Below, piece by piece: positions 1 through 64,000 of a stretch of DNA of 64,000 nucleotides. How positions within the stretch are numbered: the stretch's first letter is position 1; each line of letters opens with the position of its first letter. Under the pieces are notes generated by a model that ran no database searches, had not been told where the DNA came from, and was given only the letters and a program-made list of their open reading frames with translations. A program made the position numbers and the translations under genes. Source of the stretch: Linyphia triangularis (Eukaryota; Arthropoda; Arachnida; Araneae; Linyphiidae). The DNA lies in NCBI GenBank assembly GCA_963978545.1, contig OZ021721.1, forward strand, positions 42,480,785 through 42,544,784. The letters run 5' to 3'.

Positions 1-1190
1 GCTTAACGCGTCTCGACATAAGCAATAGGATAATGACACTGCAAGTATTGTAGGTCATCATAAATAATCCGTTTTCAGTTTGTAGGCACAATTTTGCTTT
101 TCAATGATTTTCTTGATTATGCAGCTGAAATAGCTTTTTTGCTAGGGCATATTTTAAATGCCTCACTTTGAAGCGAACAAACTGAGCCTGGTTCGCTTTG
201 CGAACCAATGGGAATTGCCAACAATATCGGGGATTGGCAAGCGTTTGCGAGCAGGGGGCGGGTTCATTAGTTATAGTTCTTTTTTCATTCCTCTCAGATT
301 GATTAGAGGAAATGCCTTTTATATGAATTAATGCGCAAGAGGGTCTGTATCCCCCAAGAAATAATTCCAGAAGTTTGGTATTTTAGCCCGGGTAATGGAC
401 TGAGTAAAACGGGTCAACGGATTTTGGATATTCATATTTTGTTTAATTTCAAGAAGTGACTGATACTTTAAGTTAAACTATTAAAATGGTGTAATTCGAA
501 AAAAATAAAAATTACTTATTCTTAAATTAAATTACATGCTTATCAAAGCTCTGAAAACACGTATTTCAACTTTTTACTTAGAAAACCTCTTTTAGTTTAA
601 AATAAAGTTTTCTTGGTGTCTGGTCGAATTTGAACCACACACCTTATGATCACTAGCCTAATATCTTTAGTACTCCACCACTAAAGCTAGATGAATTTCT
701 CTTAAAATAATAACAAGTCTTATATTTCAAACTTAAAGCGAAAGTTGTTTTGAGACACATTTTTTTATACATTTATTCGTATGCAAAAGCTGGTAATCCT
801 CAATTTCGCATAAAAAGCAAATATTTTGTTTGTATGTTTTACTTACTTTGTAAAATTTCTTATTTTTAGTCTATAATTGCATGTTTTTGTACTCAAGTTA
901 TAATAGATGCATATTTTTTTATTATGAAAATTTTTTATTGTTGTGGTAAGGAAAATTTCTTCTTAAAAGAAACGAAAAGGATTTGAACTGCAAACCTAAA
1001 TCTCTCTACGATATTTAATCATAATATTTATTGTCACTTTCAATACAAAGAGTAGTATGTGAATCTAATGGTGCTGTCGCTCACACAATTTTTTTTCTTT
1101 GAACGATGATATGATTATTCACATTAAAATATCCATTGGTGGTATCTTACTCATTTGGAACATAACAAACGCAACAAAAAGAATTGGTAT
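1..1190. other. AT-rich stretch without a recognisable gene
   Basis: No ORF with family resemblance and no complete repeat is visible here. The one recognisable item is a tRNA-like relic at 612-690, listed separately. The rest is AT-rich with short homopolymers. Confidence 0.6.
612..690 (-). repeat. tRNA-like SINE head (relic)
   Basis: On the minus strand this reads as a decayed tRNA-type RNA polymerase III promoter. An A-box-like TAGCTTTAGTGG lies at about 679-690 and a B-box-like GGTTCAAATTC at 626-636, spaced as in tRNA genes. The acceptor stem does not pair, so this is a tRNA-derived SINE head rather than a working tRNA. No target duplication was found. Confidence 0.4.
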
Positions 1191-1648
1191 CTCCCAAAAA
1201 ACAACTAAGCGTTGTAAAAAAAGCCAGCCAAGTAAAATAATCAGTCAGAAAAAGTTGTGAAATCGAATGTTTGCCGTCAAGCGGCCGCGTTTAGTTTCTT
1301 TGGGGTACTTGTTCACAATGAACTAAATTGGGATTATTAGGGAAAATCCCCATAGGCAGTCTATACTTGGCAGGCTAGAGTTTTTAAAAATTAATCTCAA
1401 TTCAGTGCAATTGTTGCAAAATGACTGAAGCAAATGAAATGAAATTAATCCAAAATAAGTCTAGCCTGCCAACTTCTGATTGCTTATGAGGATTCCCCCT
1501 AATAATCCCAATTTAGTTCATTGCGTACAAGTACCCCAAAGAAACTAAATGCGGCTGCTTAGTGGCAAACATTCGATTTCACAACTTTTGCTAACTGATT
1601 ATTTTACTTGGCTGGCTTTTTATACAACGTCTAGTTGTTTTTTGGGAG
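1191..1648. mobile_element. Foldback element with ~190-bp inverted arms
   Basis: The segment starts CTCCCAAAAAACAACTA and ends with its reverse complement. The arms stay paired inward for about 190 bp, through a GGCTGGC block, a TTAGTTTCTTTGGGGTAC block and a GGCAGGCTAGA block, around a short non-palindromic centre near 1415. There is no ORF, so this is a non-autonomous foldback MITE. The pairing can be extended by AT/AT at each end. I could not identify a target duplication, so the superfamily is open. Confidence 0.8.
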
Positions 1649-2154
1649 ATTCTTTATTATGCCTAATATAATTGTGAAATCTATTAAAATATCTTAACAT
1701 GTTATTTACAATTGTAATAACAATGTATTATAACAATTGTACTGAAAAATTCAACTGAGTGTAAAGAGTACAGTCAAACGTCCAAAATCCAGATGTTTTT
1801 GCATCTTTAAACAACAAAAAACAGAAGCATTATTTGCAGTGCAGCTAAAAAAAAAATATTTAGCACATTTCTTTCTAATTGATGGGTGGGAAAGGAAGAG
1901 AAAGTCATGAGTCAATGTTAGGTGAATAGGGAGGATCGGACTGAGCATATCTCATCATAGTTAAGACCTTGAAACCGCAGATGACAGGGTTTTTAGGCTG
2001 TAGGGTAGATTCTAGCTAGATTTGGCTACTTCGGTTTCAAGTTAATTGTAATTTTCCTGAATATTTTTAATTCAAAATGCCAAAAAGGATTTTTGGGTCT
2101 GAAGGTACAGGACCTACAAAAAGATAACATTAAACAGTGGTGAAAACCTGCTAT

Positions 2155-2345
2155 GTTTCTTGAAGGCATTCAATATCAAATCTGCAATGTAGAGCATTGC
2201 TAAGGCATTGATGGACATTCCCACAAGCACTTTAAAAAATGCCTGGCATAATTTGTGGCTGGTGAGTTTGTTTTGTCTCAATACAGGCACTCAAGATGCT
2301 GATTTTGAAGGTTTTCATATTTCAAAAGACATGGTAGAAATACAC
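2155..2345 (+). pseudogene. Tigger/jerky-like DDE transposase fragment
   Basis: In one frame the translation contains FLKAFNIKSAM, a stop, then SIAKALMDIPTSTLKNAWHN and LW. This is the pattern near the C-terminus of pogo/Tigger (CENP-B-like DDE) transposases, where a helix is followed by TLxxAWxxLW. A further stretch, DADFEGFHISKDMVEI, follows after a frame change. At least one in-frame stop (TAG) and a frameshift make it non-functional. It reads in the same direction as the assigned Tigger element. Confidence 0.6.
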
Positions 2346-2435
2346 TAATTAATGGAATTCGTAAGGAGCTTGAAATCTTTCCAACAAAAGAGGACTGAAG
2401 ATTTACCTCCAATCTGACCAGAGGAGGAGATGAAA

Positions 2436-3711
2436 TTTAGTATACAGATGGTTCAAAAGCATCTTATGGCACTGGTTCAGGTGTTCTGTCCTACTCGAAA
2501 GATAAAGCTATCTTTCTCTCTGGGTAAGATGGCTACTGTATTCTAGCGATCACTGCCTGTGCCTACAACTGCCTCGATAGGGGGGTTATTAAGAGGGTTA
2601 TAAAGATTTTCTCTGACAGCCAAGCTACCCTAAAGACTTTACAGCAGCGGTTCCCAACCCATGGACCGGTAGTGTGGTACTGAGCCATGAACACTGATCG
2701 AGAATCTAAGCCAAGATAAATATTGTAGGAGTTCCAGGGGTAGTGATGGGGAACACTCGAGTCACTCAATTGTTAGCAACAATCAAATTATTCAATTGTA
2801 TTCTTCGATGGTGTAACAAGTGAATAATGAGTGAATTCAACAGCATAGCTAAAACTATCCAGTTTTAATCCAGATATTGATTCTCTCATGGGGGAAACAC
2901 AATGCAAAAAATCTCATTGATTTTTTTTTACTTTGACCTCTTGTTTTTTTAGTTTTCTTATAGTTGTGACCGCAAAGTAAATACAATAAAGTTAATTTCT
3001 TTATAAAAAAATCTTATACAGTATGTTTTACAAATTACTGACGCATACATTCTATTAGCTATAGTGGGCCCCAAAGTCTTTTTTTTTCTTACAAAATAGG
3101 TGGTCTGCATAACTAAAAAGGTTGGGAACCGCTGCTTTACAGAATCACTGCTTTTATTCAAAAGCAATGTGGGAATGCCACAATGCACCCGAAATCTGGA
3201 AGAGAGAAACAAGGTATCTCTTCTCTTGGTCACTGTGGCATTGAGGGTAATGAAATGGCAGACCAATTAGCAAAACATAGTTCTGAAATGCCTTTTATCG
3301 AACCTGAACCTGTTTTGGGTCTACCGCACAATGCAGTCAGGAAAACTATTAAAGGTTTATTAATGGCCGAGTCTTTTCAAGCTTGGCTTCAATCTAAAAA
3401 TCAAAGAGCTCAGTCAACAGTCACCCTGGGCTAGATTGAGGGAACTACTAAAATTGAGCAAAAGAGAAATCAAGGTTGCTGTAAGCCTTCTAACTGGACA
3501 CTGCACTCTAAATAAACTTCTTAACTTGTTAGGTGTTGTAGATGGCCCACTATGTAGAGGTTGTCGTACGACAGAGGAGAGCTCCATGCATGTTTTATTT
3601 GAATGTGATTACTACTCTGCCCAATGTTCCAATCAGGTCTATACTGAAATTTATTTCGGCAATCAGTCTTTTTTAGATCACATAGGGGGTTTCAGTACAA
3701 TTGACTTCTAG
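2436..3711 (+). pseudogene. LINE RNase H and C-terminal zinc-knuckle remnant
   Basis: The first half contains YTDGSKASYGTGSGVLS and, after a stop, KIFSDSQATLKTLQ: the TDGS and SDSQA motifs of an RNase H domain. The reading resumes beyond the inserted MITE with GHCGIEGNEMADQLAK, the third RNase H motif (GHxGIxGNExAD). It then passes a frame change into LLTGHCTLNKLL and CRGCRTTEESSMHVLFECD, a CxxC...H...C knuckle typical of jockey/I-type LINE C-termini. The stops at 2524, 3432 and 3709, the frame changes and the insertion show it is dead. Confidence 0.8.
2645..3134. mobile_element. hAT MITE, TSD CTTTACAG
   Basis: The terminal inverted repeat is CAGCGGTTCCCAACC at the left and its exact reverse complement at the right. 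CTTTACAG lies on both sides (2637-2644 and 3135-3142), the 8-bp duplication expected of hAT transposons. There is no transposase ORF in the 490 bp. The insertion interrupts the RNase H reading of the LINE remnant between SDSQATLKTLQ and the later GHCGIEGNE part. Confidence 0.93.
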
Positions 3712-4273
3712 TCGCACTGCTGGTACTCAGTAGAGTCACCCCTAATCATAAGTCATAAGGAGCTTGAAGAAGTACAACGTGAAAGAAGACCATATTTCAG
3801 AAGTGTTCTATTACGATGATGGTTCACCTCCATTGTCATTTGACAAGGCTGAGAAATTTTCAAAATGTTGCTGCATCTAGAAAAATTCGTGATTCCAGAG
3901 AAAGCGACGACGAAGTTAGTGAAAGCTAAATTCCACTTGATGATTTGGTAGAAATTTTGAGGCGTGACAAAAAAAAATAAGACTAGAACAAAGAGTGATA
4001 ACTGACCAAGAAATTATACCTGCCTACAAAACAAAGGAGAAGTTATAGAATGAAAAGCCAAAATTCTTCAAACAACTTAAAAAAAGTATTTAATAAATCT
4101 AAATATTTTGAGTTCTAAAAAATATTGTTTTTTATTTAAAGAAACACTTGTATTTTTTTTATTTTAATTTTTAGACGCGAGAAAGTGTCTATTTTGTATT
4201 GAATATTTAACGCATGGAAAATTCCAAATTCACCAAAGTCCCGCCAATTTCAGATTTGGAACTTTCTACTGTA

Positions 4274-7200
4274 CTGAGTTTTCAAGAATGCCAATCGAAG
4301 GTAAAGCTAATAAATGCACTATTATATTTATGTAAATTAAAACATTTTAATAAAAATGTGCAATTTTTTCAATTATAGTTTTGATATTACATTCAAAGAA
4401 TATCATTAATTACCACAGTTTTATTAAGCATTTATTTATTATAACTATGCCTTTGTATGTAATGTGTAGCTAAAGAAGTGTTTCCTTTTTTTTTTTTTTT
4501 AGACTGATGATGATCATCCTCATACTTTCCACCAGATATTTGTGCTTAAAACGCTAGCTGATGGGTTTTATGTAGAACATGATATTTTTAGGTTAGCTCT
4601 ACATCACATTGTTTAGGGGAAAATTAAGTTAACATTTGTGTGGTCTAATCAGGGTTTCAGTGATAAACAAGTTTGAAAAAAAGTTGCATGTTATTTTTAA
4701 ATGGGTATTAACTTGTTTGAATGGAGTGTAACTTTTACTGTGTCATTATCATGGAGCTAGTGTTGTCTATCATCATTCATTACCCATACATATTTTGACT
4801 GCACAGTTGACAAATACCATAAGAATATTTTGGCAATAATGTTTGGTCTTAGTATGTTCTTTATAAGTAATGACTATGTTGTGCAATTTTTAAGGAAATT
4901 TATTGATTGTTTATATCCCTGTGTGGAATTTGCTTTACAGATGTTTATTCTAATATTTATTTTATTCAAGCATTCTAAAGATGTGTAATATATATACAAA
5001 TAATATATTAAACTCATGCCACCTGTATAATATATAAAAAGATAATGTATTTATAAACTGGCTTATTTAAATATATGTTTTTGGACAGGGAGTTGGCTTT
5101 ATTGTGATAAAGGTCAATGTTTTTAATTTCAATGCCTTTAGAGATCTACCTAAAGATTTTAACTGACTTGCACTTGTAATCAATTTGTCAATGCTATATG
5201 CATACTATATTTCATTTTGTAAGTCTTGTTGGCTAAATATTACCAAATAATTTTACTAAAGAAATAAATTTGATTTTTCTACTTGCATGTCATTTATGTT
5301 GGAACTGCAACTGCACATTTACAAATTAATTATAATATGCCATGCATATATTTAACCATTTTTCCACATTAAAAAACTATCATATCTGAAAAAATAGAGT
5401 TGCTTTCTATTTGTATAAAACGAGTTAAAGAAGCTAGTAAATGAAAATAAATATTTTACCTCTTTCACTTCTCATGTACCCTCTCAAGTGCCAGGCATTG
5501 ATTGCCTCAAATAGCTGTGGCCTGGTTCAATCAATTACAAGTTATAATCATGAATAACATATTTGTTATAGATGTACACTTCCAATTTTTATTTTATGTG
5601 TAATCTATGTAATAAGCCTACATTTGAGACTTGGAATTTTACTGGCAATTTTTGGTTAGGTACACTTTTCTCTAATTCTATTGAATATTTTAAACTATTT
5701 TTTTTCCCATGATAAGGAAAATACACAAGATCTATCTAGTGAATCTAAAATATTTCTTAAATTAGGAAAAATAAATATTTTATGTTGTGAAAAATGAAAA
5801 TTTTTGTATATGCCAACTATATTGTTGCTTTAAATAAAATTTTAAAGATATATTAGGTAAAAAAAATAGGTTCACTGTTTGAAATAGAGAGTTTATTTGC
5901 ATTTAGTAAATTTTTTATGTAAATTTATTGTATATTCTGAAAAGTGTACTTAACCAAAGGTTGGCATAAAATAATTTTAAAATTTTAAGTCCGAATATAG
6001 GGTTATTACATAAAAAATATATAAAATAAAATTATCAGAGTAAAAACCATAGCAAATATGTTATTGACTGTGTCAAAAAATAAATTAAAAATATTACATT
6101 TTAAACAATTTAGAGCACATTGAAGGTGAATGAGAATATGACCGATTTGGTTGTTCATGACTCTTGTCTCCCCTTAACTCCATATCCTTGATTTTTTTGC
6201 CTTAGCAATAAAACATTAGAATGAAACTGTTTACCTGATAATCTGAAGTCAAGATACATGTAGAAAAAACCTGGTTCAGTAGATCTGAAATATGATCATA
6301 CTTCCACCGGATTGAAATTGTGCTCGTGATATTCTGGAGCAGTCAAGATACCTATAAAAAAAAACCTGGTTCAAATTGATTTAGTAGATTTCAAGTTAAT
6401 AGCATTCTTCTTAAAGATTGAAAAAAGGAAAAAGAGAGTGTTTTTTTAAACTTCGTGTAGCCAGGATTCTTTCTCTTGTATCGAAGATCAAGTGTGAAAA
6501 ATTACATCAAGATCAGAATAAAAATGTAGCTTCCTATAAAAACATACACAGATATAAGAAAACTTTTTTATAGATTAGCTGTTTGGCTTCACTTTGCAAG
6601 AAGCACTGATGTGTATAGATCCTTATTAGGTTCATTGCTATACCAGGGATGGCACAGCTTCACGTTCTACCCGTATCAGCCTCATATCGGTTAAAATTAG
6701 ATTTTGTATTAGCTTCATATCAGCCAAAATAAAATTTTGTTAAAGTTGAAATCGGATTTTTATCAACTTCGTGACAAGAAAAATCACATTTTGTTTCTGC
6801 CTTGTGTAAGTTATATTCAAAATTTGAATTTATTGAAATATATTTTTACAATACCTGAGCCCTAGTTTAAATCAAGATTTGTATTATGTTAAGAATGATT
6901 TTCTTTGGATGGATATTATATTGAAATTATTTACCACTGCACAACTAATATATGGATGTTATCTATAAGAACATTCAATTCCTTAAGTTATGTTACTGTA
7001 ATGTTCATGTCAATTCCTACTGCTCAAACAGTGAGCCAATGAAAAGATAATGTCTATAAAAAAAATTAAGAAATACATGAATAAAATTAAAAAAATACTA
7101 CACATTTGAAAATATAAACAGTTAATGGACAATTTTTCCGGTGCAAAATATAAACAATTATATAAAATAAAATTGCTTCAACTTTTAAATTATTATTTAT

Positions 7201-7389
7201 AATTATAGCTAAAATGTAAAATTGGTTGTCAAGTTAAAATAGACAAACAATTTTGCATGCAATTTTAATCACGGACTATACATAAAAATTGGATAATTGG
7301 TACTAATTTTTTTGTACAATATCATATTAAAATTTAAAAATTTCTGAATCGATATAAGCCAGCAACCTCATACACAAGTACTAATCGCG
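4274..7389. other. AT-rich stretch without a recognisable gene
   Basis: No ORF resembling a known protein is present. Two imperfect copies of a short motif (AAGATAC..AAAAAACCTGGTTCA) occur at about 6251-6277 and 6346-6373. A CAGGGATGGCA sequence near 6647 looks like one hAT end, but no partner end was found. Confidence 0.5.
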
Positions 7390-8080
7390 GGCATCAGCGA
7401 AAGTCTAGGTGAATGCCTCCAAAACGGCTTCGCACAACTCGCAATAGCTGATATTACTTCAGCATAAATCTCGGTAATAACATCGGCGCAAATCACGGTA
7501 ATATTGATATTGCAAGAGCGCTCAAAGAAAATGTATTCACATTAGTGAAAAATCAGTTTAAATGCTCAATGCGCAGGCACAAATTTCTGCAATAGCCGCT
7601 ATTACATCAGCAAAATAACCAACAAAAATGATCATCACACAACGTAAATATCGATGATAGCGCTCGCCATATCGGCACAAATCACGGAAATAATTGCCAT
7701 AGCATCAGCATAACGTTCGACTAAACGGTCATCACATATCACCGCAAATAACGGTTGTACATTAGAGGGAGCAACGGCAAAAAAATAGTCACTGCATTGG
7801 AATTTTGAGGAAATCTGGACGTATGCAGGTTCCGTGGTTAGATTTGTAAGCAAGGTAAAATCGGATATTAACAACGGCGTAACACCTGCCAAAAACGGTC
7901 ATCACACGAATATAAATAGCGGCGAAAGTAACCTTCTACCTGAATGCAAATCTCCTATTATATCAGCGTCATAAATGATCATCACACAACAATGTAATTC
8001 TCGGTGATAGCGATCGCCATAGAGCCGCAAATCTCGTCAATAAATAATAATAATTGGCGCAAAAATCGTAAAAAAGGCCG
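7390..8080. repeat. Cluster of short degenerate repeats, less AT-rich
   Basis: Short phrases recur in diverged form: CGGTCATCACA or GATCATCACACAA (about 7627, 7729, 7897, 7977), GCAAATCTCGGTAATA or ACAAATCACGG (about 7467, 7489, 7678, 8027) and ACATCAGC or CATCAGCATAA. The spacing is irregular. It looks like a decayed minisatellite or the inner repeats of an old transposon. The ORFs inside are incidental. Confidence 0.55.
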
Positions 8081-8107
8081 TTTTGTATCAGTATTTTAAA
8101 TTGGCGC

Positions 8108-8108
<1 letters not shown>

Positions 8109-8173
<65 letters not shown>
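8109..8173. repeat. (TA)n microsatellite
   Basis: About 65 bp of uninterrupted alternating AT. It ends about 100 bp before the Gypsy element begins. Confidence 0.97.
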
Positions 8174-8177
<4 letters not shown>

Positions 8178-8347
8178 CACTATCATTCACAAAATATCTA
8201 TTACTATCTTGTAGCTGGTACATTTTATCAAATGATTGCAAACGAGTTTGTCATAATACATGGTTAATATAAAATACAATGTTGTAAGATATTACAACAC
8301 CTTTTATCCGGCAAGTAACCCTTAGGGGGTTAAGATATAGTAATTTT

Positions 8348-8355
8348 TATAAAAG
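8348..8355 (+). promoter_or_regulatory. TATA box in the 5' LTR
   Basis: TATAAAAG lies 68 bp inside the LTR and is repeated identically in the 3' LTR. It is a candidate core promoter for the genomic RNA. Confidence 0.6.
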
Positions 8356-8602
8356 GGACTTCCTCCCACCAAGTGACGGAAATGAGTCTTTCCCTTGACC
8401 TTCGTCGCTCTCCTCCCACGCTTAGCAACTGTAAATATTTAAATTCATTGGATTAGAAAGAAACAGTTTTAGGGTTTTAGCCAATCAGACTTGTTGGCAG
8501 GTTTTTGTCGAGTAAAGCTTATACAAAAATCTGCCACTTTTCTCCCTGACACCTACCTAGATAGAAGGTGTATCGTGCCCAGCTAGCCCAAATACATAAA
8601 GA

Positions 8603-8614
8603 TGTTAGGTAAGT
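8603..8614 (+). promoter_or_regulatory. Candidate 5' splice donor in the LTR (TTAG|GTAAGT)
   Basis: The sequence GATGTTAGGTAAGT contains a match to the metazoan donor consensus, with GT at 8609. It directly follows an ATG (8602-8604) that would give only Met-Leu before the junction. The same sequence is in the 3' LTR. It could serve a spliced subgenomic RNA, but no acceptor has been established. Confidence 0.4.
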
Positions 8615-9164
8615 CCCTTTTTGTATTCCTGCGATATACGCATCTCTCCGCCAGGCTAATAAATAAATAAATAAATAAATAATACTTAAATATTGTCAAT
8701 CTTAAATTTAAAATATATGATCTTAAATAAATATCTTTAAAACTTTACATGTCTTTTGTTCTATTTCTTTGGAATTCAAGTGTTTTTCATGTACCGAACC
8801 TCTAAGCGAGAGAGTTACTAACCACGAGGGATCACGGCCACTTTATGATTTCTTTGAAATCACCCTCCTCCCTCAGCTTAGAACAATTGATGCCGTCAGG
8901 ATTTTTTTAATGACTATTGAACAAATTTGTTCTTTTAACTGAACGCTATGAATTCCGGGGAGAAAGGACGAAGGACATAGAATAATGTATGATGTATGCG
9001 AAAATCAGAACAACGCTTAAAAAGGAAAACAAAAGAGATTTCATATGTTGTATGACACATCCAATTAAGTAAAATTATAGCGGTAAATGCTATTAAGAAC
9101 AGGAAAAAAAATACAGGAATTAAAAATAATAAATCAGGGCAAAAAAGAAATTAAATCAATAGCT

Positions 9165-10328
9165 ATGGCATATAACGAAGAGTTAAGTGATAGTTTAAAT
9201 ACAATGGAACGGCAAACGGAAGAATCTTCGAAAAAGAGAAATTACAGCGCGTTTGTTAATTTGACTCAGATCTATGACGGAGAGCACGGCAACGGTGTGT
9301 GCGAATATTTTTTCGATCAATTCGAGAATATAGCACAATTGGCTAATTGGAATAATGAAGAAAAAATCGCTTTTCTAAAAACTAGACTAAAGGGAAAAGC
9401 AAGAGAATTTATTGTATCAGACCAAACGATTGCTAATCTTAAGAATTATGAGGAACTCAAAAAAGCGTTCTTGGATTATTTTGGGAAAGAATTCGATTTA
9501 AATGCAAGACAGTTGGAATTCAGTAATATAAAAATGAGAGCTGAGGAAACGATAAAGTGTTTAGCACATAGGATCGTACTGGCATCTAATAATTATTTAG
9601 GCCAATCTGGTAACATCACAACTAATGAAACAAAACAAATGTTGGATAAATTAAGGCAAGCAAAATTAATCAGCGCTCTACGACCAGAAATTCAAGTAGA
9701 TGTGTTAAAAATGAATCCGGGAACGTTCGCGGAGACGATCAAATTAGCATCCAATATACAAAGCGCTCACGAAACTGTCACAAAGATTAGGATTAACAAC
9801 TTAATGAAATCCCAGGAAGAAGAAGGCATTGATGAAAACAGGAAATACTTAGAAAACAAAATTAAATTGTTAGAGGAAAAAATTAATAACCTTCAGGTAC
9901 GCGAAGCAGGGACACCTAGAGGGGAATATTTTAACAATGCACCTACAACAAGTCGAAATTTCCAAGGAAGAGAGTATGCACCAAGGGCATACCAAAATTT
10001 TCCTCCCACAAACAGACAATACAATAATGCACAAAGTTATTTTTGTTTGGCTTGTTCTGCCACGGATCACCTTTTAAGTCAGTGCAGGGTTTATCACGAC
10101 ATACAACAAGTGGCACAAAATAATAGAGAAAGGTACAGCAGAGGCAATAGAAGGGGTGGATTTTACGCTCAAAATTATTCAGGGGGCAGAGGACAATTTA
10201 ACAGGGGACGCGGTCAAAATAGGCAAAATTATGTTAGGCAAGAAAATGAACAAACACGAAATTCCCCCACAGAACAAGAGGCAGAGCATTTTTTAGAAGT
10301 AGGCCCCCCACCCCAACGCAACCGTTAA
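9165..10328 (+). CDS. gag: Gag polyprotein of the Gypsy element
   Basis: The frame is open from 9087, giving 413 codons. The Met at 9165 (MAYNEELSDS) is the better start because the preceding 26 codons are lysine-rich and look untranslated. The N-terminal half is helical and capsid-like (FDQFENIAQLANW, then AREFIVSDQ). The C-terminal half is basic and Gly/Arg/Gln-rich, with one CCHC knuckle, CLACSATDHLLSQC (C-x2-C-x4-H-x4-C), at about 10041-10085, as in nucleocapsids that bind RNA. It would form the virus-like particle core. Pol lies in the -1 frame, and a slippery heptamer sits 33 bases before the gag stop. No break is seen in gag. Confidence 0.85.
   Translation: MAYNEELSDSLNTMERQTEESSKKRNYSAFVNLTQIYDGEHGNGVCEYFFDQFENIAQLANWNNEEKIAFLKTRLKGKAREFIVSDQTIANLKNYEELKKAFLDYFGKEFDLNARQLEFSNIKMRAEETIKCLAHRIVLASNNYLGQSGNITTNETKQMLDKLRQAKLISALRPEIQVDVLKMNPGTFAETIKLASNIQSAHETVTKIRINNLMKSQEEEGIDENRKYLENKIKLLEEKINNLQVREAGTPRGEYFNNAPTTSRNFQGREYAPRAYQNFPPTNRQYNNAQSYFCLACSATDHLLSQCRVYHDIQQVAQNNRERYSRGNRRGGFYAQNYSGGRGQFNRGRGQNRQNYVRQENEQTRNSPTEQEAEHFLEVGPPPQRNR
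10289..10295 (+). promoter_or_regulatory. -1 ribosomal frameshift site T TTT TTA at gag-pol
   Basis: In the gag frame the codons are CAT TTT TTA, so the heptamer is T_TTT_TTA, the X_XXY_YYZ form used by HIV-1. The -1 frame entered here stays open from 10295 through protease and reverse transcriptase. A C-rich stretch (GGCCCCCCACCCC) follows directly and may be part of a downstream structure, which I did not model. Confidence 0.8.
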
Positions 10329-12661
10329 ACGATGACGTTGAACAAACTGTCCCAAAGCACGCCCACTTTACTCGCATAGATAATGAAGGGGAGGGTCAGA
10401 CTACGCAAAATCTACATAGTGACGGTCAAGCAGTAAGAGTAGGGACAGTGAATGACAAAAATAATGGAAATCTACCTACAGTTACGATAAAAATAAACAA
10501 TATGAAAGTTAAGGCTTTGATTGATTCGGGGTCGTCAATCTCAGTGTTCGGAAAAGATTTATACTATAAAATTAAGCAACAGCAGAAGACTAGATTAATA
10601 TCTACAAATGTTAAGATTACCACGGTAACAGGGGAAGAGATGAAATTCATATGCTGCGCAATGATAAGAACCAACATAGCAGAAAAATCAATCGCACATC
10701 CTTTTTTTGTTGCTACGGGTAAATTAGGAGAACAATACGAAGTCATATTGGGAATTGATCTATTCCACAAATATGACACGAAATTAAATATAAGTAAGGG
10801 ATATTTTAAATTTGAAGGAAACAAGATTGATTTGAGTCTAAACAATATAAACCTTTTGGATGATGAGATAAGCAATATGCCTGTTGCTTTAATAAACAAA
10901 GTAACAATAAAACCGGGAGAAACAACAGTTGTGCAATTGAAGGCAAAACATGATATACAAAATGGGACGGAAGTTTTGTTAGAAGCTAAAAAGCTAAAAT
11001 CAGACATTGAATTTTTACAGTCGGTATGCACTTGTGGGGATAATAAAATCAATGCATTTATCACTAATTTAGAGCCACATACGATAACTTTAAATAAGAG
11101 AATGAAAATGGGAGAAATTTCGAGCATACAAAAAGATGAAGAAAATAATACGAATGAAAATGAAGAAAATGTCAATTTAATTCAAGCCTCGCCAGCGGTA
11201 TTAAAGCTAAGAAGAGAGGAATTCAAAATGGAAGATTTTGATTTACGAAATATTGAACCGGATATAAAAGCGAAATTAAGTAAATTGTTGGAGGATAACT
11301 ATCAGGTATTTTCGGGATCATTAAAAAGCTTAGGGCATTGTGACGTTGTACAACCAAAAATTGAACTAACGAGCAATATTCCGAGGTCATGTAAAGCTTA
11401 TCAGATACCTTTTGCCCTACAAGGCCCAGCGAAAAAACAAATTCAAGAATTAATTGACGCAGAAATAATCGTACCGACAGACAGTCTTTGGGTAGCACCA
11501 ATGGTACTGGTACAGAAGAAAAGTTTGAAAAATGCTTCCACAAATACTGGAAATATTAAATATCGATTAGCAATTGACCTAAGCTTATTAAACCAGATAA
11601 CGGTACAGAAACAAGTACACCCACCGAGAATTAAGGATCTACTTTGTTCGTTAGGAAAAAAGAAGTACTTAAGCTCAATTGACATGCAGGCCGCCTTTAA
11701 TCAAATAGCAATTAATGAGAAATTAGGAGAAAAATTAGCCTTTAATTCAGGATTATGGGGATGTTTTAGATATCAAAGATTAGTTTATGGATGGAAGAAT
11801 AGTTCAGCTTATTTTTCTGAACTAATGGAGGTTGTCTTTCAGGGACTCGAAAAAAATGTAAACTGTTATTTAGATGATGTGGTGTGTACATCTGATACTG
11901 AAGAAGAAATGCTAGAGGTATTGGAGCAGGTCTTTGAGAGATTAAAAAGCTACAATTTAACTTTGGCACCTAGCAAATGTCAGTTTATGAAAACAAAAAT
12001 AAGTTTCCTGGGGTTCGAAATAAGTCAAGATGGCATACAGCCAAATCAGCAAAATATTGATAAAGTGGTAAATTTTGCTAGGCCAAGAAACACAAAAGAA
12101 ATCAAAAGGTTTTTGGGGGTATGCAATTACTTTCGAACTTTGATTGGGGATTTCGCAGAATTAACGGCTCCTTTGGAAGCACTTTTGTGTAAGGGTACAA
12201 GATTGAACTGGGATGATATTTGCAACAAGGCCTTTGAAACATTACAAGCACAATTTTTCAGAGCACCTATTGTAATACAACCTAATTTACAGGAGAAATT
12301 TTATTTACAATGTGACGCCTCAGGCTTAAATATATCAAGCGTACTGCTTCAGAAAAGAGAGGGCATTTTGAAGCCCATTAGTTATTTTTCCAGAACGCTA
12401 AAGGGAAGTCAAAAGAGGTACACAGCAACTAAATTGGAGCTGTATGCGATATTACAGAGTTGTCGCCATTTCAGAGAATACTTAATTGGTAAACGTTTTG
12501 TATTAATTTCTGATCATCAGTGTTTAAAATACAATTTAAGACTTCAAAATCCTACAAGCATTATGAACAATTGGCTTTTGGAATTATCAGAAAATTACGA
12601 TTTCAAATTTATATATTTAGAGGGAAAAAAAACTTGTTACCTGACATGCTCTCTAGAATGA
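10295..12661 (+). CDS. pol: Pol: protease, reverse transcriptase, RNase H
   Basis: Open in the -1 frame relative to gag from the slippery site. Residues are counted from the GTG at 10448. Residues 23-35 carry ALIDSGSSISVFG, the retropepsin active site (D26-S-G). The reverse transcriptase follows, with RLAIDLSLLNQ (motif A region), LSSIDMQAAFNQI and the YLDD catalytic box at residues 474-477 (about 11867). FLGVCNYFR marks the connection. RNase H begins at LQCDASGLN and continues through ATKLELYAI and ISDHQCLKY. The frame closes at 12659 after an A run (12625-12632), where the match jumps to another frame. The product would copy genomic RNA to DNA in the particle. The RT and protease residues I can see are intact. 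Confidence 0.85.
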   Translation, partial: RSRPPTPTQPLNDDVEQTVPKHAHFTRIDNEGEGQTTQNLHSDGQAVRVGTVNDKNNGNLPTVTIKINNMKVKALIDSGSSISVFGKDLYYKIKQQQKTRLISTNVKITTVTGEEMKFICCAMIRTNIAEKSIAHPFFVATGKLGEQYEVILGIDLFHKYDTKLNISKGYFKFEGNKIDLSLNNINLLDDEISNMPVALINKVTIKPGETTVVQLKAKHDIQNGTEVLLEAKKLKSDIEFLQSVCTCGDNKINAFITNLEPHTITLNKRMKMGEISSIQKDEENNTNENEENVNLIQASPAVLKLRREEFKMEDFDLRNIEPDIKAKLSKLLEDNYQVFSGSLKSLGHCDVVQPKIELTSNIPRSCKAYQIPFALQGPAKKQIQELIDAEIIVPTDSLWVAPMVLVQKKSLKNASTNTGNIKYRLAIDLSLLNQITVQKQVHPPRIKDLLCSLGKKKYLSSIDMQAAFNQIAINEKLGEKLAFNSGLWGCFRYQRLVYGWKNSSAYFSELMEVVFQGLEKNVNCYLDDVVCTSDTEEEMLEVLEQVFERLKSYNLTLAPSKCQFMKTKISFLGFEISQDGIQPNQQNIDKVVNFARPRNTKEIKRFLGVCNYFRTLIGDFAELTAPLEALLCKGTRLNWDDICNKAFETLQAQFFRAPIVIQPNLQEKFYLQCDASGLNISSVLLQKREGILKPISYFSRTLKGSQKRYTATKLELYAILQSCRHFREYLIGKRFVLISDHQCLKYNLRLQNPTSIMNNWLLELSENYDFKFIYLEGKKTCYLTCSLE

Positions 12662-14031
12662 TTTGGGAACACGACCACGAAAGTGATATACACACTGCAT
12701 CAACAGAAGCGATAGAAAGTACAAACGAACCAGTTGTTAATCAAGTAAGACAAAATGAAAGAATAAATTTTTTAATTGGTCAAGCTATAGAGACAGAAGA
12801 GTATGAATCTGCAGAAGAGAAAATATGGGGTTCAGGTAAGTTAACGGAAAACAAGTGTGTAAGCGTTTTAAATAAGGGAAATATCATTAACATGTCAAAT
12901 GAAAGAATTTTAAATGAACAGTTAAAAGATCCCAAAATAATAGAAATGAGGAACCTTATAAAAAATAGTAAGTTGATAAACAAAGCAAAGTTACATGAAT
13001 TTTACATTGACCCAGAGAGCTGTCTTTTGATGCATATTAGAAGGGAAAAGTTGGGAGGTTTTATTAAAACTACTGTTATACCGGAAAAACTGAGAGGAGA
13101 AGCTCTAAAGATTATACATTTCCCACACTTTGGAATTTCAAAGGAATGGGAAAATTTAACCCAACAATATTTTTGGAATGGAGCGTATGGTGATCTTAAA
13201 TCTAAAATTTTGTCATGTGAAATTTGCAACAAATTTAAGCCCGTTAGGAATAGGAAGTGGCCAAGTGGAAAGGTTATTTTGCCAAAAAGACCTGGAGAGC
13301 AACTATATATTGATTGTATATATGTTAAAAACACTGATTTGTATATTTTTACATGTGTAGACGCGTATTCTAAGCATTTTCGAGCATACTTAATGAATAA
13401 CCAAAAGGCAGAGACCATTGCAAAACATCTGTTGGAATATTTCACAACATACCACAAAGTGGAAAGTATACACTCAGATCTAGGAACGGCTTTTACAGGT
13501 CAAGTGATGTACCATTTTACAAAATTATGCGGTGTACAATTAAAACATTCCTTAAGTTTCTCACCTTTTCAGGCTGGCAAGATTGAAGCTTGCCATAAAA
13601 GTTTAAAAAACACTTTGGCATGTTTACAATACGAAGGATACAGTTTAAAATTGGCCATTGATTTTCATGTTGCATATCATAATAGCTCTTGGCATTCCAC
13701 TCTGAAAATGAGACCGAACCAGGTACATTTTGGAAGAGAAACCCCGCAGTTATTTCAAAACTTAATTGGAGATTGTACGTTAGAAGAAAACTGGGATATT
13801 CCAAGGTTTGTAGAAGAAGTACAAAAAACTGCTAGGGAAGTTTATAAGCAAGCGGATAAAAACATGGTGGATAGACAAAACAAAGTGTCACAATATTTAA
13901 TAGAAAAGAGTAACAATATTATGTTCGCAGAAGGGGATAATGTTATGGTTGAAATCCTTAGCAAAGTGGGAAGGAATACCTTTGAAGGCCCGTTTAAGAT
14001 AAAAAAGACGTTAACCCAGGGCCTATTCTAA
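12634..14031 (+). pseudogene. pol: Pol integrase part, frameshifted and cut by a hAT MITE
   Basis: This frame continues Pol, starting from LLPDMLSR, and is -1 relative to the upstream part, so one base has been lost at the A8 run. It contains an H-x3-H...C-x2-C zinc domain (HFPHFG at about 13119, CEIC at about 13222). The catalytic core has D at 13312, D at 13477 and E at 13585, spaced D-x54-D-x35-E, exact for a retroviral-type integrase. The C-terminal domain is cut at 14017 by the MITE, whose DNA supplies an early stop. The remaining ~34 codons lie beyond the second TSD copy (14643-14744). Intact copies elsewhere would make an integrase that inserts the cDNA into chromosomes. Confidence 0.85.
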
Positions 14032-14634
14032 CGGGCAGTCGTGGCCTATTTGGGCAGTCGTAAATTGTATTTGGGCAGTCGTAAATCAGATATTGGGCAG
14101 TCGTAAAAAATAGAAAAACAAGGAAATTAAAAATATGATTTTATTAAAGGAGTGCAATTATTATTCATCTTTTTGAATTTGAGTATAATAAAATTTAAAA
14201 CGACTTTTTTATTTGTTTAAGCTACCCTTCCTTTTTTGAAGTTTCAGCTTCAAGAAAAACTCTTACCAGGCAACCCAATAATTGGCATATTTGACATAAT
14301 CGAAGCTATTCTGGCGGTTATTCGTTCCCTTAACGCCTCGAATTTAGTAGTGTTTTAAGTTAAATAATTAGGTTTACATTTTAACAACTTTGTGTTAAAT
14401 TTAAAAACTAGGAAGACCTGAAATTATAAACGTATAAATGGGGACTTATGGATCGACAACATGACGAATCACAATTTTAAATTCCATACATAGGAGGCGA
14501 AAATATCATTATGAGACTGCTTAATAGGCCTATTTTTTTATTCTCTGTTTAGCGTAATAATGTTTGTAATGTCGGGGGGGGGGGGGGGGGACGGAAGTTT
14601 GGGCAGTCGTAAAAATTCCTTAGAATAGGCCTTG
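14017..14634. mobile_element. hAT MITE in pol, TSD CGTTAACC
   Basis: The ends are CAGGGCCTATTCTAA and the reverse complement of CAAGGCCTATTCTAA. CGTTAACC is duplicated at 14009-14016 and 14635-14642. The motif GGGCAGTCGT occurs four times just inside the left end (about 14033-14105) and once near the right (about 14601), like the subterminal repeats that hAT transposases bind. A run of about 17 G sits at 14574-14590. There is no transposase. The insertion is younger than the Gypsy copy it splits. Confidence 0.95.
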
Positions 14635-14642
14635 CGTTAACC

Positions 14643-14744
14643 AGAAACACTGTCATGTTGCAAGACGAAAAATTGGGTTTAGAATGGAAGGTAAGTGTAA
14701 CGAAATTACGTAAATTAGCCACAAAAAGAGATTATTTAATGTAA
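14643..14744 (+). pseudogene. Separated C-terminal tail of Gypsy Pol
   Basis: After the second TSD copy, the frame continuous with the pre-insertion integrase gives 33 codons (starting RNTVMLQDEK) and a TAA. This is the end of the integrase C-terminal domain, cut off by the MITE. The phase match across the insertion supports the TSD assignment. Confidence 0.75.
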
Positions 14745-14972
14745 AAAATAAAAAAAAAAAAATAAAAAAAAATTATTATAATTTTAATAAATTTGTCTTT
14801 TGGATGCCAGTATAACAAAATAAATAAATTGTTACACAGATTTTGGGATTTTAGTGTAGACTCAGATCTTTGTATGCATAGCAGAAAACCATGATAATTT
14901 AACATCTGAGACGGTTAATTTTAAAAGAAGAAAGGCTACAAAAATACAATGACCTTTGTTTTACATAAATGA

Positions 14973-15194
14973 ACACACTTAATTTTACAAGGAAAAAAAC
15001 ATACGGATATCAGATACACTCAGTTTCGTAAAGAAAAGGAAATTCACGAAATTAATTGCAACGTGGCAAATAGAAAAAAAAAATGGGTACTTACAGAGAT
15101 GGTTGATAAAAATCCAACAGGGTTGTACACTGTTAATCTTGATACACAGGATTACATAGAATTTAAGAAAAGAAAAAATTTAAAAGGATTTTAA
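14973..15194 (+). CDS. Short ORF after pol in the Gypsy element, unrecognised
   Basis: A 73-codon open stretch without an ATG near its start, containing FRKEKEIHEINCN and WVLTEMVDKNPTGLYTVN. The composition looks coding. It may be the tail of a third ORF or a spliced exon. I recognise no family and see no signal peptide or membrane segment that would make it an envelope gene. Confidence 0.3.
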   Translation, partial: THLILQGKKHTDIRYTQFRKEKEIHEINCNVANRKKKWVLTEMVDKNPTGLYTVNLDTQDYIEFKKRKNLKGF

Positions 15195-17430
15195 AATAAA
15201 GTTTAAAAGAGCGACACGCGTTACACAAAAAAATGGCACTGAGAGGAGCCAATTTGTTCGAGGTAACTTGAGAAATTGCCGGGGAACTGTGCAGTACGGA
15301 CGGGCTAGCTAGTATAAGCTCGTTGAATGGTCAAGTACACGTTTCAGAGGGGGTTTCTAATTGGTGGGTCATAGTGTCGCCATGTACCACAAAGATTTTT
15401 CTAAAGACGGTGGTCGCGAGTAGAAGGTGGAGGGAAAACAGATGTTTGATTTAGGACAGGTTTCAAGAAGGGATAGAAAAAATTTGTGAGGGGTTTTACT
15501 TGAATGGTATTTTTGTTTGGTGTCCAAAAGGGGAGAGCTTTGAATCGAATGTAAGGAGCAGGTTTTTTTGGTGGGATTGATTGGATGATGTCATACAGTA
15601 TATATATATAAACAAAAATAAATAGTTTTGGTGTTTATTTAAAAATATGGAAAGAGAAAATGGATAAATGTGCTGAAATTTTTTCGAAAAATAAACTTGG
15701 TGATTGTTTTTCTGAGAGTCTGATTTTGGCAGGAGTACATTATTTGATTGGAGGAAGGTTAATAATTTAAGGAAATTTAAGAAAAATTTGACTGATGTAA
15801 GAGACAAAGAGTTTTGGCAAAGGATAAGATAAAACAATCTTTTCTTTGGATTGGATATAGAAATAATTTGAAGTCTAAATTTTGTGTGGATTTAAATGTT
15901 TAAAAAAAATTTAATAAATTGTTAATTTGCTTGGTGGAGTGTGAGTAGTTGCGGGGGTTTGATTTGGGATTTACTGGAGAATAAGATGTACCCTTTAAAT
16001 TAAATAGTTAAGCAAACAAGGCATGCATTTGTTTCATTGTGGTAAAGGCGCCAATACCTACAGTGAAATTCAAAGAAAGTTGCTCTATTCAATGAAAAAT
16101 CTGCTGGCAGAATTTAGTTGGAACGAGTTCTTTTACAACAAATATAATAATCGAAACGAGGGCTACCTATAACAACCTAACAGTCTTCAGGGAGGACGAT
16201 GGAAACTCAGGTCAAACAACAGGCAAGGGTCACCTACCTCAACAGGCACCAGCACGCGAAGATTAGAAGTGATGGTTTACAAGGATATCTACATCATCGA
16301 ATCTCTCCTTCAAGAACAAAGAAAAATCCAAGAGGAGGATACCGGCAGCATAAAAATTTTCCTGATCGAGACGAAGGGAGAAGGATATCCAAGAGGAGGA
16401 TACCGTCATCAAATCGCCAATATCATCTACAAGAAAGACCACGGAGAAATCGCCAATATCATCTACAAGAAAGACCACTGAGAAATCGCCATCAAATCGC
16501 CAATATCATCTACAGGAAAGACCGCCGAGAAATCGCCAACCGTCACCAAATCGCCATGAACCCAGTGCTCCAAGGGAGACAGCCATTGAATCACCGCCAA
16601 AGAAGAAAGAGGGAACTGCACGGACTCCCTAAACAAGAAAATCAAATGGACCATCCAGCACAGAAAAAGTGTCACTCTTTCCTACGACAGGGTCAGGACG
16701 TCAGGAGTGTGACAAGAAAAAAAAAAAAAAGAAAGGAAAGGTCTGTTTTGCCCGCGGGGAGGCAAAACACCCACACTGGAGATTTCCTCGGAATGGACAA
16801 TCTTCCCCCTCCCCTTTTGACAAGGAATGGAACACTCTTTATTACTTAGAGACAAGAGACAATTCCACTTCCCAACAGAACTACGTACTTTTGTATTGTT
16901 TTTTTAGGATTTGCTTTGACATTCTTTTCAGGTGAAAAAAAAATCATTCCAAACTTTCAGAATGGGATTTTAAAATTTTGTCTTTAGATGAATTTTATTT
17001 GCTTAAATGGAAGCTTGGGCCAGACAGCACATTTCACTCTGTTGGACAATAAAACAGGTGAAGTGGATTTTGAACTGTGAATACAAATGGAAAAAAAAAA
17101 GAAGCAATTTCATAGTTGAATTTTTAAATTGATATATTTTAATATTTTTTATGTTTGGTTGCATGTGTATTGTATGATTTCAAAAAAATGTGAATTGTAT
17201 TATGTGTGTTTAATTTGAAAGGGCGGAGAGAGTGTACAGGAACACATTTGAAAATTTGGGAAAAGAGGATAATGAAGTGAGAAAAGCAGTTGGCTAATTT
17301 GAGATTTAAAGGAGAAGTTAAGGTTTATGGGAAGTTACGAATGACAGACTTATTGACGTTGGTAAAGACCAAACGTTAAATTTACAATGAGCTGTCAATT
17401 TGAGAAGAGTTTTTTTTAAATTTGCATAGG
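15195..17430. other. Gypsy 3' region between pol and the 3' LTR
   Basis: About 2.2 kb with no recognised protein. It includes a (TA) tract near 15600, a 36-bp tandem repeat near 16410 with overlapping ORFs (16199-16849, 16269-16481), and homopolymer A runs. An env gene is not evident. Confidence 0.5.
16405..16540 (+). repeat. 36-bp in-frame tandem repeat
   Basis: Units of GAAATCGCCAATATCATC plus ACAAGAAAGACCACGGA occur about three times, the third expanded by an extra ATCAAATCGCC. The 36-bp period is a multiple of three, so any reading frame through it yields a 12-residue repeat (for example EIANIIYKKDHG). The overlapping ORFs owe their length to this. Confidence 0.75.
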
Positions 17431-17441
17431 TAGGAGGGTAT
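17430..17441 (+). promoter_or_regulatory. Polypurine tract before the 3' LTR
   Basis: The purine-rich sequence AGGTAGGAGGG ends two bases before the TG of the 3' LTR, the normal position for the plus-strand primer. Confidence 0.6.
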
Positions 17442-17821
17442 TGTTGTAAGATATTACAACACCTTTTATCCGGCAAGTAACCCTTAGGGGGTTAAGATAT
17501 AGTAATTTTTATAAAAGGGACTTCCTCCCACCAAGTGACGGAAATGAGTCTTTCCCTTGACCTTCGTCGCTCTCCTCCCACGCTTAGCAACTGTAAATAT
17601 TTAAATTCATTGGATTAGAAAGAAACAGTTTTAGGGTTTTAGCCAATCAGACTTGTTGGCCGGTTTTTGTCGAGTAAAGCTTATACAAAAATCTGCCACT
17701 TTTCTCCCTGACACCTACCTAGATAGAAGGTGTATCGTGCCCAGCTAGCCCAAATACATAAAGATGTTAGGTAAGTCCCTTTTTGTATTCCTGCGATATA
17801 CACATCTCTCCGCCAGGCTAA

Positions 17822-17857
<36 letters not shown>

Positions 17858-18058
17858 ACTTAAATATTGTCAATCTTAAATTTAAAATATATGATCTTAA
17901 ATAAATATCTTTAAAACTTTACATGTCTTTTGTTCTATTTCTTTGGAATTCAAGTGTTTTTCATGTACCGAACCTCTAAGCGAGAGAGTTACTAACCACG
18001 AGGGATCACGGCCACTTTATGATTCTTTGAAATCACCCTCCTCCCTCAGCTTAGAACA
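17442..18058 (+). repeat. 3' LTR of the Gypsy element
   Basis: 617 bp and essentially identical to the 5' LTR. I saw GGCAGG/GGCCGG, TACGCA/TACACA, one T deletion near the end, and about three extra AATA units. Confidence 0.95.
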
Positions 18059-18063
18059 TACAA

Positions 18064-19155
18064 TAGTAATTCAGATTTGATTAAAACTGAGGTGTTTATT
18101 TACAGTTTGATTTCTTATTAATTAAATCTTTATTGAATATTATACATTTCAATGTTCTATGTTCTCAACTTCGTGATTCCTGCTTAAATTTTTTAACTAA
18201 TACACCCTTGAGCTATTGAGAAAAAAATATCGACGTAATTTTTGAAAGTTTTTTTTCCCCCCCGTGGAATCTTGCTCATTCTAATTGATAGAAAATTATA
18301 ACTGAAATTTTAATGTAACTCAACTTCAAATAAGTATCGCCTTGTTTTTATATGCATGATATTTTGTACCAGTAATACTTTTATTAGAATACAGCTATCT
18401 TCATTCTTTATAAGTTGGACACTATTGTTTAGTACAAGATGGTTATATTTAAATCATACCTTATTAGTCAGGCCAATAGTTTAAAAAGCTTTCATGAAAT
18501 TTAGAAAGAAAATAATGAAATAATATTTTTACCTATGTGGTAAAGTGGGGATATTCAACTACTACAATCGTACACAGATGGTTTAACTCGTAATAAATGG
18601 TTGACTCATGAACATTCATGTCTTGGCATTCAAATTAAATAATTCTGTGAAGTGGATTCAATTTCATTTCTTTTTTTAATTTGGCATCTAAGATTTGGTG
18701 AGGAGTGCAGTAACAATTACACATTATAATAAATTGCTTACGCTGCATTTGTACTGGATATAAAAGTTCAAAGTTTACTAGACACTACTGTTTTAATACA
18801 AGAAGGAGAAATTCCTTATGCTATATACAAATGCAAAAACCAATTCATAACCAAAGGAATTGCAGCAACTATTGATTATGCTGCATTACAATTTTAGTAT
18901 AATAATCATGATAGCTACATGAAACATGTAGCTTTAATAAACTAAACAGTTTATAGATAGAAAATATTGATCCAATGAAGTTTTGATTTTGATGTGTGCT
19001 TTTTAATTGTATGGATTATGTAAAACTTGACAAGCAACAGACACCCAATTCTTCAAAGAACGCAAAAAAAAAATCCCCCAATTGACTTAAATGATTTGCC
19101 TCATTGATACTTCACTTTATAGTTTGCTAAAATCATAACATTTTTATAGAGTTAG
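18064..19155. other. AT-rich stretch without a recognisable gene
   Basis: No ORF, tRNA or paired repeat was recognised between the Gypsy TSD and the MITE fragment at 19190. Confidence 0.5.
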
Positions 19156-19189
19156 ATGATACTAAATTTTGGTACTTGCCTAATTGTTG

Positions 19190-19400
19190 CCTCTTGCTGT
19201 CGTGTCTATGAGGGAGAAAACTTGTACGATTTCCATGCGAGAAACCTGCTGCACTGTTTCCACGGCATATGCAATTTTTCTAGCGAAAAGATAGTTGCAA
19301 CTTTCTCCCAATGGAAATATTGCATAGGTGTGTCCACGACGGCAACGTGAATGAAATAAATTCTCTGCGGAAAATCGGTAGTAATTTTAATTAGGATAGT
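19190..19400 (+). repeat. End fragment of the 61159-62909 transposon family
   Basis: This closely matches the reverse complement of 62695-62909. Shared blocks include GAGGGAGAAAACT, CATATGCAATTTT, AGTTGCAA.TTTCTCCCAAT and GGTGTGTCCACGACGGCAA. Its outer tip (TCGTGTCTATGAGG) is mutated relative to GTGTCCACGAGG. No target duplication is seen. It is an old partial copy. Confidence 0.7.
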
Positions 19401-19977
19401 AAAGGCGATCATTTTAAAATTTATTCAGCCTTTTTCGAGGAACATGTTGAATGAACATTGTTTTTAGAAGACATAAGATTTCTGATAAAAATATACAGTG
19501 TAAAGTTAATTGGCAGTAAAATTACAAACCATTTAAATTACTAAATAAGAATAACATAATTATTATTATATTGTATTACAGCAAATGAAATTATTATAAT
19601 AATAATTATTGTGGATAGTAGGAAAATCTTAAAGATAATTATATATGTCAGTTTTTTTTCCTGCGAAGTTTTTATCTTAAAAAAAGTTATCAATTTTATG
19701 AAAAAAAAAACATTAAACCTTGTAATCGGCTTAGGGTACGGTTTACACTGGGCCTTAAATTGAAGCCCATTACAAGACTTTTTTTTTTTTTTTTTTTTTT
19801 TTTAGTTTTATAAAACATCGATACATCAATACAATTGAAAAACATCAGCATACTCAATCTCTTTTTATACAAGCAGGCTCATGCCCAAACATTAAGTAGG
19901 AATGGACACCGGATCACACTTTTGACCAATTGAAAACAATATCCTTGGGATATAGCATAGCTGGACACCTAATAGTC
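19401..19977. other. AT-rich DNA with a poly-T tract
   Basis: A T23 run at about 19781-19803 could be the reverse-strand tail of a retrotransposed copy. The CACACTTTTGACCAA sequence at about 19916 recurs in direct orientation at 37848, on the far side of the X1/X2 block. Confidence 0.45.
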
Positions 19978-20195
19978 CATAGCTATCTTGAAAAATGACA
20001 AACCGGAAATGGTACCACCAACGGTACACTTGGTAACCACCAACGATCATAATATTTCAAGAGTCCGACGACACCCACCATGACAGCTATTTTGAAAAAT
20101 GACAAAAACCGGAAATGGTACAACCGACGGTACACTTGGTACCACCAAACATGCTCAACTCTTCTACGACATCCAACAAGCCATAGTTATCTTGA
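19978..20195. repeat. Two-unit tandem repeat of about 107 bp
   Basis: Unit 1 starts ATAGCTATCTTGAAAAATGA near 19979. Unit 2 starts CAGCTATTTTGAAAAATGA near 20083, and a third start (ATAGTTATCTTGA) appears near 20183. Both units contain ACCGGAAATGGTAC and CGGTACACTTGGTA. It is probably the edge of a satellite-like array into which the X elements inserted. Confidence 0.7.
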
Positions 20196-20392
20196 TTATT
20201 AACAGATCAGCAGAGTGTAGTGCGGTCTGCCCCTTGCACAATTAAAAGTTTCAACAATACGACCACCGTAGTGCCGTTTGGTCCTTGTACAGTACCCAAA
20301 AAAAAATCAGAACGATGGCTATATCTTTTGTTCTAATTGTTGAAATAACAAACAAAAGGTACCGTTGTAAATCGTGGAAGGTTTTTAATAAT

Positions 20393-20398
20393 TGTATG
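20393..20398. repeat. TSD TGTATG, left copy
   Basis: TGTATG directly precedes AGTAGTATACC, and the same six bases follow GGTATACTACT at 33562-33567. X2 has a single copy of this site (reverse complement, near 37650). Confidence 0.9.
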
Positions 20399-20637
20399 AG
20401 TAGTATACCGGGGTACTAGAGGTACAAGGCGCCAGTTTGTCTGGGGGGGCGTGGCCTGTCTGGAGGGTGCGTAGCGTGTTGATAGGTGATGGATGGGTGA
20501 CAGGTGATTGATTGACAGGGTTACGTAACGATGATGTAATGGGTATGACGTGACTGTAAGTTGAGTTGTTTTTTTGCTTTAGTTTTGGTTTCGTTATAGG
20601 CTGATGTTGGTGACGTCACAGTGGGTATTCATTAGAG

Positions 20638-20908
20638 TTTAGTTTTTATGGAATGGCAACACTTGTTACTTTTGGTTTCTTGTCAAGTAGTTGGAGTTGA
20701 GTTGTACTCTAGCTGCTTGTAAAGGGAAACATTATTTTTATGAATAATGTAATGATGACGTCACAGTGGGTTTAGTTTTTACGGAATGGCAACACTTGTT
20801 AGTTTTGGTTTCCTGTCAAGTAGCTGGAGTTGAGTTGTACTATAGCTGCTTGTGAAGGGAAATGTTATTTATATGAATAATGTAATGATGACGTCACAGT
20901 GGGTATGA
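20638..20908 (+). repeat. 135-bp subterminal tandem repeat with CRE sites (left arm)
   Basis: Two units each run from TTAGTTTTTA(T/C)GGAATGGC to GATGACGTCACAGTGGGT. Each ends in TGACGTCA, the palindromic CREB/ATF site. More TGACGTCA copies occur at about 20609, 20913, 21098 and 21252. The right arm has only one unit (about 33196-33330). These may be promoter or enhancer elements for genes near the tip. Function is inferred from the motif only. Confidence 0.75.
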
Positions 20909-21304
20909 CGTCATAACATGTAAATAAATACGAATTTAATTGGTTTCTGTTGGAATATATCCGAATTTTGCTTATGAGAGGAGGCAACACCTCCAATTTT
21001 AGATGACATTATCATCCCTCGTTCCTCATCCATAGGGGTTGAGTTGTAGCGTTCCTTCTCCTAAATGGAGGCATTAAAGTTATAAGCTTTTATCTCGTGA
21101 CGTCACAGCCATTTAAACCTGATTTTAACGTGTTTGAGCGGAAAATTTAGCATTTAGAGGTGGGTATAAAGTTTAGTTTATATGGAGTGGAGTTGAGTTG
21201 TACTACAGTAACTTGTAAAAGAAGACATTATTTTTATAATTTATATTTTTATGACGTCACAATATTAATGGAGTGGCAAACTATTAAAGTTTAGTTTTTA
21301 CGGA

Positions 21305-21490
21305 GTGGCAACGATCTGTGATGCAGACAGGGCACTTAAGGAATGTATGATATGGAGAACAGATAACTGTTATCGCAACCTATATCTAGACAGAGTATGC
21401 GCACGATATAACAAGTTAACTAAAACACCAATTCATAGGGAAGAAATTAATGTTCTACTAATAGTTTTTTTTATTTCTGTCAAGATGTAA
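21305..21490 (+). CDS. Small ORF of 61 codons, left arm
   Basis: It starts MATICDADRALKECMIW and has four cysteines. The copy in the right arm (32605-32790) is intact with two residue changes (Y/C and T/A). No family is recognised. A TATA-like ATATTTATAGAGAAGA follows at about 21586. Identity between arms reflects recent duplication, so conservation is not proof of coding. Confidence 0.35.
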   Translation: MATICDADRALKECMIWRTDNCYRNLYLDRVCARYNKLTKTPIHREEINVLLIVFFISVKM

Positions 21491-22588
21491 TATAGTCATT
21501 GAAGTTTTTCAATTCGTTTGTTTTCCAAAATGTCATTTGACAGTTGGTTATATTTATCACTCTACACATTTTACGCCATAGCATATATTTATAGAGAAGA
21601 AATGAATACCTATATTATTGATTTTAATGTACGTTTAAATGGTAGAATGCTTGCTAGCATTTCTATAATAAGGAGACATTTTTAAGAAGATTTCATTTGG
21701 AAAGATGGAAAATTTTGTTAAAAAGTGGTTATTGTATATATTTCGGTGTGCTTATAATATTTTCAATCCTTTATATTTTTGCGAAAGAAAGTGGTAGAAC
21801 AGTTGTGGATTTTACTTTGCAAGTAAACATTTCAATAAATGATTCTTTTCTGCAATCCTAAATAGAGGGAACAGAATCGTTTTAGCATACTTTGAATAAA
21901 TAGTTTGAAATGAATACTATGTACAATTTTCTTAATTTAAATATATATTATAGATCGCCACCTTTTATTTTTACTTGTATGCGACTAATAAAGGTGTTTA
22001 TAGAATGAATTAAGAAATGTTAAATTATTCAATAGTACTTCAAATATCACATAGATATTTTAGCGTATAAGAAATATTCTTGTGGATTTTCTTAAATATA
22101 TAACAATTTTATAGAAAAAGTCTTTGGAGAGAATTTTTCATGGAGAACTTGCCGTATTTCTTTTTTTTTAATTCAATATATTATAGTCTTATAGTAAAAA
22201 AAAAAAAAAAAAAAGCCTTTCAGGAGGAATATTTCAGAGGGAACTTGCGTTTTTTTCTTTAATGTAATTAAATTTCATAGGGAAAAAAGCCTTCCGAGAG
22301 GAGTTTTCAAGGGGAATTTGTCGTTTTTCCTTCAATATATTATGATTTCATAGAAAAAGCCTTTCAGGAGGAGTTTTAAGGATATATATGTATATGAAAT
22401 TGTTATACATGAAAATTGTTTTATGAGAGGGTTTCTAAAGGTAAGAAATTATTACTCATACAAAGGTCTTTCTAAAGGAATTTCAACTACGTACCACTCA
22501 TCAGATAAGGTTTGTTTAATCATGATATCATGAGTAAACATCATGCGATGCTGCGAGTTTGGTCATCACGTGATACTTGTCGACCAAT

Positions 22589-22606
22589 AATATATTTATA
22601 GAGAAG
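22589..22606 (+). promoter_or_regulatory. Candidate TATA region upstream of the AlkB-fusion gene
   Basis: ATATATTTATAGAGAAGA lies about 115 bp before the ATG at 22713. The same sequence occurs near 21585 and, in reverse complement, in the right arm. The repeated use suggests a shared promoter core, but transcription starts are unknown. Confidence 0.35.
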
Positions 22607-22712
22607 ATCACTTGATATCACAGCGTTCTTCGAAAGGTCGCTATCACTGACTAAACTTCATTTCTCACTTGATATTGCTAACAGAAGCTGCTGCTGCTAC
22701 TCACTACTAGAA

Positions 22713-24089
22713 ATGGCCGATTTAGTTCTAGAAAATATTGAAAACTTCTATGATTTAGACTATTCTCAACAATTGTTTCTTGAATTGTTGAAATACAATT
22801 ATCAAGATTTAAAACTCTGCTTCAGTGGGAGAAATTACATTCCTAAGAGGAAGGTCCTTGCATTTGGTGATTACGGTCTTAGCTATGCCTTCTCCGGAAC
22901 GAGCGTCGCTGCTGAGTCATGCACCCCCACGCTACTAGCCATTAAGAAGGATGTGGAAAGCAAGACAGGACAAGAGTTCAACTATGCCCTTCTCAATTTC
23001 TACCCAGATGGATATGCCAAGATTGGGGCACACAAGGACGATGAACCATGTCTTGACCCAACGTCTATCATCCCCACGCTAAGTCTTGGAGCCGCCCGGA
23101 CCATGCAGTTTGCTCGATCTCAATTCCAGGCCCATAAAGTATTGCTGGAAAGTGGATCGCTTCTTCTCATGAAACCCCCAACAAACAACTTTTGGAGCCA
23201 TGAAATTCCTGCTGAGCCTACGGTGACGGAGCCTAGAATCAGCATTACCTTCAGGAAACTCGTTGAAAGACCCCGAGATGTTCCCTCCCACAATTTTCCT
23301 TCGCAAAAGCGATCGTTTGATGAAGCAATCCCCGAAGACGACTGGTTGACCCGACTATATGCCCCAGCAAAGAAAAATAGTGAGTGCCTTAAAGAGTGGA
23401 ACCTCGGGTTTGGTTTTGTAGTGTCACTACATCAATATGACTCTCGTTTTTTCATTCATATGTGTCAACAAGGAGGTATCCAGAAAATTGTAATGAACAT
23501 GAGCACATTTGTGGACTTTATGAACAAAATCTTTCTTGTGAATACGAAATATTCAACTTCAAGTACCGTGTGTAATAACCAACTCCTAATCTTATCACAG
23601 AAAGGTGAGCTAGTTTTCAAACAAATTTTTAATTTTCAACTTAAAGACAGTTTTTTAAAAGTGGATGATAATAATCTCATTAAAATTAAAGACCTTATAC
23701 CCGAAATGTGTGAAACAATTAAAGAATCTCTTTTGTCTCTATTAAATTCTAAAATTCTTCTTAAATGTGCAGCGAATGTTAATGTACCTCCTAATGTAGA
23801 TTTATTTAATGAATATGTCTCTGCTTTGCGACTTGAAGTTGAAACTAATGTTTTTAAGTTATTTCGTTGTGAAGGGTGCGTTCACAGCGCAATGGGACAA
23901 CAATCACACGCCTGTATAACTGCCTCGGTAGAAGATCAATTTTGGTATGTGGGTGACAGTGCAATTCTCATACTGAATGTAAATACTATCATTGAAACTT
24001 TGATATCTAAAAATGTTATTCACTTATTTGATAAAGATTTCTTCAAAGTTATTTCTTGGAATGCTTTGAAAGATCATTTAAAATTTTAA
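22713..24089 (+). CDS. ALKBH2-like dioxygenase fused to an unknown C-terminal domain (left copy)
   Basis: 458 codons, intact. Residues about 30-185 are an AlkB-type 2-oxoglutarate/Fe(II) dioxygenase: the iron ligands are the H-x-D of AHKDDE (H107, D109) and H163 in FWSHEIP, and the 2-oxoglutarate site is R175 with R181 (PRISITFR). NFYPDGYAKIGAHKDDE and LESGSLLLM match the ALKBH2/3 pattern. That family removes alkyl groups from 1-methyladenine and 3-methylcytosine in DNA. The ~270-residue C-terminal part is unfamiliar and contains C-x2-C-x9-H-x-C at 386-401, a possible zinc site. The start follows a leader with CTGCTGCTGCTAC, and the ORF has no introns. This copy has Cys70 where the right-arm copy has Trp, the residue usual in the family. 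A role in repairing a replicating element's genome is inference. Confidence 0.9.
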   Translation: MADLVLENIENFYDLDYSQQLFLELLKYNYQDLKLCFSGRNYIPKRKVLAFGDYGLSYAFSGTSVAAESCTPTLLAIKKDVESKTGQEFNYALLNFYPDGYAKIGAHKDDEPCLDPTSIIPTLSLGAARTMQFARSQFQAHKVLLESGSLLLMKPPTNNFWSHEIPAEPTVTEPRISITFRKLVERPRDVPSHNFPSQKRSFDEAIPEDDWLTRLYAPAKKNSECLKEWNLGFGFVVSLHQYDSRFFIHMCQQGGIQKIVMNMSTFVDFMNKIFLVNTKYSTSSTVCNNQLLILSQKGELVFKQIFNFQLKDSFLKVDDNNLIKIKDLIPEMCETIKESLLSLLNSKILLKCAANVNVPPNVDLFNEYVSALRLEVETNVFKLFRCEGCVHSAMGQQSHACITASVEDQFWYVGDSAILILNVNTIIETLISKNVIHLFDKDFFKVISWNALKDHLKF

Positions 24090-24156
24090 ATTGCTGTAAA
24101 TAATTGTCCATTTAAATTCTATGTTATTCAGATATTTTAAAACTTATGAGATTATA

Positions 24157-24162
24157 AATAAA
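24157..24162 (+). terminator. Poly(A) signal of the left AlkB-fusion gene
   Basis: AATAAA lies 68 bp after the stop codon and is also present in the right arm (TTTATT near 29938-29943). The convergent small ORF ends only about 110 bp further on. Confidence 0.6.
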
Positions 24163-24272
24163 ATGTATTTCATTCAATAATTTGTGTGTGTGATTTTAAT
24201 AATAGAACAGTTTTAAACAACACTAGTTTATTGAATAAGGTTCCCACCTTAAAGCATGTTTTACATTTCGTT

Positions 24273-24509
24273 TCACCTTCCCTCGAACATTTTTTTTTTT
24301 ACAGGTGACTTTAACAAATTTTTATTTCCAATAAACTGCTTTGGGACAGTTAAATCTTGTATTGCTGTATCATATATACTTCTGGCATTACTTTTGCTAC
24401 TGTACATATAATTGCAAAAGTTGACAATATTAGAGTTTGGTATTTTTTCTCCGTTTAGTGAAATTTTGTCCTTTGGTATTCCATGATAAGTTGATAAGAT
24501 TTTCATCAT
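24273..24509 (-). pseudogene. Small convergent ORF, left copy with altered C-terminus
   Basis: The first ~71 codons (MMKILSTYHGIPKDK..., VPKQFIGNKNLLKSP) match the right-arm ORF at 29591-29875. An A run is 11 long here and 9 there, so this copy ends KKKMFEGR instead of running into the basic tail. I cannot say which is ancestral, but the longer right-arm version is more likely the intact form. No family is assigned. Confidence 0.5.
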
Positions 24510-24599
24510 TTATGTAATAATATCTTTATCATAATCATATATGTTTCATAAATTTTTACTCACACTTATACGTATTTAAATTATATAACTGTATATTTG

Positions 24600-24833
24600 T
24601 ATTAATCATAGAGATAGCATCTTTTTTTTACTTAAACTTTCAATGCACATACCATCATTTTCAATGTAAGAAGAAGGATTTTTGGAATGTATCAATTTGT
24701 TAAGAAAAGATTTGTTGTAAAAATGATTTTTTTTTTAAAAATAAAAAAAAAAAATATTTAAAATATTGTGTATTCTTTCTTTTATTTTGTCAGAGTGAAT
24801 AAAATTTATTTCCATCTATTTTTTTCTTTAAAA

Positions 24834-24865
<32 letters not shown>

Positions 24866-25455
24866 GCAATAAAAATTATATTTTTTTGCAAAAAGTTTTT
24901 TTTTCTTTTATAAAATTATTTTTCTTTTGTTAATTTTTTTTAATATTTTTTTTGTAAAAAGTTTTTTTTTTCTAACTTTAATTTCTTTTATTTGAAAAAT
25001 GTATTTTTATTTTGTAAAATATTTTTTTTTTCTAACTTAAAATTTCTACTTTAAAAATTTAAAAGTTGTTATATTTTCTCTAAGTGTTTTAAATAATAAA
25101 CTATACTATATTTTTTTACACTTACATTTACAATAATAATAATAATGACACCCATATCACATTTAAAAAAAAAATATTATATTAAATAACTTCTAAAGGT
25201 GGTGGTTCAATTTCAGGCTCACTTGTCACATCTTTTGGAGTTCATTGAATACTTAGAAATTTCTAAAGTTCTTGTAGATATAACGCGACCTTTTCGTCCT
25301 CAACCATACCCATTTCACAATTTTTATTAACACTTTTACATATTAAAATATCTAATTGTATATTTGTATTAATCAAAGAGATATCACTTTTTTTTTTTTT
25401 TTTTTTTTACTTAAACTTTCAATGCGCATACCATCTTTTTTTTTTATCTTTAAAT
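24600..25455 (-). repeat. Duplicated ~130-bp leader units, left arm
   Basis: Two diverged direct copies lie at about 24550-24670 and 25330-25455. On the minus strand each has a motif related to ATGGCATGTGCATTGAAAG, an A run, then GATATCTCT/GCTATCTCT and ACAAATATAC. They precede the small ORF starting MMKIL and a stop-broken ORF containing MVEDEKVALYLQEL. The same pair is in the right arm. Confidence 0.6.
24720..25060. other. Poly-T/poly-A low-complexity DNA, left arm
   Basis: Long T runs (for example about 24837-24865) separated by short AT-rich pieces. The mirrored stretch in the right arm (about 29150-29490) has different run lengths. No gene is seen. Confidence 0.6.
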
Positions 25456-25853
25456 AATAATACTATTCCATCTTTAACACATTTCATAACATACACTGTT
25501 CATTTCATAACTGCTGTTAAAATATACAGAATATTTCTTGCTTATTTTTTTTTTTTTTTTTGAAATACTAATGCGAAGAAATTTCTTTGTACCACTTTAA
25601 AAGAAATTCTCATATCACAATTTTTTACTTAAAAACTTTTTTTTTTGTAAAATATTAAAAATTACACAAAAAATATTTTCAAGCATGTCTGAAAGTCTTC
25701 GTCATCCCCCTTTTTTTGAAAAAAATAGTGCTTCAAGATACAACATACATCAACCGATAATAAAAGTAGTTGAGTATTAAAGACATTACTGAACTTCTTA
25801 AAATGAAAATGTGTGCTTTCAATATGACATTTTTTTAATGATTGAAGTGTTTG

Positions 25854-25953
<100 letters not shown>

Positions 25954-26655
25954 TCTTAAATATACTAAAAACTTGTCCTCTGTAAACTTAGAATTCTATA
26001 AGTTGGAGATATACCAAAGAATGAGATTTTACATAAGTATTCAAACTAACCTGGTTCACTTTGAATAGTTCAAATATTCACAAACGTCTTGAGAGTACAT
26101 GCCTTCTCAATAAGGAATCAGTGCTAAAATCAGAAGATAAATACTGCGTATTTGAATGTTCTTCACTTTCTGTACGATCTCTTACAAATAATGGAGTATT
26201 ATCCGTGAAAATAGATTATGTTACATACTAGACTTAAGAGAATGCAACTCTTTTGACTGTTTAAAAATATGATAGGAAATGATATTTCAAAGCTTTTCTC
26301 ACAAAAAAACTCGTTTCTCCACATACGAAGAAAAATTTAAAGGGGTGAAAAAATTATTACTTACCTGCATTTAAGATACAGGAGACGCATAGATGAGGGA
26401 CGTGTATACACGATAGATATCTACTATTTGGCCATATCAGGTAAATGCTTTTATTTTAACACCAGTTAAGGGAGAGGGCCTCTTTTGGGGATCTATGTAA
26501 AGTGAGATTCATTTATTTTGCGTAATTTAATGTTATTATTTTAAGCAACGTTGAAAAAAAATTTAAAAAGAAGAAAAAATTTAACAACTTAAGATAAAAA
26601 AAACTTAGAAAAGAAAAAAAAAAAAATATTTAAAAAAAAAACTGTAACTCCTAAA

Positions 26656-26690
<35 letters not shown>

Positions 26691-26876
26691 AACTTAGTGT
26701 TTAATTTATATATAAAATTTCCAAAAATTTATTTTTTACATGCATATTTTATTATTATCACACATAATATTAAATTTATACGTTACTACATATTTTTTTT
26801 TTAGAAAATAATATGATTTTGTACTAACTTATTCCTAAAAAAAATTTCAGAATACGAATGATATAAAATAAATATT

Positions 26877-27104
26877 GTGTACAGGTATAACACATTCGTT
26901 AAACTTGGTGTCATGAAATTTGTTCAGAAAACACAAACAAGACCAAAGAGAAGGAAACACGTATTTTCCCCCAAGATACAACTAGTACTCACACACAAAA
27001 CTTCATGGTGTGATTACTTGTATGAAAAGAGGAAATTTTCCAAGTATTTATATAGTACAAAAATAATTCAAAAAGTTTTAATATTGTCACATATTTTCAT
27101 ATAA
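26877..27104 (+). CDS. Small ORF at the palindrome centre, left copy
   Basis: Open for 75 codons. The first ATG gives a product starting MKFVQKTQTRPKRRKHVF, basic and pointing toward the centre. The right arm has the same ORF reversed (27087-27332), and both run into the spacer so their ends differ. No family is recognised. It may be chance. Confidence 0.3.
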   Translation: MYRYNTFVKLGVMKFVQKTQTRPKRRKHVFSPKIQLVLTHKTSWCDYLYEKRKFSKYLYSTKIIQKVLILSHIFI

Positions 27105-27332
27105 CAATATTAAAACATGAGACAATATTAAAACTTTTTGAATTATTTTTGTACTATATAAATACTTGGAAAATATCCTCTTTTCATACAAGTAATCACA
27201 CCATGAAGTTTTGTGTGTGAGTACTAGTTGTATCTTGGGGGAAAATACGTGTTTCCTTCTCTTTGGTCTTGTTTGTGTTTTCTGAACAAATTTCATGACA
27301 CCAAGTTTAACGAATGTGTTATACCTGTACAC
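27087..27332 (-). CDS. Small ORF at the palindrome centre, right copy
   Basis: Reverse-oriented partner of the ORF at 26877-27104, with one internal change (K/I) and a different C-terminus because it crosses the spacer in the other direction. Low coding confidence. Confidence 0.3.
   Translation of the reverse strand: MYRYNTFVKLGVMKFVQKTQTRPKRRKHVFSPKIQLVLTHKTSWCDYLYEKRIFSKYLYSTKIIQKVLILSHVLILLYENM
27089..27120. other. Spacer (loop) of the giant palindrome
   Basis: The left arm ends TTTTAATATTGTC at 27088 and the right arm starts GACAATATTAAAA at 27121. The 32 bases between include an extra ACAATATTAAAAC, so the centre contains a short local duplication of arm sequence, a possible trace of how the arms were joined. 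Confidence 0.85.
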
Positions 27333-27827
27333 AATATTTATTTTATATCATTCTTATTCTGAAATTTTTTTAGGAATAAGTTAGTACAAAATCATATTAT
27401 TTTCTAAAAAAAAATATGTAGTAACGTATAAATTTAATATTATGTGTGATAATAATAAAATATGCATGTAAAAAATAAATATTTGGAAATTTTATATATA
27501 AATTAAACACTAACTTTTTTTTTTTTTTTTTTTTTACATTTAGGAGTTACAGTTTTTTTTTTAATATTTTTATTTTTTTCTTTTCTAAGTTTTTTTATCT
27601 TAAGTTGTTAAATTTTTTCTTCTTTTTAAATTTTTTTTCAACGTTGCTTAAAATAATAACATTAAATTACGCAAAATAAATGAATCTCACTTTACATAGA
27701 TCCCCAAAAGAGGCCCTCTCCCTTAACTGGTGTTAAAATAAAAGCATTTATTGATATGGCAAAATAGTAGATATCTATCGTGTATACACGTCCCTCATCT
27801 ATGCGTCTCCTGTATCTTAAATGCAGG

Positions 27828-28150
27828 TAAGTAATCATTTTTTCACCCCTTTATATTTTTCTTCGTATGTGGAGAAACGAGTTTTTTGTGAAAAAAGCTT
27901 TGAAATATCATTTCCTATCATATTTTTAAACAGTCAAAAGAGTTGCATTCTTTTAAGTCTAGTATGTAACATAATCTATTTTCACGGATAATACTCCATT
28001 ATTTGTAAGAGATCGTACAGAAAGTGAAGAACATTCAAATACGCAGTATTTATCTTCTGATTTTAGCACTGATTCCTTATTGAGAAGGAATGTACTCTCA
28101 AGACGTTTGTGAATATTTGAACTATTCAAAGTGAACCAGGTAAGTTTGAA
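27828..28150 (+). other. Possible spliced exon segment with two donor-like sites, right arm
   Basis: GCAG|GTAAGT near 27828 and CCAG|GTAAGT near 28142 fit 5' splice sites. Between them is an open stretch that looks coding (SIFTDNTPLFVRDRTESEE, then SNTQYLSSDFSTDSLLRR), bounded by stops. In the left arm the second site is GTTAGT. Acceptors are not clear, so this is only a candidate exon. Confidence 0.25.
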
Positions 28151-28612
28151 TACTTATGTAAAATCTCATTCTTTGGTATATCTCCAACTAATAGAATTCT
28201 AAGTTTACAGAGGACAAGTTTTTAGTATATTTAAGACCATATATATATATATGACAAACACTTCAATCATTAAAAAAATGTCACATTGAAAGCACACATT
28301 TTCATTTTAAGAAGTTCAGTAATATCTTTAATACTCAACTACTTTTATTATCGGTTGATGTATGTTGTATCTTGAAGCACTATTTTTTTCAAAAAAAGGG
28401 GGATGACGAAGACTTTCAGACATGCTTGAAAATATTTTTTGTGTAATTTTTGATATTTTACAAAAAAAAAAAGTTTTTAAGTAAAAAATTGTGATATGAG
28501 AATTTCTTTTAAAGTGGTACAAAGAAATTTCTTCGCATTAGTATTTCAAAAAAAATAAGCAAGAAATATGCTGTATATTTTAACAGCAGTTATGAAATGA
28601 ACAGTGTATGTT

Positions 28613-28853
28613 ATGAAATGTGTTAAAGATGGAATAGTATTATTATTTAAAGATAAAAAAAAAGATGGTATGCGCATTGAAAGTTTAAGTAAAAAAAAAA
28701 AAAAAAAAAAAAAAAAGGTGATATCTCTTTGATTAATACAAATATACAATTAGATATTTTAATATGTAAAAGTGTTAATAAAAATTGTGAAATGGGTATG
28801 GTTGAGGACGAAAAGGTCGCGTTATATCTACAAGAACTTTAGAAATTTCTAAG
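28613..28853 (+). pseudogene. Broken small ORF with an internal A run, right arm
   Basis: From the ATG at 28613 the frame reads MKCVKDGIVLLFKDKKKDGM, then RIESLS, into a 26-base A run. After the run, the frame carrying DISLINTNIQLDILI and MVEDEKVALYLQEL is offset by -1. The second leader copy and the left arm show the same offset despite different run lengths. It ends at a TAG. It could be a decayed gene, a frameshift product or chance. Confidence 0.3.
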
Positions 28854-29240
28854 TATTCAATGAACTCCAAAAGATGTGACAAATGAGCTTGAAATTGAAC
28901 CACCACCTTTAGAAGTTATTTAATATAATATTTTTTTTTTTAAATGTGATATGGGTGTCATTATTATTATTATTGTAAATGTAAGTGTAAAAAAATATAG
29001 TATAGTTTATTATTTAAAACACTTAGAGAAAATATAACAACTTTTAAATTTTTAAAGTAGAAATTTTAAGTTAGAAAAAAAAATATTTTACAAAATAAAA
29101 ATACATTTTTCAAATAAAAGAAATTAAAGTTAGAAAAAAAAAAACTTTTTACAAAAAAAATATTAAAAAAAAATAAAAAAAGAAAAATAATTTTATAAAA
29201 GAAAAAAAAACCTTTTTGAAAATAATATAATTTTTTTTGC

Positions 29241-29273
<33 letters not shown>

Positions 29274-29590
29274 AAGAAAAAAATAGATGGAAATAAATTT
29301 TATTCACTCTGACAAAATAAAAGAAAGAATACACAATATTTTAAATATTTTTTTTTTATTTTTTAAAAAAAAATCATTTTTACAACAAATCTTTTTTTAA
29401 CAAATTGATACATTCCAAAAATCCTTCTTCTTACATTGAAAATGATGGCATGTGCATTGAAAGTTTAAGTTAAAAAAAGATGCTATCTCTATGATTAACA
29501 CAAATATACAGTTATATAATTTAAATACGTATAAGTGTGAGTAAAAATTTATGAAACATATATGATTATGATAAAGATATTATTACATAA

Positions 29591-29875
29591 ATGATGAAAA
29601 TCTTATCAACTTATCATGGAATACCAAAGGACAAAATTTCACTAAACGGAGAAAAAATACCAAACTCTAATATTGTCAACTTTTGCAATTATATGTACAG
29701 TAGCAAAAGTAATGCCAGAAGTATATATGTTACAGCAATACAAGATTTAACTGTCCCAAAGCAGTTTATTGGAAATAAAAATTTGTTAAAGTCACCTGTA
29801 AAAAAAAATGGTCGAGGGAAGGTGAAACGAAATGTAAAACATGCTTTAAAGTTGGAACCTTATTCAATAAACTAG
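29591..29875 (+). CDS. Small outward ORF with basic tail, right copy
   Basis: 94 codons: a compact N-terminal part (MMKILSTYHGIPKDK, EKIPNSNIVNFCNYM, VPKQFIGNKNLL), then a basic end (GRGKVKRNVKH, finishing EPYSIN). AATAAA overlaps the last codons, so the 3' end is close, as in compact viral-type genomes. It is convergent with the AlkB-fusion gene, about 135 bp apart. The family is not recognised. The left copy is frameshifted by an A-run change. Confidence 0.5.
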   Translation: MMKILSTYHGIPKDKISLNGEKIPNSNIVNFCNYMYSSKSNARSIYVTAIQDLTVPKQFIGNKNLLKSPVKKNGRGKVKRNVKHALKLEPYSIN

Positions 29876-30010
29876 TGTTGTTTAAAACTGTTCTATTATT
29901 AAAATCACACAGACACAAATTATTGAATGAAATACATTTTATTTATAATCTCATAAGTTTTAAAATATCTGAATAACATAGAGTTTAAATGGACAATTAT
30001 TCACAGCAAT

Positions 30011-31387
30011 TTAAAATTTTAAATGATCTTTCAAAGCATTCCAAGAAATAACTTTGAAGAAATCTTTATCAAATAAGTGAATAACATTTTTAGATATCAA
30101 AGTTTCAATGATAGTATTTACATTCAATATGAGAATTGCACTGTCACCCACATACCAAAATTGATCTTCTACCGAGGCAGTTATACAGGCGTGTGATTGT
30201 TGTCCCATTGCGCTGTGAACGCACCCTTCACAACGAAATAACTTAAAAACATTAGTTTCAACTTCAAGTCGCAAAGCAGAGACATATTCATTAAATAAAT
30301 CTACATTAGGAGGTACATTAACATTCGCTGCACATTTAAGAAGAATTTTAGAATTTAATAGAGACAAAAGAGATTCTTTAATTGTTTCACACATTTCGGG
30401 TATAAGGTCTTTAATTTTAATGAGATTATTATCATCCACTTTTAAAAAACTGTCTTTAAGTTGAAAATTAAAAATTTGTTTGAAAACTAGCTCACCTTTC
30501 TGTGATAAGATTAGGAGTTGGTTATTACACACGGTACTTGAAGTTGAATATTTCGTATTCACAAGAAAGATTTTGTTCATAAAGTCCACAAATGTGCTCA
30601 TGTTCATTACAATTTTCTGGATACCTCCTTGTTGACACATATGAAGGAAAAAACGAGAGTCATATTGATGTAGTGACGCTACAAAACCAAACCCGAGGTT
30701 CCACTCTTTAAGGCACTCACTATTTTTCTTTGCTGGGGCATATAGTCGGGTCAACCAGTCGTCTTCGGGGATTGCTTCATCAAACGATCGCTTTTGCGAA
30801 GGAAAATTGTGGGAGGCAACATCTCGGGGTCTTTCAACGAGTTTCCTGAAGGTAATGCTGATTCTAGGCTCCGTTACCGCAGGCTCAGCAGGAATTTCAT
30901 GGCTCCAAAAGTTATTTGTTGGGGGTTTCATGAGAAGAAGCGATCCACTTTCCAGCAATACTTTATGGGCCTGGAATTGAGATCGAGCAAACTGCATGGT
31001 CCGGGCGGCTCCAAGACTTAGCGTGGGGATGATGGACGTTGGGTCAAGACATGGTTCATCGTCCTTGTGTGCCCCAATCTTGGCATATCCATCTGGGTAG
31101 AAATTGAGAAGGGCATAGTTGAACTCTTGTCCTGTCTTGCTTTCCACATCCTTCTTAATGGCTAGTAGCGTGGGGGTCCATGACTCAGCAGCGACGTTCG
31201 TTCCGGAGAAGGCATAGCTAGGACCGTAATCACCAAATGCAAGGACCTTCCTCTTAGGAATGTAATTTCTCCCACTGAAGCAGAGTTTTAAATCTTGATA
31301 ATTGTATTTCAACAATTCAAGAAACAATTGTTGAGAATAGTCTAAATCATAGAAGTTTTCAATATTTTCTAGAACTAAATCGGCCAT
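30011..31387 (-). CDS. ALKBH2-like dioxygenase fused to an unknown C-terminal domain (right copy)
   Basis: 458 codons, intact, with seven residue differences from the left copy among about nine base changes. The catalytic H107, D109, H163, R175 and R181 are all present. Residue 70 is Trp and residue 56 is Pro, while the left copy has Cys and Leu. The ALKBH2 family has a Trp-x-Pro at this point, so this copy looks less altered. The C-terminal domain and its C-x2-C-x9-H-x-C site are the same. The gene is transcribed toward the palindrome centre, as in the left arm. Confidence 0.9.
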   Translation of the reverse strand: MADLVLENIENFYDLDYSQQLFLELLKYNYQDLKLCFSGRNYIPKRKVLAFGDYGPSYAFSGTNVAAESWTPTLLAIKKDVESKTGQEFNYALLNFYPDGYAKIGAHKDDEPCLDPTSIIPTLSLGAARTMQFARSQFQAHKVLLESGSLLLMKPPTNNFWSHEIPAEPAVTEPRISITFRKLVERPRDVASHNFPSQKRSFDEAIPEDDWLTRLYAPAKKNSECLKEWNLGFGFVASLHQYDSRFFLHMCQQGGIQKIVMNMSTFVDFMNKIFLVNTKYSTSSTVCNNQLLILSQKGELVFKQIFNFQLKDSFLKVDDNNLIKIKDLIPEMCETIKESLLSLLNSKILLKCAANVNVPPNVDLFNEYVSALRLEVETNVFKLFRCEGCVHSAMGQQSHACITASVEDQFWYVGDSAILILNVNTIIETLISKNVIHLFDKDFFKVISWNALKDHLKF

Positions 31388-32604
31388 TTCTAGTAGTGAG
31401 TAGCAGCAGCAGCTTCTGTTAGCAATATCAAGTGAGAAATGAAGTTTAGTCAGTGATAGCGACCTTTCGAAGAACGCTGTGATATCAAGTGATCTTCTCT
31501 ATAAATATATTATTGGTCGACAAGTATCACGTGATGACCAAACTCGCAGCATCGCATGATGTTTACTCATGATATCACGATTAAACAAACCTTATCTGGT
31601 GAGTGGTACGTAGTTGAAATTCCTTTAGAAAGACCTTTGTATTAGTAATAATTTCTTACCTTTAGAAACCCTCTCATAAAACAATTTTCATGTATAACAA
31701 TTTCATATACATATATATCCTTAAAACTCCTCCTGAAAGGCTTTTTCTATGAAATCATAATATATTGAAGGAAAAACGACAAATTCCCCTTGAAAACTCC
31801 TCTCGGAAAGCTTTTTTCCCTATGAAATTTAATTACATTAAAGAAAAAAACGCAAGTTCCCTCTGAAATATTCCTCCTGAAAGGCTTTTTTTTTTTTTTA
31901 CTATAAGACTATAATATATTGAATTAAAAAAAAAGAAATACGGCAAGTTCTCCATGAAAAATTCTCTCCAAAGACTTTTTCTATAAAATTGTTATATATT
32001 TAAGAAAATCCACAAGAATATTTCTTATACGCTAAAATATCTATGTGATATTTGAAGTACTATTGAATAATTTAACATTTCTTAATTCGTTCTATAAACA
32101 CCTTTATTAGTCGCATACAAGTAAAAATAAAAGGTGGCGATCTATAATATATATTTAAATTAAGAAAATTGTACATAGTATTCATTTCAAACTATTTATT
32201 CAAAGTATGCTAAAACGATTCTGTTCCCTCCATTTAGGATTGCAGAAAAGAATCATTTATTGAAATGTTTACTTGCAAAGTAAAATCCACAACTGTTCTA
32301 CCACTTTCTTTCGCAAAAATATAAAGGATTGAAAATATTATAAGCACACCGAAATATATACAATAACCACTTTTTAACAAAATTTTCCATCTTTCCAAAT
32401 GAAATCTTCTTAAAAATGTCTCCTTATTATAGAAATGCTAGCAAGCATTCTACCATTTAAACGTACATTAAAATCAATAATATAGGTATTCATTTCTTCT
32501 CTATAAATATATGCTATGGCGTAAAATGTGTAGAGTGATAAATATAACCAACTGTCAAATGACATTTTGGAAAACAAAAGAATTGAAAAACCTCAATGAC
32601 TATA

Positions 32605-32790
32605 TTACATCTTGACAGAAATAAAAAAAACTATTAGTAGAACATTAATTTCTTCCCTATGAATTGGTGCTTTAGTTAACTTGTTATATCGTGCGCATAC
32701 TCTGTCTAGACATAGGTTGCGATAACAGTTATCTGTTCTCCATATCATACATTCCTTAAGTGCCCTGTCTGCATCACAGATCGTTGCCAC
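32605..32790 (-). CDS. Small ORF of 61 codons, right arm
   Basis: Mirror copy of 21305-21490, intact, with two residue changes. It lies between the CRE-rich tip and the AlkB-fusion gene. Function unknown. Confidence 0.35.
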   Translation of the reverse strand: MATICDADRALKECMIWRTDNCYRNLCLDRVCARYNKLTKAPIHREEINVLLIVFFISVKM

Positions 32791-33561
32791 TCCGTAAAAA
32801 CTAAACTTTAATAGTTTGCCACTCCATTAATATTGTGACGTCATAAAAATATAAATTATAAAAATAATGTCTTCTTTTACAAGTTACTGTAGTACAACTC
32901 AACTCCACTCCATATAAACTAAACTTTATACCCACCTCTAAATGCTAAATTTTCCGCTCAAACACGTTAAAATCAGGTTTAAATGGCTGTGACGTCACGA
33001 GATAAAAGCTTATAACTTTAATGCCTCCATTTAGGAGAAGGAACGCTACAACTCAACCCCTATGGATGAGGAACGAGGGATGATAATGTCATCTAAAATT
33101 GGAGGTGTTGCCACCTCTCATAAGCAAAATTCGGATATATTCCAACAGAAACCAATTAAATTCGTATTTATTTACATGTTATGACGTCATACCCACTGTG
33201 ACGTCATCATTACATTATTCATATAAATAACGTTTCCTTTCACAAGCAGCTATAGTACAACTCAACTCCAGCTACTTGACAGGAAACCATAACTAACAAG
33301 TGTTGCCATTCCGTAAAAATTAAACTCTAATGAATACCCACTGTGACGTCACCAACATCAGCCTATAACGAAACCAAAACTAAAGCAAAAAACAACTCAA
33401 CTTACAGTCACGTCATACCCATTACAGCATCGTTACATAGCCCTGTCAATCAATCACCTGTCACCCATCCATCAATTGTCAACACGCCACGCCCCCTCCA
33501 GACAGACCACGCCCCCCAGACAAACTGGCGCCTTGTTCCTCTAGTACCGCGGTATACTACT

Positions 33562-33567
33562 TGTATG
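33562..33567. repeat. TSD TGTATG, right copy
   Basis: Directly follows GGTATACTACT. X1 sequence resumes after it (TAGTTTTTTTT.ATCATGAGGGG), matching X2 in reverse complement without the insertion. Confidence 0.9.
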
Positions 33568-34910
33568 TAGTTTTTTTTTATCATGAGGGGTAATCTACAT
33601 ATTAAAACAGAACCAAACTTTAAAAAGTTCAATAGCAACCTCGTAATATTATTCCATATTTGGATTCAGCATGAAAAAAGAATGCGAAATACAAAAATTC
33701 GTAATTTTCTAATGAATGGTTTGTAATTTAAATGATAAAACGAAAATGATAAATTAATGTTAAATAAAAAAGTTGTTCTTTTGGCCATAAATACTTAAAT
33801 AATTTATATATTTCAGTAATTTTTTTTTTCAAAAGATAGTTTGTAAATGACCAAACATAAATAGCAATCAACTTTTGCATCAATTTCTCTTTTAATAATT
33901 ATAAATTAATAAAACAATTTAATTTTTTTTTTAATAGAAACATATATTTTTTTTTTTAATAGAAACATATATTTTTTTTTTTGCTTTCATTAGATTCACC
34001 ATGGTCTGAAACCCCACCACAATTTTTTTCTTTTCATTTTGACTTTTAGTTCGATTTTTTAGCGAAAATGTAAAAAACGCTCACTTTAAGGGACTGTATA
34101 GTAGACGACTTTTGAAAACTATCAAAGATTAATTTAAGGTAAACTAGAGGTGTGGAAAATCGCATAACGTTCAATTATCGTAAAATAGGGTGAATAGGAA
34201 CAGCGGGGTGAATCGAAACAGAATTTCTTGAGATTACAAAAAAAATATATTATTTAATACAAACAAAGCAGTTTTATTTTTTGTATGTATATTTTTAATC
34301 TGTCTAACGTGTTTGGAATCGTGGAACATATGTTTTGTGTGGTTTTCAACAGTGTCCTTTTTTTTTAAATTTACTTCCTTAAATTACATTTATTTAAAAC
34401 CACATTTTTTAAGCAATTTCAATAAGTTATCTTTTAAAAATTTTACTGAATCTGGTGATTTTTTCATTTTATAAATAATTTCAACGATCAAGTTACATTT
34501 GTGTTTACAGTGAAATGTTTCTGTAAAATAATCACACTTTGCTGAACACTGTTTACTAATGCCTACATTTTATATTTATTAATTTTCTAATTATCAGTAG
34601 TATACGTTATACTTCTGCAATTACAGTTTTCGATATTTTATTTATTTCGTGTGAAGAATGCACATCGTTAACGTTGTATATAAATTATGTTACTTTTGCG
34701 TTTACTTGCTATTTTTGTATAAATCTTAAACATGTCACTATAAATCCAAGTAGTTTCTATGCAATTTTAGAATATTTGTATTTTATAACGTCGTGAAACG
34801 CCTCACTGACCGTTCGATTTCTCCCGCTGTGAAGTAGAATCTTAAAAATACCTTTCGTTTTATGGAAATTCTCCCTGAAGATCGGTCAAAAAATGGTCGA
34901 AACATTTTCG
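33568..34910. other. Interior of X1, no gene
   Basis: AT-rich DNA, largely the reverse complement of 36268-37665 in X2. It includes a duplicated TTTAATAGAAACATATATTTT near 33934-33980 and a GGGTGAATAGGAACAGCGGGG stretch near 34190 that X2 lacks. No ORF of note. Confidence 0.6.
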
Positions 34911-34918
34911 CTCATAAG

Positions 34919-35872
34919 CAGGGGCGTACTGGCCATAGGGTTGTTCGGTGCGATCACCGGGCCGGTCAGTGTCTGTAAAAAATGGGCCGGTTCGGTACTT
35001 AAGATTTTTTTATTTTTTTCAATGTATATAGTTGTCTTACTTAACGTTTTTTCAAAAAGCCCAATGTATTCATATCCCAATCACTTTATTTTGAATATTT
35101 TACACATTACTTTAATACGATACAGTGTATGTATTTTCCAAATACAACATACATAATATATATTATCGTAGGACGACTTTTTACCCATTTCATAGCTTTT
35201 AAGGTTAAATATATATTATAATTTCGGATGTCATTTTTTTATAAACATGCGAATTATATACATGAACATTCTTAATTTTGAAATTTAGATTGCCTATGTT
35301 ATAGGTTTTGCAATAAATTCTCAATGGTTTATGGAAATCAAATTCACTCAAGGGAAGTATAAATAATATACAGATAAAGTTGGATTTAATTAAACTAATT
35401 CTTAAAAAATTAAACTATTAAAATTAATTAATAACACTTTTTAATTATTGAATATAAATCTATATAAAAGTGAGTTGTCTGTACGTCTGAACCTTATACA
35501 AATCCACAGTTCTGCACCTAGAGGTACGAAATTTGTTACATAGAAGCTTTAGTACATGGAGATTGTAGAGAACAACTTTTAAATTCGATTAAAAGTTGTT
35601 TTCATTAAAATTTAAAGACATTAAAAATTCTTGGAAAATACAGCAGCGCGCGACCACACTGCTAGTAATCTCATTAAATATAAATATTTAAGCAATAAAA
35701 GCTGTTATTAAAACTATTTAAATATTATAAGTAATTATTTATTTAATTAATTAATGGAGTTATTTTATTATAAACAATAATTATTAAAGTTCAATTAACG
35801 ATTATATTGAAAATTTTGGCCGGCATCAAATCTAAAATCACCGGGCCGATTTTATGCTCCAGTACGTCCCTA
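34919..35872. mobile_element. hAT non-autonomous element, TSD CTCATAAG
   Basis: The left end is CAGGGGCGTACTGGCC; the right end reads ...CTCCAGTACGTCCCTA, giving an imperfect ~14-bp inverted repeat. CTCATAAG is duplicated at 34911-34918 and 35873-35880. CACCGGGCC occurs near both ends (about 34956, 35840). There is no transposase ORF. It is nested in X1 and contains a probable Helitron. Confidence 0.93.
35459..35665 (+). mobile_element. Short Helitron-like insertion inside the hAT element
   Basis: It begins TCTATATAAAAGTGAG after an A and ends GCAGCGCGCGACCACACTGCTAG before a T. Helitrons insert between A and T, start with TC and end CTRR with a 3' hairpin; AGCAG/CTGCT can pair at the end. 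207 bp with no ORF. It is called on these ends alone. Confidence 0.55.
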
Positions 35873-36079
35873 CTCATAAGTGACGTGTTTTTCAACATAA
35901 TGCATTGAAATTTGGTATATAGAGTAAATGATGAATTCTGAATCGAATGAAATGATAAAAAATAAGGGTTCGTATTGAAAATTTCGAAGATAGCGTTACT
36001 TTTACTTAGTAAATGGTCCCTCAAAAAAAAAAAAAAATTGCATCAGATATATAGAAAATCGTATGCAAAACATTTTGGT

Positions 36080-36260
36080 GCAAACCGTAAGATTCTACGA
36101 TAATTAGAACCGAAGATATAGCTATCGTTCTGTTTGTTTTTTTGGGTACTGTACCATGAAAAGCAGTCAGTATGGAACTTGTACAGTACCCCCCAAAAAA
36201 AAACAGAACGATGGTTATATCTTCGGTTCTAATTATCGTAGAATCTTACGGTTTGCACTA
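36080..36260. repeat. Abutting inverted ends of X1 and X2
   Basis: About 75 bp on each side of a 26-bp gap (36155-36180) are reverse complements: GCAAACCGTAAGATTCTACG... to GTACAGTACCC. This is the right end of X1 meeting the left end of X2 and could form a cruciform. Confidence 0.85.
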
Positions 36261-37762
36261 ATTTTGCATAATAATTGCATAGAAACTACTTGGATTTATA
36301 GTGTCATGTTTAAGATTAATACAAAAATAGCAAGTAAACGCAAAAGTAACAATTTATTTACAACATTAAAGATGTGCATTCTTCACACGAAATAAATAAA
36401 ATATCGAAAACTGTAATTGCAGAAGTATAACGTATACTACTGATAATTAGAAAATTGATAAATATAAAGTGTAGGCATTAGTAAACAGTATTCAGCAAAG
36501 TGTGATTATTTTACAGAAACATTTCACTGTAAACACAAATGTAACTTGATCGTTGAAATTATTTATAAAATGAAAAAGTCACATGATTCAGTAAAATTTT
36601 TACAGGATAACTTATTGAAATTGCTTAAAAAATGTTGTTTTAAATAAATGGAATTTAAGAAAACAAATTAAATAAAAAAAATTCATAGTTTACAGAAAAA
36701 ATAATTAATAATTTAAAAAACACGCTTTAATAGAAAAGTTAATTAAAAAGTAGAAGATAATTTTAAATAAGTTTGAAATAAGAATAGAGTGATTAACAAG
36801 AAATATTTATTTTATCGTAAAAAAGCGTGGGGTGCTTTTTAAGATATTTTCATAATGGCTCTACTTTTACTAATATCTGTCATTAAATATTTACAAAAAT
36901 TGACATCAAGCACCCCACGCTTTTTTACGATAAAATAAATATTTCTTGTTAATCACTCTATTCTTATTTCAAACTTATTTAAAATTATCTTCTACTTTTT
37001 AGTTCACTTTCCTATTAAAGCGTGTTTCTTAGTTTTTTAAACTATTGGTTATACGATAATTGAACGTTATGCGATTTTCCACACCTCTAGTTTACCTTGA
37101 ATTAATCTTTGATAGTTTTCAAAAGTCGTCTACTATACGGTCCCTTAAAGTGAGCGTTTTTTACATTTTCTCTAAAAAATCGAGAACCAATAGTCAAAAT
37201 GGAAAGAAAAAAATTATGGGGGGGTTTTAGAATATGGTAAATCTAATAAAAGCAAAAAAAATATATGTTTCTATTAAAAAAAAAAATTTAATTGCTTTAT
37301 TAATTAATAATTAATTATTAAAAAAGAAATTGATTCAAAAGCTGATTGCTATTTATGTTTGGCCATTTACAAACTACCTTTTGAAAAAAAAAAAAATTAC
37401 TGAAATATATTAATTATTTAAGTATTTATGGCCAAAAAACCAACTTTTTTATTTAACATTAGTTTATCATTTTCTTTTTATCCTTTAAATTACAAACCAT
37501 TCATTAGAAAATTACGAATTTTTGTATTTCGCATTCTTTTTTAATGCTGAATCCAAATATGGAATAATATTATGAGGTTGCTATTGAACTTTTTAAAATT
37601 TGGTTCTGTTTTAATATGTTGATGACCCCTCATGATAAAAAAAACTACATACAATTATTAAAAACCTTTCACGATTTACAACGGTACCTTTTGTTTGTTA
37701 TTTCAACAATTAGAACAAAAGATATAGCCATCGTTCTGGGTTTTTTTGGGGGGGTATTGTAC
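36181..37762 (-). mobile_element. Transposon X2, inverted copy of X1
   Basis: It starts GTACAGTACCCCCC and ends in the reverse-complement form (GTATTGTAC). The interior from about 36268 to 37665 is the reverse complement of X1 33568-34765. It carries the uninterrupted target site of the giant palindrome (TTAATAATTGTATGTAGTTTT in reverse complement, near 37640-37665). It contains a foldback at 36712-37033 that X1 lacks. Confidence 0.75.
36712..37033. repeat. Foldback (~127-bp arms) inside X2
   Basis: AATTTAAAAAACACGCTTTAATAG at the left pairs with CTATTAAAGCGTGTTTCTTAG at the right. Pairing continues inward to AAGCGTGGGGTGCTT/AAGCACCCCACGCTT, leaving a loop of about 70 bases (36839-36907). 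It is absent from X1 at the homologous place, so it is an insertion or a local inverted duplication. Confidence 0.85.
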
Positions 37763-37769
37763 AATGAAA

Positions 37770-37892
37770 AGTTTTAACGGTACGACCAGCGTAGTGCTTC
37801 GTTGATTGGAGCCTTTTTTGCCAGACCTTTGAAAAGTGCGGACGGAACACACTTTTGACCAAACGAAAACAATACCCTTGGGCTTAATGGCC
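37770..37892. repeat. Flank sharing direct repeats with 19916-20275
   Basis: ACGACCAGCGTAGTGC (37784) matches ACGACCACCGTAGTGC (20258), and CACACTTTTGACCAAACG (37848) matches CACACTTTTGACCAATTG (19916), in the same orientation but in the opposite order. This suits X1/X2 lying inside a tandem array of a roughly 400-bp unit. Confidence 0.55.
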
Positions 37893-38400
37893 AGGGTAAT
37901 ATTGAAAATCGTTATTTATAAATTTAATGGTATTGTAGTCTTATACTATTTTATATATAGCAATTATTACACAATTTATTTATAATATGCATTGTAATAA
38001 TTTGAAAGTACAATTTTATGTTATACTAGAGGTTTTTGTTTTAAATTTTACTTAAAAAAACACTTTCATGAAATATTGAAAATGCATGTTTTAAAAAATA
38101 CTTTATAACAGATTTAACTAATTTCCTGTTGCACTATAGGGACAGGTTAAAACTCTTATGAAGAATTATCTGGTTGTAGCTCAAAAAATTATTATTTTAC
38201 AATTTACAGTCAAGTGGAATGGTACGATACCTCACACTACTATTACAAAAAAGCTAATAAAATCAACATAACAATAAAGCATTCCAAATTGAAGGGGAAA
38301 ATAAATGCTTGGGATCGTACCAGGGACCTTTCGTATATAAAGCTGATGAGTTATACATTACGCGTAGAACCAACAAGTTTAATTATGTGAAGAATAAATG
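37893..38400 (-). mobile_element. Long-bodied tRNA-headed SINE, copy 1
   Basis: On the minus strand a tRNA-like head (about 38390-38315, B box GGTACGATCCC) is followed by a ~400-bp AT-rich body. The body matches 61918-62430 over most of its length: TTCAATTTGGA, TAATAGTAGTGTGAGGTATCGTA, CTTCATAAGAGTTTT and CAATACCATTAAATTTATAAATAAC. Two copies with shared ends define a family. TSDs are not clear. Confidence 0.65.
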
Positions 38401-39385
38401 TCATATAAAGTTCTTTTTTAACTTTATTTTATTTAAATGAAATTAAGCTTCGTATTAAAAATGAACATTTATTGTCATTATATCTAGTCAAAATGTCTTC
38501 CTGCTACATTTTTTAATGTTGGATGAAGAAAATTGTACATGATATTGCATCAGAGGTGTAGCTAGAAATTGCTTTTGGGAAGGGATATGAAATTAAAATT
38601 AAAAAGAGAGATCGTCAGGACAGAGAGTTTGTCACCTACATTACTGGGAATTTAGTGCTGTGGGTTTTTTATTATTGTGAAATGAATTTAATTATTGTCT
38701 GAGAAATTACTTTAAACTTCTATAAATTCTAATTCTAGCAGTCTTACAACGAGTCTATTTGTCGATTTTCAGCTCGATTGGGTGAAAGCAAGTAAGTTAA
38801 TTATTCCTTCGAAGCGGTAATATAGTAGCGTGTGTAAAAGAAGACTTTTAGTGACATGCCTCAAAATTTGATAGAATGTCTCGTCTTCGACAAAGTCTAT
38901 CTGCCAAGTTTCAGTTCTAATTGGATGAAGGCAAATAGGTTAATTGGCCTTCCGTAGATTTGCCTGCCACAAACAAACACACACAAAAAATTGAAGTTAA
39001 TAAAAAAACTATTTTAACATGTATAAATAACTTGTACTTCATGTGTACGCTTTTAAAGAAAAATTGACTTTTCTGATAATTTTAAATGGAAAATCGTAAT
39101 TATAACTCAAACAAAAACAGAAAAAGAAACTTAAATATTTATGTTTTATTGCACGAAATATTCTATATCCACCCAATATTCTTGTCTTGTAATGTTAAAG
39201 CCAAAAAACCCGTAAGTTTCATTTTAAAAAATCACAAGGTAAACCGATATGAAAGTATTAAAACAATATTAAAAACGTTCTTAATCATCAGTTTTGAAGA
39301 TTCAGATTATTTATTAGTGGGTAAAAAAAAAAAGATTAGGCATAGCGATCATAACCTTGATAAAAGTCAAAAGTATTTCATTTTG
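38401..39385. other. No recognisable gene; two diverged direct repeats
   Basis: AGTCTATTTGTCGATTTTCAG...GGTTAATT-type phrases recur at about 38752-38800 and 38893-38944. CAGAGGTGTAGCTAGAA at about 38551 resembles a hAT end without a partner. The ORF at 39086-39523 runs into the hAT end and is incidental. Confidence 0.5.
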
Positions 39386-39592
39386 ATTCGCACTAGGGAT
39401 GGAACGGATGTGAGTTTTGCCGGATGCCGGATTTCGGATATCCGGGGTACCATGTCTACCGGATACGGATATCCGAAACGGATTTCGCCGGATATCCGGC
39501 CGGATATTCGGTCTATATACTAAAAACGATAGTTATACGATATGCTATACGAAAAAAATGGTCATGATATGAAGTATTAAGTAAATTATAAT

Positions 39593-39846
39593 TAGTGGTT
39601 AGCGCACCGCACTGCATGCCACAGGTCCATGGTTTGATTCGCGGACTGGGCAAGGTTGACTTAGCTGTTTATACCTGAAAGAAATAAACTGAGGAGGACC
39701 ATGCATGCTTGGGAACTAAGCACTGGGGTTCGGCGTCAGAATGACCATCTGACTGAAACATCTGCTATGTGACACACAAATGCCACAGTCGAGAAAGCTG
39801 AGCTGGGCCCAGCAGGCCTTAGTCCACACGGGCTGTCGCGCCACTG
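39593..39846 (+). mobile_element. tRNA-derived SINE inside the hAT element
   Basis: The head has TAGTGGTTAGCGCACCG (A box) and GGTTTGATTCGCGG (B box), about 35 bp apart. It is followed by a GC-richer body (CATCTGACTGAAACATCTGC, GGGCCCAGCAGGCC, ACGGGCTGTCGCGCC) that contrasts with the AT-rich surroundings. The 3' end abuts the foldback at 39847. No clear TSD. Confidence 0.65.
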
Positions 39847-39955
39847 CCCTAATAGCACACATCCTCCCAGGGAGGTCCCTGGGAAGTCATTCGTAGTCCC
39901 GGGGATGACTAGGGACTTCCTAGGGACCTCTCTGGGAGGATGTGTGCTATTAGGG
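39847..39955. mobile_element. 109-bp near-perfect foldback MITE
   Basis: It starts CCCTAATAGCACACATCCTC and ends with the exact reverse complement. The arms keep pairing (CCCAGGGAGGTCCCT / AGGGACCTCTCTGGG) almost to the centre. It interrupts the hAT transposase exon after ...FKLKKLTH. TSD not evident. Confidence 0.85.
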
Positions 39956-40200
39956 TGAGTTAATTTTTTTAATTTAAACTTTAGTTTATGAGTGAAAGAG
40001 ATCTTTGTTGCTGATTTTATATCTTGTAATATTGATACTTTTAGTTTTTCATATAGTTCTGGCAGGGCTTTATCACGAAAATAATTTATATTTGGAAGCG
40101 GATAACGAGGAGCTAGGTATTTTATTAACTGACCAAAGCCTTCTCTATTCACAATGGAGAATGGTTCAGCATCAAGAGCCATTAACTCACCTAAAATTAT
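39956..40200 (-). pseudogene. hAT transposase exon 2 (truncated)
   Basis: The minus-strand reading starts after an AG acceptor (TTTTAG at 40201-40206) with ELMALDAEPFSIVNREGFGQ, then LIKYLAPRYPLPN. This is the conserved block near the start of the catalytic part of ZBED/hAT transposases (ALDxxPFSIVxxxGFxxLxxYLxPRY). The match stops at the foldback, and the catalytic core and dimerisation region are gone. Confidence 0.8.
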
Positions 40201-40544
40201 ATTAAATTTTTTTTTACAATGTTGAAGTGCAAAATATAGCTACTTTCAATTTACTTCATGCATTGTTTATAATTGATAAATGATTACAAAATTATACTGG
40301 AGGCATTTGTTAATAACAAAAGATTTATTTGAAATATTTTATGAAATTGAAGTCTATTTTTTTTGTAATGCACCTAAAACATTACGGATTTAAATAAATC
40401 TCGTAGAAAACTTAAATTGGATCTATCGGAATATTCCGTCTTTAAATATAAACTTAAAAAATTTCGAACCCAAAATTCATCAACATTATGTTATACCATA
40501 TTTAAAATATATATTTAATATAAATAAACAAAATTAGTACTTAC

Positions 40545-40851
40545 ATATTTTTGTGGTTAAGGCTTTTGCTTTAGGATCATCTAAACTCCACAATTTTGGT
40601 ACAAATAATTTCGATTCCAATGTTGTCTGCGTGCATTTCTTGTTTTGATGCATTGTTTTTTCTTGTTAATCAATATTTGATGCATTTAGTGAGTCTTTAA
40701 AGCTTCGGTGAATTTCCTTATGCACACTCATTAAATGGTTCCATAAGGGTTTTGTGGAAAAGGATTTTGGGCTTTTGCCGCGCACAATATATTTTTTAAA
40801 CGATTCTGTGGAGCAAGTAACACATAGGGCTTTGCTTTCGTCATTTCCCAT
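40545..40851 (-). pseudogene. hAT transposase exon 1 with BED zinc finger
   Basis: It starts MGNDESKALCVTCSTES. C-x2-C (CVTC) and H-x4-H (HLMSVH) form a BED-type zinc finger that binds the transposon ends. A TAA (40666-40668) lies in frame; beyond it the same frame continues coding-like (TLESKLFVPKLWSLDDPK) to a GTAAGT donor at 40544. One stop therefore inactivates an otherwise recognisable exon. Confidence 0.8.
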
Positions 40852-41734
40852 TAATTTTAAAATACTTCCAAATGGGTGATTTTAAATGAGCCATTATTAA
40901 AAATTATAAATTGGATTGTAATTGGAGAAAACTAAAATTCAAGGCATTCTAGAGAGCTAAATATAATTCCACATTGTGGCGCTGCTTTAAAGACCTAAAA
41001 ATTACAATACTTCATTTTACGTCAGAAAAAATACACCAGCTTTCAACTTCTGCCAATGAAAAATCAGAAATTAGACCATACCATTCACAGCATAAAGGGG
41101 TAAAGTATTATCGTCGATAGAACAAAAAAAAACATTGAGGATTGCGCATTGACTATTTATTGCTTTTTACTCGCTAGCAAATGTCAGAAAAAAAGGAAGA
41201 AATGAGAATAACTAAAACTCTTAAGTCACTTATGTTATGGAAAAAAAGTACTATTTATTAGTATTTCGGTTCGAGTTTTACGGAGAAGCATTCAAATATA
41301 ACATCTGGAATTAATCAGATCATAAACTTGGAATGAAAAGAACATATTGCAAAACACGTATGAAGGATGTGTATGGAAAAAGATTGGAGGAATGGTTTAT
41401 GCTTATCAAATCGGCGTCAATAATACGGCGCCTCTTTCTGTTTTTGTTTTCTAATTTGACTGCAATTTATATCCAAGAAAAAAAAATTAAAAAAAAAAAG
41501 AAAAAAGTGTAGGATGCGGTGTTTCCTTTGTCCGAAAAAGATCATTATTTTTTTCAAAATATTATTTCTTGTGGATACCTGGTGGTCGGATATACAGCCG
41601 GATATCCGAATGAAATTATCGGATGTCCGGTATTTCAAATCGGATATCCGACGGGGTTTCGGATATTGAAAAATCAGCCGGATATGCCGGATATCGGATA
41701 TTTGCCGGATATCCGTTCCATCCCTAATTCGCAC

Positions 41735-42199
41735 CAATTCACTGTGCGGAATTTACTGTTGATACTTAAAAAGGAAATTAAAATCCTTAAATAGCCACTG
41801 TTTCTTCAAAAAGCAGCTATAACCCTGGTCTGTTTTTCTATTTCAATATTAACTACAATTTTCAGAAGTTAGTTACAAAATAAAATCCGTAATAAACCAA
41901 TTAAAGCTAGCTTTCTGAGAATGCGAAACAACATTTTTATGAGTGTACTACAAAACCTTATTTATACAGAAAATTTCAAAAATAGCACTTACTTGTGAAA
42001 GCTTATTGAACCCTCTTTCAGAAATTTATCATTACAACCAAATGCAGATCAATATCGGACTATATTTACTGGATTCAATGATTTTCGGTAGGACACCCGA
42101 AAGCATTTTTCATTGAAATGAATGGGTTTTTTTCCCTCCTTCGTTCGAAAAGGCCACTCGTCACGTGGTTTTCATTTTTGTTACACAAGGTAACCCTAA
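41735..42199. other. No recognisable gene
   Basis: AT-rich DNA between the hAT TSD and the transposon-family fragment. Nothing identified. Confidence 0.5.
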
Positions 42200-42685
42200 A
42201 CATGCCATCTAGTTAGTATTATAAGTATGGTTTTACCAATTTCTTCTAAATTCTGAAACTCTCAAAAGAAAGAGTCGTTCAGATTTTCAAAGGCCGAAAA
42301 TCAATTGACCGGTGTTTTCATTTACAATTGTATTTTTTTTTAAGATCTTCTTTAAGTATACAATAATGACAAGCATTATACAGTCCCAATAATTCAAAAG
42401 TTTTATTTAAATAAAATCAGCTCCAGCTATTGATGATTCGACACATTGATTGACAACTTGCGGCTCTCGCATCGCAGCTAGAGCTTTGCAATATATTTTA
42501 ATCATCTGGTATCGAAGGAGAAAACTTGCAGAAGGAGTGTCCAAGAGAGGAACTTCGGACAGTGCAAGTCTTGCTGCAAATAATTAGAGCTTCCCAATAG
42601 GGGCCTTATACAATGGTATGCACTCGAGCGAGAAGACGTTTTGCATCTAACTCGCGTGCCCATGGCGACTAGCCTTAAGTGATCC
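42200..42685 (-). repeat. Partial copy of the 61159-62909 transposon family
   Basis: The reverse complement matches 61170-61610. Shared blocks include GATGCAAAACG, TATTGGGAAG/TATCGGGAAG, TGCAGCAAGACTTGC, TTCTGCAAGTTTTC, GGAGCTGATTTTATTT and TTTAGAAGAAATTGGTAAAAC. Only the left half of the family is present. Confidence 0.7.
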
Positions 42686-43861
42686 CTGGTTGCATTTCTT
42701 CGGCTCCACAAATCTCACATTAATATTATGTACTAATGTGCGATTGCTATTAATTCTTGAGTAACTAGATCATCACATTTAATAAAAATCATCAATACAA
42801 CCATCGATATCAAGTTTTCATATCAAGCAAAATCACTAACACAACAAACCTTTTGATGAATGGATCTCAAATCCTCTTAAAAATCAAATCACTACATAAA
42901 AAGAATATAAATGATTCATAAACCTTGGTATTTTTCAAAATGTTTGCCCAAATTTTTTATTAAATACATACAAACTTTGAATTTCAATCTCAATTCTAAA
43001 CATGGGAGCAAAATATTAAACTTTTAATTGTTTTTTCTTAAGTCATCTTTATTACTTTTACACCTGTGAAGTATTTTTCACCATGCTTCCTGCTAAAATT
43101 ATTTTTAAGCAACCCTCTGTAATTTGTTCAGTGCTTTAAACACATATCATTACCCAAGATCATGTTATAAATGCAACAGACATTTTGAAAATGTAGTTAA
43201 ATTTCTACAGCAACCATAAATATTTAGCAAATATACGAAAAATCTTGCTTGAGATAAAATCTGTATCACATAAAAATTCCCAAAGCTATTCAATCTCTCA
43301 TTAATCCTTGGTTAGTCGTGCGATTGACAAATGTTCCTCACAATCAATTTCTCAATAGATGGCAGCCCCTGATCAAAGCCCTACAGTTTTTTTTTTCTCA
43401 AGTTATTTTAAAAATATTTTTTTAATTTTTACATTATTCTGTTCAATAATGTTGTGATTTTAATTAAAATACCCACTTACTTTGGTACTTGGTCACGAAT
43501 TTAATGGTATGCACGAAAGTTTGAATTTGGGCGACATTTGTTCCCCATGAGATTAAATGCAAGACAAAAGGCCGTGCGCCTAACCAAGGGTTAGTAAATA
43601 AAAGTTAATATTATATCATTCTTGCAAGAGGAAATGAAGTTAACAAGCATCAAACAGCACATGCGTAGTTAACGACTTCACATTAATGTACTCATTTCTG
43701 GAGTGTTGTTTCTGCAGTTTGTTGCATGGATTCCTACAGATCAGCACATAGAGCAGTTATTTAATTTCTTTGTGCAAAAGGGGAGCATGCTTCAGAAATT
43801 TATTGCAGGATGAAAGAGGTGTACCATATTCCGGTGGTTCCCTTAAAAAAAATCTCAAAGT
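42686..43861. other. No recognisable gene
   Basis: AT-rich, with no convincing coding or repeat structure, until the mariner-like remnant begins. Confidence 0.5.
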
Positions 43862-44217
43862 TCAGAGACTAACTATGACAAGGAAGTGGAGGACATCTTA
43901 AAAAACTGGATCCATCGGCAACCCAGGAGTTTTTACACTGAAGCCATTCACTCCCTTCCTACGCGTTGACAAGATATTGTTTTCAGATTATCTGGCGCCG
44001 TCAGCAACACGAGGGCTATAATGCACCGAAACATTCGTCATTAGACAAGCCAACATACATTTACAAACACCCATACCTAAAACACGGGACTCGAACCCGC
44101 AACCTCGCGGTCTAGAAGCTAGCACGCTAACCACTATATCGTTTGGTCGGCCCTACGCGTTGGGATCAGTCTTTCAACCTCAATGGTGATTATTTAGAGG
44201 TGTATTGCTCCACATGA
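43862..44217 (+). pseudogene. mariner-like transposase C-terminal remnant, split by a SINE
   Basis: Before the SINE: SETNYDKEVEDILKNWIHRQ, then PRSFYTEAIHSLPTR. After it, in frame: WDQSFNLNGDYLE, then a stop. The W...QP..FY..GI..L..RW......GDY pattern is the C-terminal end of mariner/Tc1-type transposases. The frame is continuous across the 11-bp duplication, which fixes the insertion. The catalytic domain is not visible upstream. Confidence 0.7.
43969..44151 (-). mobile_element. tRNA-derived SINE with 11-bp TSD CCTACGCGTTG
   Basis: The TSD copies are at 43958-43968 and 44152-44162. The minus strand has TAGTGGTTAGCGTGCTAGC (A box) and GGTTCGAGTCCCG (B box), with GGGCCGACC at the 5' edge. The tail is short and ends ...ATATCTTGT. 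183 bp. The well-preserved Pol III boxes suggest it is younger than its mariner host. Confidence 0.9.
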
Positions 44218-45038
44218 AATGTAATTATTTTATTGTTTTTAGGAATTTGTTACGTTTAATAATACGTATATGCTAAGTCTAATTTTCATTTAGGCACACC
44301 TTATATCCGTGAATAGATCCTTCGTGGCGGAGCCAGCAATGCATAGTCACATATCAAACAGAATTGGCAAGGCAAATGACAAAATGACCAAGTTTTACCC
44401 GAGTTCCGCAATTTCAGAATCTTGGAGCGTAAGCCACAAAGAGCAGCTCATTTCATATTCAAAGCTACTCTGGGCAGCATATCTCTGAGTTTGGAAATCA
44501 TTAGTTTCGGATGAAGAGGACGTGAAATTCGGGAAGGTATTTTCTGTTTTCAGCCACATCGACGCTAGTACGAAACGCCTCCGATTTCCCGTTGCCATTC
44601 CAAGGAACGAAATACAACTTACTGCGCCACGATTCGCCTTGCCGCGGATTGGCTGTTTGAGGATTGTGTACTATAGAACGAGGCACAGGTCAGAAAGCTG
44701 AGAGTGAGTCGATGCAAATTCGTCAGTACCTCAGACTACTTAAATACACGGACATTGAAAAGAAATACTCTCTCTCTCATGCTGACCGGTCTTCTGATAC
44801 TGCAAGCTTGTACATAAATTGTAAATAGTTGAAAGCATTAAATTTAGTACCTATTTTTTACATAAATCTTCATGAGTATTTTTAATGGTAATGGCGGCAT
44901 CTTTTTCAAAATATAGGCCTTCCTATAACAGGGGGGCACTGGACCTTCAACAATTAAATTATCATCTAGAAGAAAAGTAAATGTACTCAAAATAACCTAA
45001 CTTCTATCAAACTTGTACTCTACACATAAATATAACCA
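44218..45038. other. Less AT-rich stretch, no identified gene
   Basis: 44300-44700 has a higher GC content than its surroundings and two overlapping minus-strand ORFs (44395-44598, 44501-44686). Neither resembles a known family. It could be an untranslated or promoter part of a host gene or an old repeat. Confidence 0.35.
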
Positions 45039-45493
45039 ATATGGGTCATTCCATGTCAAATCAGCACGGCTCCCAACCCGACCCCTTTAGAATTGCATAA
45101 AATTTGGTTTACTTATTAGATTCACAGAGAAAAGAAAAAATGCAAAATATTAGGTTTGAATCTCGTTTGGTTTCCAAAATATAGAGTTTCATAAATGGAC
45201 CAAAAGTGCAAAATTTCGTATTTTTTGCTTTACATATTTGGGTATAATTTTTGCCCTAATTATCATAAAATATTGATTTTGGTGTCAAAAGAAAGAAAAA
45301 AAAAATTGATTTTTCTAATGATGTGTTATTTACGTGTATTTTTTTAAATTTTCATTTTAAGGTCAAACAATTTGACCTTGAATATCTCAAAAAAGGGTAT
45401 TTTTATTTTTTTCAAAAAAATATATATTATTCTTATATCAATTCTCTACACAAATATATTAGTCTCATTTTGGGACCGCAATGGGATGCCAAG

Positions 45494-46852
45494 CAGGGGT
45501 GTAGTGGAGCGGGAACGCGTGGGAACGGCGATCCTTTACCTTTTTAGAAGGCGGAACGGCGTTCCCTCATCTAATTTTTTTTTTTTTTAATTTCTATTTT
45601 CTTTTTTCTTTATGTGATACTAAACGCAAAGCCAAGTAAGAAAACGAAAAAGTTATTTTGTGAGAACTTTGATTTCGTCTGCGATCCACAACTTCAGAGC
45701 TGATCAGGCAAGTTCTAGTTTTTGTAAAACACTTGAAAGAGGCGCAGCAACACACTGTGAAGTAGGAAAATAATTCAGATGTACTTTAAAATGCAAAATT
45801 AAATTGCTTTTCGGTTTGAGAATGGGAAAGCTTTCACATTTACCGTTATTTTAGAGTTTAGTCCAAAAATGTACCAGCAGTTACTAAAAAAAAAAAATCT
45901 TTTCTCCCGAGTTAAAAAAAAAAAAGAAAAAAATCAACAGTAAATACAGTGGCGGCGATAAGGGGGAAAGTTTCCCCCTTTTAAAATCTAGTGATTTTGA
46001 TGGCAATATCATTTTGCAGTTTGCTTTCTCCTCCGATTCATACCCACTTTTATTGTCAACACTGTCGAAATGACAAAATCGATAAGATTAAAGAAAAAAC
46101 AGGAATGTCCCAAGCAAATCTATACGTTTGGCAAATAATGAGTCTACATTGAAATATCCCTCTTAAAATTAGAGTTGATTGAGATGGTACACAAATAAAT
46201 AATTTATCAAGAAATTTTGAATCGACTGATGGATTTTAATTTTCCAAACATTTTATTAATGGAGCAAATTCTGAAAAGGCAAGGAAGGGTCCATCACAAG
46301 CAAGAGGAACTTCTCTACATTTTCTTTTTGAGAAGGAGAAAAGCCATAAAACTCTCAATCGGCGTCTGCAACAATCGCAATCTTTTTCATTCATTTTGTA
46401 AACAGATTTCGAGGATCTACAGAATCTTGGAATTTATCCGAACCCATTGCATATAAGGCATTTCTGAGATTTTAGAAAATAGTTGTACAAAATCTGTTTA
46501 GAAATTTGCGTCAATAATATTTTTGAAAATGTCTTATAATCCATTTATAAAGTGTTAAACAATCTTTTAAATTGGGTTGTGCAAAGCAAATTGTTTAAAA
46601 ATTCATATAACTTAATAGTTTAAAAAATTTATTTGAATAAAAGAATAAGTCGAAACGCACAATATTTTTTTTTATTTAATATTTGAGGTGCTCAGTAGCT
46701 GTTTTGAGATTATTAAAGTAATATTAATAAAACTATTTAAAGTTTCACTCTCCCCTCTCCCCCCCCCCACCCACCCACACGCAGAAAAAAAATATGTTTG
46801 TAACGACGCGACATAGCGTTCCCACACCTTTTTATTTTACACTACACCACTG
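45494..46852. mobile_element. hAT element nested in the 3.5-kb transposon, TSD ATGCCAAG
   Basis: The ends are CAGGGGTGTAGTG and CACTACACCACTG. ATGCCAAG is duplicated at 45486-45493 and 46853-46860. 1,359 bp with no transposase; the ORF at 46217-46456 has no resemblance I can name. A CAGTGGCGGCGATAAGGGGG motif at about 45950 may be the end of a further insertion. Confidence 0.93.
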
Positions 46853-47384
46853 ATGCCAAGTTATAAATTTCAATCGTAACTGTAGTCCCACTCTTATCCT
46901 ACAAAAACTGTTTATATGTAAATAGCTTTTCCTTTTAAAATCTCTTTATATACATGTAATGCAAATAAAACTTTAGCCTTAATTATTAGCTAAAAATTAT
47001 AATTATTTATCTTCGATTTGTTATAACTTTTTAACTTTAAAAGCAAAAACTAATTGTTTACTTATACATTGAAAAAATTACATTTTTCAGCATTGCATTA
47101 AGTATGCAAAGATCGTTTGCTGTAAAATTAAAAAACATGACATAGATAATTGGTAATAATGAGATTTCGAGATAATTATTTAAAAGGAATGTTGCATGCA
47201 ATCAGAAACATTTGTTCATACAAATTATTGGGAAAAAATCATATTTCGAAATTAGAAAACAGAAATACTTACAATTTTTCTATTGATACATTATCTTTAA
47301 ACTATTGTTGAAATTAATTTATCAGATGCATAAGTAACTTCCTTACATATGTAACTTCTATTAATTATTGTGAATCTTTTTCAC

Positions 47385-48120
47385 TTAATTCATTGCATAT
47401 ATAACTATTGATTTTATAATTTCTTTTTTTGTTTGACTTTTTTTTTCGACCAAAGAATTGGAATACATTTTGCACAAAAGATGGTTGATAGAAATGGGTC
47501 TGAATGCATGAAATTTTTGAGTACCTGGAATAGTTCGGGCGGTTAAGAATCGTTTCTGAAGGAAGATTTTTTCTCTTTCATATTGTAAGGAAATTACATA
47601 TACAAACTGCATTCCTTCAATACTGGCAGTCGCCCTTTCAAATAACTGTCGAGAAGTCATTATCTGATTTTTATATGGGCGCTGCAAACTGGCACTAGCG
47701 GCTAGCCTTTTTATGGTACCTCTAATGCCATCTGAAACTCCTTTACCATGGGCAGTGGCAAAAAAAATTTCCATTCTACTTGAATTCCAAAATCTTTAAG
47801 CTGCACCATCAGAAAAGTACAAAAGTTTAAGTTTCACATTGAATTTTTTTCGATGAATTCGATCAAATGCCTTTGGAATAAGTGAACTGTCATCATGGTG
47901 GAGACAGTCAGAAACTACTACGAAATTAAAATTGTCTACATTTTGGTCAGTGTCTCTTCTATAATAAACCACAAATGGATGTATAGTCGCTTGGGAATTA
48001 TTCCAGTGGAATCCTTGAATTGCATCTTGAAGAATAAAGGAGTAATTTTCAGAAAAATCACAAACTACATATTCATAGCACGATTATTTCGAGAAATTGA
48101 GGAATTGAATTTATATTTTG
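47385..48120 (-). pseudogene. Transposase-like pseudogene of the long-TIR transposon
   Basis: An open part (47385-47774) reads MEIFFATAHGKGVSDGIRGT, then IKRLAASASLQRPY. Upstream on the minus strand, other frames give FHWNNSQATIHPF-like and CLHHDDSSLIPKAFD-like pieces. This FFATxHGKGxxDGIGGxxKR pattern occurs in a protein family I remember from many invertebrate genomes but cannot name. The frame breaks show decay. Its position inside long TIRs suggests it is the element's own transposase. Confidence 0.5.
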
Positions 48121-48575
48121 TCATCCCATTGTGAAACTAACGTATTTGTGTAGAGAATTAATGTAAGAATAACATATATTTTTTTGAAAAAAATAAAAAT
48201 ACCCTTTTTTGAGATATTCAAGGTCAAAGGTCAAATCATTTGACCTTAAAATGAAAATTAAAAAAAATATCAATAAATAATACATCATTAGAAAGATCAA
48301 ATCTTTATCTTTATTTTGACACCAAAATCAATGTTTTATGATAATTAGGGACAAAATTGTAACCAGATATATAAAGTAAGAAAAGCGAAATTTTGACCTT
48401 TTGGCCCATTTTTGAAGCTCCGCATTTCAGAAACCAAACGATATTCAAGCCTAATATTGGCCATTTTTTCTTTTCTCTATAAACCCAACAAGTGAGCAAA
48501 ATTTTATTAAATTCTGAAGGGGTCGGGTTGAAAATGTCACTTTTTTGTGTTGATTTGACATGGAATGACCCATAT

Positions 48576-50265
48576 ATTTTATTAGTATAATATTTTATTA
48601 AATAAAAAAAAATCTTTTGATTAATACGCTGACCAAAAGATGTCTATAGATAAAATGCAGGAAAATACTAAACTTCTATTCCTATAATAAAATGTTTTGG
48701 AAAAAAAACTTATTCAATAAAATATATCAAGAAACTTAATAGATTACTTACTCTCAATACAATTTTGGAAAAGTATTTGGTGATTGCTAAAACAGACATT
48801 TGTAGCAAAACTGGATCAGTGATGGTCCCCGCACAACCATAAAAATATATCTGATACATTTAGATTTCCAAAAAGTGAAAAGACAACTTTTTAATTTTAG
48901 GAACTGAGGAACAGAATTAGTCAGAAAAGAATGTAAATAAACATCTTTGAATATTAAATGTAATTTTTTTTTTATTGGCATTAATTTTACAACTTGCCAA
49001 ACATTTATTCATGTATAAGAGTTTATAAAAGCATAAAGCTTGAAAAAAAGTTTGAATCACATATAGATAATCTTTTTGTTAAGTAAGGCATTACTTATAA
49101 AAAAAAACACCTTAAATTATGTTTTACAAAGGAAAATCTGAACTATCTTAAGTGAAATTGGTTATCAAAGAACTGCATTTAAGTGTAAAAAAAGATTAAG
49201 AGAACTGCATTAAGAAAATATGTCAATCAATGTGTTAAGAATTATATTTAAGACAACATTACAAAAGTTTATTTATCAACTGAATGCAGAGGTTTTTGAG
49301 CCATATATTCAAAACTCTGAATGGTACTTATGTTAATTTCAAAGTTTTAGAAAACTAAATGCACTCTTAAACGATTGAACTCTATTAATAAGAATCCTAT
49401 CTAGCCAAAATTGAAACCAGACTGATTTAAAACTGGTTTTTAAATTTAACAGAGGCTATCAGCATTAAAGCAGCACAAAAACACTAAGTGTTTTATTATC
49501 TATTTAAAATTGCTGAAAAATAAGATAATTGGAGTGAATGAATCGGAAAAATATGACAGAATAGTGACTTTTTCAAAGGACAAGCAGTGCACAGTTCAAA
49601 ATTATATGTTTTTCTTTCTGTTTGTGTTGCAAATCTTAAAGGTAGAAATGTTCTCTAGAATTCTCAGACCAGTAATAATTGAAAGTTAAAAATATATACA
49701 AACGAATTCAAGAATCCAAATGAATTCAAGAATACAAATAAATCAAAGAAGCAAGAAAAACCAGTCACTAAATTCCAACTCAGCAAGAGTTAAACAAAAT
49801 TTGAGTGATCAGACATCTCAATTAATGCAAGTAGTACTTGCCTGAGAATTAAGCTATTATTACTTTATCACAGTTAGTTACCAGAGGGGAATAAGAAAGT
49901 AAGAGACTAAGGCACTTAACGCTTGCCAGAGAAAAAAAACATGCAAGATGGTGAGGACTAAGTAAGCGTTCGTACAAGGGAGCACATTTGTCATGAATGT
50001 GACACTACAAAACAAAAACAATTAAATACTAATTTAAAATTTCACACACACAGTTGATAACTTGCATGGTCTATAAGACGAATTAAAGGCAATAAAAGTT
50101 AATAAAACAAAAAAGTAATAATGAAATGTTGCAACCGTTTTTTGGCAAGTTAACACAAAATGCTCATGACATTTGCATGGAGAATTACTTTATATCTTTT
50201 GCCCCATAATCTATCTATGATGGCTCTAATGTGGGAGTGGACACTACATTTGCAGGTTTTTTTTA
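48576..50265. other. AT-rich stretch without a recognisable gene
   Basis: No ORF or repeat pair recognised. Confidence 0.5.
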
Positions 50266-52130
50266 ATGATCGCGCAATATAATAAAAATGTAACTGTCAA
50301 TCGAGTCCAGACCGAAGTCTCTCTGAATAATCTTATGTACATACCAGGGAGACAGTCTCAATTAGCACAGTGTCATCCTTCTAGCTACATAATTTTGAAG
50401 TATTTGTATCTTTTCTCGGTCAATTCTCTTAGCTGCTGCCCATGCATGGCAGGCACATAAAAGAATGGGTTTAATAATTGATTAATAAAATAAAACTTTA
50501 GTCTGTAGGCTAAGTTTGATCCTTTGCCCATGATACTATTCTGTGAAGCAAGAGCCTTTCTAATGGCATGTTCGATACATATTTTGAATGTTTATTTTCT
50601 TCGAGATGTACACTAAGACACATGTACACTGACAAATACAATGTTGTCACCAAAATTTTTCATTTTGGATGTATTGCATTTTCTGTTAGTGTCTTCTGAA
50701 GAGAACTGTTTGGGATTTTTGGGCATTAATTGTACGAATCATTTATCAGACCACTCTTTGACTTAGTATAGAATCACTTGGCATTTGTTAATAGCTCTGT
50801 CACCTTGTTTCAATGTGCATAGTAAAGCGTGTCATCAATCAATATATTGTGTAGTCAGGAAGTTTGGAAAAGTCATTAATGTAGGCATTAACAGCAGGGA
50901 CACAGGGAGCCAAGTATGTTCCCCTTAGGAGCACTTGCTTGTATAGATTTCTCTGAAGAAAATGTTTAGTTTATGCAAATATGAAAAGTTCTATGAGGAA
51001 AAAACTTAGAATAAGGATAAACTCCATTAGTAAGTTGGAGTCAAAAAGTTTTGTGAGGAAGGGTCCGGCTGCCATAACTTTGTTGATGAAGCAGTTTTGT
51101 GATAAGTTCAACTATGCGTTGGACTTAATGCTTTGTCAAATGATCACATATTGATTTGGGTTGATTAAGTTTGTGTTCTTAATTAAATTGTCAAGTCACA
51201 CTCTAATGGTTTATTCAAAGTGATTAGAAAGGCAGGGCAGTAGACTTATAGGTCTGTAGTTGGATGTAGGAGAGACTACCAGGCTATTTGAAGACATTGA
51301 TGATTGCCTTTTTCCAATCATTAGGGAAATATTTGAGTCTAAAGTATGCATTAAATATGTTGGTGACAGCTTTGTAGGATAGGCACTAGATGGTTTTGTA
51401 AGAAACACAGCATATCCTGATACTTTCATTGTGTTGAGTTTGTAATTTGTTTTTAACTTCCTCAGGAGAGGTTGGCTTCACCATAGTGGAAGTACCGATA
51501 TTTAAAAGATCATCAACCTTATCTGTAAGAGACTCCATAAAGTCCAGATCTATAAGTGTCTTTATGTGGAGTGAATTGAAGTTTTAGGCTATCAGTCAGA
51601 ACCTCAGTCATCTCTTTTTCTATGTCTGCCATAATGCTTCGACCAAACTGGGGGGGGGGGGGGGCAATGGTTTCTATTAGTGCTTTTCACATTTACCAAA
51701 CAGAGTTATAACTGAACAAGAACTTGGAGACAGTCTCTTCCCAGTTTTTTTGTTTGTGGTCTGCAATCATTCTTTTCATTTGCCTGCATTCTTGATTCTA
51801 AGTTTATCATTAGAGTCGAGTGTCTTTAGACAAGTTTTTTAAAGAAGTTTTGATTTTTAATAAGTTCCCTAATTATATTAGGCAGTCTGAAGTTGTTGGT
51901 GGGATGCAATGGTCTTGAGCGAAGATCAATTTTTAGAGTGAAGTTGCAGACTTCTTCCTTAATTTTAATTTTCATTTCAGGGCTTGCTTTAATATTATGA
52001 GCATGGAGAATGTGAATTTTTCCCAGTTTATTCTAATTTTTAAGGCAAACAGTGTTTGGGTGAAGCCATTAAAAGTGAATACCGCTGGGTTGTGATAAGA
52101 GCTATGGGTGTTTTTAACTTGCAGACAAGG
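50266..52130 (-). pseudogene. Jockey-like LINE reverse transcriptase remnant
   Basis: On the minus strand NYRPISLLPCLSNHFE (at about 51211-51270) is the start of a non-LTR reverse transcriptase. Downstream pieces read GTYLAPCVPAVNAYINDFSK (the PQGxxLxPxLFxxYIND block, ~50900) and RALASQNSIMGKGSNLAYRL, as in the thumb region (~50540). Many stops and frame changes. A G12 run sits at about 51651. It is a dead copy whose ends are not defined. Confidence 0.7.
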
Positions 52131-53834
52131 AGTGCATGGAATATCTTACAATAAAAATAAACTTGAATCTCCTTCTTACACCTATATAGTAACATCTCAA
52201 ACCCTTGGTACAATCTTTCATCCTTAATAATAATAATTAATTATCTTATTTCAATTAAGAAAATCTTTTCCATAAGCATTTTTGGCCAAATTGATCCCAA
52301 AAAGGTAAAATGTACATTTTACCTTTGTAAATTTCTATTTTAATATCAAGGTAACTAGCTGTTTTAGAGTCTATTGTTTCAATGTCAATTCCCGTAGAAA
52401 TTTTAAAAACATTTCACACTATATGAAATCAAGTCATCGATGTATCTGAAAACCTAAATTATTTGAATTCAATTTGAAATTATTTTCATAACATATAAAT
52501 AAACATTTGCACAGGGCCGTAACTAGAATGTTTGGCTCCCGGGCAGACTAAGATTTTGGCCAAAATAACTATAAATTATTTTATAGTTATTATTATTATA
52601 AATTAGTCACCAAAATAACTATAAAATAATTCAACATAAATATCCATTAAAATTTCATATGGAATGTTACTAATAAGGTGAAAAAAAACTTTCTATTTTA
52701 TTATTTTTAAGATTTTCTTCCTGATTTTTAAAGTTTTCCTTAAAACTATATTAAAATATTTAATTTTTTAAATTACTTTTTCTAATAACTAAAGCAACTC
52801 ATACTACATGTAACAAACCTAAAACTAATAGGATTTTTTGGGGAAATTTAATTATATATGTGTGAGTATTTTATGTTGTAGTTCATACTTTAAATTTCTT
52901 ATTAAAGCCTAAAAGTCTATTTTATCTATTTACTTCTTAGGAAAATCAAGCCTTGGTATGCAAGTATCATTACTATTTGTATTCACTCAAGAATGAACCC
53001 TTTTAAGAATTTTTTACAAATGAAACCAAAATTGCTAGCAGAAAAGAGAATTAAAGCATTTTTTCCCATTGTTTTAAATCGATTGTAAATGTTCTAAAAT
53101 TATGAAAAACTTTGTTCTACCCTCATCTTTCACATATTTATTTTATAATTCAAAGTTAAAAAAACGTAGTTTCGGAATTGAGTTGAAAATGGAAATCATG
53201 TGACCAACAAGGGAGTGATGCGGTTTGTGCCTGACTGGTGGGGGTAGAGGAAACTGGTTGCATTTCATGGCAATGCCGACTGTTGAATCCACAATCCACC
53301 AAAGTTGCTAGTTATAGGAACACTAGAAACCACTAACTATGCGAGTTTTGCTGATTTGAAGCACAATGAAATATTTCTATGCAAATTTAAAGTACTGGAT
53401 AAGTTTCATCAATAACTAGGCAATTGTATAAAAAAAGTATGTATGTGAACGAGAACAGACATTCGAAAAACTCAATCTAAATTATAGTTGTTTTTTTTAA
53501 GTTTGTATTGATAAACACATGGTTATGCATTAATTTCAATAACAAGTTAATATTACGTACACAAAAAATTTGTCTAGTTTAAGTTTCAATAATGCAACTT
53601 GATTCAACTTCGAATAACGTCACATTTAGATACTTCTCAAGAAGTGAAACCATGAATTGCTTTTTTCACAAGCCATGCTCTATTAACAAAATATATTATG
53701 GAAAGAAATTTTGTAAATATACTTCAAGAATGAATTTCAATAAAAAAAATTTATTTTCAAGAACAGTTGTTTTTTAATATATATATGAACAAAATAAAAG
53801 TTAATAAATACATTCTGAAATAAAATTACCAACG
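52131..53834. other. No recognisable gene
   Basis: CAGGGCCGTAACTAGAATG at about 52514 resembles a hAT end, but no partner was found. The rest is AT-rich. Confidence 0.45.
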
Positions 53835-53912
53835 CAGATGCTGGGGTATTGGTTAAGGTATTCACCTAGGAAACTAGGAAGTTCTCGGTTCGATTCCCAC
53901 AAGTTTCTTCTT
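53835..53912 (+). repeat. tRNA-like SINE head
   Basis: TATTGGTTAAGG (A box) and GGTTCGATTCCC (B box) lie 30-35 bp apart, but the anticodon arm does not fold as in a functional tRNA. An AT-rich body follows. Confidence 0.55.
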
Positions 53913-56020
53913 TTAAAAATAGACATTGTTTTTTGCATTTTAATGTTATTATTGCCTTTCTTTCCGTTTTTATTATTCATCTTCTGTGTATATTGAAAGG
54001 TATCTAATTGGTTAACTATTTTTAGATACAATTGAATTTTTCCCAAATGCTTCTTTCATTTTAAAGGAAAATATGGAAGAAGAATAAATTCCGATTAATC
54101 ATTTAATCAAATTTCTATTTTAAGGAAAATGCAAACCTGTTCCTAATATATTTGTATTAAAAAATTTAAATAAATAATAAATCCTTTAAAACATTCTTCA
54201 CTTTCGATATGTTTTGTAATTTTTTTCTAATTAAATATATATAATGAAAAAATATCACAAATACTCTTTTTTATTTTGCTTAATAGTTATAAATCATGAA
54301 TACAGCATGCAAAAACTCTTAGGTTCCACATTGACATTTTATAAATGTCTATTAACTTTTCTATTCATCAAACTCTATGAACTTTATAAAGTTTGATAAA
54401 AAATAATTTGTTAGAGCACTGAGAAATAATAACATTCTAATATGTTTACTCAAACCTATTCCTATCATATTTTACATTATAAAAATTATCATTTAATCAT
54501 TTCTATTTCCTGCACACAGGACAAAGAGTTTTTCAAAACATTTGATGTTTTTAAATTATTCATTTTAATATAAAATAATCTTAATTTAATTATTTCGTAC
54601 TTGTAATTTCTGGTAATGTTTTTAAAAACATTAAAAGTATTTATAAAATTTTCAGACGGTAAAAAGATCAAATTTAGTACACATCAGTTTCAAAGTGACA
54701 TTTCAGCAAAAAAATCTCCAAGTAAATTTAATTTAAACATGCCTTTCATCTAAAAAAAGTAATTACAGTATTAAAACACTACTACACAATTTAAAAATAA
54801 ACTTTACTTCCTAACTTCACAAAAGGTTATAAATGCTTTTCCAAAGTTGAAACACATACCTACAGAAACCTTCACATTTTTATTATAAAACTGAGTTCGG
54901 ATTGCAATAAATTCGTAAATGTTTAAATTTTTCCAATGTAAATTTTTGTTAGTTCACCACCCCTACAAACATAATAATGCACATTGCTATACAATAAATA
55001 ATTCTGGAAATAACAACCATACTTAAACCAGCTAATAAAACAATTAAAAAAATGGACACTCCAAAATCTTGCAAATGGTTTTTAAACGGGTAAACAGTGA
55101 GGAAGGGTTGGGTGACGTCACAGCCAATAAGAATACATTTCTCGATTGCCTCGAATTTCCGGCTATTTTACTGATTTTAAAACTTATGTAACTCAGAAGC
55201 TAAATAATTAACAAAAAATCATGCACAAATTCAGAATCGTGAGGATGTTTTCTGTTAATGTAACCTGGTAAAATAAAAATTTAAAATATGCTGTAATACC
55301 CTATTGTTGATGAATGTTACATTAATTTATAATGAAAATTGATCTACTAAATTGTTTATATGAATGGGAAGCTTTATGAATAAATGCAGATAAAAACCCA
55401 GCTTAATTTTTACATTCAGCATTGGTGTCCAATCAATATAGAAATGAAGTTACTTAGATTGTGCATGCCTAGTAGGGTTGTGGTTTTGCATATATAGTCA
55501 TAAAGAAGATATCAATTTTGTCATCGGAATTATCTGATGGGGGTCATTGATGAGCCTAGATGAAACTATTGAAAATTGGGAGGTCTTTCCATATGAATCA
55601 GTGTAGAAAGTGAATCTCTCTTATTATCCCAGGCATGAGAGTGGTCAATAACAGAATCCTATTTTTGTGTGTCACTGCGGCCACCACTCTACACACATAA
55701 GCAAAGTTTGTGTTTTTAGTATATCACTCCCACCCCATCTTTTAAGCAATCTTCGGTGGTGAAGTCATTAAGATGACAGGCTATTGTTTCGAAGATATGT
55801 GGTTTGAAACCAATGAAGAATGTTGATGCTTTGAAAAATACTGATGTATTGTAATATACCCAAGCTTTAAATTTAATATTAATGAATCATGTTATGTGTA
55901 TTTTATTTACGATTGTCTTTCCATTTCATCCAAACTTTGAAATTTCAAAAAAAAATCAGTCATTCCAATTTAAAAAATCCAACAATCAATGACCCTGCGT
56001 TTTCTTTTACAATCTTGCAT
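53913..56020. other. No recognisable gene; CRE plus CCAAT motif near 55110
   Basis: GGGTGACGTCACAGCCAATAAG at about 55110-55131 pairs a CRE with a CCAAT box, promoter-like, and shares GTGACGTCACAGCCA with the palindrome subterminal DNA (21097). A weak tRNA-like head is at 55755-55815. No gene is seen. Confidence 0.4.
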
Positions 56021-56160
56021 TTTTTAACTAGTGATTGAGGATTCAGTATTCAATTTGCAGCTCTCATATTGCAGTAAGAGGCTTGAAAGATATTGCTACA
56101 ACAAACTAAAACTTCCCAACAGTGTACTTGTAAGGATGTTTATACTAGCAAGAATGTGCC
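56021..56160 (-). repeat. Short partial copy of the 61159-62909 family
   Basis: Similar to 42420-42600: GATTGAGGATTCA, TTGCAGCTCTCATATTGCAG, GCTTGAAAGATATTGC. Diverged. Confidence 0.4.
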
Positions 56161-56697
56161 TTGCTTGAACAATTTTATAACAAATTGGAAAAATACCTTT
56201 CAATCTTCAGCTTATTTTTAGGTCAATGACCAATTTTCTGATAGCAAAAATAGCAATTTTGCAGTTAAATAACCAAATTTCTAATTTTAGCACTATGTTA
56301 AAAAGGCACTTACAGTTTAATATTTGATTACTTCCACTAAGTAGCCCGACAAGTGAAAAATTACTTCTAGTCACAACCACTGAAGTTCCAAGAAAATGTT
56401 TTGAAGCAAGGTTTACAAACCTTGAAAATTTATGAAAGATTAATTCTAATCATTAGATTTAAAGGGCCATTCTACGGAAAATCAGGAATTTGTGCAACTG
56501 GTGCTTATTACAAAAAGTATACTAATAAAAATACTTCATTTTACTTATAAACAACCTTAATATGACTGATATAATTAATTACAAATTTAAATTGCAGTAA
56601 GCTATTTTAATCATTATTCCAGGGTTCCCAATCAAATCACAGAATGAAAATCAATGACTTTTAAGGACCCTTGAAAATTTGTTTTCAGGCATCATGG

Positions 56698-56698
<1 letters not shown>

Positions 56699-56780
<82 letters not shown>
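56699..56780. repeat. (TA)n microsatellite
   Basis: About 82 bp of alternating TA inside the left part of the outer CAGGG-ended element. Confidence 0.97.
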
Positions 56781-56783
<3 letters not shown>

Positions 56784-58462
56784 TTTTAATAAAGTATATT
56801 CCACCAATAAAGTCACAAGTTGGCACATGCTTAATACAAATATGTCGGACAATTCCTATACATAAGTGGCAGTCACTTGGGAACAGCAAGTTTGAATTGT
56901 GTTCTTATAAATTTTGCAATTGGGCACACAACATCTGCAAAAATTAAGGACTTTCAGGGTGTTTAGCAGCTTGGAACTTCAAAAAAAGGGACTAAGGAAC
57001 CAAAAATTTTAAAAAAAGGGACTTTTAAACAAAATTTGTTTTTATAACATAGAAAAAAATGCCTAGTATTCAGTACCTACAATTTAAGGGGTTGAATTAA
57101 AAATTATTTGTCCAAGGGCAAACTTTGCAATCCAAACATTCATCTGGAGTGCACATTAAAAAGAAAAGAATTAATTATTGACTGTATACTACTAAAAAAA
57201 CACTGAAAATTATGATTACCACATTTTTAAATTGTAAACAGAGAGAACGCAAATAACTATTTTGGAGTGCAAACTTCACCTTTGCATCGGATTATTTCAA
57301 CACATGATTGAACACTAGAATTCTTAGGATCTGCAGAAAACCTATATTTAACACCAAAAAGTGCTTATTCATTCAAACTAAGAAGAAAGCTACATAAAAA
57401 CCTTTACAGGCTGAAACATGTTAATTATATTAGTAAACTTAAAATTATAATTTTCAAATTTATTGTAAAGTGACTGTTACTTATCATTGAAAAAGTTTAA
57501 GAATTCAATTTCAATTGATTCCTTATTGAACTATTTAAGTTGAGGATAAAAAAGATGTTATAGTAACATCATAAAATAATAAAGTAGTGTTAATTAAAAT
57601 GTATTAAATGACAAACAAATGTACTTTTAGGTTACTAATATTTATTTTAAGAATTTCATTGTGGTTTCAAAAAGGCTTGATGCATTTATCCTTTTTAAAA
57701 GTTTTAAACTATTTATTTAAATTTTTGGTCTGTTTTGCTTGTTACTCACGTTTGTTTGTCCGTAGTTGATCAGTGGTGTCTCAACAAGCTGATGGTAGTA
57801 TATTCAAATCGACGTCTGATAATCACAGTTTAAAATAGATACATATGGCAATATAAGCCGCAGCAGAATACAACAGAAATTGATTTTAACAGTAGTTAGT
57901 TTATAGAATAAATAACAATTAAATCTTAAAAATACATCAGAAAAGATCATCAAAAAGTATCGATCCGTCGTACCGGCTTTCAAAAAAGTACTACGACGTA
58001 ACGGTTTCTGAAAACATCTAAAGAATATCTAGGTTCCCACTATTACTTCAAAATAAAATCGAGGAGTTTTCATGGACCAAATTCTTTTTCTAGGACCTAT
58101 TATATTCATTATGCACCAATTCTACAAACTAGAAAAGTTCATAAAATAACTAATATTAACACAAAAATCCTCTTTATTGCAAAATTACATTTATAATCAT
58201 GTTAATTATTATAAAGTTGTATTTGCAAAAAGCACTATGTTTCAAATTTCGAAGTTCTGCAGGGATTACTTTGGATTGTATGGCTAAAATCATACAATTT
58301 TTTTTTTTTTAAATGAATAAAAAAATTAATTAAAATTTTGACAATCTGGTTTGCAAGTCTGGAACTTAGAAGACCACAACCACAGATGTATAAAATTTCA
58401 GAGTTCTATATGGGAAGTTGCTTTCTATAGACTCTATGACTCTGTTATTATTATAGATTAAA

Positions 58463-58755
58463 CTTCAATTTGAAAAAAAAAATTTGATCGCATTTATCAA
58501 TATACGATCTCGATTGGTCACGTGGTCAAGTACTAGACGAAATTCAAAAAAATAAGTTCAGATCAAAAACCGTCCATAAAACCATATATTTAATTGCTAA
58601 ATATAATTCAATTTAAAAAAGCTGTTTGCATTTATTTACAAACGATCTCGTTCGGTCACGTGGTCAAGTACTAGACGAAATTTAAATAACTCAAGTCCAA
58701 ATCGAAAACCGTCCATGAAACTCTATATTTAATTGTTAGATAAAAAAACTTTGAT
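58463..58755. repeat. Two-unit ~138-bp tandem repeat with CACGTG boxes
   Basis: Both units have CGATCTCG, then GGTCACGTGGTCAAGTACTA, then AAACCGTCCAT. A further GGTCACGTGGT appears at about 59009. CACGTG is an E-box palindrome. The repeat lies inside the nested CAGGG-ended elements. Confidence 0.8.
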
Positions 58756-59228
58756 TTAAGTGTAATGCTACTTTTAAAGTCGCAAATATTGAATGAAACT
58801 TTTATTTTAACACATAAAAACCGTGCTATATTGTCGAAGAAAATCAAGGATTCGACTCGTGAAATCGAAAATCAAAGAGTTCTTAAGGAGTTTCAAGGAT
58901 CCGAGGGAACCCTGATATCATAAGAAAAAACGTAGTCCGCAAATCTGCGATGGTTACGAGCTACCAAACGATTACATGACCTTTGACCTTGACGAAATGG
59001 CGCATGTTGGTCACGTGGTACAAATATATTTTAAAAAAAGGGACCAAACGTTAAAAAAAGGAGACGAAAGGGACCAAAATAAAAAAGGTACTTTAAGGGA
59101 CCAACGCTAAACGCCCTGGACAGAGACCTCTAGCATTTTTAAGTACTTTTAAGCACCTCTAAGCATTTTCAAGGCCTTAAAAACAAGTTCAAAAATATTA
59201 AGCACTTTAAATGACTGTGGGAACCCTG

Positions 59229-60426
59229 TACTCCTAAACAGTAAAATGCCATATCCCTAGAGTGTCACCACTTACTATTTTAACTTTCTCCTGAGTAAAA
59301 TTTTATACAAACACATTTAAAATTATTTTGATTGCATTTTTATATCGAGAAAATGTGGACACCCAAAAAAAGTGTCATTAAACTCTTGCAGTTGCCAGAA
59401 ATATACTGTTTTAATAAAGAAATTGGATGTTTTGTTCATATGCAAAGAACAAGCTATAAGCTAAGTAATTTATGAATAATTTTATCAAGTTATTGGACTT
59501 GGCCGTGAAAAGGTTGAGATGAGGATGTCTCATCCATGGAAGCCAATAGAATTTAAACTATCAATTAAATTTATAAAATAATTGTTGGAATCTTAATTAT
59601 ATGATGAAAAAACTTTGTTTTTGCAATTTTCACAAAACATAATCAAAAGGATAATTCACTACATGCAAAAAAAATTTCGTTTTGTCACGTCTGTGGAATT
59701 AGTAGTTCTCCAAAGAGGGAAAAAATGGTACATTAATTTTGTTGATATGTTAATTCCTGACCATACAAAAAGCTAATAAAATATATTGCAAAAATATCTT
59801 AAAACTATGAACACAAATTAAAAGGCCCCCTTTTTGTTTTAATTTTGCCTTGTACATTTGATTTAAAATGCTTTGAAGTTGGAATTTAAAATATTTTCAA
59901 ATAAATATAATTGGATGTAGTGTTTCAAAACTGGATTTGTTCCCTATTTTTTTTTCTTTAATTTTTTTTATAGTAAGTGCTCAACCAACTTTCTTGGTTA
60001 TTACCAATTTTCATTAAAGTCAATTAAGAAGTGAAATAAGACAACTTTCTCCTTTAAAATATCTTTTTTTTCCATCAATCTTTTGAGGATTCGAAACCTA
60101 TAATTATTTGTTATATTAGCACTGAAAAAAATAAGAATTTGTTCAGCATCAAGTATCACTCCACTGTTATAACCTCTTATCATGGTTATTTTTCAGAAAT
60201 AAAGTCAAAATATTATTTCTGAAAATCGTAAGCCAAATAAAAAAATGGTTTGTTTCCCGTTACCCGACCAACCCAGAAATTACAATACAAAAATTCTTAC
60301 CCTCAAGACGTAAAGTAAAAAAAAAAATTGCATAAAAAAAATTTCGTTAAAATGATTAATTTATTGCGATGTCACAGTGATTGCATAATCGATTAAAAAT
60401 TTGTTAAACGCTTGATCAACTGGTTT
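59229..60426. other. No recognisable gene
   Basis: AT-rich sequence with incidental small ORFs. Nothing identified. Confidence 0.5.
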
Positions 60427-60434
60427 CCTTAGAG

Positions 60435-61120
60435 CAGCGTCAGCCACTACGCGGCCCACGACAGATTTTTCTGCGGCCCACCGGCAGTACAGAAAATTAA
60501 AAAATTAAATTTCAAGGTTGGACTTTTTTTTTACATAATTGTAATTTGTCCAGAATAGTATGTGTTTACTATGTAGAACAAAGTTCTCCACTTCGTGCCC
60601 AAAGAAACAATACGAAGTTTTCAGCAAGATGACTTTCTCAAGAATAAATACAGAAGAATAACTAAACTGAATCTCATTTGGACAACTTACTAAGATTAGC
60701 AGTAACAAATACTGCGACAGACATCGACTCTAGCATGAACCAAACTGAATGATTTCGACCGCCATCGTCTCGCAATTGATATCGACTAAAAAAGAGTAAT
60801 CTGGAAGAGCAGTTTAAGTACTTTTATTAAAAGTTAGATCAAGTCCTACTGTCAAGTCGAAACAAAAGATTAACTTCTTTCTTAGACTTTAATTTACTAA
60901 CAATGAAATTTTTTCTTCTTAATTATTTGAAAAAAAAAAGAATCAAATATCAATTGTAATTTTACTAAGATAAAAAAATGAATATTTTTTTCAGTTTTTA
61001 GAAATGTTATGTATTGCTAAATCGATAATAATTAATTATACATATATTAGTGTAGACAGCCCGCGAAAAGCTCCTACACAAGTCATACGGCCAGCCTCTA
61101 AAAGTTAGTGGTGAACGCTG
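60435..61120. mobile_element. hAT MITE, TSD CCTTAGAG
   Basis: The left end is CAGCGTCAGCCACTACGCGG; the right end is ...GTTAGTGGTGAACGCTG. CCTTAGAG is duplicated at 60427-60434 and 61121-61128. GCGGCCCACG-type blocks near the left have counterparts near the right (GCCCGCG, ACGGCCAGCC). 686 bp, no transposase. Confidence 0.93.
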
Positions 61121-61158
61121 CCTTAGAGTAACATATCTGCTGCAGCCTTGCTAATTAA

Positions 61159-62909
61159 AGGTAAGTGTCCACGGGCGAGAAAACGCACGCAAGTTTGATG
61201 CAAAACGGCTTTTTGCTCGTGTACACACCCTTGCAAGTCCACTATCGGGAAGTTTTAATTAGTTGCAGCAAGACTTGCGCCTTTCGAAAATCTCCTTGTG
61301 GGCACTAGTTCTGCAAGTTTTCTTCCTTGATTCCAGCCGTTTCGAAAATATTGCAGCTTCTCACCGCAAGTTGACAGTCAAATCCTCAATTGTGGAGCTG
61401 ATTTTATTTTGATGATGCTGATTATATTAAATAATTCTTTTGAATTATTCGCACTATTTAGGACTTGTCATTATTGTATGATTAAAAACAAGCTTTTAAA
61501 AAAATTAAAAGATTGTAAATACAAACGCAAGTCGATTTTCTACCTTTGAAGATCAGAACGACACATTCATTAGGAAGTTTCAGAGTTTAGAAGAAATTGG
61601 TAAAACTATCTTGGATTAAGTAAAAATAGCATGGATTTGATTAATTAAAAATACTAAGATACGTTCGTATCAAATAAAAGGTTAAATATAGTTTAAAAAG
61701 GCACAGTACGATTCATTCTTCTCATGTAGCGAAACAATTTCCTTCATGTGTTATCGTACATAACTTTCTTAATGCAGTGTTAGAAAATATATCACGAAGA
61801 TATTTCGACTAGATATAATGAAAATTAACGCCCATTGCTAGTGAAAAACTTCATTTTATTTTAGTTAAATAAACTGATAAAAGAACTTTTACAACATTTA
61901 TACTTCACACATTTTCGTGTTGGCCCAATGGCGTGGTGCGTAAAGTCTTCTTTTGTACTCGAAAGGTTACTGGTTTGATTCCCGTATACTTTTTTTTAGT
62001 TTTCAATTTGGAGTTTTTTTATTATTATGTGAATTAAATTAAATTTACTGTTATAGTAGTGCGAGGTATCGTATTATTCAGGTTAATTATAAAATACAAA
62101 ATAACTATTGATCCTTGTTTTAATTTTTTAGATTTATTTTACTCAACCTTCTCAAATGCATATTCACTATTCAATCAGATAATTACTTCATAAGAGTTTT
62201 TTCCGGTTCCTATAGAATTACAGGAAATTATTAAAATATGTTACAAAATATCTTTTAAAACATGCTTTCTTTTCATAAGTGAAATTTCTTAAAGCAAAGC
62301 AAAAAAAAAAACTTTTGCACATAAAACTGTACTTTAAATCATTATAATGTATATTAAAAAATAATTTGCGTAATAATTATATATAAAATACAATACCATT
62401 AAATTTATAAATAACAATTAGTTTTTTTTTAGACAAAAATTCATAGAAAAAACTATAATTATCTTTAAAATTTGCCTATTGTTCACAATAATTCTTCTTC
62501 TTCAGATAAATAATTTTATTTCTTGTAATATGTTAACAATTATATATTATACATGGTTAATAATTTAAATGATCAAATAAAAAATCTTATAATTGAACTG
62601 CCAATTAAATTTATACCGTGTATTTTTTTTACCTAAAATCTTGTCTCCTAAATAAATTATTTTCATCTAAAAATCCTGCATAAATTTAAAAAAAATATTG
62701 CCTTTATTATCCAAAAGCAAAATTACTGCCGATTTTCCCCAGAGAATCCATTTCCATCTCGCAGTTGCACATTGCCGTCGTGGACACACCTATGCAAGAT
62801 TTCTATTGGGAGAAAATTGCAACTACCCCTCCGCGAGCAAAATTGCATATGCAGTGGAAATAGTGCAGCAAGTTCCTCGCATGAGTTTTCTCCCTCGTGG
62901 ACACTTACC
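61159..62909. mobile_element. TTAA-flanked element with GGTAAGTGTCCACG ends
   Basis: AGGTAAGTGTCCACGGGCGAG is at the left and CTCGTGGACACTTACC at the right, with TTAA at 61155-61158 and 62910-62913. TTAA duplication suggests piggyBac-like insertion, but the ends lack the usual CCY start, so the class is uncertain. There is no transposase ORF. GCAAG and TGCAGCAAG motifs repeat near both ends. A long SINE (61918-62430) sits inside. Partial relatives are at 19190, 42200 and 56021. Confidence 0.7.
61918..62430 (+). mobile_element. Long-bodied tRNA-headed SINE, copy 2
   Basis: The head has CAATGGCGTGGTGCG (A box) and GGTTTGATTCCCG (B box). The body matches 37893-38310 in reverse complement through to CAATACCATTAAATTTATAAATAAC. 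Confidence 0.65.
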
Positions 62910-63274
62910 TTAACCGGGCATTTCTATATCCTGTTTGTAAAGAAATATACATACTCAAGAATTTTACATCACTGTTCACATCTCAGATTAATTTTAAATA
63001 TTTGCTTTTGCATATTTGCTAAAAATAAAAAAAAAACATCTTTTCCTACTTATACACCCTAATATTTTTGACCATCCTACAGAAAACAAATCCTTTTTTT
63101 TTTATTTATGGCTTTATGAAAGTTAAAAACATGCACTAAGATTATTTTAGTCTGAAAGATGTACAAAAACCAAAAGTTGAACAAAAAATTGGGCTCCTTA
63201 TAGTTTTTATTAAGTTTCAAATTTATCTCTTATTGGTGATGGTACTATGATCTTAAGTCAAAGAAAGTACAGTA

Positions 63275-63456
63275 CAGATGCACTATAAGGACCTGGTGAT
63301 GTTTGACACCTTTTGAAGCCAAAATAAACACCTAATTGTAGTTGCTGCAACACTGTTTAGCAAGCGATATAAAAGACGTTACAAATCGAAGATATTTACC
63401 TTTTATATAAAGCCAAGGAAGTTATCAAAATTCGCCAGGACCCTATAGTGCATCTG
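63275..63456. mobile_element. Tc1/mariner-type MITE, TA TSD
   Basis: CAGATGCACTATAAGGACCTGG at the left pairs with CCAGGACCCTATAGTGCATCTG at the right, two mismatches in about 25. TA lies on both sides (63273-63274, 63457-63458). 182 bp, no ORF. Confidence 0.85.
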
Positions 63457-63885
63457 TATCCAAACAGCAATTGTCACCTGTGCATGTACCTTTGAAAAAG
63501 GAGAAAATAAGTTTGTATTTTTTAGAAACATAGATAACTTTCTAAACCAGAACTAGTAAACTTCCAGAAAACAGCAACTTTAATGAACTTTGAAACTTAA
63601 CTTGCATACATTAAAAATGTAATACCAAAGTATATTTAAACTTACATTTATTCAGAAAACATCACAAAACTGGAATAAACATAAACCCACTAAATTGAAG
63701 CAGAATTCTATATTTAAAATACTTTTTAAAAAGTATTGAGAACTATAAACATAAAACTACTAGAAATGAGTCAATAGGTAAAATGAATATGGAATTGCTG
63801 GAAGTTTTGTGATCCCATCAAAAACAGTTGATTACAGAAAAATAGATTTCAAAAAATCTATACATCCCCAAGTACAATATAAAGT

Positions 63886-64000
63886 TTACTTTTTCTTTTT
63901 GGATTGTCTAATACTTTTCTCTGCTTCAAATGAGCGTACATCACTTCTTTGCAAAAATCGCTGACGTTCGATAAATCCACCTCTACCTTTATTGAATTTC
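63886..64000 (-). CDS. C-terminal exon of a host gene (partial)
   Basis: Reading from the right edge the minus strand gives KFNKGRGGFIERQRFLQRSD, then VRSFEAEKSIRQ and a lysine-rich end before TAA (63886-63888). The composition and lack of stops up to the edge make it look like real coding sequence, a basic charged tail as in nucleolar or RNA-binding proteins. I do not recognise the family. TTTATT at about 63646 (AATAAA on the minus strand) could be its poly(A) signal. The rest of the gene lies beyond the window. Confidence 0.5.
   Translation of the reverse strand, partial: KFNKGRGGFIERQRFLQRSDVRSFEAEKSIRQSKKKK

Follow-up and report, generated by a model that had tools for sequence, protein, structure and literature searches.

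Within the window, by which we mean the whole stretch of 64,000 nucleotides of Linyphia triangularis analysed here, the mobile element at 20399-33561 is probably a non-autonomous palindromic satellite of Polinton/adintovirus-type elements, generated by snap-back and remobilised by its full-length relatives as helpers. Its arms consist of the AlkB end of a Polinton, comprising the terminus, the AlkB-PUR gene and the C-terminal part of a gene that we call geneX, followed past a sharp break by further sequence. Palindromes folded at other points occur elsewhere in the same genome, which suggests that mirror-image elements arose several times and that a viral copying accident is a regular spreading route for such elements.

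Results

Architecture and insertion site of the palindrome

The element is a near-perfect palindrome with arms of 6.7 and 6.5 kb that are ~98% alike; in reverse complement, arm identity amounts to 98.3% over 5.1 kb and to 96.8% over the central 2.3 kb. The left arm (20399-27104, forward strand, 6,706 bp) carries AGTAGTATACC as its outermost terminus and the right arm (27105-33561, reverse strand, 6,457 bp) has the same terminus outermost, the element running from AGTAGTATACC to GGTATACTACT. The best-fitting centre of symmetry lies at 27104, where about 30 nucleotides, read off the printed centre, are unpaired (approximately 27089-27120). These values match, within alignment slack, the arms of 6,690 and 6,441 bp and the 32-bp spacer given in a first-pass annotation of this DNA. 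The left arm is the longer one mostly because it alone carries a tandem duplication of 133 bp (20637-20904, forward strand) and because its (AT)n tract is more extended. As a control, we used 306 arbitrary 500-bp tiles from the window and loci L005-L033, none of which was self-inverted (at least 300 bp at 85% identity or more). The window had no match in Rfam, and the two AlkB genes were the only ORFs of at least 120 aa in the element.

TGTATG flanks the element on both sides (20393-20398 and 33562-33567), as the first-pass annotation had noted in proposing 6-bp target-site duplications (TSDs), and the uninterrupted site can be found nearby. The palindrome interrupts an older inverted repeat in one of its two arms, and pieces of this repeat surround it (20282-20398 and 33562-37767, both forward strand); in the repeat, 20282-20398 together with 33555-34185 pairs with 37049-37767. 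Because the other arm of the older repeat retains an intact target with a single TGTATG (37648-37653, reverse strand), the palindrome represents a true insertion. The inserted unit is the palindrome itself, with 6-bp TSDs.

A family of palindromes with sister arms

At least eight copies of the same palindrome are present in the genome, each with its own exact 6-bp TSD. TSDs were read solely for this family and for a full Polinton, element I, considering among 65 matches the pairs for which both ends were available. All eight copies of this kind were mirrored and had exact 6-bp TSDs in differing flanks; the full element I, locus L051, the copy on contig C13 and the element at C8:72.89-72.93 Mb stand outside this count. 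In each of the six copies with both arms spanning the whole core, the two arms are sisters, having private substitutions in common, and in copies B and G also private frameshifting indels. Since the arms of a copy share private mutations, one arm was copied from the other. Core divergence between the two arms of a copy ranges from 0.1 to 1.6% and includes private changes, and the central junctions vary from copy to copy. The outermost 160 bp of copy H have no match to those of the window element, and the left terminus of copy B is slightly altered.

The arms derive from the AlkB end of full Polintons

The host genome (1.35 Gb) holds full Polinton/adintovirus-type elements in which the AlkB gene of the palindrome recurs close to geneX, packaging ATPase, adenain-like protease and capsid genes, with an rve integrase also present. 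PolB, of the DNA_pol_B_2 family, was located at eight loci, at a distance of 10.9-13.2 kb from AlkB; a zinc-finger (ZF) ORF, situated where other elements have PolB, may be the N-terminal part of PolB. The larger element that the first-pass annotation had postulated, one end of which would equal the arm, has thus come to light as Polinton-type relatives with PolB, integrase and capsid genes. Its description of the termini as Polinton-like was equally apt, AGT ends and 6-bp TSDs being found both in the window family and in full relatives. The full elements have terminal inverted repeats (TIRs), and element I has a 6-bp TSD.

Compared to the AlkB end of the full element L056, the window arm shows 94% DNA identity up to arm position 4092, where the match abruptly stops. 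In a full relative, AlkB adjoins an intact geneX; the window arm breaks inside this gene. In the left arm, the similarity to full Polintons breaks off at 24490, next to a relic of the C-terminal part of geneX that is convergent to AlkB (24241-24489, reverse strand; tblastn E 1e-21), and the right arm contains the same part (29611-29857, forward strand; tblastn E 1e-22), with the match ending at 29610. A second geneX relic, resembling the type found in L051, is located further inside (25221-25316, reverse strand; tblastn E 1e-8; 86% DNA match) and recurs in the right arm (28789-28917, forward strand; tblastn E 1e-11), the arm being a chimaera of two geneX types. L051 itself has the terminus of the window family, together with integrase and capsid frames. 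Searching the window arms by tblastn with proteins of L049, L051 and L053 revealed no relics of integrase, capsid or ATPase. Nor did we see autonomous palindromic members with unrelated transposition genes, a finding that the first-pass annotation had named as contradicting its reading. Roughly 1.8 kb of the inner arm match no Polinton; diverged matches to this part sit elsewhere in the genome, mostly on contig C14. With the AlkB-bearing end mirrored in this way, both ends of the element are the same terminus.

The predicted AlkB-PUR gene

Each arm encodes a 458-aa ORF directed towards the centre (22713-24089, forward strand; 30011-31387, reverse strand). Of the two intact AlkB genes reported in the first-pass annotation, both are indeed open, but the left copy carries a Trp70 to Cys exchange at a residue that is otherwise invariant among 10 aligned sequences. 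Both copies contain the AlkB 2OG-Fe(II) domain (Pfam PF13532; E 2e-22 and 2e-21) and keep the HxD...H and Arg residues. For the C-terminal half, PC4 was our first guess and was dropped, as Pur-alpha ranked top among the families compared. Judged by sequence, the protein is predicted to be an AlkB fused to a PUR-like domain; it differs from ALKBH2-type AlkB and from Pur-alpha in combining the two and in having an extra helical, Cys-rich tail. The AlkB-PUR-tail fusion was found in 11 proteins by two protein searches (9 and 10 matches); two of these are named, both belong to the spider Oedothorax gibbosus, and they are truncated or otherwise fused. In IMG/VR, AlkB relatives occurred at three loci, with 30% identity.

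AlkB changes common to both arms (59 nonsynonymous to 46 synonymous) differed from arm-specific ones (32:10; Fisher p = 0.026). However, copy F supplies 73 of the 105 common changes; without it, the ratios were 21:11 for shared vs 18:7 for arm-specific changes (p = 0.78), and shared changes compared with neutral expectation gave p = 0.078. As the signal comes mostly from copy F and is gone without it, selection is not demonstrated in the youngest copies. Pooled omega was 0.84 within copies, 0.36 between copies (0.40 without F) and ~0.25 against element I.

Palindromes with other fold points

When palindrome centres were predicted from gene spacing, seven of eight proved palindromic and the eighth was a looped palindrome; three of these centres, compared with each other, were mutually unrelated. 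Where copies of the same gene are neighbours, their mirror arrangement has a set orientation: ZF points outward in 20 of 21 cases and AlkB inward in 16 of 22. The palindromes derive from both Polinton ends and have different fold points: inside Polinton genes at L058 and L059, where the centre showed no host DNA, and just upstream of AlkB at L057. The idea of a defective derivative of a larger element's end, put forward in the first-pass annotation, is thereby upheld as to the Polinton-type end, but not as to a single event, given the eight or more copies of the window palindrome and the further palindromes folded elsewhere.

Discussion

Origin of the palindromes

According to the mechanism that we favour, protein-primed synthesis would yield a strand that folds or switches onto its own complement, and copying of the resulting hairpin would produce a palindrome in which the same origin is present twice. 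Full Polintons could then supply the polymerase and the integrase by which the palindrome is copied and inserted in trans. Replication via the hairpin would equalise the arms in each cycle, and the arms would diverge once inserted. Snap-back of the end of a protein-primed element had been suggested in the first-pass annotation; the Polinton end, the AGT termini and the TSDs support the type of element that it proposed, whereas replicative snap-back as opposed to chromosomal duplication is what we infer. A wider proposal, for and against which we see the chances as balanced, is that an animal germ line now harbours snap-back genomes of a protein-primed element as satellites that are inherited and sustain themselves, formed repeatedly and independently from both Polinton ends, spread as families, homogenised through the hairpin in each cycle and keeping AlkB-PUR.

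The main rival, which we consider unlikely, is a chromosomal inverted duplication, in which a truncated Polinton end and adjoining DNA were doubled head-to-head by a fork template switch or breakage-fusion, the two termini then making the product a substrate for the Polinton integrase that spread it. An arm chimaeric for two geneX types fits this scenario, and the inner arm, with its diverged matches mostly on C14, resembles host DNA picked up during an event in the chromosome. Such a duplication, however, agrees poorly with folds such as those of L058 and L059, inside Polinton genes and with no host DNA observed centrally, or that of L057, immediately upstream of AlkB, with the large number of mirrored pairs from both ends, and with shared private mutations, which require ongoing arm copying. 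Sister arms could alternatively result from gene conversion in the chromosome, and copy-specific central junctions would also be expected from post-insertion deletion at palindrome centres.

Less probable still is an extension of the TIRs by recombination or gene conversion between copies, in which repair of one end, with the other as template, would have continued up to the point where the repeats met. Growth of long TIRs by exchange is proposed for Galileo (PMC3573991), full Polintons do possess TIRs, and the arms are alike within copies. Yet the opposite, integrase-bearing end left no remnant found in the window arms, and the centres examined resemble simple fold-backs. Palindromic chimaeras are a known artefact, but a fold-back introduced by library or assembly is hardly credible in view of exact TSDs at 8/8 sites with different flanks, the empty site in the neighbouring repeat, and arms that are 0.1-1.6% apart in the core, with private changes.

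Implications and comparison with known systems

Extrachromosomal, protein-primed replication of Polintons appears to have been argued mainly from gene content. Replication of this kind would leave snap-back palindromes in chromosomes, and mirrored elements recur here, from both ends and with TSDs wherever read. If the snap-back origin is correct, arm divergence would provide an insertion clock and thus datable insertions, the fold points would document, within the genome, errors of Polinton replication and offer a natural set for studying template switching, and helper and satellite would coexist within one genome. The predicted AlkB-PUR fusion is an uncharacterised protein kept by the satellite.

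Mavericks have AGT-type ends and 6-bp TSDs (as outlined in PMC8097293). The window element shares these features and descends from elements bearing integrase, protease, ATPase and capsid genes, but differs in being a one-end palindrome with AlkB and geneX relics alone. Snap-back defective interfering genomes of AAV are self-complementary, derived from either end, symmetric or looped, and helper-dependent (PMC8235507). The palindromes of the genome studied here likewise mirror either end in symmetric or looped form; unlike these packaged by-products of a rolling-hairpin virus, they are chromosomal, have TSDs and form families. In the foldback-like Galileo, long inverted repeats occupy much of the element (PMC3573991), as they do in the window element; Galileo belongs to the P superfamily, whereas relatives of the window element carry an rve integrase and no transposase was seen in the element itself. 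Among open-access works, judged by titles and abstracts, we found no description of palindromic Polinton satellites. The terms 'Polinton' and 'AlkB' co-occur, at the level of such records, in works on giant-virus oxygenases and on 6mA in Mucorales.

A mirrored family inserted with 6-bp duplications

The palindrome at 20399-33561 consists of arms of 6,706 and 6,457 bp around a best symmetry centre at 27104. The two arms agree at 98.3% along 5.1 kb and at 96.8% in the central 2.3 kb. As a control, 306 arbitrary 500-bp tiles were examined, none of which was palindromic by the rule used. TGTATG is present at both flanks of the palindrome. An older inverted repeat (20282-20398 and 33555-34185 against 37049-37767, arms about 90% alike) hosts it in one of its arms. 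Because the other repeat arm keeps the same site uninterrupted, with a single TGTATG, the palindrome was inserted as a single unit, accompanied by a 6-bp target-site duplication (TSD). The surrounding repeat (20282-20398 and 33562-37767) is an inverted repeat too, without a long ORF, and a copy of the palindromic element on contig C13 (L052) adjoins this same repeat.

Scanning the host genome (1.35 Gb, 369 contigs) with the first 501 bp of the element yielded at least 65 matches, with 40 of 751 candidates scored. The family has spread, and all eight copies with both ends available (A, in the window; B and H on C1; C on C2; D on C15; E on C12; F on C14; G on C3) show the same arm in mirrored arrangement. 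Each has integrated with an exact 6-bp TSD (A to H: TGTATG, AACGTC, GACCGA, CATAAC, ATCATT, GGCCTC, ATGAAC, CCCATG). Several copies have been made larger or shorter by other insertions or deletions, and the central junctions vary between copies.

Arms are copied from one another

Within each copy, one arm has been copied from the other. A tree built on a 1.87-kb core, with I_R as one further row, places the two arms as sisters in all six copies whose arms both span the full core (support 96-100/93-100 for A, B, D, E, F and G); H, of which one arm is half present, was not resolved, and C contributed one arm only. Private substitutions shared by both arms numbered 8, 7, 4, 13, 89 and 14 in A, B, D, E, F and G, against 16, 8, 5, 3, 26 and 1 on single arms, and B and G carry private frameshifting indels common to both arms. 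Core divergence was 0.1-1.6% between the arms of these six copies and 1.5-1.9% between copies, leaving aside F (6-8%) and H (1.2-3.0%). Pooled omega for AlkB was 0.84 within copies, 0.36 between copies and about 0.25 against element I, a full Polinton-type element; shared and arm-specific AlkB changes differed at p = 0.026, a contrast carried by copy F.

Related Polintons in the same genome

Proteins encoded by open frames in the fetched loci include an integrase (rve, E 2e-11), a protease resembling adenain (2e-8) and an ATPase of the packaging type (Adeno_IVa2 and Pox_A32, 5e-6). Relatives of the capsid protein number 2,192, those named among the 120 listed being mostly spider 'F54H12.2-like' proteins and a few from echinoderms. 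A large set of capsid genes sharing one score (774.6 bits) is dispersed over many contigs, a pattern that a recent burst would leave. A DNA_pol_B_2 search (91 of 809 candidates scored) gave at least 60 matches above threshold, eight of them 10.9-13.2 kb from a same-strand AlkB. AlkB and capsid are convergent and 2.5-2.6 kb apart in 12 of 12 isolated clusters, one of which, with an AlkB 89% identical to that of the window, reads AlkB, convergent geneX, small ORF, ATPase, protease, capsid. The interior of a full element (L056) has no palindrome. One element, L051, combines the window family's terminus with integrase and capsid frames. Element I has the TSD TCGGGT and may be recombinant, because its zinc-finger (ZF) ORF (L050:6074-7477) is on the AlkB side and that of the element at C6:93.37 Mb is at the end away from AlkB.

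Against the ordered cluster, the window arm matches at 94% for 400 bp beyond AlkB, ending at arm position 4092 inside geneX; the match to two other elements (L049 and L053) is lost at the same place. Further inward lie a second geneX relic, of L051 type, and about 1.8 kb without Polinton match, which besides the palindromes has diverged matches (about 67-79%) elsewhere in the genome, mostly on C14.

Repeated formation of mirrored elements

Palindrome formation occurred several times. We counted neighbours within 16 kb among all scored hits (at least 92 AlkB, 112 capsid, 93 ZF and 60 polymerase, PolB), and same-gene neighbours were mostly mirror pairs. ZF pairs were outward in 20 of 21 cases and capsid pairs inward in five of six. 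The 22 AlkB pairs comprised 16 inward, two outward, both within mirrored capsid-AlkB clusters, and four same-strand, three belonging to one tandem array. Four of ten PolB pairs were mirrored, bearing in mind that one PolB gene can yield several hits. The tandem AlkB array (C3:39742346-39770391) has four AlkB genes on the same strand, repeating every 8.88 kb, unlike the mirrored pairs, and a compound cluster at C6:26855498-26908662 has several AlkB, capsid and ZF genes, including a mirrored ZF-capsid-AlkB unit.

Palindrome centres were then predicted from mirror pairs at eight fetched loci. Seven (L054, L055, L057 and L059-L062) were palindromic at the predicted centre (90-99%), and in L058 identical 236-bp arms flank a 722-nt loop centred on the predicted point. 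L060, L061 and L062 have no sequence in common; L054 and L055 have an arm region in common, with folds about 1 kb apart. Unlike the window family, which represents AlkB-end palindromes, L057, L058 and L059 are integrase-end palindromes: L057 folds just upstream of AlkB, and the other two fold within geneX, L058 around codons 60-70 and L059 around codons 50-95. TSD reads cover the window family and element I, and the palindromes at these eight loci are candidate mobile elements.

Possible origin

If a protein-primed end snapped back during replication, two identical termini and a mirrored interior would result, and a hairpin intermediate would explain the agreement of arms within a copy. For Mavericks, PMC8097293 describes 6-bp TSDs, AGT-type motifs at the ends and a polymerase that is protein-primed. 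What the data on the window family show directly is insertion with TSDs, spread of the family and copying between arms; we infer protein priming, a hairpin stage and helpers acting in trans. In AAV, snap-back genomes, symmetric and asymmetric, arise from both ends, according to PMC8235507; here, symmetric and looped (L058) palindromes are found. The palindromes could also have originated by chromosomal inverted duplication or by a TIR extension of the kind put forward for Galileo (PMC3573991). Searches of an open-access library, judged by titles and the openings of abstracts, yielded no report of palindromic or snap-back Polintons or of AlkB in Polintons, and the string 'palindrom' is absent from the texts PMC6431247, PMC11071296 and PMC8097293.

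Other repeats in the window

An LTR retrotransposon occupies 8280-18058, with direct repeats (8280-8885 and 17442-18058) 97.6% identical and overlapping interior frames carrying RT, RNase H and rve integrase domains. Weak inverted matches (68-73%) between 19202-42659 and 61185-62904 are collinear across the insertions, which suggests that an older repeat contains the nested elements. Two further inverted repeats occur: at 45039-48575, arms of about 440 bp (82-83%) are separated by 2.6 kb, and 1189-1650 holds a self-palindrome of 460 bp (83%).
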